Of a stretch of 64,000 nucleotides of DNA, positions 1-64,000 are shown piece after piece. The position numbers and the translations under genes were made by a program. The notes beneath the pieces were generated by a model, which worked only from the letters and a program-made list of their open reading frames with translations, was not told where the DNA came from and did not search any database. Source of the DNA: Desarmillaria ectypa (Eukaryota; Basidiomycota; Agaricomycetes; Agaricales; Physalacriaceae). The stretch is taken from positions 2,852,001-2,916,000 of the forward strand of contig JAUDYN010000008.1 of NCBI GenBank assembly GCA_030407005.1, in the 5' to 3' direction. Position 1 is the stretch's first letter. The number at the start of each line of letters is the position of its first letter.

Positions 1-1490
1 AGGAGGAAACTATATGGGATCACCATTATGCCTGATATAGTTTCTGGTCTGATGGAAAAGTGGGTTACTAATGACAGATAGCAGTCTGTCATTCCCTGAC
101 CTTTATTTCTAGTGGATTCTAGTCCTATATTCTCATTAACTGAGCAGGTGAGTGTTGTTAGTCCTATAGCAAGTACTAGCTTGACAGATGCTAAAATTTG
201 GTGCACATATATATATGGTGTAGTATAATAGTATAGTTGATAACACTATAAAATAATGGAGTTATAACTGGAATGGGCTAAGCAAGAAAAGACTCATATA
301 GAGAGTTAAGATTTTTGGAAATCTCTTCAGATGTAGATGTATAGAATATGCATGCATCAAAGATAGATTGTATGTCCTTGTTAGTATTAAGAAAGTTATT
401 GTGCCAGTCATCTGAAAAGGACAAAATCTCATACACTGTAAGCTTGGGGACACAGCATAGTTATCTTACCAGTTAGAATAATAATTTATTGATTGGAAGG
501 AGTAAAAAGAGCAAGAGAGTACACAGGGAACATTGTAGCAATGTGGTGCCAAGAATTATCCCATAATTGGATGAAGCCATTCAGCTATCAAATGGAGTAA
601 ACCTCTAGCTTATGAGAATCTCCAATACTGAAGCTTCTCTTGACCTGCTACCTCAATAATACACAGTATATCCTGTGTAATATTATTAGTGTCAGTATAA
701 TTCAGAATTCCATTATCTCTTTCCTTCACCACTTCTACTATAATATGGGACAATACCCATAAATTAGGAATCTGATCTGAGATTATGTTAGGAGCAACTG
801 CCCAATGATTGAGATTAGCAAGCCATATTGAAAGCTCTTCTTTTGAGAGAAAGAACTCTGTTTAAGGTGTAGAATTACTGACCCCTACAATACTTGCAGT
901 GAGCAGAAGGGAATATTAGAGTGTGGAGGTCAATATACTATAGGAATCAAAACTTATGAAGTTGTACTGGTTCCCAATGATAAATGCAAATAACTGACCA
1001 GCATAAGCAACATTAGCAACTCTGCTACTATCAGAACCTCCAGGATTCTTCAGTATGACTCTTTTTTAGTCAGTCTATGATTGGGCAGGAACTTTGATTA
1101 CTGCAAGTGCAGCCTTGTTGCCATCTTCATTAGAATAGTTAATAGAAACCTTCCAGCACATAGCAAAAGTTGATGAGAAATACATTATTAGAAACACAGA
1201 AAGCATACTTGAAAATATGCACATTTGTAGTTTAAGTAATAGTCAACTCATGAAAAATTGATCAATAGTTTGATCTATAATTTATCATAAGTAATAGTAG
1301 GTGCATCAATGAGAAGCAAGACTAACTGTGCTTCAGTAGATATCATTCTGAGCAAATATTGTTGGTAATAAAAATTTACAATGGAAAAGAACACAGAATG
1401 CAATGAAGAGAGAAATTATAGTAAAGGATGATTACTGAGTATGGACCTATTGGTGAGCATTTGTATGTGTTGACAACAGAAGGGCCAGGT
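1..1490 (-). pseudogene. Relic of TAP-like serine hydrolase (unit 1)
   Basis: Degenerate third copy of the secreted TAP-like hydrolase found at 8.1-10.4 and 29.7-31.9 kb. The clearest stretch is 620-870, which matches the exon before the nucleophile serine in the other copies; 283-320, 430-470, 960-1140 and 1440-1490 also align. No reading frame survives: stops, indels and lost splice sites are spread throughout, and every CG is gone. The conserved upstream TATA (ATTTATA on plus in the other copies) is mutated here at about 1458-1464. The 3' part is incomplete or scrambled before base 280. It sits in the same place relative to the GNAT relic as the intact copy in unit 2, so it belongs to a segmental duplication rather than a processed copy. 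Confidence 0.75.
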
Positions 1491-1571
1491 CACATTAAAA
1501 TATAACTTTGGTAGATATGCAAGATCTCTCCCAGTTGAGTTCTTTATTTCTGAGGTATATAAAAGTGAACC

Positions 1572-1821
1572 TGTCATAAAAAATGGGGGATGAGGAGAGA
1601 TCAGTTCATTCCCAGTTAGTACATGTGTGGTGTCAGGCCAATAGTATTGTGCTTGGCTAAGCTCTGCAAATGCATGCAGATGTACACTATTGTACCTACT
1701 TATATAATAAATGCTAATTTACTAGAATGTTCTACAACTTTCCTAATACTTCTCCCTTAATCAGCAAGTTTGGCATGATGCCAGATTGCCATCATCTCAG
1801 CTCAACTCTCAAATTCCAACA
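1572..1821 (+). mobile_element. Solo LTR, family B, CpG-depleted copy
   Basis: A 250-bp element with TG...CA ends (starts TGTCATAA, ends TTCCAACA), flanked by a perfect 5-bp target-site duplication GAACC at 1567-1571 and 1822-1826. A close relative lies at 34515-34762. No internal retrotransposon sequence is present, so it is a solo LTR left by LTR-LTR recombination. All seven CG sites of the relative are TG or CA here. Confidence 0.9.
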
Positions 1822-2776
1822 GAACCAACAAGCTGAAGTTAGTAGCTGTAAAAAAAAGGACCTCTTTTTCAGAGAACAGTCCCATGGTACACCTATTCTT
1901 ATGTGACTCTGGGTTGTGAATTGCTGACATCATTGAAAGATTGAAGAACCTATTACTCATGGCAGATGACTAGGCACCAATTAAATGAAACATAATAGTC
2001 TGAATAGAGATAAAAATTTGACACTTTTTTGACTAAAATCCATCAGCTTCAATATTAATATGAACATGACTCATGTTGTCATGGGCAAAGACCTAGGTCA
2101 AATATTCATATCATCCACCCATTGTCACTTTTTTTGGCATAGCCTGAAATAATTGCTTAATAGGAATGCCCATATTATACTAGATAAAGATCTGGTGAAA
2201 TCTTTATCCAATATAGCATGTAGAAGTAGTTCAGTCCTACCAAGATCTAGGCAGATTTATGACTCTATTTCATGTTTGATATCAAGGTAATTCACTTCCC
2301 AAGAGAATATAGATTATGATATCTATCAAATAAGCTAACTTTGAGGAAGAGCACAACACATCAGGGCACCAATGGAGCAAGTATTTATGAATTGAAAAAC
2401 TAAGAAAGGTGAGAGCTTTCCATTCTAACAAGTGAGCATCAGATGAGCGATGATGTCAGCCATGGTAGAAAATCAACCTTGGGCGGTAATTGCTGGCAAA
2501 AGTGATGAACAAAAATGGCATTCACCACCCATTTCAAAATTGTCATGGAAGCATCCAATATCTCTTCCTTTGGCCCATTTTCAGTGATACAGTGATACTT
2601 CACCATGTAATCCCTGTACTTTGAATCTGATGGCATGGCCATGTTGGTATCGCACAGATCCCAAGTGCAATCGGCTGCCGCTGTCAAGGTGAAATTTAAT
2701 TTGATATAAATGCTACGGGTGTCTCTGAGACGCACCGAGAATCCGTGCTGCACTACCAATTTAATTGTTATTCTAC

Positions 2777-3410
2777 AAGTTCTGCCATCATCTTCTGCTT
2801 CGCGGTTCCCTCCATACTGGAAAACGAGGGTGTGAAGCTGGTGCCTTGCAATGTGAGTTCGAATCGATGCTATATATCTGTTGCTGATCTATACCCACAG
2901 CTCCATGGCACAGGTACCTCCTCATCACTCCAGTCACAGATGAACCGTAACTCGTATCCTCTTTGTGGGAAAAACGGCACTGGGGAGACTGTATTTTCCT
3001 ATTACAACAAATCCAAGTCTGACCATGCCTTATCATGTACATCAACTCCTCCGTCGACTCCCTCATGACAAAAGTAAACTTCGTAATGATCCTAACAGCC
3101 ATCCAATGATCTCATGTCTTGTTCAATGTGGTCAGAAGCCCGATGAACTATGTACTCGACCGGCCTAAGGACGGCAGTTTAGAAGTTGTCTGGATGGGAA
3201 GTGTATCAAACGCGCCTGGCCAGGGAGCAGCGAAAAGGATGGCATTCCAGATGGAGGACATGATGAGGTTGGCTCACGTCTGGCCTGAAACGAAGTACAT
3301 GGCTCTAGCGGTATTAGAGTGAGGAAGGGGGATCCCAGGGCAAAATAATTTGCAGCGTGGCTGTTTGAGTGTCTGTTGGGATGATGGGGAGGCGGGACCA
3401 TATGTTCGCA
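2777..3410 (+). pseudogene. GNAT acetyltransferase pseudogene (unit 1)
   Basis: Decayed copy of the intact GNAT at 21540-22284. The start region aligns but the ATG is lost. The stretch reading LENEGVKLVPC matches LENERVKLVPF of the intact protein. The intron position is kept, and the C-terminal part around 3180-3290 still reads SNAPGQGAAKRMAFQMED, the acetyl-CoA-side helix of the family. Deletions and stops break the middle (about 3030-3120), and a stop closes the frame near 3320. It stands head to head with the hydrolase relic on its left, as in unit 2. Not functional. Confidence 0.7.
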
Positions 3411-3559
3411 AACTTTATATGCGTTGAAAGGCCGATGAGTAGGGAAATTGGTAAAAGGATGTTGGTTGAACGGTACTTGCACAACTTCGTTGATAATAAT
3501 AGGTACGCTTGGGTTTGAATTAGGCCGTCCTTGTCAAGGTATTTTGTGTTCAACAATAG

Positions 3560-5024
3560 CAGGTCGAATCACATTTGGAAAAGGCTTCGAGTCCCTATAA
3601 AATTGATCAGGAGGCGGACGCTTCAGATAAGGGACAGCAAGCCTCGCAAAATACTGGAGCGGTCTTTGTGCCATGACTGAAACGTAGCCGTTAGGACGTC
3701 AATTGTGTGAAGGTAAACAAAAGACGACTTGCAGCAGGGGGCGAAAAGTATCTAATGTACTCATGGTTTGAGAAAGAGCGCTGTGCCCAACAAGATCAGA
3801 AACGACGTTGAGAAGGTGAGCTTCTGCTGACTGGCTTAATGCCGCTCAGGTGTTGCTGAAGCGGCGCAACAAGCTGCCTCGTCCACGAAGTCCAGATTTC
3901 TTTGCCGCCCGCTTGGCCATATCCATGACGAGTAATCTGTTGAGAGTACGAGCCATGACTTCAGGAACAGTCGTACGGACTTTTGATTAATTACCGATAC
4001 AAACAATTTTCGCTTTTTCACAGCCACACATCTTAGCGACCAACCGCCCGCTAAGATATACACATTCTATTTTATCACTACAGCGTGCCCTCGCCGTGCC
4101 CACCTCGTTACGCTCTCTCGCTACCGTGCACTCCTCAATCCCGGCCCACTGCTCAATACAATCACCGATGGCTCGTGTTGCAGAGGGCTTGTGGTCCTCG
4201 TATTCTATGAAGACAGTATATAAGAATACGAATACAGTTCATGCGGAGATGTAGGAACCACACCTTCTGATTGCTGGTTATTAGGTACCGATCTAGGTTA
4301 TTGTTGTATCGTGTAACGTTGGCGAGTTGGCAAGCTGCAGGCACTTCTGGTGTCCAAAGTCACCAGCGAAGGACCGTGCTTTCCGAATCCCAATTAAAGT
4401 TATGATCTCTCTGGATGACAGCATTTCCCCAAATCTTTCTGCTTCATTCCAAGAACGGCATTCTTCTCTACAGCCGGAATATCGTATTCGATCAGAGCCA
4501 TAGAAAATTCCATGAAGATCGGCGACATACCCTGGATATAAATTTTGGAATCTGCCTAGAAGTTCTTTCGCGATGTCTGGACCACTCCTGGGCAAATTAC
4601 TTCTCGCGACTGAAAAAAGTTGATCAGGATAGTATTCTTCTAATGATGGCTCCCCTATACCTGGAACGAGCTAAGACGGGTGTATGAAATGCCGATGCTT
4701 CTCGCCCCTCTTATTGTTCTAAAAAGAACCTGGTCCGGGCACTTAGACACATCACAAAGGGTGAATATTGCGAAAAAAAAGTGCGACGCACGGAATGAAC
4801 AACGATTGCAGGAGTGGATGATATTCTTGCATTCGCTTGGCAGTTCCTGCATTGCAGGAAGGACATACAGCCCTGCAGATACATCAGGAGCGTCTGTTTG
4901 CTATTGGTCAGGCTCTTCATTATTTCCGATGTCGAAATGACTTGATACTTGGGAAGAAATGGGCCCAGAGACACATCTAGAAAGGCACCTACGGCACGCA
5001 CACAGACGCATGTAAGCAGCAACT
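3560..5024. repeat. Duplicated degenerate block, copy 1
   Basis: This stretch matches 12180-13440 at moderate identity, including shared runs around the TATATAA-like site near 4215 (12604 in copy 2) and the CTCTCTGGATGA stretch near 4410 (12818). Short open frames occur on both strands but are not kept between the two copies, so I see no selection for a protein. On minus, 4293-4595 and 12719-12973 share a similar peptide (SSREI-TLI-I-KAR), which could be a remnant of one exon; I do not recognise it. Confidence 0.5.
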
Positions 5025-5382
5025 TCATGCTATAAGAAAATGACGAACCTTCTGGCCATATATCGTGTAACGCGGTACTCTTTCTCCTGCCGAGCACTCA
5101 TTCATGTACTTGGAAGAGTGCCGTCGTAGTGAAATTCCGCAGTAATCGCACATAGACCGCTGTGCCCGACAATGGAGCAGTCTACAGGATTGATTGTCGA
5201 TGTCGCTGTGGTGCATTGATCCGCTATAAGGTGCATGTCCTGCTTGATCACGTAGCAGAGGTATAATTGCCTGAATAATAATGTACTTTGGATCTTCTTT
5301 CACAGATTGAGGAGAGAACACGATAAAGAAAGAGCAGCATACACGCTTAACTAGCATCATACAAATCCGCATACGTCGCCAT
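5025..5382 (-). pseudogene. Possible MYND-like zinc-finger gene remnant
   Basis: With one intron (about 5350-5299), a minus-strand frame starts MATYADLYDAKDPKYIIIQAI and runs to the stop at 5025. Its middle reads CDYCGISLRRHSSKYM followed by NECSAG, which recalls the first half of MYND-type fingers in basidiomycetes (C-x2-C then ECxxC). The second CxxC half is not intact: expected cysteines read as G, T and G. The same region in copy 2 (13430-13870) is frameshifted, and copy 3 (28560-28950) is more decayed. Family assignment is an inference from a weak pattern; the loss of the metal ligands and decay of the copies argue that it does nothing now. Confidence 0.25.
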
Positions 5383-6815
5383 CCTTAGTTCCGATATCAA
5401 CCTGGGCACAATTATCCTGCAATTTCGTCATCGTTGCCAGTCTGGCGACGGCAGAAACGCTTGAAATGAAGAACGCTAAAAGGCGCGTCAGTACGGAACT
5501 TGGTCTAGGACAAGCAATCAGGATTATAAATCAGATTTATTTTCCTAGTAGACACAGATACGCACCTCCTTCGAATGAAGCCGCGGCTGCTGCCCTGCCC
5601 AAATCGCGAGGAAAAATACAACTTTTCGGAATGAGCAATTTCCCAGCAGGACAACGACATATCAAGACAAACAATTGAATGGAAATGGATCCTTTGCGCG
5701 GCGGGAGGACTCGAATGCGATGCTTACTAGCAACGGTGCCCTCATGATGGTGAGCAATTGGTATGACTGTGACCTCCCGACATCACGCCACCCTTTTGGG
5801 ATGAGCAGCGTGCCTCCTTCGACCGTCACCATTCATTGCAAGTTCATTGGACGTCCAGCTTTTTTCTTTCATATTTATTTTTATTCAATCTAGTGCTCCA
5901 GGCATCTCATTCTACAGCTCATGACGTCTGTTTCTCGTGCGGAACCAGCCTCACTGCAGGGTGCAGAGGATTGGTCATGGACCACTGTGAAATACATCCG
6001 AAAAATGCTTCAGTGTCACTTTACCCGCTTCTGGGTGGTGTTTTCTGCTATTTTTCGAGGCTGGTTCACCTCTCCCGACGTTTTTACCAAATCTCAGTGC
6101 AGGAGCTTCCATTAGCTCAGGTCTACAGATGATATGCTTAAGTTACGAGAAAATTTTTCAGCCGAAATAAATAGCTGTGAAAGACGCGTAAGATAGAAGA
6201 ATAACTTATCCCATGGCTGGACGAACTTCAATAAAAAAACAAGATTTTCTTATCTGACCTTGTGGGTGCCACTTGCCCGGCCTCAGGGATAATTTATCCT
6301 CATTCCAGTGGTATGTATGTTTACTTCTTTGTTGTCTCTTCTGGTTACAATCCTAGATAGGCAAGTCAAGTCACAATGTCGCGCTATGAATTTGAAATGA
6401 GTTGATGGCTCAACATTCATTCATTCATTCTTGCGACATCACTCTTTAAAAAATCTGCTATTGATCAACTTCTGAGTCGGTAGCCAATTCACCCATGAAT
6501 GGCCTAACGAAGCAAAAAGCGGATCCCGCCTACCGGCTGACTCTTTGATCAGATGCCACCAGGAAACATTGATCGTCTTCTAGATTAATCCGCATACCTG
6601 GCGATCTCTTCAGCATTGTCCCTGCATCCGACGTCTTGCCGTGGCCTAAAACCAAAGCAACGGCTGGATCCCATTGTCAATTATAAGTACATTTATGGCC
6701 ACCTAGGCTGCTACTATATAAACCTCGCTATTTTGGGAGCTTGGCTTCATCAGTCGCCTGTTCATCCACACCACCAGACTCAAGGGATTTACGTCTACTT
6801 CCGTATCAACCAATC
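5383..6815. other. Duplicated tail (to about 5960), then no recognised gene
   Basis: 5460-5960 matches 13945-14400 and, weakly, 28980-29440, including the string TGACTGTGAC in all three. A frame starting at 5466 shares the peptide ELGLGQAI with one starting at 13951, but the third copy does not keep it. From 5960 to 6815 I see only short frames, a TCATTCATTCATTC microsatellite near 6414-6428, and no gene. Confidence 0.45.
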
Positions 6816-7240
6816 ATGTCTTACAACTACGCATTCCCATTCCCCTCCGACCAGGCATGCTTGTATTTTAAGTAGTCCGGGTGACATACTGACAATAGTG
6901 GTTATATAGAAACCTATCGCGAACGCAAACTTCTTCTCCCCCGAAATGCTCATGGTAATTCCTGGGGGGTTGCTCAAGTAGTATTGTCATCACTCATCCT
7001 GCTTCTTCTCGAATAGCACGACGGTCGGATTCCTCCCCCTTCCCAGGCCCAGGCGCCTCCTCCACAATCCCAAGTACTAAACACTTCTACTTCCATTAAT
7101 GTCACTTGTTAACTAATTGATATTCAGGCTCCTGCGAACAGTGGAGCCCAAACCTCCGCGACTCAGCAAGGAAGCGCAAACGTAAGTGATTGCAGTTGGC
7201 TCTTCGACCTAGTTTTTATTGACGAATGAAATAGCATTAG
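6816..7240 (+). CDS. Possible small spliced gene, function unknown
   Basis: A TATATAA box at 6715-6721 stands about 95 bp before an ATG at 6816. After this come four candidate introns with GT...AG ends (about 6841-6888, 6948-7009, 7070-7126 and 7182-7234). The exon from 6889 to 7181 can be read without stops as a short P/Q/A-rich chain (PPPSQAQAPPPQSQ then APANSGAQTS), ending N-H-stop at 7240. Exon 1 reads MSYNYAFPFPSDQAC. The first splice does not join cleanly in phase with the P/Q-rich frame, so either my junction or the gene model is wrong. No domain recognised. It could be a noncoding spliced transcript. Confidence 0.25.
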
Positions 7241-8105
7241 GGTTTCTTTTGGGACTTCTGCGACCAATGGTCATTATGTATCTGATGCTTCACTGTTTAT
7301 ATTTATGTCTCACATCGTAATGTAATTGAGTATGAATGCTCTATTGTAACCTACCTGTTTTCTGCATGTCTGCTCTCATAGACATGCTGATGCCTTGAAA
7401 ACCAGCTAGGGATCCTCTACGTCGCTCAAGAATATACGCACATAGTGTTACCAGAGTCGACCTCGCATTTTGTGAATCTTCGGGAAACAACGTTGTCTTC
7501 AGTTGCGATAGACGCGGGCAGACGGAAGGAGCAAACCAAAAATTCACGCCAAAAATACAGTATACTTCTGCGACGAACTAAGTACTTTAGGCTTCGCGGT
7601 TGATATTTTTGTCTCGTGTCCGAATATGATCGGGTAGCATTGTTTACTTGACGCTCTATAGTAATACACTAGTTTCGTAACCTATTATCGATTTGAGCTT
7701 CCGTCGGTTCCTTAACTCTTAATAGTCTAGATTCATAACAACCTAAGGCTCCGCGATGTCGCCCAAGACTATACAAACACAGTAGAATTACTAATGATAA
7801 CAGACTTTGCATTTCTGTGGGAAATTTTGTTCTCGGTTCTCAGTGTTTCCTAGAAGGCAATCGCAGCACATAAATTCCCATGATTGAGGTATGGTGTCGG
7901 AGATGAGCACTTGAGGCAAGGAACTTAGGATTAAATAAGGGAGATGGTCCATTACGCGTCGAGGTAGTACTCCCATAGGATAAACATTGAGAAAAGGAAC
8001 AAAATGAACGGAATGAAAAATGTACGAGTTCAAAATAAAACAAACCAGAAACGAAAATTTAAAGGGAAACTAGGTCGAGTAGACGTGAGAATTTATTACA
8101 ATATG
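7241..8105. repeat. Pair of diverged direct repeats, no gene seen
   Basis: 7410-7490 and 7742-7830 are related (for example CTCAAGAATATACGCACA against CCCAAGACTATACAAACA), about 330 bp apart. Minus-strand frames of 67-80 codons overlap them but are not shared between the repeats. I see no gene. Confidence 0.3.
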
Positions 8106-10378
8106 TCAACCGAAAACATTGCTATGCAAATAGGTTCTGGAATCATTTGGCCCCCATAAAGAACGTCGCTGGCTGGCAGTGGCATTTGACGAAGCTGGGA
8201 ACATCTCAGACTCAACCTCACAGACAGTTCCGTCGCCGGGAAGGGTGCCGTTTTGAAAGTACGCTTGTACGTACGCTTGCGTGCATATGGACGAAGCGGC
8301 TAGGGATGTATGCTGTAGCAGCGGGAAAGTGAGTGTACGAAAACTTGTGTTAAAATGGTTACTTGCCCCTGATGCTTGTTGAGTTAAAACTACGGAGCCG
8401 GGGAATGCGCTCGACGTCTTCTTTGCTCTGAAGAAAGATTGATGAAGTGTGCTTGACACAGTTCTTGAGGAGACTCACGCAGAGAGAGGAGTAACGGGAT
8501 CTGAATGATACATTGATATAAGGAGGGGAGGGCTGCAGACGAATGTACATACCAGCCGTGTTTCCTATGAAAAGAATAGGATAACTGGTGTTTCCAGTGA
8601 CCGGTCCTATCAAGGGACACTTCAGAACAAGCCTCGGTCGGTTGTGTAGGAAAAGTCCCACCCGTAAATCTGTCTTCGCGATGAAACTTCCAGCCTCTAA
8701 AGAATGATACAATTAGTACACGCACGCGTTCATGAGAGAATCGACACACGAGCAGCTGATCCTCTCTACGATGAGAAAATCGGCAAAGGTAGATAAACCT
8801 TTGGTACTGTCCCAATATGCAAACAAATCCGCCACAGAGTCCGTATTGTTGAAGGCATCACTGCAGGAAATAGCAATTTCCGCCTCCCATGAATTGTCAT
8901 AAACGGAAGATGGGTCGTACGTTGTCGCCTGCATCTCGTAAATGATGCTGCCATTCCCTTCCGCTAGACTAGAAAGACCTTCTGCAAGGATAGAGGAATA
9001 CGCATAGGGTATGTACATGGCGCGCTCGACTGCGGTTCTCAGGACGGTATAGTCAACAACACCGTAGAACGATGGGGATACAACTGGGACTGGTTGGATG
9101 AGAAGAGACTCATATAGAGAGTCGAGGTTACTGGACATCTTTTCAGCAGTAGGGGCATAGAAAGCACAGGCATCGGGGCCAGCGGTCACGCATCCATCAA
9201 AGAAGGATTGCATGGCCTTGTCAGAGTCTGCAACCTCGTTGCGCCAGTCACCTGGCATGGACAAAAATTTCAATCACTGTGAGCTTTCGGACACAACATA
9301 GTCAACTTACCTCTGTAATAGCCATCCATATCCAACACACCTGAATAATATAAATGAACAAGTCTTAGTACGGGAGGAGTTGAATACACACCGTCAAGCA
9401 CCATACGTTCAACTTTATCCTGGAAGTTGGATTCATATTCATAATTAGGTAACTGACAGATGCATGAAATACGAGATAGCGCACTGGAAACATTGCAGCA
9501 AAGGTGGAGCCAAGAACCGTCCCATAACTAGAGGGCATCTATCAGCCGTCGAAAAGTGTAAAAAGCACTACTAGCTTACGAGAATCCCCAGTACTGCAGC
9601 TTCTCTTGACCCGCAGCCTCACTAATTCGCAGCATATCCCGGGCAACATTATCCGTAGTAATGTAATCCAGTATTCCGTTATCCCTTTCCTTGGCCAGTT
9701 CCGCTATAACCTGCGCAGATGCCCATAAATGAGGAATCTGGTCCGAGGTCGTGTTAGCAGCAGAAGTCCAATGATTGGTACTGGCAAGCCATTCATAATG
9801 CTCTTCTTTGGAGAGGAAGAACTCTGCTCGAGGCGTCGAATTAGCAACTCCTACAATCTTCTCAGCTACAGTCAAACCGCGTATTCAAAAACGTACCACG
9901 GGGATCGAAGCTGATGATGTCGTATTGGTTCCCGATAATGGGAGCAAGGAACGGACCACCGGAAGCCAAGAAGGCGACACCGCTACCGCCAGGGCCACCT
10001 GGATTCATCAGTACGGTTCCTTTATACTCGGTCTCAGATTGGGCAGGAAGCTTGATTACCGCGAGAGCAGCTTTGTCGCCATCCTCATTCGAGTAGTCGA
10101 TAGGAACCTTCAGTTGTATAGAGGAAACGTCATATGAAATACCGTAGTATGAAGGGGGAAGGCATACCTGGAAACGCGTGCATTTATAGTTAGAGTAGCA
10201 GTCGACCCATGAGAAATTACTCGTTGGTTCTATCTAAAGCTTGGTCGTGAGCAACAGCATATCGAGAAGGAGCAGCTAGACAAACAGTGCTCCAATCGAA
10301 ATCGCTTTGAGCCGATACTACAGGAAATAAGAACTCGGAATAGAAAAGCACGCAGAATGTCAAGGCAAAAGAAATCAT
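8106..10378 (-). CDS. Secreted TAP-like alpha/beta hydrolase (tripeptidyl aminopeptidase-like)
   Basis: Likely an extracellular peptidase of the alpha/beta-hydrolase fold with a C-terminal TAP-like domain. The protein has 540 residues in 13 exons by my reading. The start at 10378 gives a hydrophobic signal peptide (first ~23 residues, ending VVSA before QSDFDWST). NPGGPGGSG (residues 88-96) is the oxyanion loop. GFSYGT carries the nucleophile Ser214, split by an intron inside the codon. Asp445 lies in NTADPVTP and His473 in SGHTS. Every exon joins in phase, so the gene looks intact, unlike its relatives at 1-1490 and 29714-31936. The last intron uses a GC donor (GCAAGT, from about 8362). It is divergent from the GNAT pseudogene on its right. 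A TATA box lies about 40 bp before the ATG. Exact substrate cannot be told. Confidence 0.88.
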
Positions 10379-10416
10379 CGAAGAAGGTGAAATTGAGTGA
10401 GGAATTATCTGCGAGC

Positions 10417-10423
10417 ATTTATA
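10417..10423 (-). promoter_or_regulatory. TATA box of the hydrolase gene
   Basis: TATAAAT on the minus strand, 39-45 bp before the ATG. The paralogue has the same box at the same distance (31978-31984), and the relic of unit 1 has it mutated. Conservation between copies supports function. Confidence 0.55.
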
Positions 10424-11521
10424 CGCGTCAACAACAGCAGGGCCGGAGTCGGGTTGAAACGTATGCTCCATAAACATCTAAGAGCCTGCCAATGAGCCTT
10501 ACAGCTTTCAGATAACATCAATACAGCATAATGCCAGCATTTCTTACTTCCACATGAATCGGCTGGGCTATGCTCAATGCTTGATCACGATATCTTGCCC
10601 AGATGTTTATCCAATATAATACGGTGAAGTAACGCCGTCATCCTCTAGGTTGAGTTACGACCCTGTTTCATGTCAGATTCCAAGGTAATATACCCCAGAA
10701 GTACATAAACAGGAACTGCGCACCAGAAGATGTCTATCAAATAAGTTTAGCCTAAACCTCGGGCAGGAGCACAACACAGCCAGACGGCGTAGGAGTGGGC
10801 CATAGAAGAATTTCGGAATGGAATAACCAAAAGAAGGGCGATGATGGTCTGTTCTGACGAATGGATGTTAGACGAGTATGCCTGCTCTGGTACTTAGGAC
10901 TCGAGTCGGAAAACCAAGTACAGGGCCCGGGCAACGGATAAAAAAGGAATTCACCGCTCTTTTTGAAACCATCATGGTATATCTTCCTCTGGCCAATATT
11001 AGATAATAGTCATACCCTGCCGTTCAATACACCCGCTGATCAGACCCTCATAAAGCTTTCAAAAATCATGCAGTATTTCCGTCGCTATCCAAGTCGTACG
11101 ATTTGAACTAAGGAAAAAGACAGTGCAGTTCAAAGCAAAGCTGGTTTTCTTGGTGAGGACAACTTTGTAGCCACATACTACAGCATCTTGAAATAAGAAG
11201 TCAAGCATTCTATCTGAATGCTCGTTGAACGTTAAGGCCTCAACTGGATAACAAGCTTGATATCGCAAGTCGGTGTTCACAATGTACTCCGCATTTAAGG
11301 CTCGAGATGTCCGCTCACACATGGTCGTGGTGATGTCACTGAGTTCTGAAGTCCATCAGGTCCAGCCGACCCTGCCGTCAAGGTGAAATTTGATTCGATA
11401 TCACCGCTACGGGCTGCTACGGGTGCTTCTGAGCCGCACGGAAGTCACCGGAAATCCGTGTCGCACTCCAATCGAATTGTTAATCTGTGGGGGTACCTAG
11501 CTGCGCACCCACCACCTTGCT
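10424..11521. other. Spacer between divergent hydrolase and GNAT copies
   Basis: About 1.1 kb. It aligns in part with 1490-2776 (unit 1) and with the stretches before the intact GNAT (22380-22480) and before the third hydrolase (31985-32100). A minus frame at 11059-11322 (87 codons) has no counterpart in the other units. No gene that I can support. Confidence 0.4.
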
Positions 11522-11990
11522 ATGTCTTCTGCTTCGCGCTTCCAGTCTTGGGAAACGAACGAGTGAAACAGGTGCCTTTTGATGAGAGTTCGATGCGTTG
11601 GCTGAACAGGTCTGAACATGCCTCCGCAGGTGTCACGTACATCAACTCGTCCGGCAGAATTAGGCTTCGTGATGAATTACGCCCTCGATCTGCCTGGGGA
11701 TAGAGGTTTAGGCTTGAGATGAGTTGTATGGACGGCAAGCGCATCGAACGTGCCTAGTATGAGAGCAGCGAAGAGGATGGGATTCCAGATGGAGGGCGTG
11801 ATGAGATGGGTTCGTGTATGGCCTGAAGCAAAGGTCGACGACTCCGACGGGGTTGGTGGTGGGAAGGCGGATGTCGGGGCGAAAGAGTTTGCACACGGAC
11901 GAAATGCGACTGCTTTGAGTGTCTGTTGAAATGACTGGAAAGCTGGAGCGAAGGAGCAGGTGGATGCGATGATGACGAGAACAAATGGAA
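11522..11990 (+). pseudogene. GNAT acetyltransferase pseudogene (unit 2)
   Basis: Second decayed GNAT copy. A deletion just after the start (about 14 bp against the intact gene) shifts the frame and gives a stop at about 11570. The central part, with most of exon 2, is deleted between about 11600 and 11640. The C-terminal part still shows SNVPSMRAAKRMGFQMEG in one frame near 11735-11790. A stop breaks the VCWDDWEAG tail near 11925. It is divergent from the intact hydrolase. Not functional. Confidence 0.75.
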
Positions 11991-14620
11991 TTATAGTTTC
12001 GTCCGCGATCTTATACATGCTGGCAAGCATGACAGAATCGATAAGAAGAGAACTTTCCTCAAGGATTCTCGCTGAGCGGTACTAGCGTGACTTCCATTGA
12101 TAATAACGGGTCCGGATAGGCTTGAACGAGGTCTTATTCGTCGTCAATGTATTTCGCGTTCAACAATCGTCGGACGTTCATCTCTTGTAAATGCGTTCGG
12201 GGTCCCATAAAATAGATATATAAGGCAGGTGCTTCGGATAACGGACAGGAAACCTCGCAAAATACTGGAATGGTCTTTGCGCCATGACTGAAACATGACC
12301 GTCAGGACAGTATTTATGTGAATGTAAACAAAAGACGCTACCTGAAGTAGTCAGGCGAAAAGCATCTAACGTAGTCATAGCTGGAGCAAGGACGCTGTAA
12401 CCGACGAGATCGAAGACAACGTTGAGAAGGTGAGCCTCCGCTACCTAGCTTAATGCCGCTCAGGTGTTGCTGAAGCAGCGAGATAAGCAGCTTCGTTCGC
12501 GAGTTCCGGATTTCTTTGTCGCCCGCTTGGCCATGTGTATGACTAGCGATCGCCGGCTGTTCGTGTCGCAAAGGAGACTGTGGCCCTCGTATTCCATGAA
12601 GACGCTATATAACAACAGAGGCCGTCCGGGGACGCAGGAAACACGTCCCCCGGTCACCAACCACCAAGTTGTAGCATTGCGATTTTCTGTTATACTTCCA
12701 GATCAACATCAGGTTGACTCAGCATGTTTTGCTAAATCGAGTAACGTTACCGAGCTGCAGGTTTTGAAAGTCACCAGCAGAAGGTCGTGCTTTCTGGATG
12801 TCAATTAATGCCATTATCTCTCTGGATGATAGCAGTCCCCAAGACCCTCGCCCCACCCCAGATGGCGGCCGGAACACCCCCACCACACCCCAGTCATGGA
12901 AAATCCCAGGAGGATCGGCGACATACCCCTTGGATACGAATCTTGGAACCTGCAGTAGTGTTCGCTGGGTCATTGTTCGGCATATAGTTTCTCACGACTG
13001 AAAAAGTTGATCAATATAGAATTGTTCTGATGATGGCTCTATCATACGTGGAACGAGCCAGGACGGGCGCATAAGATGCCGATGCTTCTCGATCCTCTTA
13101 TTGTTCCAAAGAGAACCTTGTCCCAACACTTAGACGCATATCAAAGGGGAGAATCTTACCAAGGAGTGTGCGACGCACCGAATGCACAACGATGGAAAGA
13201 CAGGACGACGTTCCTGCATTTGCTTAGCAGTCCCTACGTCGCAAAAGGATATCCAGCCTTGCAGTTGCTTCTGGAGTGTCTGGCTGCTGATATGTAGCCA
13301 GGCTCTTAGTCATGTCCGACGGTAAATCTCTTCATCCTACGGCGGAAGTGGGTTCAGAAAAGACTTTCGAAGACATCCGGAAGATATCTGCGTGCAGTGA
13401 GTATAAGTAACAGTCTCATTCTATAAAATCATGACGAACATTCTGTCTATTAATCGTGTAATGCGACTCTTTCTCCAGTCCGGCGCTCACGCTCGTACTT
13501 GGAAGGGTAAGATACCCCAGTGATCGCATGTAGATCGTTGTGTGCGATAATGAAGCAGCCTACACGAGTGATTGTCGATATCACTGTGTGTTGCGTCGAT
13601 TCGCTGGACGGTCCGGATCCTACCGTTGATCATATATCCAGCTTCATAAGTACAAACAACTTACCTTGAAGGGTTGGCCGAACACCGCCCGTTCATGGTT
13701 TGAGCAACAGTACAAGCACTGGTAGCATTATAATAGCTTCAATAATGATATACTTTAAAGTCTCCTGTCATAGAGTGAGTAGAGAGCACGATATAGAAAC
13801 AGCAGCACATACGGTGTAAGTGTAACGTCGTCCGATCCCACATACACTGATAGCCATGGTTCCAGTATCGGTCCCGGAACACTTATCTTGCAATTTCATC
13901 GCCACTGAATGTGAAAGCTAGCGACGACAATATACCCAGAAAAGTTTGGAATGGAGAACACTGAAAGGCGCGTCAATGTGGAACTTGGTCTAGGACAAGC
14001 AATCGGGATTATAAATCAGATTTATTTTCATAGTAGAAATAATGGTGAACCTACGTATTCAAATGAGGTCATGGCTGCTTCCTCCCTGATCTTTACGTGC
14101 CTAAATCGCGAAGAAAAATACAACTTTACGGGCTGAAGAAGGAAACTCTGTTTCCTAGTAGCGGGATAACGACATATCAAGAGGAGTAATTGAGTTCTAG
14201 AATACATTCTTTACGCGATGGTAGGAGCCGAATGCGATGCTCATGGGCCTCATGGTCGTCGGGAGAAGAGCAAAGACTGTGACTGTGACCTCCCGACATC
14301 ACGCCACCCGTTTCGGATGTGCAGCGCGCTAACCGGACTGTTCAAAGTTGGATGTCCAGCCTTTTGCTTTCACTTTTTACCTTGTTTACTCTAGCTCTCG
14401 TGTCTTAACATGCTACAGCTCATCCTATCCGTTTCTCGCTACCTTGACGGGACTAGACAATCAGATCTCTGATTCGGTCTCGCGGGCCTACCAGAACAAA
14501 GATCCCGCTAGGCAGATGAGTGCAGATTCCGGAAAATCTTTCCATCTGCACAATACAGAAATGTATACAACGGAAGAACATATCTTGCAGACGCTTCGGG
14601 GACCCTGATGATGATCACTG
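11991..14620. repeat. Duplicated degenerate block, copy 2
   Basis: Matches 3420-5960 in the same orientation. Shared landmarks are the region ending GTAAACAAAAGACG near 12335, the site near 12604, the MYND-like remnant (13430-13870, frameshifted here) and a frame starting at 13951. Open frames are short and not kept between copies. The frame at 14348-14608 (86 codons) begins in the shared part but its tail has no counterpart in copy 1. I see no active gene. Confidence 0.45.
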
Positions 14621-16885
14621 CTCCATTTAATCTAGTGTCGCTCGTATGATAGGAAAACATCAAAACGTTGGCCAATGGCTTGTTTATGTCGGATAACTAT
14701 TGAATATTCACCTGGTCGGTAAGTGCTTGTCTTTCACGCTATTAGCTGTACACTATCTATTCTAATCACTCTTCCGATCAGACGAACACAAGTGTTGTTC
14801 GATGGCATCATCTGCGCTATTCTCCTTCCTCAAGCCATGGAGGCATACCACATCCGCTACTTCTCTATTACATCAAGAGTCTGGTTATCTCAATGAAGGA
14901 CTCTCAGAAGGATACCCTCAGCCGCGGGAGAACCTTGACCAATGATGAAGATTGCAGAACTTCCACGGTGCGTCAAGGTAAAATAGGATATCTCTGTGGG
15001 TATGCTCCTACCTGATATGTACATTCAGCAAGTGCTTGACTCCGCCTCTGGGTCGGTGTCCTGATGTCCATTGATGGGACTCATGTTTGCGTACAATGGG
15101 CTTACTCACGCATTTGTAGTGCTGCTTATAACTCCGTGTCTGTGTCAGCAGATCTCTCAAAGGTCCTCTTTACCCCCTCTAAATTCCCAACCCTATAATA
15201 AGATGGCCGTATCGTTTTAGTCCTCCACCCCGCTGCTTTTCTCCGTTGGAGGGCCCTGGCCGCTATAAATGAATCTCGTTTCTTTATGGAACCACGGGGA
15301 TCTCCTACTGCCGCTGAAAATTGCATCCCTTCCTCCTTCATATCCGTATTATCAGCAAACTGCTGGCGGAACTGGATTAGAGTCCAACAGCTCGTGGACC
15401 ATTTCGGAAGACTTTTTCTTTAAATTAGAGGTGTAAGCGAATGTATTTAAAATGTCATGATACCGGCCGTTCTGGTAACTCAGTTTACGAAAGCTTTACT
15501 CGTAAAAGGGGCCGAAATTCTTCCTTATCTTTCGTTTTTCTGGAGTTCGTAGAATATCAGCGTCGCCAATGTGGATACTATGACCTGCCCCATCGGTTCC
15601 TTGTTCTGTCGTATTCTGTAAGCTTCCTCCGACACATTCGTTCTTTGTCGAGAACCATGACAAGGGATAGGTACTCAATTCTGCCTTGATCAAGTGCCTT
15701 ACTAGCTCTACCTGAAGGGACCCGCATCACGCTAATGAAAGCTGTTGCGCCCTGCTTATCCGTTTATGTCTCGAAGAGCATTCCTCTCCCGTCGTAACTG
15801 CATAAAGATGCACGGATGAAATATTCACCAATGGCACAGGCACCTCGTGCTTTTCACGGGGATACATATGATTCGACGCGCGGGGATGTCATTATCCCTG
15901 ACACCGAAATCTCATGGCGGTGAGACCCCGAGGGCCTAATATATTTTCTGGTGTATATTAATTCTTATCTGATACCGTCGGTCTTTAATCTCATTCCTGA
16001 CTGTATCCTATATCTTAGGGCCGTGTCTGGCCACGCACGCTGATTTGCCGAAAGTCGAGGCACGCCTTGACACAACTAACCGCCGGCAATGAGGATGAAT
16101 GATTGTGCCTACCCCTAATTAGCTATACTTCCCTAATCTCCTCTTCTCAGAGCTCCAGCATTGCGCAACAGTGCGCAACGCGCCTTACCATAATTACGCC
16201 GAACACCCATTTCCGGGGAGCTAGCTGTGCCAAGTCAACCCTAGAAAATACATTCCATCCCCCGTCGCTAGGACATCCGTAAATTGTCGCTGATCTGCGT
16301 ATTGTTACGTCGGATGTCGTATTTTGGTTCCTGTACCTACGTGCTGCATGGACATGTCCAAACACAAAGCGAGACAGTTCCAGGTGACTGTCTACGTCAC
16401 GCGCGCTATATCTCCCGCCCCGGTGCTGCGCCACTCCCGAGTAACGGAATTGTGCCTCAAGGCCCAGCCCAGATAACGGACCGTAATATCCCCTTTTCGT
16501 GTGCATGCTAGCGCCATTTTGGCTGCGCAGGTTGAGGGGGAAGCGAACGAAAATATGATGAGGGCGCACTACAGCCAATCAGCAATCTGTAATGAAAAAT
16601 GGGGGATTTGCGATGAAGATTGGCGCCCGTTCCCTATCAGGAAAGGATTCTCGTCTTTTGAATTTTTGGCTTGCGAATGTTCCACCGGGAAAAACAATAT
16701 TCATATCCCTGCCCGAAGTCCGGTCGGCCGCGGCGTTCATTGCCATGGAAGAGAAGCGGGTATTTGGTATTGTGGCTATGGGATACAGTGAACATGAAGG
16801 TACAATGAAACATGAAACGCCGAAAAAAGAAAAAAAATTGGTCAACGTGAATCGCAAGAGTAAGAATATAGAGTGCACTGCACCG
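14621..16885. other. No recognised gene
   Basis: The longest frames are 16147-16578 on minus (143 codons) and 16592-17008 on plus (138 codons, the latter overlapping the zinc-finger gene in antisense). Neither has a family pattern, splice structure or start context I can support. The lower part (about 16580-16885) may be the zinc-finger gene's 3' untranslated region. Confidence 0.4.
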
Positions 16886-17785
16886 TCAACGATAGCTAAC
16901 ACGAATGTGATCCCTCTCCTCTCGGACATTACTGACGCTCATTCTCTCCCTTCTGGCCATCTCAGCCTCCTCCCCGTTAAAGTCATAATTATACATCCTC
17001 CTCCGTAATCTCTCATCTTCATATCGCGGAAACACGGCAGCCTGCAGCCTGAACCTCGGTGCTTCCTGAACTTCATCATCTTCATCATCTTCATCATCTT
17101 CCTCGTCTGACGGTTGCGGAGGACGGGAAGATCTTGAATTAGCACCAGAACTCGAGCCCGAGCTGCCTGGGAACAGCGAAGCAGCGCCGGGATTTGTGTG
17201 ATTTCGGTAATGTCGGCGCATGTTAGAGTTTACATTGAATTCACGCCCACAGCCGGGGAATGGACATGTGAACGCTACAGCATAGATTTCTGTCAGTTCA
17301 GGTCCGGAGCTGTCAAGGTAACATCTAACGTACGGGTAGCCCCAGTATGGGTGTTGATGTGTATCCTCAGGCTACTAGGTCTATTGAACCGCTTGTTGCA
17401 AGTCTTGCATACGTGTTTCTTCCCTAGACCAATACCGTCATCTTCACCGTCGCTTATCATGCTGGCAGTGGCGCGACCCGCGGCTTCGGTAGTAGCAGGC
17501 TGGTAAGGAAGTGTAGCAGATGATGTAATGTGGGTGAGGGAGGAAGAAGCCGGATCTGAGCGCAAGACACCGAAAGAATAGCCCTGCGGTTGGCCTGTAC
17601 GTTCAAGACGATGAGGAAGGATAAGAGTAGGTGGCGCGGAGCCTTTGACGCGCGCTTCGGGCGCAACGCGCAGCAGGTGCTCTGTAAGCAGCAATAAGTA
17701 ACCGTAAAAGAGGACTTGATGAGGTAGAAAGATAAAACTGACCTGGAAACATTTCATGGATGCTGGGAAGAGAAACAGTGGCCAT
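16886..17785 (-). CDS. C2H2 zinc-finger transcription factor
   Basis: Likely a nuclear DNA-binding regulator. Three exons (17785-17743, 17681-17334, 17274-16886) sum to 780 nt and 259 residues with both splices in phase. The N terminus reads ATVSLPSIHEMFPEHL, a motif I know from this basidiomycete family. Two C2H2 fingers follow around residues 125-175: HVCKTCNKRFNRPSSL... and FTCPFPGCGREFNVNSNM..., joined by a linker ending HTGATP. The second splice falls inside the proline codon of that linker. The C terminus has a Ser-rich part, then an acidic Asp/Glu run from a CTTCATCAT repeat at 17070-17104, then a basic Arg-rich stretch. The middle part is rich in Ser/Thr/Pro. The gene is complete; targets unknown. 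Confidence 0.9.
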
Positions 17786-20042
17786 GGTGGCTGTAGGTGG
17801 AAGGGGTAGTGGAGTAAACGAATGCAAATCAACCGGTACTTTTATAGTCGTTCCTTTTCGGCAACTGTCCGATTTTCCGTGCCGCCTAATATGGAACCGC
17901 CGGAAGTAAATCAATGACAATCATCTCCATTGGATGACGGATCCACCGAGCCTCGTTCTCTCCCTCTAATTCCCTTTGTCCGATAGCAGTCTTCTTGCAG
18001 ACCGTACATCGTAGTTTTTGTCCTTCTGTTGCTATGCCTGCCATCTATGGAATCGTTCGTCGCTGTACACGATTCAGTCCAAGCCAATCAGTGCATGATA
18101 TTGATCTCTCGGCGCCAATACTCAGCCTGAGTCATCCGGCGTTCGTGCGAGGATCCACCATGCTGAACGTCCCTGGGCCGCGTATTGAGACATGGCCGAA
18201 TCACCGCAACGTTCTACTCCAATACCACGCACTAAGGCCCCGGAAATATATTCTACAGTCACACTGCGAGGTAAAATGTAGCGTGTATGAAGAACGCCCA
18301 GAATAACTTAACAGCGACAAGACCAACATATCTCACGGATCCGGAGCCGTTCTTAATAAAACAAACATCGGTGAGAATGGAAGAACAGAGAGACAGTAAG
18401 CATGCACCTGAAAAGAACGAGGCACAATTTGAAAAGGAGATTAAAACCCCGAGATCGGCGAAGGACTTGTGACTTCCAACCACTGCATGTAGAAGCAAAA
18501 ACTGCGATAAACGCTCCTTAGACTCCCTCGGTCATTAAACAATTCAGACGCATCGATACGACCTGCATCCGGCCGCATCCGAGTACTGGGCGAAATGAAT
18601 AGGTAAATCGGAGCAGAAGGAGAAAAGCTCCATGCTCTGGAGGCCAGGGAAAGAGCCCAAAGGCGAATACTCTAGACCAACTATCAGGCGTTCTCGATAG
18701 GGCAGAAATATGAAAGAAGGCTGTTTGATAAACACTACATCGGGTCATGGTTGCGCCGAGGGTTGTGCCCAAAGCACACGCATTCATTGTGTCATTCCCC
18801 CATCTGAACTCGTAGTCCCGATAGGTGGGATTCACTAACATGATGACGTGCGGGGCGCTAGGGCTGAAAATAGGCTGCGATTACCATCAACTCGAGGTTT
18901 CTGGATCTGGGGAGTTGACAAGTTACCGGTCTATGGTACCCGGGTCTAAGGATGGTCTCAAATCACATCAGGAAGTCCTTCCCTTGAAGGACTTCAGAGT
19001 CCGACAACTCGCTATATCTTGAGATGGAATGATTGAATTCCTGGAAGCCCTCACTCGTTTTCTCCGGATATGACTGCAACGCAGAATTCTTACCCGACCG
19101 AGGTCTCATCGACTTCTACCCCATGCATTAGAGCCCAGCCCTCCAATGAGGGAAAAAAGAAATGATCTTTTAACATTTCATATAGAAGGAGAAATCTGCG
19201 TACGTTTCTATTTAATCACTATCACTCTTAGACAGACAGCTCATACCTGATTCTCTTTGCACCGCTCTTGTTTTCCATGAACATGCGAGAGGTCATTATG
19301 GCAGTATCTCCAAAAGTTCACGCAGCTTCGTCGACTGGGTCAGTGTTACGCGACACACATATTGAACAGCATACCTCATTAGAAGCAAGTTTAACGCCGA
19401 GATTTGCGAAGCGCACGTTATTGCCTTCTTAAAAGCTACCATGGGCGTTGAATTTGTTTCAGACCAGTAACTGCAAGCGGTTTGTTGCCGCATCTTCGGG
19501 TCAGAGAGCAGGAAGAGACTAAATTCAGTAAAGTAAGTGCATCAATCACGAGAGAAGCGGACTTGAAAAACAATCGATGGGTCGTACCAGCTATTTAGAA
19601 GCCTACATGCGCTAAGACGGAGGCTGAGATGAGCTGTTTTGACTGAGCGCTCAATTCGGGTAGCAGTAGGAATGGAAGGCATCTGGACATAGGTATTGAA
19701 TTACGCTCATTGTTCCAAAATTGAATACGTTATTAGAGGGATATCCAGGCATTTCCTGGAGTGAGCAGTAATGTTGATCAGATGAGAGGGTTTTTTTTTT
19801 GGCTATATAACGTATTTTTCCTCACGGTTTTAGTATGAGGATAAGTACTCACCTGTCTCCGGCGCCATGGTACAACTCCTGTGAGGAATCCGCCTCTCCG
19901 TGTCGCAGACAGACCCATTCGGCTATTTTCATCACCTGAGGAGACGGAAATCAGCATTCTGCCTGAATAAAACCATTAAAAGAGAGAACAAGTGTCTGAA
20001 TCTGGGTAAGCACCGTACTCCGGGCTTCCTCGCCAGTTTAGG
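17786..20042. other. No recognised gene
   Basis: About 2.2 kb with only short frames (the longest is 107 codons, minus, 18518-18841). A poly-T tract is at 19792-19800. The first few hundred bases probably hold the zinc-finger gene's promoter. I see nothing else. Confidence 0.4.
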
Positions 20043-20774
20043 ATGTCACCTTCATCTCTGCGTAAACAGGAGAAGAGACACGCCGAGTCGGCCAACTGTA
20101 GAATCCAATTCCCGTCATCGTCATCCTCGATATTCAATACATTATATGAAGAACAAGTCTACGGCAGGCCCGATAATGTGCGTATCAAAATAATACGAAG
20201 AATCGGAAAGAAATTAGACAATGCGTTCGAATTCATCTATGGCGCTCGTATTGTTACGTTGTCATTCATTCATGACCGAACCCAATTGTATTACAGGGTT
20301 TGCTGCCGTAAGATTGGAGCCATTGGGTGCGATGTATCCCAAGATATCTGTACCATGAAGACTAGGTTGCTAGAGGACCATTCGATGTCAATTATTTCTA
20401 GGAATTTGTTGACCTGCAAGAAAGATATAGTCTTGGATCAACATGACAAGAAGAAGCAAAACAGAGAGCAAACTGTGAAATCCAGGTGGTCCAAGCGCGT
20501 TGTCGTTGAGAGAAGAGAAGGCCCGGCAATATCCGGCCGTCTTTCTTCTTCTAGGTTTACCTTCAAAATACATGGAACATGTTTCATGTGCTTCTCTACC
20601 ATATTGTATATAATCTATCCTGGGATGATTTATGAGATATGCTCTTGGTTCACTGTGCTCATAATCTCCCATATTTCTCTTAGCATTCTGGACTTTTCGG
20701 CATCTCCAAATCTATTCAAACACCAGGGTCCAGTAAAGGAAAAGCGACCAGCTCGAACTTTGCATAAGCAATAG
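20043..20774 (+). CDS. Uncharacterised 243-residue open frame
   Basis: A single uninterrupted frame of 243 codons, long for this spliced, stop-rich stretch. The N-terminal two thirds are basic and polar (runs such as KKKQNREQTVKSRWSKR). The C-terminal part has two hydrophobic stretches (about residues 180-205 and 208-225, CFMCFSTILYIIYPGMIYEI and TVLIISHISLSILDF), possible membrane segments. There is no motif I recognise and no close relative elsewhere in the window. A chance frame or part of a spliced gene is equally possible. Confidence 0.3.
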   Translation: MSPSSLRKQEKRHAESANCRIQFPSSSSSIFNTLYEEQVYGRPDNVRIKIIRRIGKKLDNAFEFIYGARIVTLSFIHDRTQLYYRVCCRKIGAIGCDVSQDICTMKTRLLEDHSMSIISRNLLTCKKDIVLDQHDKKKQNREQTVKSRWSKRVVVERREGPAISGRLSSSRFTFKIHGTCFMCFSTILYIIYPGMIYEICSWFTVLIISHISLSILDFSASPNLFKHQGPVKEKRPARTLHKQ

Positions 20775-21539
20775 TACGGAAATTCTTAGCCATTCTCCCA
20801 TAAGCCCGAGTTTGCCAGCCTCTACTCCCTTCTAATACCACCGTATTTTTATTGGATTTTCATAGCTTCGAGCGACGTGGTCTACACTGTACAGTTAACC
20901 GTCCGATTCCTACGTCTGTCCTCCCTTACTTAGTACTAATAAACGTGAGTCTGGCGCAGAAAATTTAGGCGTATCCTTTATTACTGGTACAGAAAGTTGG
21001 GGACGCGAATGATCCGGTATGGATCTTCTCTAACCATGCATCATGTCATACATCTCATGCGACCCCATGATACAAGATTCGCGCCTACTCTCAATCGCCG
21101 GTCAAGGCAGCATTCTTAGTACCGCTCAATTCTCCGCAAGGGTCTCAAATCTTATGCCTTTCATAATGTCCCATCTCTGTCGACCGCTGATTTTCTTGAC
21201 TTTTTTTTTGCTTGGTTTCATCTGAAGTCCAAGGCACATTTCCATGATGCTGCTCCGAACCTGGACCCCTGCTTCTTACAAAGTAAAAGAAAATCGACAT
21301 CACCTCGACAGGAACTGGTGCATAGCGACAAAAGGCAAAGAGCTTTAGTTGATTAGGCATTATCTTGCTAACTAATTAAATTTCATTCAGGTCCAGTTAT
21401 ATTGATCACTTCCAACAGAGTTCTTTTAGGGTCTTGCAAGTATTGCTTCCCTGAACCAATTTAAATTAGCCCTTTCACGTGTACATATGTACCAAGTTGA
21501 CTAAGATCGCTAACAGTCTATACGGACGAACCTGTAACT
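20775..21539. other. No recognised gene
   Basis: Only short frames; a poly-T run at 21200-21208. This is the space downstream of both the orphan frame and the GNAT gene. Confidence 0.4.
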
Positions 21540-22284
21540 TCACTTTGTCCTCGCCATCACCGCATTCACCTTCTCCTTCGCTCCCGCCTCCCAATCATCC
21601 CAACAGACACTCAAAACAGCTACATTTCTTCCGTACGCGAATTCTTCTGCCCTGGGATCCCCTTTCCTAACCCTAATTCCTCCAGAGCCACGGACCTTTA
21701 TTTCAGGCCAGACACGGGCCCACCTCATCACCCCCTCCATCTGGAATCCCATCCTCTTCGCTGCTCCCACACTAGGCGCATTCGATGCGCTTGCCGTCCA
21801 GACAACTCGTCGCAGGCCTAAACCGCCATCCTCAGGCAGATTTAGCGCGTAGTTCATCAAGATCCCGACAGCGTTGGACGTGACATGGGTCCGCTGGAAT
21901 GCAGGTAGGATCATCACGAAACCTATTTCTGTCACTAGATCTTCGACGGAGGAGTTGATGTACGTAATGATTCCCGCGTAAGCATGCTCATGTTTGGATT
22001 TGTCGTAAACGGCGAACGCAGTCTCTCCGGCACCGTTTTTTATTCGTTTCTCCCAAAAGGACGTGATGAGTTCTTGCTCGTTGGTAAATGGGCCGATAGG
22101 GAGAAAGTCATAAAAGGAAGTTGGAAGAGCGGTATCGACGTGCAGTTTTGGGTGAACGGAGATCTGAGATCATGTGAGTATGGATCAGTGACAGATGGAT
22201 CGAACTGACGTCGAAAGGCACGAGCTTTACACGTTCGTTTTCCAAGACGAGGGGAAGTGGGAAACAGAAATTGGTGGCAGACAT
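21540..22284 (-). CDS. GNAT-family N-acetyltransferase (RimJ/RimL type)
   Basis: Transfers acetyl from acetyl-CoA to an amine; the substrate is unknown. Two exons (22284-22210 and 22163-21540) with a 46-nt intron give 232 residues. Exon 1 ends LENERVKLVPFD, the usual opening beta strand of this fungal family. Exon 2 carries the core: TEIGFVMILPAFQRTHVTSN is the strand plus the acetyl-CoA pyrophosphate-binding turn, and SNAPSVGAAKRMGFQMEGVM the helix typical of RimJ/RimL-like proteins. An in-frame GTG lies upstream, but the ATG at 22284 matches the family start. This is the only intact copy; those at 2777 and 11522 are dead. If the nearby inversion is undone, it stands divergent to the third hydrolase, as its relatives do. 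Confidence 0.88.
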
Positions 22285-23207
22285 CTCGTTCTTTGGAAAG
22301 TAAAAGTCTGATGTTAAGGCACTCTCATAAATTAACAATCGTCTGACTCGATTCACGGAGTAGCCTTGCGGCACGGATATCCGGATTCCCGGTGCCTTCC
22401 GAGTGGTTGAGAGGTACCCGGAAGGTTGATATCGAAACGAATTTCACCACTATGGTTAGGACTGGCCATACATTGGAATCTTCGTTGCATTTACTGGCCA
22501 TCGTGAGTGCTCAAATGCAAGAAGAGGGTGGACGCTAACCTGCGATATGAATGTCAAATTATATCAAGGCAATGCCTCAGGTAGTGTTCACATAAAGTTT
22601 TTTGATTTCATGCTTTAACATGCCCACATAAGTCAAGCAATCCAGCCTTACCGGGAGCTCGAGTCGTCAATTCACCTACATGGCGACAGAAGTGTTCTAT
22701 AGTTTTTCAACCTTCACGATCGACTGCTTAATGGAGATATCAAACGATTGCCTATCGCTGCACCGTCGAATATGAGGTCGAGGAAGAAATGGCCAATGCT
22801 GTCATGGCGGTTTCAAAATGGGCGGTGAATACCTTTTTTGTCTATCCTCCTTTTTCGGCAATTCCCGGTTGCGGTTGCTTTTCTAACCATAACTCGCGTT
22901 TCTTGCCCTCTCGTCTGATGCATCCTCATGGACGAGTGAGTGATCAAAATAACACCGATATCTTTCCTTCTTCCAAGAAATCTCTAGTGTCCCATTTTCA
23001 ATGTCGCGTTACTGTGTCGGGCCCTAGTCCCCGGGTTCATGCTATGCCATAAGCTGACATACTCTTTCTTCCTGGCGCGCAGCCCAGCTTGGAGGAATAT
23101 GTTCTGAAATAGAACATGAAACGATATCACAAATGTATTTGCAGCCACGGCTGCGTTACTTGTCCGTGTTTCATTGAATAATAAAGACCGGGCGACGAAA
23201 CACAGCC
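22285..23207. other. GNAT upstream region, no gene recognised
   Basis: 22380-22480 matches, in reverse complement, the region before the GNAT copies at 2690-2760 and 11370-11460, so it is part of the duplicated unit. 22690-22890 resembles the minus strand of 2500-2590 (a stretch reading AVSKWAVNTFFVY against TILKWVVNAIFVH), a possible remnant of an unrecognised exon. The bases 23203-23207 (CAGCC) are one half of a target-site duplication. Confidence 0.4.
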
Positions 23208-23858
23208 TGTCATGGATCTTGAGTATCTGTAAACTCGGTGCATGAGTCAACGCATGCCTACACTCGGCCTTCTCGGTCCTAGCAGTGACTCACACATAAT
23301 TTTCTTTTACTTTCTCTATTCTTCTTGCTCATACTAGAATATAATAGAACATTGTAGAATATTCATGACTCGAGCCTTTTAGTATATAAATACCGTCTGT
23401 AACCTTGTAAAAGAAAGAATCAAGCTACTCATCTTCAAGTCCACTTCATTGCGTGAACTAAGCATCTGATCGGTTACGCCTAGCGCTTGCCAATCTCCTC
23501 GCTTCCTGACTACGCCTAGCGCTTGTCAGAAACCTCATCAGTTACGCCTAGCGCTTGCTGAACAACTCGTTGGATACGCCAAGCGCTTTCCGACACCAAT
23601 CCGAAGACTACGCCTAGCGCTTGTCTTCATCTACAGCCCATAATAGCTCCGCGCTCACCGGCTGCTTCCTACAGTAACTGCTTCGCACTTACTGACCCCT
23701 TTACCTCGCAAACTGGACCTCTCAGGTCTCCTCACGAACCCTTGCCGGAATCTATTCTATTCCCTAACGACATACATCTCTATAACATATCCTACCTCGC
23801 TTCGATCATCACTTGTCGCCCCTCACTCTCATATCCTGATTTCGGCAGATTCCTAACA
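23208..23858 (-). mobile_element. Solo LTR, family A, copy 1
   Basis: 651 bp. On minus it starts TGTTAGGAATC and ends ATCCATGACA. It is nearly identical to 32310-32962 in the opposite orientation and related to 35552-36133. The flanks are CAGCC on the left and GTGAT on the right. They do not match each other but match, as reverse complements, the flanks of copy 2. A TATATAAA box lies at about 23382-23389. A 150-bp internal repeat array is present. Confidence 0.92.
23475..23625. repeat. Five-unit tandem repeat inside LTR A
   Basis: Five copies of a roughly 30-bp unit with core CGCCTAGCGCTTG (one variant CGCCAAGCGCTTT). The inverted LTR has the same five units at 32545-32694; the third LTR has only two at 35819-35868. 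Confidence 0.85.
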
Positions 23859-23927
23859 GTGATGTACTATTACCTGCACAAGAGCAGAGGAGACACAGCA
23901 CTCTCCTCGTGCGTGTTTCCCTCCTAA
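23859..23927 (+). pseudogene. DUF6534-like membrane protein, 3' fragment
   Basis: Begins exactly at the LTR border and reads VMYYYLHKSRGDTALSS before a stop. YYLHKSR is the family's hallmark at the end of a membrane helix (usual form: AADILIA...CYYLHKSRTG). The matching 5' fragment is at 32963-33045 on minus. Joined through one copy of GTGAT, the two give an open frame. What follows 23911 does not continue the family pattern in an obvious way, so the gene was probably also decaying, or an intron hides the rest. Confidence 0.65.
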
Positions 23928-25227
23928 GACTTTCTAATTCTGGCTCATATACTTGTACTAGAACAGCAGAAGTACTTCCCCGTATGATGTGACTTGTTCA
24001 CGTATCGGGGTTAGCCACAATGTGAAGATATCTACTTCGATATCGCCCACATTGTTGCTGATGAAAATGAAAGCGCATGCTAGCTGTTCGTTCTTATTTC
24101 GGTCTGTTATTTCTCTATTTGACCCCATCCAAAAATCTCAAGAATATCTGTTGTACATCGTGTAGCTGGAGTCTCTGGCTTTCCTCAGCGTCGATTTTAT
24201 CTTACCCAAACGTCTGTATTCTGCGTAATATACCAAAATCTGTTAACGAATAGATCTCTAGTCTATGTCAACTCGCTGCTTGTTATTTTTTTATCCGTTT
24301 CTTTTTGAACCTAAAGCTTACATGCGCTAGGCTTAATTACCGACGTAAACATCCGTCGAACAAGCCCACCGCAGAACGTGTAGGACATTCGACTCCAGCT
24401 GTCCTCCAGATCACACTTCACAGTTCCGCAGGCGATACCGAAGAAACGGTATGTGCAATCGCATGTGCTAAAAATAGTCGTCGTCTCGATTGCTGATCAA
24501 GTATTTCCTCCAGAATATCAGCATTCTGCTCTCTGATATCCAGAACATCCCAAGAAGACATTTCTGAGGGCCAGTTGCGTATTACTTATAGTGGATAGCG
24601 TCATTCCAAAGTAGAGACGTCGTAGTGATCGTCTCAGTTACACCATCACCCCTCCGGATTCTATCCTCTTCATGCCCCATGAGAGTGCCTTAACAACATT
24701 CAATTTTACTCGTTACTGTGATCAGAATCAAGGGACAGAATCAAAATGATACACCAGTCGTGCACTGGGCGCGATTCTGGTCGCAGTGATACATCTCTGA
24801 AAATCACTGACCTACCTGAAACTCAGTCGGCGTGGGTTGCCAAACATATTTCCTTGACTCCTGGTGACTTCCTGAAGTACTGCGCCTGCGCGGCTCGCCC
24901 TGTCGTTTGCAGCATTTGCTACTGCTCCTTGGTCCCATGATTCCAACATCCAGTAAACGTATAAGCTGCGCATGAGGCCCAACATAGTGATATGCGAGAT
25001 AGGTGATCTACCAACAACCAACACCGTTCGATTTTTATGGTGACGAATCCAATGAAGACCGGAATCAGTGATCCACATGCAAGCCTGGTGACCGTGATTC
25101 TGCCGTCGTTTGTGAACTGACAGTTCAGTCGAACTTGGCATCATGGTTGCTGGTCAGAAACAAAGAGGCAAAAAAGTATATAACTACGACCAGATGCGTT
25201 CTGGAGTTTCCTGCCAGTAACCTCACC
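23928..25227. other. No recognised gene; upstream of membrane-protein gene
   Basis: 1.3 kb with short frames only. A CGTATCGGGG motif near 24001 and the CAACTC-rich stretch near 24270 are not repeated. The last 200 bp are the likely promoter of the next gene. Confidence 0.4.
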
Positions 25228-26509
25228 ATGTCTAGTACATCGACAGGTGCCCCGGAGCTTACAGAGGATGATAAACGGTTCATCCGTCAAATCCTAGGCA
25301 GTCTCATGGGATCCGTGGTCCTCCAAGGACTGTTACACGGTATGAGTTTGATCTTCGCGTTCTTCCCGATGCCTGATTAACCGACTCGGTAGGGTTGTAC
25401 ACCGCCGTATTGGCCATCACCCTCTGGCAGCTGTGTACGCACTCTTCCCACTTGGATGATGCATAACCTGTGATTTCCGTAGTGACCAGCAAAGAACGGC
25501 GGAACAAGGTCACTATGGGTGTCATCGTCGTTGCCATATACATTTCGACTACCATCAGCTTCGGGTTCACCTGGTCTTTCCTCCGCTATGTACTCATCGA
25601 CAATGACGAGGACATGGTGACATCGTACTTTGCCTCCCAAGCTAGCGACAGACATACGATAGTAAAGGTTATCGTTACCGCTACTTGTGGAGGGATCAGC
25701 ACGATCCTCTCCGATGGTACTATGGTATGTACGATCGCCGGTTTTAGTCGACTAATTCATATCTGGACCTCCCTTGCATAGATCTGGCGGTGCTGGATCA
25801 TATGGGGACGAAGCTGGTTGATAAGTATCTGCCCCATTCTCTGCACGATCGTTGGTATAAGTAAGCCCTTCCTGCCATTCAGCGGGTCCCAGCTCAGTGA
25901 TCCACTCCAAGTATGCAAAGTTTTGTCCGTGTACCACCTCATCTCCGACAATGTCAACGGAGTAGATGAACAGACCGCATATGGCACTAGGATCAACTGG
26001 TCTATTATTTATATCTCCCTCATCATGACGACGACTATCTGGTGCACCCTACTAATCATTTTTCGAATTGTAAGCGTAGGAAGGAAGGTCGAACATGGCC
26101 TCCAACGATATCGCCGCATCATTGAAGTGGTTGTGGAATCATCGGCTTTATATACCGCTTCGCTGATCGTGCTTCTGGTGATAGTCGCACGGAATGTTAT
26201 ACATGGAGATTATTTTGATGTCATAACCACCATAGCAAGGGTACGTCCTTCCCCTTCCGGGCCGATTTGATTATTTAAACTCGTGCTTTCCTCTAGGGTA
26301 TTGCCCCCACTTTGATTGTTGGACGCGTCGCGGCAGGGCACGCGCGCGCTGATGATTCATGGCTTAGTTCGGCTTTATCGTCTCTACATTTCGGATCTGC
26401 GGCCCGCGGGGAAACAGATATGAGCGCTACAATGAGCGTTGCTAGTTGGAGGGTCGACAATCAGGCGGGACCTGAGGACCATTTGCAGGTGACGTCCCTC
26501 CCTGTGTGA
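25228..26509 (+). CDS. Seven-helix membrane protein, uncharacterised agaricomycete family
   Basis: Six exons (25228-25339, 25393-25434, 25483-25724, 25782-25860, 25912-26240, 26297-26509) sum to 338 residues with all junctions in phase. Seven hydrophobic segments are visible, among them AVLAITLWQLL, TMGVIVVAIYISTTISFGF, SIIYISLIMTTTIWCTLLI and ALYTASLIVLLVIVA. Family landmarks known from other agaricomycetes are IWRCWIIWGRSW after helix 3, RRIIEVVVESSALY before helix 6 and GIAPTLIVGRVAAGHA at helix 7. The C-terminal tail is polar and Ser-rich. The layout resembles a receptor, but no function is known. It lies inside the inverted segment, so its orientation relative to the flanks has changed, while the gene itself is intact. 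Confidence 0.85.
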
Positions 26510-28559
26510 CTGGAATATAGCTTCGGCATAGTTTCCAGCACGGCATGGAGCAGGTTTCTCTGGACCTAATAACAAAGTGAAGCCTACTGGAGAGTAGCCG
26601 TGGCTGTAACAAAGAAGGTATCACGAGACTTCAGATTGAGCTCTTGATGTGACAGGAAACCACTGCTATGACGTTCGGTGAAGCAGGAGCTAGTCAGGGA
26701 TGTAAGATTGAAGCGGATGAACTGCCATGTCCTGTGATGTCTATGAAACGGCAAATAAGCTTTCGCGTGTAGCACCGGCAGCTGTTGACCCACAAGACAT
26801 CCCCGAGGTCGGCTTGCTACTGTTATAATCGACAGAGACTTCAGTGCAGACTTACCATTTTCGGTGCTGTCCACCAAGAATGCGGTAATGCGAGTAACAC
26901 CCGGGAATCATGGTGCGGGGCTGCTTGATATGGGGGAACCTAGCGCTCTTAGTGGCTCCACTTTGTTTGGTTGTGCTAATGTCGGCATGGTTAATATCTT
27001 CAACAACGTTTCTAAGGATGCTAATTGTGGGTGAAAATGCCCTAGAAAGCGATCGTCAATCGTAATGCGTAACTTGGGCCTACTTGACGACGTACTCTGA
27101 CCACATGATATTCAGCGCAATGTTTGATTGACAGAAGGCTCGGAGAACGTTGAGGTTGTACCAAAGAGTTGTCTATAACGCTCGCCAATTGGAGGATCTT
27201 GCGTAAACATGTCCGATCTCAATCGCCTTGGTGACAAGCTCGCCGATACTCTATTCCGCTAGTCTCACGGCACCTATAAAGAAATATGTAAGACATTCGC
27301 TTCAGAATAGAGATGACACACTCAGCCAGACCCTGTCGCTCAGATTAGAAGACGTCGTAGCCGGATGTGGCAGTACTTTCAAAGAAACGGAGGTCACTAC
27401 CTGCTGTGACCGGGCATGAAACGCATGCCCTACTTCTCTTCCAAGAATCACCACACTTCCCTGAACGGCTACATGTCGAGAGCCGGCGACGGTTCTGATT
27501 TAAGTGTAGCTAGAGTAAGGGTTGCAAATACTCCACGTGGTTCATGAAATTAAACTAGACTTCTCAGACACCATGACCATGTTGTCCCTGCGAGGGACCT
27601 TAGCTGGAGACGCGTCTGCGATCCTGGTATCCTATGAGAAATGCTACCTGAGAATTGAGCTTATCCACATCATCATTGACGTACCTTTGTAACTATTCGT
27701 GTCGAGCGTAGTATCATAGCTATGATCCAACCTTTGATCCAACCTTCGAATCGACGTCTTGCAAGGGACGACATCGACCAGCACATTGGTAGGCAACCCA
27801 TGAGTGACCCTTCGCATGCCGAAAGACGTCGTAATGTGGTAACAGTTTTGCTATCTGTTTCGGAATCGTAATGCATGAATCGCTCTGCTATCCCGAGGAT
27901 ACTTGTTCTAGGCCTCAACAAGTACTTGCCGATGACAGCACAGTTGAGAGATCCAGGACCAGGGTGACCCTATGGAGTGTCATTCATAGAAAAATGGTTT
28001 CGGAAACCAGTGACATACCTTCAGAAGATGCCGACACTCAAATCCTGCTAAGAACGAATTAAGACATCATCGCGGCGACGAGATTATTGTGCGGCTTCGA
28101 GAAGAGGGTGTATCAGTATCGGAGTTCTGTCAATGACTGTTGAATTGTACCTGGAAGGATGGCACACCGGTTCTAGAGCCTCGTTCTGCTCCGCTTGTAC
28201 TATCCGTACTCCCACGGAAGTCAAGGTACTATTTTTTTCTGCCGCCAAGTGAATGCAAGGGCGATTGTTGCGCGTTCCTTCCTTGCACCCAGGTTTGGTG
28301 GGTTTGCCTACGCTTAAGTGTTAGGTTCAAGCAATCTTCATTGCAGATACTATTGAAGCATCAACTTGCGGACTTGGACTGAAAGGTAGTCCCCTGTCCC
28401 TACGACGACAGTGCGTACATAAGACCTTCACAAGTGTCAGGCGTACGCCTAAGACCTATGGAACAACATATATAAGCAGCAAGTTGACGTGATGGAGGAA
28501 AATATGATGACCAGTAAACGGACAGTACCAAGTTGACCATGAGAAGTAAAATGTGATCT
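26510..28559. other. No recognised gene
   Basis: Frames up to 97 codons on both strands, none with a pattern or splice structure I can defend. A short direct repeat of TTTGATCCAACCTT occurs at about 27722-27746. The minus frame 27673-27921 spans it and is unremarkable. Confidence 0.4.
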
Positions 28560-29440
28560 TGGGTTGAGGCTGTCCAAAGTAGTCTACGCCATTAATTGTC
28601 ACTGCCACGCTGTACATGACTCACCAGATGGCTGAGTTGTATCATTCCCCACATATACGGGCCTGTAGCTAAGAAAGGCGTCGTTAAAAGACTAAAATGG
28701 CGATTAACGCGTTGTCCAACTATGCAGAGATAGGTAACCTACCTTTCAGTCACCCGCACATAGATAGCAGCGAAATAGTCATATCAATACAGACGCGGTC
28801 TTGGATCACAGAGTAAGCACACAAATCGATAAATACAAGCGGTGCGCACGATTCCACGAAGGCACTGTCTTCCAATCCCGCATACACTGGCCGGATTGAT
28901 TGCAGTATCGACCCAGTCATAAGACCGTCGTACCATTGTCGCTATAGTATTCCAGCAACAATGAGATAGTCAAAACATTCAGTATGGAACCAAGAGACGC
29001 GTCGGCCTGGAATTTGGGAAGGATGTCGTCTGGCAATGATATCGTGCTCTTCAGAAAGATGTGTTTTTTCTAGTCAAAAGATAGACGAACCATTCTATAT
29101 GGATATAATTCTATCCATTTCTTCCTGTTCTCTACAGTCTAACGCGACGAAAATTCCAATTCGCGGGACTGACCAAAGGTCCGCAAATTGCGAGCAGAAC
29201 ACGAGCCGCATACGTAAGTCTCGAGCAGAAAAGGCCATAGACTGCGCGGGCCGCTGTCGAAGAATTCAGGGGCGGGGCCCAATAGCGCCCTCACAGTGGG
29301 GGTGGCCGGAAAGACCGTGATTGTGACTGTGACATCCCGCATGCGAAGGCGCCCTGACTCAGCGATCTCCTGGCCTCGATCGGGGCCCGGCTTTTTTGTC
29401 CAATTTTCGCTTACGTTTGTATCTTCCCGACTTTGGCGTG
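28560..29440. repeat. Duplicated degenerate block, copy 3 (partial)
   Basis: Aligns with 5100-5900 and 13500-14350 in the same orientation as the neighbouring hydrolase: shared pieces around CCGCATACACTGG (28877), ACGCGTC-GG (28994) and TGACTGTGAC (29321). No frame is kept with the other copies. Confidence 0.45.
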
Positions 29441-29713
29441 CAGTGTACCTTTACTACGCTTCATGCTCTAAAAAGAATGAGGCGAATAGTACACAGTAGT
29501 GAACCAATTAGATCTCGGGTCGAGACACATCTCTCGTTATTGGCACGAGGGTCCGGGTAACTTGAAGAAAGACAAATATTTAATAGGGCTGCATAATCAA
29601 TGAGCGGGGTTATATTGAACATAATCGGTTTGGTGTAGTGCATAATTAACGCGAATAATGGATCACAGGTCTGCGCTGGACGAACGGGAGACCAGGGTCA
29701 GGTTCTATTTATT

Positions 29714-31936
29714 TCAACCACGGAAGGAACGTCGCTGAGTTGTGTCTGACAGTGTTGAGAACAGCTCAGTCTCAACTTCACAAACGACTCCGTCGTTGGG
29801 CAAAGTGCCATTTTGGAAATAAGCCTGAACGTACGCGTATGTACAGGCAGAGGAAGCTGCCAAGGAGGTGTGCTATAAGATCGACGAGGTTAATAGACAT
29901 ACATGTGGTTCTGAGCGATACTCACCCCGGATGAATTCTGAACAAGAACGACGGATCCAGGGAACGCGCTCGATGTTTTCTTTGCCCTAATGGGAGAGTA
30001 ATCAATACAAATGAACATAAAAAGATGGAGAAGAGTAACGTACGAGGAGAGGGGAGTGATAGGATCTGAACAACACATTAGTTGCGTCAAATAGAAAAAC
30101 ACATAATAGAATCACATACCAGCCGTGTTTCCTATGAAAAGTATGGGATAGCCGGTGTTTCCGGCAACTGGACCTACCAGATACATCAGAATGGGTCCTG
30201 GTTGTCAGTGCAGAGGACAGTTCACCTGTAAATCTGTCTTCGCGATGAAACTTCCACCCGCTAAAGAGAGACAGAATTAGTGTGCACACGCGACTAAGTA
30301 GGAATCCACATACGAGCAGCCGATCCTCTGCGACATTAGCCAAACAGCAAAAGGCGATAGACCCTGGACACTATCCCAATATGCAAACAGGTCTGCCACA
30401 GAGTCCGTGTTATTCAGCGTATCGCTGCAGGAGATGGCAATTTCCGCCTCCCATGAATTATCGTAAACGGGAGATGGGTCATATGCATTCGCTTGCATTT
30501 CATAAATTATGCTGCCGTTCCCTACTGCGAGGCCTTCTGCGAGGACAGAGAAAGACGTATATGGCAGGAACAGGGCGTTCTTGACTGCGGTTTGCAAGAC
30601 GGCGTAGTCGACGACACCATAGGAAGATTTAGAAGGGATTATGACTGGGACAGGTTCGGTGAGAAGGGACTGGTATATGGTGGCGAGGTTGTTGGATATT
30701 TCATCAGAGGTGGAAGCGTAGAATGCACAGGATTCAGGGCCAGCAGCCACACAGCCATCAAAGAATGATTGCATATCTTTCTCGGTGTCGGCGACTTCAT
30801 TGCGCCAGTCACCTGGAAGGAGTAAAATGTCAGTTATGTAAGCTCAGTGGATGCTTCGAGGTTATTATACCGCTGTAATAGCCGTCCACGTCCAACACAC
30901 CTGATCAATATGAGTGAAGGAACTGGCAGATGATCTGAGAAGCTAACGACATACCATCAAGTACCATACGTTCGACTTTGTCCTATAAATACATTCATAA
31001 TCGAACAGCTGAGATTATCGAAAGAAACGCACGGGAAACATTGCAGCAAAGGTGGAGCCGATTACAGTCCCATAACTAGAGGACATCAATCAGCCGTCAA
31101 ACAGCGCAAAAAGCACTACTAGCTTACGAGAATCCCCAGTACTGCAGCTTCTCTTGACCCGCAGCCTCACTAATTCGCAACATATCCCGGGCAACATTAT
31201 CCGTACTAACGTAATTCAGGATTCCATTATCCCTCTCCTTAGCCAATTCCGCTATGACTTGCGCAGATGCCCATAAATGAGGAATCTGATCCGAGGTCGT
31301 ATTAACAGCAAAAGTCCAATGATTGGTACTGGCAAGCCATTCATAATGCTCTTCTTTGGAGAGGAAGAACTCTGCTCGAGGCGTCGAATTACCTACTCCT
31401 GCAATGCTTGCAGTATGAGCTTCAGCCGGTTATAGAAAAGGTGGGTCAACGCACCACGAGGATCGAAGCTGATGATGTCGTATTGGTTCCCAATAACAGA
31501 TGCAAGCAACGAACCAATAGAAGTCAAATAGACGACACCACTACCGCCAGGGCCACCTGGATTCATCAGTACGGTTCCTTTATACTCGGTCTCGGACTGC
31601 GCGGAAAGCTTGATAACCGCGAGAGCAGCTTTGTCGCCATCCTCATTCGAGTAGTCGATAGGAACCTTCAGTTGTATAGAGGAAACGTCATGTGAAATAC
31701 CGTAGTATGAAGGGGGAAATCATACCTAGAAACGTGTGCATTTATAGTTAGAGTAGCGGTCGACCCATGAGAAATTACTCGTTGGTTCGATCTAAAGCTT
31801 GGTCGTGAGCAACAGCACATCGAGAAGGAGAAACTGGACAAACAGTGCTCCAATCGAAATTGCTTTGGGCCAATACTGTTGGGAACAGGAACTCCCTATA
31901 GAAAAGGAAGCACAATGTAAGGAACAGAGTGACCAT
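29714..31936 (-). pseudogene. TAP-like secreted hydrolase, copy 3, with premature stop
   Basis: Same exon plan as the intact gene at 8106-10378, and most exons are in phase: signal peptide (MVTLFLTLCFLFYREF..., cut near VLA), NPGGPGGSG, GFS-YGT nucleophile site, NTAD, and SGHTS-like end. Two changes stand out in exon 2. The last codon before the intron is TAG (31728-31726) where the intact gene has CAG, and the conserved Cys of the WVDCYSNYKC stretch is Arg (CGC). The stop falls near residue 53, before all catalytic residues. The promoter TATA is kept. The loss looks recent because the rest is open. It could still be transcribed. It lies within the inverted segment, so it now points away from the GNAT it once faced. 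Confidence 0.8.
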
Positions 31937-31977
31937 TGAAAAAGTCGATATCGAGTTTAATGGCAATACTGGTAACC

Positions 31978-31984
31978 ATTTATA
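31978..31984 (-). promoter_or_regulatory. TATA box of hydrolase copy 3
   Basis: TATAAAT on minus, 42-48 bp before the ATG, matching the box at 10417-10423 of the intact paralogue. Confidence 0.5.
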
Positions 31985-32309
31985 CGCATCGATTCAGCAT
32001 CCACTGAGCTTAGCGGCAGGGTTACGTTGATACGTATACTTGATACAGACGCAGTGTGTGCGCAGCTGAAACTATTAAAATGAGCTACGGAATTGTTCAC
32101 GTGCTACGGAAGATAGCTGCAAATGGAGGATATCCTTCTTCCATTTGCGAGCGGCTTGAGGGTACAGCCTGCACAAGTATTATCTTAGTGGTCTTGTATC
32201 GTGAGCGCAGGTAGAAGTCAATGTTTATAAAATGTACAAAAGCATTCCAGTATTATACAATTCAGGACCGTACACAAAATCTTCGTCATCAATGAAAATA
32301 GCGGGGCTG
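31985..32309. other. Hydrolase upstream region up to the LTR
   Basis: Partly alignable with 10424-10560. Ends with GGCTG (32305-32309), one half of a target-site duplication whose partner is CAGCC at 23203-23207. Confidence 0.5.
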
Positions 32310-32962
32310 TGTTAGGAATCTGCCGAAATCAGGATATGAGAGTGAGGGGCGACAAGTGATGATCGAAGCGAGGTAGGATATGTTATAGAGATGTATGTCG
32401 TTAGGGAATAGAATAGATTCCGGCAAGGGTTCGTGAGGAGACCTGAGAGGTCCAGTTTGCGAGGTAAAGGGGTCAGTAAGTGCGAAGCAGTTACTGTAGG
32501 AAGCAGCCGGTGAGCGCGGAGCTATTATGGGCTGTAGATGAAGACAAGCGCTAGGCGTAGTCTTCGGATTGGTGTCGGAAAGCGCTTGGCGTATCCAACG
32601 AGTTGTTCAGCAAGCGCTAGGCATAACTGATGAGGTTTCTGACAAGCGCTAGGCGTAGTCAGGAAGCGAGGAGATTGGCAAGCGCTAGGCGTAACCGATC
32701 AGATGCTTAGTTCACACAATGAAGTGGACTTGAAGATGAGTAGCTTGATTTCTTTTTTTTTACAAGGTTACAGATGGTATTTATATACTAAAAGGCTCGA
32801 GTCATGAATATTCTACAATGTTCTATTATATTCTAGTATGAGCAAGAAGAATAGAGAAAGTAAAAGAAAATTATGTGTGAGTCACTGCTAGGACCGAGAA
32901 GGCCGAGTGTAGGCATGCGTTGACTCATGCACCGAGTTTACAGATACTCAAGATCCATGACA
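32310..32962 (+). mobile_element. Solo LTR, family A, copy 2
   Basis: 653 bp, TGTTAGGAATC...ATCCATGACA, the inverted partner of 23208-23858. It has the same five-unit repeat array (32545-32694). The flanks GGCTG (left) and ATCAC (right) do not match each other but are the reverse complements of copy 1's flanks. A poly-T run at 32753-32761 is the main difference from copy 1. Confidence 0.92.
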
Positions 32963-33045
32963 ATCACGAGGGCTATGATGAAATCCGCAGCAGCGATCAT
33001 ACAGAAAATGATATTGGTATATAGAATATCAGTACAGCCACAAGT
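32963..33045 (-). pseudogene. DUF6534-like membrane protein, 5' fragment
   Basis: On minus the frame reads DILYTNIIFCMIAAADFIIA and then L, ending at the LTR border with GTGAT. This is the last-helix region of DUF6534 proteins. It joins the fragment at 23859-23927. Upstream of 33045 the sequence belongs to an F-box relic, so only this one exon of the membrane protein is visible, perhaps preceded by an intron or a deletion. Confidence 0.6.
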
Positions 33046-33821
33046 CTTTGGGGCATTTCTTGTAGAAGATGGCTGCTTGAATATTCCTTATCCCAAATAA
33101 ACTGCAAAATCGAATGAAAAGATATTTTCGTAACTAAGGGGAAGTTACGGATATTGCAGGCCCAGTATCATTCATGACAGGGCGATATCTCACGAGGGGC
33201 ATTCTATTATCCAAGGTGCATATTCGCCGCCTGTGCATGTCGAAGCGGGCCCATCCACTTAGCGTAAGAAGGGCTTTGAACGACTGTCAGCAGAAAAGAA
33301 AATGGGTTATTGTTATGATGGTAGGTGTTCTTTTTCTGATTCACCCAGTCTAACTCGTAAACGCTGCCTTCGTTATCTGAAGGTCGCTCTTCAACAGGTG
33401 CTAGCAGATGGAAAATTGCACCAGGATCGTCCAATTTATGCCAAATCAAGTCCATGGTGATATCTGCCCACAATTTGCAGACAGTGAGAGGACCATGTGT
33501 TGGATAACATGCGCACTGCAGATCAAAGTTTTCCCAGTGAGTTAGAACAGAGCAGTTCAAGTTTACTTATAGGAAGGGAGGCAAACGAGTACATTATACT
33601 ACAAAATCTAGCTACTTATATACTCTGTGTATCCTTCTTGTACTTTCTCTCTCTCTTAATAATCCTTTACTCAGCAAGACTCGGGCCAACTGGACATCGG
33701 GCCAGCTCGCACAGCCACAGGGTCAACAATATTCCACACCGTGCACGGGTGGCTGCAGAGGCCAGGCGAGCTTTATGATGATTGCGGCGACCAGCTCCGG
33801 GACGGTAAAGATACGGTGCAT
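33046..33821 (-). pseudogene. F-box gene remnant split by an LTR
   Basis: The ATG at 33821 starts MHRIFTVPELVAAIIIKLAW, the usual opening of agaricomycete F-box genes. The frame hits the LTR at 33728. Past the LTR, from 33497, it resumes HGPLTVCKLWADITMDLIWH followed by KLDDPGAIFHLLAP, the rest of the F-box motif. Without the insertion the two halves give an F-box of normal length (about 44 residues). Further on, 33275-33110 reads GWARFDMHRRRICTL and then LRR-like decay with frame changes and stops. The F-box binds Skp1 in ubiquitin ligases in working members; this copy cannot make a full protein. Confidence 0.6.
33498..33728. mobile_element. Probable solo LTR, family C, inside an F-box gene
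   Basis: 231 bp with ends TGTTGG...TCAACA. The inner layout (TTATATACT, then TTTCTCTCTCTCTTAATAA, then CAGCAAG-CTCGG) is like the second half of LTR family B, so the two families are probably related. It interrupts an F-box coding frame. The flanks CCATG and ATATT do not match, so no target-site duplication is visible; recombination or decay at one border may explain this. Confidence 0.55.
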
Positions 33822-34514
33822 TGGAGGAGACTCGTTCCGGAGATTAAGTTAGTATTTGAGTAGACATTTGTTATAGGAATACATTACGATGCTGCAGGTA
33901 ACGCCAGAGGTTTGCTAGTCATGGTGAAAACTCGAGATGAAAAAGGATGAGACTCCAAATTCGGACATGATATAAAATACGCACGTGAAGATGTTGATCT
34001 TGCCGGCTCTCAGCCAGAAGGGATCACTAAACGTAGCTACTCTAAAGCGCTCATGTAGCCACAGATAAAAAACATCTAATATAAGCAGTCACTACGAGAG
34101 AACTGAGAAAATACGCTTTTAGCCAAAACCTAAAGGAAAGAAGCGACAAAGATCGAGTCAGCGTGTCTAGATAGATAAATCTCTCTGGTGACACTTGTCG
34201 ACATAGTAAAATACCAACAAACGGAACTGCACAGGATGCAACTACATCCTCACTGAGCATAAAGCTCTATCTCCGTCTCAAGCCCCATCTTCGCGGCCTC
34301 TTCGCTGCATCCCGAGTGCGCATTGAACGGGCCTGGATAGTTTTCGGACCATGAAACTTGAAAGAGCCTGCTTTTAAGCTTCAGAGCTTCCCGCGACTAG
34401 ATTTGGCTGTCGACTCTGTAAGGTTGTGGTCACAAGTCACGAGATGTGACCGAACGCGTTGAAGTTTGCCATAACTTACAAGCACGCCACAGTTGGTGTT
34501 ACCACCAGTATACG
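33822..34514. other. No recognised gene
   Basis: About 700 bp between the F-box start and LTR B. A minus frame at 34051-34260 (69 codons) is hydrophobic but not recognisable. Confidence 0.4.
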
Positions 34515-34762
34515 TGTTGTGAAAAATGGGGGATGAATAGATCAGTTCGTTCCCAGTTAGTACATGTGCGGTGTCAGGCCAATAGTATTGCGCTTGGCTG
34601 AGCTCTGCAAACGCATGCAGATGTACACTACTGTACCTACTTATATACTAAATGCTAATTTACTAGAATCTTCTACAAGTTTCCTAATATTTCTCTCTTA
34701 ATCAGCAAGTTCGGCATGATGCCGGATTGCCATCATCTCGGCTCAACTCTCAAATCCCAACA
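34515..34762 (+). mobile_element. Solo LTR, family B, CpG-containing copy
   Basis: 248 bp, TGTTGTGAAAAATGG...AATCCCAACA, with 5-bp flanks ATACG (34510-34514) and ATATG (34763-34767), a target-site duplication with one C/T difference. It has seven CG sites, all lost in the copy at 1572-1821. Confidence 0.85.
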
Positions 34763-35551
34763 ATATGATTCTTACAGCCACCCATTACCAGAATATCTAG
34801 ATAGACCTAGATATCGTTCACGCTGAAAATGGACATCCCTCCACGCGGTTCGTCTTCAGCCGACTCTTCACATTGACAGGACGTAAATAAACTGAGGGCT
34901 GCAGTCAGAACAGTTTGGAGCCGCCGAAACGAGGCCATACCAAACTCAAACTCGAATCAGAGTTGTTACCTTCTTTTGAAATCTGAGCAAAATCTGGGCC
35001 CTCCAGATAAAAATCAAGCCACCGCAGTAGTAGGGAAGAATATAGAAGAAATCACTATGAGGTAAGATTATTACCCAAAATTGACATGGATCACTAAAGG
35101 CATTGAGTATCAACTTTGATGGTCATGGTGACCTGATAGCATCGTGACGAACAAGGACCAGCCCTCAGACCCTTCATCAGAAACGGTTAGGCGCAAAATG
35201 TGATATCGGAACAGACCACATACGAGCCCATGAGCGACGAGGAACGGCGGCGACTGTAATCACCACGAGATCCTTGTTGGCGGTGTTAGTCTCTCGAATG
35301 TAGACATAATCGCACTCCCCTGTGTAACGGCGTTCCGCTGAATGACATCTGATTCAACTATTCCATCACATGAGATGAAACAAGGACCAAAGACCCTGTC
35401 GATTCAAGTAACCATGATGTAAGGCCAAGGAATATAGCTCGAATAACAGGACGACTGACCTCGCCAAGAGCGGTAGCCAAGGACTCAAGGACTCAGCTGG
35501 ACAAGTCTCGCGCTACCGACATTTGCCAATTCTCTAGAGACAGACACTGGG
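34763..35551. other. No recognised gene
   Basis: Nearly 800 bp with no frame above 60 codons. It ends in CTGGG, the target-site duplication of the next LTR. Confidence 0.4.
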
Positions 35552-36133
35552 TGTTATGAATCTGCGGAAATCAGGATATGAGAGTGAGGGGCGACAAGGG
35601 ATGATCGAAACGAGGCAGGATATGTTATAAAGATGTATGTCGTTGGGGAATAGAATGAATTCCGGCAAGGGTTCGTGAAGAGACCTGAGAGGTCCGGTTT
35701 GCGAGGTAAAGAGGTCAGTAAGTGCGAAGCAGTTACTGTAGGGAGCAGCCGGTAAGTGCGGAGCTATTACCGATATAAAAAGCCTGTAAGCGCGGAGCTA
35801 TTACGGGCTGTAGGTGAAGACAAGCGCTAGGTGTAACTGACGAGGTTTCTGACAAGCGCTAGGCGTAACCGATCAGATGCTTAGTTCACACAATGAAGTG
35901 GAGTTGAAGATGAGTAGATTTATTTGTTTCTTACAATGTTACAGATGGTATTTATATCCTAAAGGGCTCGAGTCATGAATATTCTACAGTATTCTATTAT
36001 ATTCTAGTATGAGCAAGGAGAATAGAGAAAGTGAGAGAAAATTATGTGTGAGTCACTGCTAGGACCGAGAAGGCCGAATGTAGGCATGCGTTGACTCATG
36101 CACCGAGTTTACGGATACGCGATATCCATAACA
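35552..36133 (+). mobile_element. Solo LTR, family A, copy 3
   Basis: 582 bp, TGTTATGAATC...ATCCATAACA, with a perfect target-site duplication CTGGG at 35547-35551 and 36134-36138. It is shorter than copies 1 and 2 because only two of the five 30-bp repeat units are present. It also has a second, slightly changed copy of the GCGGAGCTATTA stretch (about 35758-35803). Its normal duplication is a useful control for the swapped flanks of the other two. Confidence 0.93.
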
Positions 36134-36351
36134 CTGGGCCTTGATCTTTCAGGATTCTTCCCGAGTGCCACACACAACATGAACGAGATATACATATTTA
36201 TCCGCATAGCATCTAAAGTTTTGATCGGTATACCGCAGTAGGCGGTTGACAAAGCGTATCACTTGAAGATTACTGGGGCACACATATTACAACCTGAATG
36301 GTTGTCGATGATAAGGCTCGGCGCATATGAATAGAAGGAAACACCTTGCCG

Positions 36352-37937
36352 TTATAGCAGATACATAAACGACGGGGCCAAATCCCCATCCATCCCTTTA
36401 ACCTCCTGTCCCAGCATCATCCTCTTTCTCTGGTTCATCCACACGAAATACCCTAAGCATAACGCAGATCCCACAGTCATCCCACCACTGAACGCCACCA
36501 TCACCCCGGTCCCAAGCACGTACTTGGGCGCAGTGCTCAAGCTCCCCATCAACCACGTCGACAAAATTCCTCCAGCGCTCGTCATCATAAACCCGATAGC
36601 AATCGCTGTCGCACGGCGAACATGCGGCGCAGAATTTGTGGAGTTCCAGGTCGACAACATCGGAGCGGAGGTGTACACACCAGGTATGGACAGGAAGAGG
36701 CTGCCATACCTAGTGTTTGCCGACGACGATGTGAGGAACATGATGAATCCTATCAAAGCCATGATGGAGGTGACGATACAGACAATGCCTCGGATATGGA
36801 ACCTGTCGCATAGGTATGCAGTCGTCATTGACAACGCGAATGCGGCAGCAAACGGCGGCACACTCATGAGCTGCGAGCGAGCTGCAGTGTATCCCAAGCT
36901 CTGCACAATCGACGGAGTAAAGCTATGAATGAAGCTAGGACAGTTCATAAGAGTGAGATGGGAAGGGAAATACGTACAAGGCCAAGCCAAAGAGGACGGC
37001 ACCCGAAAAGAAGAATACAACACCAAGGATCCAAACGTGCGGTGCGACGAATGCCTTCCTCACTTCCCTCCACTCGAACTTCTCTCCTCCAGTCTCAACA
37101 ACTTGATTCGCCACATATTCGCGTTCAGCTCGACGCAAAAACCTCGCAGCCATAGCGTCTCGGGGCATAACGAAATAACTCATTAGGCCCCAAGCGGCGG
37201 TGAATGCCCCTTCGAGGATGAATATCCATCGCCATCCTGCGCGTCCGCCTACGCCGTCCATGCGTATGATACCATAAGCAAGGATTCCTGAGAAGGCCCC
37301 TGAGAGTGAGGCAGAAGCGAAAAATGCCGATACACGGGTGGTCATCTTGGCACGGGGGTAGAAATGCGTCAGGTATAACACCAATCCGGGGAAGACGCCG
37401 CCTTCGAACAGCCCAAGGAAGAACCGGCAGACAAGGAGGCCGCCATAGCTCGTCACCACTCCTTGAAGGGTGGTGACCACGCCCCAAGTGGTCAGTAAGG
37501 TGGGAAGGAGATAATTCGGTCCAATGACCTGAATAAGTGCCAATAAGCTCACGAATATCGGAAAGATGTAAATTGACCTACTCGAAGTAGCAAATTTGAG
37601 GGCAGCTCAGCAGCAATGTACGGAACGTAGGTGACGGTCAATGCAATGCTATACTGCTTGTTTGTCATCTGGAGGTCGCGTTGAAGGCCGGCAATGCGCG
37701 CATTGCCGATGTTCGTTCTGTCCTGTGGCGGATTTCAGTGAATTAAGGAATCAAACAAGATGATGGCGAACATACAAGGAATGACAAGAAATAGAACATT
37801 GCTATGACTGGTAGCAGAAACAAGTCTAGCTTGAGCCATGCCCTCTTTGCCAATAGGGCATCGAGTTCAACGCTATGATGGCTCTTTTCGCTGTTGGATC
37901 CCATTGAATCGTGGCTGTCCTGGAGTGAATCGATCAT
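36352..37937 (-). CDS. MFS permease, allantoate/nicotinate (Dal5-like) family
   Basis: Proton-coupled uptake of an organic anion across the plasma membrane is the usual role of this anion:cation symporter family; the substrate is unknown. Four exons (37937-37776, 37722-37582, 37528-36978, 36934-36352) make 478 residues, all in phase. The N-terminal cytosolic part is polar, then helix 1 (LDLFLLPVIAMFYFLSFL) and, straight after the first splice, DRTNIGNARIAGL, the family signature. PSNLLLRVIGPNYLLPTL and GLFEGGVFPGLVLYL are the next conserved loops. About 12 hydrophobic segments are present, with a central polar loop near residues 225-265. The stop is 30 codons past the last helix. The gene is complete. 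It starts 218 bp beyond an LTR, but its own upstream region lies on the other side. Confidence 0.92.
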
Positions 37938-39238
37938 GATTGTTAGAGATTACGGACATGTGCATGAACGATGAAGTATATATAACCAGCGCGGCCTGGC
38001 GTATGACCAATGGCATGGTCACGGGATGAAATATCAAAGGGAGAGAGAAGCACCACAGGCGTCCGATAGGATCGTGCAGGAACAATGGCATAGAGAATAA
38101 GACTATCCTGTGACGCCTGCCCTCTCCTAGCTAGATACAAAGTGGACCTCTGTCGCCGCTAGTCAGAAAGCCTGGCTGAGGAATTGCGAATATCCTGAGA
38201 ATGTGATCATGAGAATTAAGGTAGAGGACAAGAAAAATAAAACAGACCTCGAAACAAACTATATCATTTTTATTATATTGACGCAATAGTAAATACGGCT
38301 CCCTCATCAAGGACAGTAGTCCAAGAGTAGAGCTTCGCTGATGGTCTTCAAGACTTATGTAACGCGCCTGATAGGGCAGTTTCAGTCAAGAGCAACATAC
38401 ATCGCGTGGGCGGCAACATCCACAACGACGAGAACGAGAATACGATGGTAAACGGTCAAAACGTAAATATATCTTGGGATGGCGGGGGTTGTGCATATTT
38501 GGAACGAAAGCTACCGAGTTTTCTTTTAGATATTCCTTCCCACGCCCTCACCCGCCACTGGCCTACCTGATCTCAAACTTCCTTTTTTTTTTTACTGTTC
38601 TTTAATACTGATGACGGAGAACCTCTAAAAGGCAACTGATGTGCCTTGTGTCATCATATAGATATGCGTCTTCTCCCAGAGAACAATCGTTTATCAAAAG
38701 GTTGCGACGAAGTATATCTACACTTGCTTTAGACAGCATTTTGTTCTCCTCTACGACTAGGACTGGAAGCTCTGAAAATAATAGATACAACAAAGCGGTA
38801 CATCTTCCACACCTATCCATAGTTACTTTCCCTCATGGATTAAGAATAGTTGTGTGTTCATATTCTCGCCGTAAGTGGAATGGTCAGGAAAAAACCGGCG
38901 TTCTGGTGCTTAACTCATGATGAACAGCCTCTTGAAATAACTCCAAAGTATTAATATTGCAATTTCAGCCTAAGATTGTCCTCAGCCTGTTGTCATAAGA
39001 TATATACAAGTTAGTACGGAGCCACACGAGCTGCTCTTTACCGCTTTCCTCCCATTCGTGTTCTCGTTTGGCGCCACTTGTGGAATCTTCTCTGACTCTG
39101 TTACATTCTCATCATGAATAGTCCCCTCTTTAGACTTCGCCATAATCTTCCGATCTGTGCTATCGTTCTCTTCTTCATTACACCAGCAGTAGTCATCCGT
39201 ATCTGCTCCACGGTAAATATCGCAGTCTCTGAATCCTC
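37938..39238. other. Permease promoter side; no gene recognised
   Basis: 1.3 kb. A poly-T tract at 38583-38593. A minus frame (38982-39248, 88 codons, acidic/polar) directly follows the coiled-coil frame at 39239 and could be a later exon of it, but no splice joins them convincingly. Confidence 0.4.
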
Positions 39239-39571
39239 CTACCCCCACACCTCTTCTGATGGTAGAGGGGGAATGACAGGTGTGTTCCCATCCACCCTAC
39301 CTATTTTCGTCTTCAAAACTCTCAAGCGTCGCAAATTTGACCGTCCAGTCGCATCCACGTTTTTATACATCCACTGCATGTGCCGAATCCAGCGCGCATA
39401 TAGCTGCACCAATCCTACAGTGTCTCGTATGTCGTTACGAATATCTTGAAGACCAGCGGATACGTTGGTTTGTAGATGTTTGATTTGCCGCTCCATGCTG
39501 CCCAGACGAGCCGCCAAGTTGATGCCTCGCTCTTCGATGTTTCGTAGCTTCCTTTCCGATGGATTGCCCAT
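39239..39571 (-). CDS. Small coiled-coil protein, hypothetical
   Basis: A 110-residue frame starting MGNPSERKLRNIEERGINLA. Residues 12-55 have a heptad-like pattern of L/I/V (IEERGINLAARLGSMERQI then IKHLQTNVSAGLQDIRNDI), and the rest is basic. The ATG follows a possible splice acceptor (ACACCAG), so an earlier exon may exist; just upstream (39672-39609) a hydrophobic stretch FFFFLSCILISGVYVQ could be a signal peptide or membrane anchor joined to it, but without an ATG I can place. No family recognised. Confidence 0.35.
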   Translation of the reverse strand: MGNPSERKLRNIEERGINLAARLGSMERQIKHLQTNVSAGLQDIRNDIRDTVGLVQLYARWIRHMQWMYKNVDATGRSNLRRLRVLKTKIGRVDGNTPVIPPLPSEEVWG

Positions 39572-40885
39572 CTGGTGTAGTAAAGTAGTGATAATATATT
39601 GTATTCACCCTGAACATAGACGCCCGATATTAGAATGCAACTCAAGAAGAAAAAGAAGCCTGAAGAAATCACTTATGAAAAGGGATTCATCATTGGCAGA
39701 CGCGTTCGATGCATTTTGCAGGAAAGCAGTGCAATTTAGTCAGGATTACTGAAAGAATAAGATTTTGAGCTTCGTGGCCCGCAATCAATGACGCAATACG
39801 ACGACGTACAATCCGCCGCATATCTGAGTCTGTAGCTGTCCTCTGAAGCTATAGCACGCAACCGTCTTCAGAACTGACAGAGACGGTGCAACTCACGTAT
39901 CATCATGTACCTCCTCCAATGGTATTCCTTCATCAATGTTCATCCTGTAAGGTATCCACTACATCAGCACATTTTCGCAAAATGAAAAACTAGTAGTACG
40001 TACATACTGACATTGCGAGACTTGGACTGCAGGCTGACCCTTCCGCTAAAGGTGATAGAGAATTTATTCCCGACTTCCAGTCCTAGCATTCACGGCGCAC
40101 ATCTTGAATTGCAGAGTGCATCGCAAAGTCGTCACTAGATGTCGTTTACAAGAATGGTCAGCTTATGGCGTTGCACGCCAAGAGGATAAATCATGATCTT
40201 CAAACGTATATGATTGTAAGTTCATCTCGGCAGAACGTAGGAAGCAGGTAGTTGTGTATGTCAAAAAAGTGCGCGCCTGTATATCACTCATGGCTGTATG
40301 AACACTTTTATTTCGGGAGCATTTGGAAGAAGCTGTGAAAGGCGCAAAGGAGAAAACATATTCAGTGTTCTAAAATGCTGGACTATGGAACGGTTGCTAC
40401 AGTGCTAGCAAGGCGTTTCTCTACATCTACATTGTGGCGGTGAAAATACTGTAGACTTCCTAAAACTAGAGTACCGGCGGTCCAACGACAAAAGGCATGT
40501 TTGTGATGTCCAGACAAGGCAGATTCGGATAGGTCGGAAGCGAAAGCGGTACTTGATCATGATGAAAGCAAAAGTTGGAAATGGGTCCTCGCCAATTTTA
40601 GTTAGAACCGGACTTTCGGGCCGCTTTCCGCGGCACTCTCTTCCACCACCTCGCTGTACTCTCTGACACAAATGCTCTGGAGGGCAGCGTACCTCAAGTT
40701 ACTGCATGGGTCTACATATATGATTCTCTGCCGTACTGGAATGAGCACAAAATGAAAATTTCAATACCACTGAGTCGCCTCATAGCGAACGCGGCGGAAT
40801 TTACGGCAAACTGCGAAACCTAAACTTTTGAGGCTCGAATAGCCGCCCACACGTTCCTATCTTCCTACCAGACAGGTTTATCGAC
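39572..40885. other. No recognised gene
   Basis: 1.3 kb, short frames only; the last 150 bp are the likely promoter of the DXO/RAI1-like gene. Confidence 0.4.
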
Positions 40886-42159
40886 ATGGATTTCAATTTC
40901 TCTGACTGCTCGAACGTGTCACTGCCGGCTATCAAGACAACCCCCACCCAATTCGCTTGCATGTCAATTTCTGAGGATCGTGAGGTCCATGCAAACAGCA
41001 CGGAGTCTCTGGGTACATTTATCCCGCCGCCAATCGGAATTAATCTCAAAGAAGGACTGCACGAATATCGGAGGCGCGTGGGATCAGATCCTTTTCATGG
41101 TCATCCGATTCGCCTGGATCGCATCTTGAAAATGTGCCTTGACTCTGACTCCGTAAATGAGATCACAACATCTCAGGTCGTAACACACCGGAGCATTATG
41201 ACCAAGTGAGCGAATGCTACCAATATTGGGACCATGTACTGATTTATGTCAGACTGTTATGGGGGAATGCTCAGCAGCTGAATGTCTTTATCTACGACGG
41301 GGTGATGTACATTGAAGAGTACGATCCTGAACCTGACCGGTAAAGGACTAAATGAATAGAGTAGCTCCAATCTGATTGCTTTCTAGCATCCACACGTTTG
41401 TCGGTGACGGGGAATGTATTGGGTCCGTTATTTTCGTCCCATATCGCCAGTGTCCTATTTTTAAAATATCTCCAGATCCAACTTCGAAGCGTTGTGCACT
41501 GGTGAGTCACCCAATGGTGTTCTTAATTTGCATGCGCGGTGGTATGCAGGTGTCACGTTCAATCTTGGAGATTTCAAGGTAGTCCTTGCTGGTGAGGTTG
41601 ACTGCCAAAAAGATTGTAAGTTACGTATTACTTGTGTGTGATGATACCGTTTCTGAGTCCTAATTTTGCAGCAAATGTCACAGGGCAGGCAAAAGACTGC
41701 TTAGAGCTGAAAACAAGAAGCCAAAATTCGAAGTAAGCCTGGATATATTACAACTTCAGGCACAAAATGACAACGATGCATCGTAGACAGTCACATACGA
41801 AACTTCGATGGTACTTCCAATCATCTCTTATCGGTGTCCCAACCATTGTCCTTGGTTGGCATAAAGAGGGCGTGTTGACGGCGGTCAATGTGATCGATAT
41901 CACTACGATGGTTAATGAAACAACTGTGCAACAAAGTTACGACAGCACTGCCATATTTCTTGCCTCCCTGCGGAAGCACTGCATGGTGCATGCTATGGAA
42001 AAGGAAGATAATCCAATATGGAGGGTTGTAACCAAAGGTCGACTGCACAGAGGAGCTACCATTCGTGCATTGAATTCCGAAGAGGTTCAATCGCTAAATA
42101 GAAATGATGTAAGAATCGGTATTCTTCCTAGTTGGTTTGTGACGACTTTACAAAAATGA
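40886..42159 (+). CDS. DXO/RAI1-like decapping nuclease
   Basis: In yeast and animals this family removes incomplete or NAD caps from RNA and digests it 5' to 3', in the nucleus or cytosol. Six exons (40886-41205, 41253-41339, 41387-41493, 41550-41615, 41672-41732, 41787-42159) give 337 residues in phase. Metal-binding motifs are visible: GEVD (186-189, the E-x-D motif), LELKT (204-208, the E-x-K motif), then KLRWYFQSSLIGVPTIVLGW, the K...Q helix motif. LGTFIPPPIGINLKEGLHEY near the N terminus is the usual first block. The exon 3 donor (GTGCAC) is a weak site chosen to keep frame with GEVD; the stronger GTGAGT six bases on would shift it. The usual aromatic G-x-x-E motif before GEVD is not obvious, so activity is uncertain. 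Such genes are often multicopy in agaricomycetes. Confidence 0.75.
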
Positions 42160-43054
42160 TCCTTCTGTAATATTCTCTAATGACCCGTCAAAAGTGTACA
42201 ATATAGTTCCATGCAAACATATTGTTCTACCCCATCGCTGCTTAATGTGTAAGTGTTTCAGCCGATCTCGTCAGATATAATGAACAACACAGGCATACTT
42301 TCCTAAGGAAGAATATATGAGCGTGTACCATTTTTACACCACTCCATTAAGACGGCTAGAGATAAACATCTGCGAAAGGCCTCGAAGGAATCTCATGTAC
42401 TCTTGTACAAGGCCTGGCTGTGAAATGTCGCATGAAGGAATGCTTATAATAACGACGTCCCACAATTACAGTCAGCTTAAGCATCCCATCATTCGTTCTC
42501 GCCCGCAAGCGGCTGACTTACAACATTTATCTGGCCTGATGACGCGATGGCCCATGGAAATGTGATGAAAAATGTTTACGGTAATCTAGATTCTCCCTTC
42601 TTCCTCCCGAGCGAGGAAATAAAGCCTCCGCTCCAAGCGATGAGGCTTCGACGATGACTTGGAGTTTCCAGTAAGCAAGAAATTTATAAAAAGATGTCCA
42701 CTCCTTCGCCGTCAACCCACCATCCCCGTCGAAACTAAACTCTACTGTCTCAAGTCGTAGGATCTTACTAGTCCAAGACGCATGGTGTGGACCCTCGCGC
42801 CAAGTAAATAGAAAGGGAGCGCTATATACGTTGACAGCCTGAGTAGTAAAAACATCCCTTGGGCCTGTCAACGAGGCACAATTCCCTGGCAGTGTACACT
42901 GGATTAGTGAACCTTCATGTTTACATTCGTCTCTATCGGACCCATTAGAAACATGCAGAAATTTTTTCGAGTATCTTGCGTATAAGTTGGACATTCTACC
43001 TAGCTGCATTCAACAGCACAAAGTGAATGTTTGCTCTATATCCCGCCTTCCCTT
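42160..43054. other. Space with a 160-codon minus frame
   Basis: On minus, 43009-42527 is open for 160 codons (RLETVEFSFDGDGGLTAKEW among others). Only 46 bp separate it from the F-box stop. A possible intron with a donor inside the last F-box codons (GTGATT, about 43066) and the acceptor TGAATGCAG would join it in frame as an alternative C terminus. Otherwise it may be 3' untranslated sequence or a separate small gene. Confidence 0.35.
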
Positions 43055-44710
43055 CTAGTAATAATCACGTTCCAAGCCACCGCTCCCATCTGACAAGCTC
43101 CACTCACTTTCAGGGGGGTCCAGTCCATCCTTTTCGTATCTTACAACCAACCCGTCCTCCAACAGCTCTCTCCAAAGATCCCCTGTTTCCTTGTCGTCAA
43201 AGGTCTCTAATGGCGAATCTAAACGTACTTCCTGTAGGATACTGCAGGTGCGGTCCTCGCTCATCCTTCCCACAGTAGAAGGACGTCGACGAGACTCGGC
43301 CATTTTTACAAAGCCAGTGTTCAGGCTTTTGAACTGTGAAGAGCGTAGATCTAATGAAGTGAGCTTCGGCAGGAGAAGGGGGACATCGAGATCGGAGCGA
43401 ACAATCAGTCGGGCGAGAAAGGCATTAGAGAGAGGATCGACACGGACTCGAAGGTCTGTAACATTGGGTGTAGATTGTAGGAAGCCTGCGAAAGCCACAG
43501 GGCTTCCCCTGGTGCTATGAAGATTGGCACACACTTCAAGCGTGGTAGCCATACAACGATTTGACATGTCTGACGGAGGAAATACGGCATGTTCGCCCTT
43601 GTCTATGTATTCAATTTTCAGAGAGACAAGGGAAGGAAGGCGAAGGCAGGCATAAATTTGAGCGAGAGCTCCTTCTACCGTGTCATAAAGGGTTCTTTGT
43701 TCCTCGCATAGTGACAAATGGCGAAGACTGGGGAGGGTGATGATCTCAAGCGGAGTCGAGTCTAATTCGTTTTCGTGACATACAAGATCCAGGCGAGCTA
43801 GCGAGGGCGACTGTGTTAACATCTGCAGCGCCTCAAAATGCTCTGCGTTGGTTGCGGCGAAACCATGGTATTCCATCAGGTTGTGAAAGGGTAAACTGAA
43901 GTGATCGATGGGTCCCGTGACATGAAGGTATTGCAGCGAAGGAAGAGTGGCAAAGGCATCGATGGAGATGCGTGGGTCCCCTGGTTTTTCGGCATTGGGG
44001 TTGAGCTGCAAGGCAAGGTGCGTGACGCGAGCAAAAGATTCGTTGTATGGGGTCAAGGAGTGGAAAAAGGTGTATGATACATTTAGCATTAGTGTCGTGC
44101 ACTGCGAAATAAACTTTGGAATAATCAACGGGAGTAATGCATGATCATCGGCAGGATTCGATATCGAGAGGCTGATATCGTGCCCCTTAAGCCTCTCGAG
44201 CTGAAGCTCAAGGAGGTATCTTTCGTTCCCAAGCTCTGTGGAATCACCGAGAGTCAAGTTAACGCAAGACCACAGGCGCGCTGTGTTCACCGCGACTGCT
44301 CTCCATTGACGGCAAACATGGGACAAAGTCCATGGAGCATCATCCGTTACCAGCGAGTCATAGTCATAGGTATGCCATGAGTCCAACAGCTTGGCAGGAT
44401 TTCGTACGCAAAGCTCAAAAATTACAGTCAATACATCGTCGGGAAGGCGACGAATTGGATGTAAGGCAACTTTGATGATGTCGACCTCGCCGGAAATGGC
44501 ATCACGCGCATGTAAATGAGCCTCAAGCTCCGTTTGTAGCTGGGCAATTTTCTCGTCAATGTATGACAGGGATCCGAGACGCCGTGAAAGCTCAGCACGG
44601 AGGAAATTTTCTTGGGCATTGGATGGGGGCTCGTTGTTCTCGTATAAGCTTTTAAGTGATCCTGCTAGTATGAAACCGTTCGCGCCGAAAAGGTGATCAG
44701 ACGAAGGCAT
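43055..44710 (-). CDS. F-box protein with N-terminal coiled coil and LRR-like tail
   Basis: Likely a substrate adaptor of an SCF ubiquitin ligase. One coding exon of 551 residues from the ATG at 44710; a splice acceptor (TTACTCACAG) just before it suggests a 5' untranslated intron, and the longer frame upstream starts at a TTG. Residues about 36-80 are a coiled coil (LGSLSYIDEKIAQLQTELEA). The F-box follows near 85-150: HPIRRLPDDVLTVIFELCV, then LSHVCRQWRAVAVNTARLW. The rest has spaced L-x-x-L-x-L strands, as in LRR-like F-box proteins (SLARLDLVC, SLRHLSLCE, KLTSLDLRSS). This plan is very common and highly expanded in agaricomycetes, and the target is unknown. The gene is intact. Confidence 0.9.
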   Translation of the reverse strand: MPSSDHLFGANGFILAGSLKSLYENNEPPSNAQENFLRAELSRRLGSLSYIDEKIAQLQTELEAHLHARDAISGEVDIIKVALHPIRRLPDDVLTVIFELCVRNPAKLLDSWHTYDYDSLVTDDAPWTLSHVCRQWRAVAVNTARLWSCVNLTLGDSTELGNERYLLELQLERLKGHDISLSISNPADDHALLPLIIPKFISQCTTLMLNVSYTFFHSLTPYNESFARVTHLALQLNPNAEKPGDPRISIDAFATLPSLQYLHVTGPIDHFSLPFHNLMEYHGFAATNAEHFEALQMLTQSPSLARLDLVCHENELDSTPLEIITLPSLRHLSLCEEQRTLYDTVEGALAQIYACLRLPSLVSLKIEYIDKGEHAVFPPSDMSNRCMATTLEVCANLHSTRGSPVAFAGFLQSTPNVTDLRVRVDPLSNAFLARLIVRSDLDVPLLLPKLTSLDLRSSQFKSLNTGFVKMAESRRRPSTVGRMSEDRTCSILQEVRLDSPLETFDDKETGDLWRELLEDGLVVRYEKDGLDPPESEWSLSDGSGGLERDYY

Positions 44711-47700
44711 GAATCTGTGAGTAAGCAAAAACGGTCAGTATATCTTTTGCTTCCTCGAGCATGATACTGAGATGTACTGACTTCCGACGGCCGCCGATTA
44801 TAGCTCTAGGGCAAGGCAAACACAAACTGAATGACCTATCAAGGTTCCAGAAAACATTAGGACTGCACAGTATCTGGTTATGACCACAGTTACCTAGGTG
44901 ACTTTCTAACTAAAATCGAAAAGAACGATAATGCGACTCCGAAAGGACGGAACTAAAGTGGGATTTGGCGTCGTGGACGGACGTTCAAGTTGGTATCCGG
45001 AATTCGGACCGAGATGTTTCTACTAAACATAGACAATCTCACCCGGAAATACTGCCTCATTTGAAATTCAAATCTTCGCAGCAACCTTATGCCGCTTTTG
45101 CCACCTTGGCACGTTCTTCTCGGTGCCTTGGAAGACAAAATATTTTGCTTTACTAGACGGCGTCATGAATGTATCTCTGCCAAGTTTCTATGTGTGAACC
45201 TCTCTTCTTTCTAGTATTCTGGACTGATTTATTTTTCTGGTTGCCTTGCGTAGGCGGCCCGTCGTCCACATGAGCGCCTTGTGCTCAATAATAATATCTT
45301 CATCCTGACCAGCGAAGGGAATCCCTCCAGCTTCCCCTCGCACTCTTACCGGCGTACATGTCTCTGGCATATTCTTGAACATGGTAGGCTTGGAGCCTGC
45401 CAAAACGATGCACAGTGATGACTGGTCTGCAGGAAGATATTTTTTTGAATCACGTACATTTGACCCTCAGCTCATCAGAATACTCTTCTCAATACTGTAA
45501 CAGATCAGCGCTTAGCGAATCCTTTGTCGTTTGGTGGCGCAGTGGCCATAACTTCGGAATCTGCGAGTACGAGTTAATTTCCAGCCTGACTATCGTGTTT
45601 ACGAAGCTATAGGTTCTCTCTGGTGCCGGTACGTGTTAGATGGTCTGCCTATCTGGCGGTATTGATCAAGGTTGCAAAAAGAGCTCAGGGTGCGCCTCCG
45701 ATGAACTTTCATCGGTCTGGTTCATTAACATATATCATCTGGGGCTGATGCAGCCTGTTGCGCGTGGGGCCATTGCGACATGGTGGTATCAATTTAAGTA
45801 CAGGTGAACACCACGAGCATCTATAAAGACGGCTTGCTAGACTATGGTGTCAACCAAGTATGTAGAACTCATCTTCCATCAAGTGTATCAGACACTGATA
45901 ACTCCCACTACAGCATCTAAACTATACATCGTCTGCGGCTCTCGATAAAGAGGTAATCAACTTGGTCAGCTTGGTGTCTCACGGCGTGGTCATGGTCGCC
46001 GTCGACCATATGTATGCGTCCCCATCCAGGATTGTGGCGTATCCAGGGCGCTTGGAAAGCTCCTTGCCAGTTGGTCGGTTGTTGTGGCAACACGCCAACC
46101 ATATGTGGGGATTACCCGTTTGTCGGAGAGTGCAATATTAGACACGTATGTTACCATCGCTTCGGCTAGACGTTCAGGTACATTATGCATTATTGCATGT
46201 TGTTCGTTCCTTTCTGATATCTATATTATTGAATCTTAGACTTCGACTATCATTGAGAGACTGACAGCCGGTACTCCATTCCGGTTCTCGGCATGCAGAA
46301 GCGTGTGCTTTGCATGATTGACAGCAATGCCGCTTGACCTCGCTGTACGTTTGTCATCTCTACGTCGTCTTGCCTTCTGATACGATCGTCGCGTGTGATA
46401 CAGTTACTGGTGATAGGAAGTCGACCTCATGTCGGCCTTTCGAACCTTTCCCTGCTAGCTTAGTTTACGGTTCAACGTATATTCTGTGCCTGACCATCTT
46501 CCAACGCTTGTCCCCCTTTTGCTGGCCTTATTTCTTGGGGATGAGCATTTTCTATGGCAGCTATTCGCCTCGGTTAGCTGCATTTACAAAACGTGTGTTT
46601 CGCAGGTTTCGGCTACCTGCTCGGAAGACTTCATAATAACTTTCTTGCACTGTCCTCGCAGTGACGATGTGTACTCCGTTAGTTTTATATCTTTTTGTAC
46701 ACACTGTTACATTCCTGATGTGACTTCAGAACGCGCAATGGTGGAGCTCAGGGGGGTCCATGTATCAATCGGTAATCGATTGTTGACACTCGTGAGAGCC
46801 CCATTCCTCAAATCAACTGGTTTTGATTTTGATGGCACTTTGGTATAGACATGTGATGCATCGAGCCCTGGATAGGAAATGCGAACTATATTCTGTCAAA
46901 AAAAGAATATCACTGCGGCCACATACCGACACGGAGGTCCCTTGCTACTGGTGAGATCTCAGTCATTCCACGTCGTTGGGGAAACCTTACGATCAATATT
47001 CTTGGATGGCGCTGCTACCGTAATCAGATATCCCACTATTTTCCCAAGACGCGAGTCTGAAAGTCGCGCCAGAAAATGAACCTGAATTTGATACATCCAA
47101 CTAGTAGCCAGATTGTCGGCCCGATATTCCTACCGGCTAAGTTTTTTTCTTTCTTCCCTTTGCCGACGACATTGTAGGCACTCCGCACGCATATGATTCC
47201 TTCGTTTGGCACCGATTATAAATCCCAACGCCCAATATATTGCGTTAAACGCACGTAATGCATTCAGCACGTCTATCTCCCTCAAGGTTAGCGAAGGTTG
47301 TAACCTGCTTAGGGATGCCCCTAGGTTTTCTATGTTTTCAGTACACTTTATCTGTGACTTCACTAGCTTCACTAAGAGCGCTCACTTCAGCTTCTCAGTT
47401 TAGTAAATCACAAGTTAAATCCACAATGACCTGCGCAAAGCGTGTGACACCTTTCTTCACTATAATGGGCAGCCAGGCCTCCGGGGGAAACTTTATACGC
47501 CCTTCAAAATAATTTCCCGCTCACATATAATTTCCCCTTTTGAGCTTTGAGTCACTGAGAAACACGTTGGACAATATTAAGCCGGCTGGTGGCTATCCAA
47601 GCTTTTAAACAAGCAAAAACGTAACCTACAGCAACGGCGGAGCTCCCCCCGACAGTCTTAACATCTCTGCCTTTCCATTGTAGCATGGTATAGCTTATCG

Positions 47701-50700
47701 TTGCAGATGATCTCCTACCTTCCTTCAGCGCCTGCCTGTGCTGAAAATGCCGCATATCTGAGAAAGTCTCAGCGCCCTTTTCTCGAATCCACCCCTAGCC
47801 ATCCATCTGGTCCCCATTGCGAGCAGTCCTTCGGGTTCTTCGCATACACGCTGGAAGCTCAACTTAATCCTTCATAAACCCAATCTTTCAAAGCTATTTC
47901 ATTTCAACGCGGTGCTGGCCGTCTGTGTGCGGTAGACACGTCCTGGACCCAGGGGCGCTGGAAGTGCCCTTCTAGTCTGCTCGTGCGACTTACTTTGTCG
48001 GCCTATCCTTATTTTGTCGAACTTGACTGGGATCTCCCAGTCATACCGAATTAGCTGTTAGCCTCCAACGGTTTTGCTTTGGCCGGAGCTAAGCTCGGGG
48101 TGGCGATCGGGGAAGAAGCAACTGCTGCGTCCCCGTCAATGATTGGTGGAGAAACCTCTCACTCCAGCCCAGACCTCCCCAAAACTGAAAATCCTCATGG
48201 CGTACCGATAGTGCTAAGACTCTACTCGTCTCACACATGCCTGGAATCGAACAGGGTTCTCACCCACCGTGATCATGGACCTGTCGTCAGCCGTGAAAGG
48301 TACGCGCCACTTAACATACAGCCGTAAAAAAAGCTGGCTGTTTGGTCGCCCCTCAGATACGCACCTTCACTAAGAAGAGGTTCTGAGTTGAAGGTAGAAC
48401 ACTGTCTCACGATCGTGCCCCAATTCGAGATGCCACGCTACTAAGTGCACATTCAATACACCCTTCATTCTTATATGTTCTAACTGCGATCAATTTGCAC
48501 TGACTGATACCCATTCCTCCTTGCTCTATCGTATTTTTTCCCTCAAATTTCAGACATCACAATCTTGCCGGGTTATTGGGGCCTTCTGAAGGTCGGGAGC
48601 TTCCCTAACGGAAATTTTAGAGGTAAGACGGATGCGCCTCAGCTACGATTCGTTGCTCTCTCTCATTGCAAGCGGCGTCGCCGAGGAACTTATGATTACC
48701 TCTACATGATCTACATGGAGCATTATGGTGACGAAATTTTCGCACATCGAGTTACCCTCTCGTACGCCGCTAACCCGTTCCAGGATAACTGAGATGAGGA
48801 GATCTCCGTCTCTTCTCACCCCACCGGCAGCCGTCTTCAATCCTCTCGGTGTTTTGCATCCAGGAACAAACGATGTGAACTAAGTCCCCTGACGTCTGGC
48901 TTCGGGGGAAGGCCGAGACTTCAACTTATATACAATGGACTTGCCTTCACTTATGTAGGTGTGTCTCACGAATGACGTGCTCATGATGTCGCAGGCTGTT
49001 GAAATCTTATTCATGTTCTATTGATAAAAAATCTACTCATCCCTTAGCTTGTATTAGGCCTCAACCCCGAGGATATCCACCTCAGCACCGAGTAACCCGG
49101 TCTAGGCCGTCAAACCGCTTGCTTCTTTGCCGTCCTACTAATAATACGCTGAAGGCAAGACCTCGCCATTCTAGCAGGCTTCGAGATATATCCTTCAACG
49201 CCGACATGGTATTACGGTAATTTCGTAGGTGCCGGAGGAGATAACTGGAAACAGAAATAGCGACTTGGGAGTCGCTAGCACCCAAATTTCTCCGAAGGTA
49301 TCCTTTATGCTCTTTGAATTGTCGATTACCAACGGAGAATGCGCGCCGTTCTAACCCCCGGTGTACAGGATACCCATGCGGGTGCAGCGTGCAAGGAACA
49401 ATGAAAATTTCTCTCTTTGGCTTATCTCGGCGCCCTATCTCAGTGATCCTCCATTGTCATTAGATAGTCCTGGGATTTGATCATGTCTCTGGCCCAGACG
49501 CAATTTATAGAGATTTATTTCAGTGACATGAGGATCTACCCTGATCCTAGACAGTCGAAATTGCCTAGGATGCCGATGTGTATACATCCGAGGATTCTAC
49601 TGCCAGTACGATTAAGGGACAAGATCACTTTCATAAGTCGCGAGGAGGCACCCCGATGGTCGGAAGAATACTGACTTTCAGCATCCTCTCCCTTCATATA
49701 CATACTTTTCCACAATATGCTCGTACCGCCACCCCATACTAGCATGGGCGGATATGTGTCGTTATTCGAACTTCAATTTTTTGTTGACAGGAGCGCAAAG
49801 ACGCCGGCCGGTGGCTGAGCATTGGAAAAAGTCTTCAGAGTCTTCGTGGAAGACTTTGCGGGTGTAAAGAGATTGGATGCCGTTAACCAACAACCGAACA
49901 TCGTCGAATCAAGGAACAGGACTGCTGGTTGCTTGTAAACGATCGATCGAGTTCATTCTCTAATACTTGCACCGAAAAGAAAGGCACGCCGAGTGATATC
50001 CTGACTGGATAGCATGAAACTCAAAATGAGACGAATGTCTTCGAGTTGAAATATAAACTCTGGGTTGCTGATCTGTACCAATTTTGACTGCATGACGAGA
50101 AGATATCTTGGCCCCGCGAGACAGTAAGTATTCGGATTTATTCTCGTAAAGTTGATCGAAATTCAAGGGAACTGCCTTGAGACAACACAAGGGCTTAAAG
50201 TTAGTTTCCTCGACCCTCTGATCATCATAGCCCTAGAAAGTCTGGCAGAATAGGGTGGCTGCGATGGAGAGTGTTGAATAGAATACAGATATTGCGTAGA
50301 TTTGATCGCAGCAGGGACAACATGACGGGCGGAGGGGATAAGTGGGTATTGCCCAGGCCATCTGATCCATCCTCTCGTAACTAAAACATCCGCAAAGGAC
50401 CATTTGCCCCCCGTCGAAATGACCAATTCTCCGAACTGAAGTCAAAGTCAATTGAAAAGATTGTTAGTTAGAACATTCGGCTCCGACCTGATGACGATGG
50501 GCGATCAGCGTGCGGCGATCAAGGGACAATTCAGAAAAGTGTTCCTTGCCCCTCGCCCCGGGCGAAGTGTCGGACGAGGCTGTCTTCTTATCGACCGAAG
50601 GACGTCGTATGTACCAGATGAGTATGCATCTCAGAGATAAGTTGAGCTGGAAGTCAATGAGTCATGAGAACGGTCGAGATGTGCGTCAGGTGAGACGGTC

Positions 50701-51529
50701 CGAGGGAGACAGGTACGTCGGACAACAGTGGTAGCCGAAATCCGCTTTACAGTCATGCATTTTATGGTGTGAAAGTTCCGGTTGCCAGATACTAGTTTCT
50801 ATCAGAGTGTTTGCATCAAAGCATGAGCGTAGCATCGCCCGTGGGAGGAAGAATGGAGGGGGAGGAAAAAAAAAAAGAAAAAATCAACGCCTACGCCACA
50901 CTAAAATCCGGCGTTGAATATATTGAAGGCAAAAGTCAAAACACAAAAACATACGAACGGAGAGCTTGGCTGCCGTCACTATGTTCCTTGATAGGCGCCG
51001 CTCGCGTTTCACTCACGTGGAGCCCATTAAGTGTCGGGCCGGCGGGAACTGGGGATATTAGCGGAGGCCTAGAATAGTAGACCCTTCCTTTTCAGGATAA
51101 GGTTTGACGCGAAATTACGGCAGGCTCTCGTGTTTTCTCCAATCCAGTACGCCCTGCCGACATATTTCCGGTTTCTCTTTCAAAGAGAAGGACGTGTTTC
51201 TTGGCAGTGACAGCTACGGAAGGCCACCAATCCTCTTTCTGGGGTCCATTTCATTTTTTTTTACTCCCTGGCTTAGAAATCAAAGCATAAAAAAGATTGG
51301 GAATCCGATATGTTCTCTTCTCTTTGGCAAGCCATCTAATGGCACAATCATATGTATTGATCTTCTGATCTTCCAGTGAGAAGTTCATTTTTTTTCGTTC
51401 CTTATCCACCGTGGGCACTGACGCTACCCTTGTGGTGTGTAATCGCGTGGCTTTGAGCCTCATTACAGGCTTTTACTTTCACCCTGTGCGTAATCCATTT
51501 CAACCTTTCCAATCTCCATCCCATCGTCG
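44711..51529. other. 6.8-kb stretch with no gene I can support
   Basis: Frames of 60-120 codons occur on both strands (for example 46486-46848 plus, 47130-47372 minus, 48565-48792 plus, 50811-51077 plus), none with a family motif, signal peptide or consistent splice pattern. GT/AG pairs exist but no chain of exons reads as a known protein. No repeat shared with the rest of the window was seen. The final 200 bp contain the CT-rich promoter of the transcription factor. Lineage-specific or noncoding genes could be hidden here. Confidence 0.35.
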
Positions 51530-54500
51530 ATGGTCGCGAGCTCGACAGGCGACCTCTACTCTCCCTTTCAACCAGGCATGGCCAACGAAGACGGTCCCCA
51601 GTCGAGTTCTGATGGGTCAGGTCTTCATTCTCCAGTTTTCGGAGCTCACTATCCCCCTGCGAACGGTGACAATTGTAAGTTGTTGCCATCGTACTCTTTC
51701 CTTCCCTCGTAAATCCTGTTCTCATCTGCTTCCGTAATAAAGTCCGGTATCAGCAGGATCAACTTCATATTCAGCAAGGAGTTCACGCCGCCCAATTTGA
51801 ATACTTGCCGACGCTAGTGCAACAACCTCCGTTAATTGACACTGCACTAGAAATGCCGAGCCCCGCATCTGAAGACCTTGCATTTCATGGCGGGTTCTCC
51901 GCCTCGCCGCGCACACACCTTCGAGGCGATTACCACGTTCCGCCTGCACGACTTCCGCCCCCCCTCAGTGGCCCTGTTGCCGACTACAGATATCAAGGCT
52001 CTTCTGAACGACGGTTGCCTAGTGGGACCCATGACTCAACATATCACCGTGTTAGCGGAGGCATTCCATCCGTCTCCATCGATGACGATCATCGACACCC
52101 TCCGATTTCGCCAACAGAACGTGCAGAAGTTTCTCCAACAACCAACCCTACTAATCCTATCCGGGAGCCTCGGAGGGAGATCTCTACCGTTGTCATAGCT
52201 TGTCGCCAGTGGTGAGTCATCGTCCTTCCCTTGCATCTCCCAACTTTCATTTAGCCATTTTGCGCAATGTTGACCCTCTCTATCTGTTTTTCCCTTTAGC
52301 CGGGGCCGCAAAATACGATGCGACTCTACAAGACCCGTTTGCAACAACTGTGTCCGGCGGTCAAATGTCTGCGAGTATGATGCAGTTCCGAAACGTAGAG
52401 GACCTGATAAGCGTCCAGGGACTCGTCAAAGATCTTGTAAAAAGAGGCCATCAGACGGCTCAGTTCCTCCTCCTCCGAAAAGAAAACGTACTACAGCCCC
52501 GAATCGACCAGACGTCACTTCACCGATTGACGAAGTTATGGGTGGTGGTCCTCTGAAACAATCACCAACAACGAGGCCTGCTGAACGTCAGCAGGGCCAG
52601 CCACTGACTACCTCGACGCAGACACCTTCCCCGATAGATATTCGCGGCCCAGGAGATCAGTCAATTTTGGTTAAGGTGGATACTAATATTATTATTTACG
52701 CTTGATGAACAACTAACTTGATACGTTCAGTCCGAGCAGTCACCTAATTCTCGTCGATACTATCCGCACGATCCTGCCTCGTATCCCAAACCGCCATTTC
52801 CAAGACCACTCGATTTGAACATTCTGCACTCACCCACTCGAGAGCACCAGAAATTTCCTTCGCCAACTTCGCCTGCCATTGAGTCGGACACGCGGATGTG
52901 GTGGGACAACTTTCTGAAGACTTACCCGTAAGCCTCGGCCCTCTAGCATTAGCCGCCTTAGTCACAGCCTGCATTCCAGACTACGAGATGTCGCTGACGA
53001 CCTGACATATCTGTAAGCACAGCCACGTTCCTGATGATTTCATGTCTGACACGGAGTATAGGTTCACCGATGCAGGATACTGGCTGTCCTTCCTCAACAT
53101 AAAGTTCTTCGTGGACACCTTACTCAATGCGCAAGAGCGTATACGGATTCAACCTGCCTTTGTACTAGCTGCCTTAGCTATGTCTACTTTAATGAAGTCT
53201 TCTGAGACGGAGTACGCAGTCCAAGGCCGAACTCGTGCCCTCTACCTCCGAAGTATGGCGCAGAACGCTCTGGAGGCCGCATGGGAATCGGAATGGATTG
53301 ATGCTGCGTTGGCTGAAGCTGCGCTTGTACGTCTTTTTCATTCCCCATGCCTACGTGCCACTCAACTTACTCGTTTTAGATACTAGCACTCTTCGAGACC
53401 TCCGTTCACCCCGAATACAGCCCGACACGCGTCGAAAACGCACTTATATTTTTGGATACCATCGTTCGCCGTCTTGCATTGACGTCCATCGATACGAATG
53501 ACCCGGATATATCTTTTTTCCCACAACGCGGTGTCCCTGTCGTCCTCGTACCCGGACTCGACGCCTTCTCACACTCTCCGCACGAGCGTAAATGCTCATG
53601 CATACCTACCGACGCCTCCCACCCACCGGATCCTTTCAATACCTGGTCGTACCCCCTACCATGGGATTCTTCGTGGTCAACTAATGAAATCCGCGACGAG
53701 GAATGCCGCAGGGTCTGCTGGAGTGCTCTCGGTCTCATCGCCAACTACACTCTACAATGTGCTGCCTTCGATCGTGATCCCCCTAAGCTTTTTTTGAGCA
53801 GCCCTTCCAACGTATGTATTCTCCCGCGACCCTATAAGGAGACTTCCCTGACATACTTCTCTATCCAGTATGCACTATTATTCCCGGGCGAAGCTGTCGA
53901 TCGTACATCTCCCCCTTATCGATCAGCGGATTCACAATCGCAGAAAGAGAGCGTTTGGGCGCTCTATTGCCGGAGTATGCTTCTGTGGTGCTTCTGCGAT
54001 CAACTACGTCGTGAACCATTTGTGGAGGAAGACAAAGCTGAGTATGCGCATGAAGCTTGGAACGAGACTCAGTCTATCCAGGATTCATTGGATTTGCATG
54101 TCTGCAATCTCGATACCGCTGTCATGTACATGTGTCGGGAGTATATCTACAAGTGGATACTGCCCTTTTCTTTACAAAGATATGATCAACTGATGCATCT
54201 CCTTCAGTTCTCGAATGGCAATCACACAGGCGTTGCGTAGGTTGGTCCCTTCATCCCCGAATGTGTGCGTGTTCTATTCATTTTATGAAACTCATGTTTC
54301 TTCTGCTTTAGCTTACACGGATTAAGCAGTGGAGGCCCCGTTTTCACTCGAAAGCAAGCTGAAGAGTGGAGTAAGCTTCTTCCCCGTCCGTTGAGTCTAC
54401 CTTTCTTATCTTTATGTTAGTTTATTATCAAGAGCAAATTGTCAAGCGCGTGACGATGTCTATCCAACGTATGACTGGTGCTCAAGGGCATCAGCTGACG

Positions 54501-54885
54501 CGTCGTCCGTTTCAAGTAACCTGGTTTTCAAATCAACTTGCACTGTAAATCTTGCGTTCAATACATCATATGTACGGCTCTGATTCAAATGATTCTATAG
54601 ATGTCTTCGCCTTTGGACTAACGATAGGTCCCTATATGGTGCTCTTGAATTAGCCAAAGCTATTGTCATTCCTCTCGACATTGTCAATTCTATATGGCCT
54701 TGCCCACGTAGGTGGCGTAACCTTGTCACCCTTAGGCACCATATTTACCCTTCTCCCGATCTCTAGAACATCAGCATCAGTGCGATGACCTGAGGAAGCA
54801 CTTGATTGAAGCCTGCACGTCTGTGGGCATGGGCCTTCCTTCCCTCACAAATCGGTCTCTTCCGCCTCTAATGAAGACTCATTGA
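51530..54885 (+). CDS. Zn2Cys6 fungal-specific transcription factor
   Basis: Nuclear DNA-binding regulator. Twelve exons with phases that all agree give 895 residues. The binuclear cluster lies unusually far inside, at residues about 202-230 (ACRQCRGRKIRCDSTRPVC then NNCVRRSNVC), after a long Ser/Pro/Gln-rich N terminus; the intron at 52212-52299 splits the codon of its second Cys. RGPDKRPGTRQRSCKKRP after it is the basic linker. The middle part (53062-54152) is the fungal-specific regulatory domain, with FTDAGYWLSFLNIKFFVDTL and DEECRRVCWSALGLIANYTL. Further exons (54208-54885) carry RMAITQALRSLHGLS, QIVKRVTMSIQRMTGAQGHQ and the end SLPPLMKTH. Stopping at the first stop (54238) would lose this tail. 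Target genes unknown; the nearest neighbour is a nucleobase permease. Confidence 0.92.
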
Positions 54886-55779
54886 TAGATTTCTCCGATA
54901 ATGACCTCCCTGTTATTCCTGGTTTTGCAATCTCTGCTATCAGTTATGCATTTCTCTACTCAGCTCTACTACGTACATGTATTGTCTTCGTTGCTCATCA
55001 GATTGTAGTTTCTAGTTTATATTAGTTTCCCCTTCAAGTCCAGAGTATCTCCATGTAGCACCTCACGTTAAATATGCCGCTTCCTTATAATTCGCCCACG
55101 TTTCCTTTAATTACCAGAACGACTGTGTGTCCTTTTGGTACTTAACATGGCGATATCATTTAAGCCGTATTCATTGATGGTTGCGTGTTGGGATACTTAT
55201 ATATCGGCCTTTGTAAGAATGACAGGCACCGATATAGTTGTGGACGGACCCTTTCTATTTGTAGTCAAGAGAGCAAGTAATAGCGGTTGAAATAGAAGCC
55301 GTTGTCAGATCAGGGTCCTAAAGAGCGGACCCGGTCTTGCCTACGGATAAGAATATTATGTAGCCTTATGCATCATAAGTAGCCGCCCGAATAGTATATA
55401 TGGCTCGACTGCGATATCTCCGATTCTCAGAATCATCGATATTTTGGGCGTGAGGTTCTATATATCGTCTATTGATACAGGTTGAAAGGCTTCAAAGTTC
55501 TGACTTTTTTAAACGTAGTTATTCGATTGCTTAAATGACATCAACATCGTCCTGAGAGTAGCCTGACTGGTACTAGTACTAGATAATCATTCTTCATATC
55601 TCTGAGAAGACTCGGCTAGACAAAGATAGTTGCTTACCCATATTGAGACGATGTCCATATTGATTAGAATGTTACTAGGATCCTAACGGCATCCGTGGGT
55701 ACAGGCCAACCCTAGGTCGACATAAAAAGTCCAACCACAACTTTAATAGAAATGCTATTACAATGGTGTAATTTTCATG
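54886..55779. other. No recognised gene
   Basis: 900 bp of AT-rich spacer between the transcription factor and the tRNA. No frame above 60 codons. Confidence 0.45.
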
Positions 55780-55858
55780 GGCCGTGTGGCGTAATGGCAA
55801 CGCGTCTGACTACGAAGGTGCTATCAGGAGATTGCAGGTTCGACCCCTGTCTCGGTCA
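55780..55858 (+). tRNA. tRNA-Arg (ACG) with a 7-nt intron
   Basis: The acceptor stem GGCCGTG pairs with CTCGGTC (one G-T and one T-T position), discriminator A. The D arm is GCGTAATGGCAACGC. The anticodon stem CTGA/TCAG encloses CTACGAA plus 7 extra bases, which places a canonical intron one base after the anticodon ACG (AGGTGCT or the equivalent shift). The T arm GCAGG-TTCGACC-CCTGT is standard. Mature length is 72 without CCA. TTAGTTTTG downstream may end transcription by RNA polymerase III. Confidence 0.88.
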
Positions 55859-56332
55859 ATTAGTTTTGTCTCCAATTATACGATTACATAATTGAAGGCT
55901 GGCTTGGATTACCGAGCTGAGCTCATCCCTTTTCTGCGCTGTCGTCAATTCCTAGTTCTTCACTGGGAACCTTCTAGCTACCTAGTCACATTGTTCCTCA
56001 TTCATTGGCAGTTAACAAGAATCGTGAGGCCTATGTATCCCGTAAAACTGATACGCTCTCCAATACTCCATACGTATCACGATACCACGACGGATGGAGA
56101 TGCCGGAGGGGTAGTCCTTGGCCCTTGAAGCAAGGCTCCACTATCATTTTCGACCTTTGTTTCATGTCTTGGGCACCCAGCCAGCTCCGCACGAGCAAAA
56201 TCTGTGCAAACTGTTTATCTATTTCCGACCGCACTGTGACTGATAGAGACTTCTTTTTTTGATCATCTATGATGCCTACTGCGATAACCTTTTTTCTCCT
56301 CCGTCCCAACTTTCAAGTAGCAACGCCGGAAG
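55859..56332. other. tRNA-permease spacer
   Basis: Nothing recognised apart from the likely permease promoter. Confidence 0.5.
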
Positions 56333-58380
56333 ATGTCTTCTCTTCACGAGGAATTGCAGCACTCGGGGATCTTGGCAGAAAAGCAGCTCTCTTCAGTCAT
56401 AGTCTCTTCAGAAGGAGCCCGGGTCGACAGAGCTATTATCGAGCGTTCGGGAGTCTTCGGCCCGCTGTTATCGAAGCTTTTTGAGAGTGGTGTCGAAGGG
56501 AGGGGAGTAGAACGAGTCCTCGAAGATGAACGCGATGGAACGCATACTTGGAACATGTACGCCTCTTCTCTACTAGCATACCGGTTGATGCTGATCTGCA
56601 CAATGATTAGCGTTTTCTTTTGGACGTAAGCGAAATCTTTCACTCAAGGTACTCGGAGATCTTGATGGTTGATGCATCATGTTTTCAGTTCTGTGAATCT
56701 TGTCCTTTCAAGCCTCTCTGTAGGTATTCTTGCGCAAGATATATATTCCCTGACACTTCTGTGAGGTCTTCCGTGGATCAGAGGTTCCTGATGTAATTCC
56801 CCCTGTATTGCAGGCATGCGATTGCGGCGATCGTGGTTTTTGGCTTCATGTCAGCGGTGCTCACCTCTCTTGTAGCGACTCTGGGGCCAAAAACCGGGCT
56901 TCGCACGATGATAATTGTGCGCTTCAGTTCTGGATACCTGGGCGGGATCATGTATTCCATACTCAACGTTCTATCTCAGTGAGGACATCACTACATCTCG
57001 AGCTCTTCGCGCTCATGTTCTCTGTGCGTAGACTCGGATTTGCAGTTACGTGTATCATTCTTGGCGGTCAAACACTCGCGTCCGTCAACAGGGGCGCTCT
57101 TCCTCTTGTCGTCGGTGTTATCGTTGTTTCTATTTGTAGTCTTATCCCGTGTTTCATTGGACATGACGTGGTACACACTTACGAAAGATATGCGTGGGTG
57201 CCCCTCCTCGTGGTAATGTTTTTTCTCTGGGGATTAGGTGGCCATGCAGGTTTCGATATTCATGAACAGAAATCCGCTGAGGAATCTGGACGGACCCTGA
57301 CTGCAAATGTGCTGAGCTTTGGCGGAATGGTTTTCGGTTCTACTGCAGGTGTCAGTATTATCTTCGAAGAATGATACTTTTTGGGCTTAACTGCTTCTAG
57401 TGGGCGACCCTTTCGGCTGATTATAATTGCCGGCTTCCAGTGAACACATCTGCGACGAAAGTTTTTCTTCTCACTTTTTTCGGGATCTACATTCCGGCTT
57501 CTTTCGCCGAGATTCTTGGTGCGGCATTAATGACCATCACAAAACCCGGATATCCCGAGTCCTTTGAAAGCGGAAGTTTGGGCGGTCTCCTCGGCCAAGT
57601 CCTGATGCCTTGGAAGGGCTTCGGAAAATTTTTGATTGTGGTTCTAGCTTTGTCTGTCATGTAAGTCATCAGACTTCTCGCATCGAATTTCGGAGTAATG
57701 CATTTACATCAGCGCTAATAACATATTGAACACGTACTCTGTCGGATTGTCTATCCAGGCACTTGGCCGCCCGTTTGCGAAAATACCCCGCATATGTTGG
57801 ACCGTTGTTGGGTGGATTATATACACCGTGGCGGGCGTTGCAGGCCGAGAGCATTTTGCCGAGATTCTATCCAATTTTCTAGCTATCCTCGGATACTGGA
57901 CATCATTCTTTATTGTCGGCGTACTTGAAGAGCACTATATATTTAGGAGGAGAACTGGGCCGCTCGGTGGGTATAACTTAGACGATTGGGATACTCCCAG
58001 AAGGTCAGTCGGATACAATTTTATGTTTCGGTTGTTGAGACCTTGCCGACCTATCTGCCTTAACAGACTGCCGGTTGGAATTGCCGGTATACTCGCAGGA
58101 TGTTTTGGCGCTCTGGGGGCCATCATCGGGATGTCTGAAGTGAGAACCACGTATTATTAGATTTCTCCATGAAATGAATTTCATCTTTAGGTTTGGTATA
58201 CCGGTCCAATAGGTAAAATGGCGGGCAACGCGGACGTGGGATGCGAGGTAATTTCCATGCTTACTGTCTATTTGGAATGTCACTTGTTCTAACAATATTT
58301 GTCCATAGCTCGCCATTGCGTTCTCTGCTATAACCTATCCGCCACTAAGATGGCTCAAAATACGGATGCTTGGAAGATGA
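56333..58380 (+). CDS. Purine-cytosine permease (NCS1 family, Fcy2-like)
   Basis: Proton symport of cytosine and purines at the plasma membrane in yeast homologues; the exact substrate here is unknown. Ten exons make 515 residues with every phase consistent: 56333-56556, 56611-56625, 56689-56760, 56814-56978, 57032-57350, 57401-57660, 57713-58003, 58067-58139, 58191-58247, 58309-58380. Exon 2 is a 15-nt microexon (reading VFFW). After a polar N terminus with GVEGRGVERVLEDER come about 12 hydrophobic segments: ATLGPKTGLRTMIIVRFSSG, CIILGGQTLASVNRGAL, AGWATLSADYNCRLPVNTSA and NILNTYSVGLSIQALG are family landmarks. The C terminus ends LRWLKIRMLGR. Reading through introns would suggest stops, but the spliced gene is intact. 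Confidence 0.92.
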
Positions 58381-61307
58381 TAATATCGACTTCGACACAT
58401 GAAGGCAGAAGAATAGAGATAATTTATGGAAAAGACTCCCTATATGACTGATGTCCGCCTTCGTTACCCCATTTCATAATTGGCGTCGGACTAACAATGA
58501 CAGAATATATAAGACGCATTTGTCCACGCACAGAACGGATAGGAACTAAGCATGCTCCGACCAGAAAGGATGACGGGCTCATCCAGTAACCATACGACTT
58601 GACCTCAGTACCGAAGAAGTAGGATTTTCTTTGGCGCATTGTCGGTTAAGTAGGACAAATTTATGTAGGTATCAGGTGCTCAATATAGGGTTAAACGAAA
58701 GAAGCGCATCAACATGAAGGAGCAAATGGGCGAAAAGAGGCAACGTACAACAGAGAATGCAATGTCTTACGCGTACACTGATATGCAGCGGTTTCCATTT
58801 AGACATGCTCATGAGTAGTGTCGGAAAGATCGGAAACTCATATAAGTCGATGTCAGTACCGATCATAAGAGAAAGATCACAATTTTGTACTCTCTGAAGA
58901 CGCCGAGCTTGACTTACATAGATACCATGCGATTCGCTTGACAAGAGGGGAATTCAAGGGATATCGAAGACACGGGTTGCGTAGGTTAATTCGAAATCGC
59001 CCCACTCTTTGCCGCAGCGGATGAAGATTTCGCGTGAGATATCGTTGGATAAAGTAGGAATGAGGTGTAAGAGTGTCTCGATCTCCTTTAAATACTCGGC
59101 GGCAACGTCATGTTCGCGAACAAGACCACTGTCGATCTTGCATTTTCAGTCATGTAAACACTGTAGGCACCTTCACGGATTCAACAAGGGATTTCACAGG
59201 GCGCCTGGTGCCTGGTGCGAAAGCCCACGAAAGTGAATGGACTATTGCATTAATAAGGTTACTATTGGCGGTGACATTAGCTCTCAGTATTCTGCGTACT
59301 TATTTACACATAATTATTATATTAAGTCCTGCGGCGACACATGAGGGCTTGACAACTGAGCCGGAGAAAAAAATCGTGACTTCACCGTCGCGAGTCGCGA
59401 CAAGGGCGCACCTAGTTGATACCAAACAATGACAAGCAACCGGGTGTTTTCCCGCTTATTTCCCGACTTCCATCATGTCCGTTGAGCTCTTCTTACATCG
59501 TGTAACGCATGCTCAGAGGTGCCCACTGAATGTTGCTCATTCCAGTCATTTTCAAGGGCTGAATGGACTATTCGCTCTATCGGCCCATAGAGGGAACAAT
59601 TCTGTCATCGGGCCGATTCGAGCATCGCTGAGGCTTAACAGCAGCAATTTTACGGAGATGACGCTAAGAAACTAGCTTCGGTTCCCTGGTGAATGGCTGT
59701 TCAAGGGGTGCCAAGCATACCCAGCCCTGGCTAAGCCTGAGTAGCTTAGCTGACCAGTCGTAAAGCTCGGCCTATTTCTTCCCAGAGGTCTGGTTCTGTC
59801 CAGTTGGGGGATGCTAGAACCGGAAGGCAAGAACATTCGTCGTATTGTGTGATTCAGTCGCATACATCGACCGCTTCCATCTGCTGGAGAGGTGATGACC
59901 AATTTCTGCCGCTCGGGTACAAGGACCATGCGATGGAGCCGCATTATATGGTCGGCTCTTTAAATAAAAGAAGCAAACTTTACCCAGTTCTTCCGACAGA
60001 TGATATTACGCACTCGCGTCACTGAAAAGTGGCATCTGTGGCATCAAATTCGACGTTTCCTCTAATGTTTCCTATGTACTTCAACTCCCTGCCATACGTT
60101 CATTTGCTCCGTGTTTTGACATACCTCAGTTCGATGTTTGCTTGATAGCTGCTGTTGGAGGTACAGCACATTTACACCCCCACCTGTCTTTTCTGAATGC
60201 ATCTGTCCATCTAGCCCATCATCCGCGGAGTGTTTAGGACGGGCTCTTATGTTATTGTAACCACGGGGCCTATCCTCCGGCTTTGCGTAATGAATGTCAT
60301 CAGGAGCACGGAGAATTTTCCATCCAAAGGAGATTAGTGGGTACACTCTCTTAATCTCTATTTATGTTCAATCCGCAACCTGAAGGTACAACCGGAAGTT
60401 CGACCTCCGGATTCTAGACTCCTCAATTCTGTTCCTGAACAACGGCGTAGTTGGCTCCATTTGGCTCCGTACGGTACCCTGTATGCTTCTTATTTTTACC
60501 ATGACACGCTGTGTTCACGTTATACTGATGTAAGCCTGTGTGACAGCATGCGCGTGTACAAGAGGAGACCTTAGCGCGACCCAAGCAGCTATGGATCAGA
60601 AATGTGTTTTTTTGGTGTCTGTACGTAGCTTTCCGCTTTTGTCAGGTTCTTTAGCTTATACTACTACTCTTAATCTTAGTGTTAGAAGTGCATTGAATGT
60701 CTTGCCAATGTAGGCCGGTCCGGCCCCCGTCTGCAGCGTGTTGAAGCTGATTCGACTTTGACAATGACATATCATTCAAACGTCCTTTTGTCCAGATTGC
60801 GGATGTAAGATCTTGGCCATGTCGCATTGTTATGATTGCTTACGCTACCAATCGCCGGCACAGTGCTTCCCAGGCAATATTTATGGAGCGCCTGCCATCC
60901 TTGCGCCAGCTCGTCTTTGGTTCTCTTCCTAGTCACGGCAACAAGCTGGGATTTTCATAGCTTGGTCAAGACAAGGAACTGGATCGGATGCAAGGTGCAA
61001 ACATCACGTTTCACAATGATTGACGGCTAATCTCATGCTCTTTTCAGACACAAACTGTTTTCTGCTTGTCAAGGACATCTATAAGCCGAAGATGTCGATA
61101 CTTTACCATACTTCTACGACGAAACTGCGAGCTTGGCTATTTGGTCCCTTCTGTTGTTGTCATACTTCAGCTGTTCTCCTAGTTCACAAAATGCTCTTGT
61201 GGTGTGTCGCCCAAGCGAGATAAATATCTTTTGCTTGGCCCATACGTCCCCTATCATGTCGATAGTCTTTATATATTTCCTCCTTCCTGCTTGACCTGCG
61301 AGTGAAG
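58381..61307. other. Mostly empty; one coding-like stretch on minus
   Basis: On minus, about 59123-58960 reads REHDVAAEYLKEIETLLHLI then PTLSNDISREIFIRCGKEW and stops at VFDIP, with amino-acid choice like a real exon, but I cannot identify it or find a start. Frames at 58672-58944 and 58424-58639 (minus) follow without clear splice links. The rest to 61307 has short frames only. Confidence 0.35.
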
Positions 61308-62018
61308 ATGCGCTTCCCCCTCTCCCTCCTAGTGTTTCCCTCCCTCGTCACTTTCGCTTTCGCTTTTGCCATCTCGACGCCTGACCCAACTCCTGCCTAA
61401 TCTTTCCACTAAGTAAGTACTCGCGACCTACGCATCCGTACCAAATACCCAGAGTCTTCAAACGCTCTGTCACCACAGGTTCACCTTGTACGGTATCTAG
61501 GGAACGCTCGCCCCCCGTTAGTGCGGTCGATGTCCCAGCAGAGCAGGTCCTCCATCCGACGGAGATGGCTACCTTCTTGATTGGCGGAGGAAATTTTGTG
61601 TCGTACGTCGTTTCTAGGATTCATTCGATTCAGGGCGAACGGAACCTCCTATTTAGATGAACATTTCACGCGCAAGCACGCTGCTAAGTTCAAGGCAGGA
61701 ACACCCAAGACTCGGCACGGCTCCCTTCGAGACAAGGTGGCGGCGGCAATGTTGGACATCTCGCTCCCGGCGTACAAGATGTGGAGAAATCAGTAAAAGG
61801 TCCCCGAGGCTATACTCTATCTTTCTCCTAGGTACGTGTGATTTAGTGATAGCTAGGGTGAAGCTGACGTTGGGCGCTATAGCACGGCACTCCGCGCCAA
61901 GGGTCTGGACGCATTGGAGCTGGCGGTGTTGGCAATTCCTACGTTCGGGGGATATTACATTGAGGGCTATCGGGTTACGAGGCGATGGATGGAGGCGGCG
62001 GTGGAATTTGGCTCCTGA
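61308..62018 (+). CDS. Doubtful secreted-protein gene
   Basis: The ATG at 61308 gives a clean signal-peptide-like start (MRFPLSLLVFPSLVTFAFAF then AISTPDP), but a TAA follows after 30 codons, before the next good donor (GTAAGT, 61412). Later exons read in one frame through plausible introns: EMATFLIGGGNFVS, then ANGTSYLDEHFTRKHAAKF..., LRDKVAAAMLDISLPAYKMW, and after a 68-nt intron TALRAKGLDALELAVLAIP, ending VEFGS at 62018. So the tail looks like a real protein and the head is cut off from it. Either the first exon differs from what I see, or the gene carries a nonsense/frameshift change. No domain recognised. Confidence 0.35.
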
Positions 62019-62550
62019 GACGAGTGCTAGCGCGGGAGAGGTCTAGACCATTGAAGCCACTTCACTCGTACCTATACCGTTGATACGCTTCGGATCGTTT
62101 ATTGGTGTTCTGGGCTATCGTATATTCATGGCTGCTTACTTTCATATTCCGATTTTGATATCCACTATTTCCTGGTTTCGTTTGGTGTTTATTTGTTACG
62201 AATTTTTTTAATGACAGTCAAGGTATTTAGTTCCAGATTCTGACCTTGCTTAGTCTGTCACCACAGTCGATATAATCTCTGTCGTTTTCACTGACTTGAA
62301 GCTTCATCTCAGTTGACAATGGCGCAAACGGCGTCTTGTACCTTATCCTCGCCGTTCTCAGTCTAATGACACATTAAAACTCGTGTATATTCTGGTGAGC
62401 GTATACGACAGCTTTCCTCCCTCTCGTCGAGACAGCTCAGGTATGTCTTGATATTACACGCCCTGAGTACCGTTTTTTTTTTTTTGGATTCCAAGCGTGC
62501 CAGCTCCACTCTATCCTCCGACATTCCGTCTGTGGGTAAAAATGCGAATG
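62019..62550. other. No recognised gene
   Basis: Spacer between convergent genes. A poly-T tract lies at 62474-62485. Confidence 0.45.
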
Positions 62551-63480
62551 TCATACTAGGGTGTCTCTGTCAAAATGATTGCATCCATTAAGCGGATCTA
62601 CTAGTCCGAGTCGTTGTAACAAACAAGCAGCCCTTGCTCCCTTGCTTGTTCCCATCGAGAAGCGACTTGGCGATTGTTCAGAACAAGGCGCCTGTCGAGG
62701 CGCAACTTCTCCAGCGACGTATGCATGCCCCCCCTGTGCCGTCTGCTCCGTGCAGCGAGACACAACCATGTCTACAATCAACTCATCCTGACCCGTAAAT
62801 TCGGAGCCGCGCAAGTCAAGGGTTCTAAGATAAGGCATCACATCCTTCTTTCCCCGCCGGACTTTCGAAATGACCGTCTTATCGACACCGTAGGCGCAGA
62901 TTGTAAGCGAAGTGATATTCGGTATCGTGGAGAGGAATGCTGCTAAGCGTTGGTGATTTTCGGCATGATATGAAAGATTGCATTTAATATCTAGGGTCCA
63001 TAGTCCAGGGCAAGAAGCCGCGTCGATGCGGGGAAAATCTATCTGTTTAGTGTGGTTATTGACGAGGGTTAATACAGTGAGAGACACACATTTTGCTTTT
63101 GAGAAAAGGTTGGCGATGGCTGCTTTTGGAGGTCCGAGCGAACTTGAACCTCTCTCTGTTCATGATAAATGTGTACCCTTCACTAAGCTTGAGAAGCCTG
63201 ACTCTGGGGAAGACGGTTTCTTCCCGCAATTGCCTGCAACCTTCTCTGCGGTTGGCAAAAAGAAGAGAAAGACTTGCAGCGCTTTAGAGCTTGCGAAGCA
63301 GCTCCAGGATTTGGTCAGAGTGAGGTCCCTAGCACTGGCCATATAGTTCCATGGTAATTCGAGGTACATCGCGACTCGAGAATATACCTGGTGTCGATTG
63401 TGCAATGGTGGTCGCAGTGCAGTGGGTCGTCGATGATGAGTTGTACAAGCTAATTGAGAAATTCTGCGGAGAGAGAATGA
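62551..63480 (-). pseudogene. LRR/F-box-type gene, decayed
   Basis: The C-terminal part (63087-62551, open for 178 codons) reads LTVLTLVNNHTKQIDFPRID, FLSTIPNITSLTICAYG and PYLRTLDLRGSEFTGQDEL, the leucine-rich pattern seen in agaricomycete F-box proteins. Upstream, related stretches lie in other frames: FPRVRLLKLSEGYTFIMNRE near 63215-63160 and SDQILELLRKL followed directly by a TAA near 63290. At least one stop and one frame change therefore separate the parts, and no F-box is visible before the sequence loses its pattern near 63480. It could be a gene with introns I misplace, but the in-frame stop argues for decay. Confidence 0.5.
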
Positions 63481-64000
63481 AGCGAAGGGCATTCTGACAC
63501 GTGATCGTTTCTATTGACTTATGCTTGTTAGAAGCATAGGCATGATAGGATGTTTGGCGATTTCATCAAAACTGTCTATTCTGAGGATAGCTCTCTGCAG
63601 ATGAATCCCTAACTTGAACGACGAGGATAGAGCTCTATCCGACGGGTAAGAGAAGTCAAGAGATATAGATGACTACAACCTCGGAGTTGACAAGGCTACG
63701 TGCCTCTGGCAATAAAGGAAATTGATATCACATGCGAGTACTTTGACGAGACGTTAGGAATGCAATCATCGTCACTGATCTGTAAGGATAAAAGGATTGA
63801 TTAACTTGATGTTTGGGCACTATCGACAAAAGATTGATACCTGAGAAATTTTACGATTAATGTCCTGTGAGGTCAAATTGGAGCTGGAGAATGAACAGTA
63901 CGAATCGATCAGCTTCATTTTTTATTTTTATTTTAGGTATTTCTGGAAATTTGGAAATGGATGGAAATGCGCAGATCTGCCATTGGTCGCAAGACGTAGA
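63481..64000. other. Nothing recognised
   Basis: No frame of note to the window end. Confidence 0.45.

Follow-up and report, generated by a model that had tools for sequence, protein, structure and literature searches.

A segment of 8451 bp (positions 23859 to 32309) in the DNA analysed here, a window of 64,000 nucleotides from the honey-mushroom relative Desarmillaria ectypa, seems to have been inverted through a crossover between two LTRs that lie in opposite orientation and belong to the same retrotransposon family. From the sequence, and irrespective of whether the flip or the formation of the solo LTRs came first, we would give this reading a probability of about nine in ten. The left LTR (23208–23858, plus strand) is flanked by CAGCC and GTGAT while the right LTR (32310–32962, minus strand) has, in its own direction, GTGAT on one side and CAGCC on the other. 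Each target-site duplication (TSD) is split between both LTRs: CAGCC at 23203–23207 (plus strand) has its other half at 32305–32309 (minus strand, GGCTG on the plus strand), and GTGAT at 23859–23863 (plus strand) has its other half at 32963–32967 (minus strand, ATCAC on the plus strand). An earlier note on this DNA had given these LTR coordinates and flanks exactly to the base. Both are solo LTRs with TG...CA ends, the 5-bp TSD of the family and no attached internal part.

The two LTR arms, 8451 bp apart and in opposite orientation, are 99% complementary. They differ in 7 aligned columns, all at LTR positions 188–338, and each set of alleles resembles existing copies of the family. The left LTR has a single substitution in 651 positions relative to the copies C30:3392637 and C32:2523614, and the right LTR two in 652 relative to C27:949234. 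Neither looks chimeric, so the crossover itself would have left no trace in the LTRs. A third LTR (35552–36133, minus strand), which belongs to the family but has diverged further, served as a control and carries an intact CTGGG on both sides, again as noted earlier. The ~3.2 kb spacing between the right and this outer LTR resembles that of an LTR-internal-LTR arrangement, but we rejected 32310–36133 as one full-length element: identity between the two LTRs is 81% over 654 aligned positions, both lack the internal-edge motifs seen beside element LTRs, and a TSD of its own flanks the outer LTR.

How unusual mismatched flanks are was seen in 108 family copies in fetched loci, a part of the family for which at least 111 three-prime ends were counted in the genome. 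Both ends were present in 97 copies, 76 of them solo-like and 21 LTRs of elements. A perfect 5-bp TSD was found in 63 of the 76 solo-like copies, with one mismatch in 7 and three or more in 6. Three pairs among the 76 have both flanks in common (C2:1521303/C9:98, C13:2490/C30:277319 and C27:877182/883172), leaving at most 73 independent copies. Four of the six copies with three or more mismatches make up two exact reciprocal swaps, the pair in the window and a second one at C4:112356/114857, and both swaps involve nearby inverted LTRs on one contig. In the fifth copy (C12:32464) the mismatch stems from a mis-set end, since placing the 3′ end 2 bp further gives CCTTG on both sides, and the sixth (C32:2468627) is an orphan copy without a TSD. 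Of the 13 solo-like copies whose TSD shows any mismatch, no other two came within 2 of 10 bases of a swap. CAGCC and GTGAT each occur twice among the solo flanks of the sampled copies, both times at the two LTRs of the window. The concern that these might be common 5-mers at many insertions of the family is thus not borne out in the sample.

The orphan copy does show that an LTR of this family can be found without its TSD, and the flanks of two unrelated insertions whose duplications have eroded or are missing could in principle match by chance. Two random 5-mers from the window are equal with a probability of 0.0011, which for two independent matches gives ~1.2e-6 per pair. In addition, both LTRs lie only 1–2 substitutions from other copies, and the restored junctions agree with the paralogues described below. 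We consider a coincidence of this kind extremely improbable.

Information on the original order comes from a family of paralogous gene pairs, each made up of a hydrolase (E) and an acetyltransferase (G) gene. The pair at the inversion, U3, consists of E3, a TAP-like alpha/beta hydrolase gene within the flipped segment (29717–31936, minus strand; placed by exon map, translation and homologues, among them P0002 of D. tabescens on a contig of 721,133 bases), and its partner G3, an open frame for a GNAT acetyltransferase outside it (21543–22169, minus strand; PF13302, E 3.1e-9, and paralogues). The six other pairs found on C31, the contig of the window, are divergent neighbours whose listed matches lie 1.1–1.7 kb apart. 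Only in U3 do the two genes share a strand, and there the distance is 7.4 kb. Undoing the flip brings the homologous blocks of U3 to within 1274 bp of each other, compared to 1294 bp in the divergent pair U1 (231–3397), whose order agrees. Sequence around the first junction is poorly conserved. Local alignments cross the restored first junction in five of the six paralogues, namely U2 (8158–12005, a divergent pair used as the outgroup), U4, U5, U6 and U7, while the alignment of U1 stops short of it. With the LTR left out, neither of the present junctions is crossed in any of the six. Random joins of window pieces produced 0 crossings in 600 trials when the right half was random and 2 in 600 when the left half was. 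The U7 pair is oriented opposite to the restored U3 order relative to the flank of the second junction, which indicates further rearrangements in the cluster. Searches for a second copy of the inversion locus in the assembly, which scored a limited number of candidates and of which one was filled by a dispersed repeat, returned only the locus itself at 100%.

At the second junction the evidence reaches the level of single bases. The paralogue L132 aligns through the restored junction over 18 bp and contains a single copy of the target, ATCAT, one base off. About 1 kb of extra sequence follows this crossing in L132 before a collinear match of 67 bp (79%, E 6e-11). The flank of the junction scored 39.0 against at most 21.0 for 300 random pieces. 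Contiguity in the unflipped order is found, in paralogues only, for both junctions, at base level and with a single target copy for the second and by alignment for the first. In the C4 pair, one of the restored junctions is continuous at base level in two homologues; at junction A of this pair, the match to L131 is confined to the interior of the segment. The two C4 LTRs differ from each other at only 2 of 548 bases, each being at least 4% different from the other aligned copies. For the window locus, the swapped TSDs, the family-wide TSD control, the order of the gene pairs and the L132 crossing together support the view that the present order is the derived one.

The course of events might then be pictured as follows. 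Two elements of one LTR-retrotransposon family would have inserted in opposite orientation, one in the shared upstream region of the divergent hydrolase-acetyltransferase pair, at the target CAGCC, and the other, 8.45 kb away, in the relic of a DUF6534-like gene, at the target GTGAT. A crossover between the inverted LTRs, presumably by homologous recombination, would have turned 23859–32309 and left each LTR with one flank from each TSD. The flip is probably recent. Full-length copies with internal parts of 2.55 kb are present in the genome (for three open frames taken from internal pieces, no Pfam family at all was matched at E 0.1, and so no domain that would point to Gypsy or Copia), so that the flip could also have occurred between two full-length elements, or between a full-length and a solo copy, followed by loss of the internal parts; the final state would be the same. 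We regard this variant as rather unlikely, given that solo-like copies outnumber element LTRs by 76 to 21 among the 97, and with such a majority a solo-first order is simpler. Of the earlier proposal that two separate solo LTRs recombined and flipped the segment, recombination and flip are upheld by the swapped TSDs, the family control, the paralogue order and the paralogue at the second junction, while the solo state of both elements at the time of the flip is probable on account of the solo-like majority in the sample.

An inversion bounded by repeats could also be produced by the assembly itself. If the assembler had gone in through one copy of the 651-bp inverted repeat and come out through the other, so that the flip was confined to the assembly or to a minor fraction of nuclei, identical swapped TSDs and a broken paralogue order would result. 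The assembly does contain redundant or unplaced pieces of the family. LTR loci of C2 and C30 recur, flanks included, on C9 and C13, and a stretch of a tandem array on C30 is found again on C19, which has 22,977 bases. On the other hand, the window is free of N, the genome is in 32 contigs, those seen being up to 4.57 Mb long, and the array itself, made of 3.2-kb units, was assembled at C30:3392637–3399702, so that the reads were presumably much longer than 651 bp. Moreover, the TSDs are unswapped in other close inverted pairs, such as C1:4420468/4422700 with a distance of 1.7 kb; reading by eye, C1:4420468 has CTAGA on both sides and changed first LTR bases. An assembly origin thus seems very improbable, and we retain a crossover between the two LTRs as the explanation.

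The DUF6534-like relic, recognized by a Pfam match below its cut-off, would have been cut by the second LTR and the flip into an inner half (23859–23924, plus strand) and an outer half (32963–33089, minus strand). The moved hydrolase has an in-frame stop inside its native second exon. Its deposited protein, P0001, matches PF00561 and PF08386 and takes its first exon (33342–33455, minus strand; exon map) from outside the inversion, on the far side of the right LTR. On a less likely reading, which follows P0001 as deposited, the flip would have supplied E3 with a new first exon from the other side of the LTR. No tRNAs were found in the window.

The locus belongs to a known kind of event. In the sections available of each of the following papers, a close parallel is inversion 2z3 of Drosophila buzzatii (PMC2775673). 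There, two homologous Galileo copies at the breakpoints are oriented oppositely, their target-site duplications have been exchanged, and the unflipped arrangement has a single target copy. All three features recur here. It differs in that Galileo is a DNA transposon in a fly, with chimeric copies and with real unflipped chromosomes as a check, whereas our case concerns solo LTRs in a fungus, with paralogues instead of orthologues and no visible chimerism. In yeast (PMC9879454), an inversion results when inverted Ty elements on the same arm cross over, and recombination between flanking deltas gives rise to solo deltas; those Ty1/delta rearrangements were induced by cutting the elements while the flip described here would have arisen naturally and is recognized by its TSDs. 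Recombinant CR elements of maize centromere 10 (PMC4806543) likewise record recombination in mismatched TSDs of LTR elements, but they are chimeric, and no case of two solo LTRs with reciprocally exchanged TSDs is described in the text available. The one inversion of a hAT copy reported in the part available for Marasmius oreades (PMC9674265), with the middle sequence lost, follows a different pattern. Literature searches for solo-LTR inversions, in fungi or any organism, and for exchanged-TSD or inter-Ty inversions yielded no fungal match in the partial texts they reached; one may still be in print.

Among the sampled copies, the swapped state is seen in two of three near-complete inverted pairs less than 10 kb apart, or in two of five if the interrupted C2 copy (1999816–2000612, GGTAT on both sides) and two neighbours are included. 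It is conceivable, but unlikely, that frequent reversals take place between solo LTRs of this family that are close together and inverted, in which case the swapped state would record only whether the number of flips was odd or even. The likeness of the two C4 LTRs would fit such a reading, as though repeated exchange had maintained it. What makes the window locus unusual is how readily the states before and after can be read from sister sequences in the same genome. A single assembly can thus reveal and polarize small LTR-mediated inversions, with mismatched TSDs flagging the inversion and repeated gene pairs or dispersed repeats providing the unflipped reference. The locus is also a warning that a gene model may join exons from the two sides of such a junction. 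Since two flips were found among the few close inverted pairs of one family, fungal genomes may contain more LTR-mediated flips than have been noticed.

The earlier note described two inverted solo LTRs of one retrotransposon family, at 23208-23858 (+) and 32310-32962 (-), in a window that lies within contig C31 of a 40.6 Mb genome assembly of 32 contigs. Re-reading of the sequence and alignment of the LTRs confirmed both elements, their orientations and the four 5-bp sequences that flank them. In the orientation of each element, the left LTR stands as CAGCC-LTR-GTGAT and the right one as GTGAT-LTR-CAGCC, the arrangement that a crossover leaves when two inverted copies carry the target-site duplications (TSDs) CAGCC and GTGAT. 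The double 5-mer match has a chance probability of ~1.2e-6 in this window. The motif TACGCC[T/A]AGCGCTT also occurs five times in the left LTR, at LTR positions 268, 304, 336, 368 and 402, with a TATA-like word upstream of them at position 176.

The LTR at CAGCC sits between a GNAT acetyltransferase gene (G3, PF13302) and, once the segment 23859-32309 is flipped back, a TAP-like alpha/beta hydrolase gene (E3). Six other such pairs were found on C31 and the two genes are divergent neighbours in all of them; unpaired matches also listed comprise one lone acetyltransferase match (C2) and one lone, weak hydrolase match (C3). Today E3 and G3 share a strand and are 7.4 kb apart. With the flip undone they become divergent, with 1274 bp between the homologous blocks versus 1294 bp in the paralogous pair U1. 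Local alignment traverses the restored junction at CAGCC in five of the six paralogues, U1 being the one that fails, and crosses neither present junction in any (0/6 each). Joins with random pieces drawn from window 36500-64000 were crossed in 0/600 cases with a random right half and in 2/600 with a random left half. Aligned with five paralogues at once, the target GGCTG faces GGCTA of the pair U2, the sequence near this point being poorly conserved. A 243-bp repeat occurs at window 1579-1821 and 34522-34762 (93% alike), and one copy is intergenic within U1.

The restored junction at the other target, GTGAT, could be compared with a different paralogue. Inside the segment and adjoining the left LTR, window 23860-24452 has one homologue among the matches listed, C31:2992512-2993112. 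Together with its surroundings (locus L132) it aligns at 66% over 713 positions and extends 18 bp through the restored junction, where base-level alignment places ATCAC followed by GAGGGCTATGATGAAATC opposite ATCAT followed by GAGGGCTATGATGGAATC, the target occurring once. Another part of the flank outside the right LTR has a collinear match to L132 in the same orientation (67 bp, 79%, E 6e-11), preceded in L132 by ~1 kb of extra sequence; its score is 39.0 versus a maximum of 21.0 among 300 random pieces. A reading frame that stays open through the restored junction has a match resembling DUF6534 (E 0.0012; 20.4 bits, under the Pfam cut-off of 28.2), although the open frame by itself is weak evidence because two of the three frames are open there. 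The L132 paralogue has a DUF6534-like match with an E of 0.029, and both copies look like gene relics. The hydrolase-acetyltransferase pair U7 (C31:2991344-2994201; L128, L132) is oriented opposite to the restored E3-G3 pair relative to this flank, so the gene cluster has undergone another rearrangement. Window 33491-33748 holds a dispersed repeat of ~240 bp, for which more than 30 further matches are listed, with identities of 68-93%.

A pattern search of the genome gave 111 three-prime and 59 five-prime ends of this LTR family, and DNA searches gave further places. Most of the listed places were fetched, and 97 of the 108 copies examined had both ends: 21 belong to full or tandem elements and the other 76 are solo-like, the latter including three pairs with both flanks alike that are repeats of one locus each. 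TSDs of the solo-like copies are perfect over 5 bp in 63, carry one mismatch in 7 and at least three in 6. Of the six copies with at least three mismatches, C12:32464 is a boundary error of the script and C32:2468627 is an orphan. The remaining four make up exactly two reciprocal swaps, one being the window pair and the other C4:112356(-)/114857(+). Members of both swapped pairs are inverted, on the same contig and less than 10 kb apart. The sample holds three near-complete inverted solo pairs at most 10 kb apart, two of them swapped; the third, C1:4420468/4422700, has its own TSDs intact (the 4420468 flanks judged by eye). A wider count, including an interrupted copy at C2:1999816-2000612 that has GGTAT on either side and two neighbours in inverted orientation whose TSDs are intact, gives two swapped among five close inverted pairs.

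Other members of the family are unusual in structure. Tandem LTR-internal-LTR-internal-LTR arrays with a spacing of 3207 bp are present at C30:3392637-3399702 and on contig C19; the two arrays have one outer flank in common, so C19 may redundantly represent part of the C30 locus. In the element at C28:3227661-3231293 (L075, L037; TSD AGTAT), an inverted stretch of LTR, running from position 651 to 211, stands in place of the 5′ LTR. This stretch joins LTR 630-651 at a short common word, with the internal part next, so the element has an LTR 3′ end on each outer side. The element is perhaps an aberrant reverse-transcription product that nevertheless integrated.

The second swapped pair comprises solo LTRs at C4:112356-112903 (-) and C4:114857-115404 (+) (locus L124), with 1953 bp between them and the TSDs ACGGA and AATGC reciprocally exchanged. 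The segment beside the first LTR has homologues on C30 and C1, both of which align unbroken through one restored junction of the pair, over 954 bp at 88% and 794 bp at 84%. Against the present order each breaks at the edges of the LTR into parts that match opposite strands, with a 6-base overlap that equals the 5-bp target plus one, and base-level alignment finds a single ACGGA in each. At this junction, one of the pair's two, the mechanism is shown as tightly as sequence alone permits. The two C4 LTRs differ at 2 positions in 548 but diverge by 4% or more from the remaining aligned copies, a likeness that hints at exchange within the pair or at a common source since lost.

The left window LTR differs by 1 substitution in 651 from each of two other copies and the right one by 2 in 652 from another, and the LTR pairs of eight elements (one an array's outer pair, one 13 kb apart) show 1 to 10 substitutions. 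The insertions, and hence the flip, look recent. The left and right LTR differ in seven columns of their alignment, within LTR positions 188-338; because neither looks recombinant, a simple crossover, if that is what occurred, would fall within an identical tract. It seems improbable that close inverted LTR pairs flip repeatedly.

The window inversion, provided that the assembled order is right, would be of the same kind as the Galileo inversions of Drosophila and the Ty inversions of yeast, a kind already known, of which this would be a new instance. Exchanged TSDs are clearly documented for the Galileo inversions (PMC2775673), and inversions mediated by Ty elements are on record in yeast (PMC9879454).

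The flip would have separated the common upstream region of E3 and G3. The native second exon of E3 has an in-frame stop at its end. In the deposited D. ectypa protein P0001 (window 29717-33455) the first 38 residues come from 33455-33342, outside the inversion and past the right LTR, and the first intron of ~1676 bp contains that entire LTR. An exon judged by eye to be a putative signal-peptide exon starts the D. tabescens proteins P0002 and P0020, and the same putative start, also by eye, is found in four of five other C31 models viewed, P0035 being the exception. For P0001, an annotation stitched round a damaged gene is more likely than a newly arisen gene.
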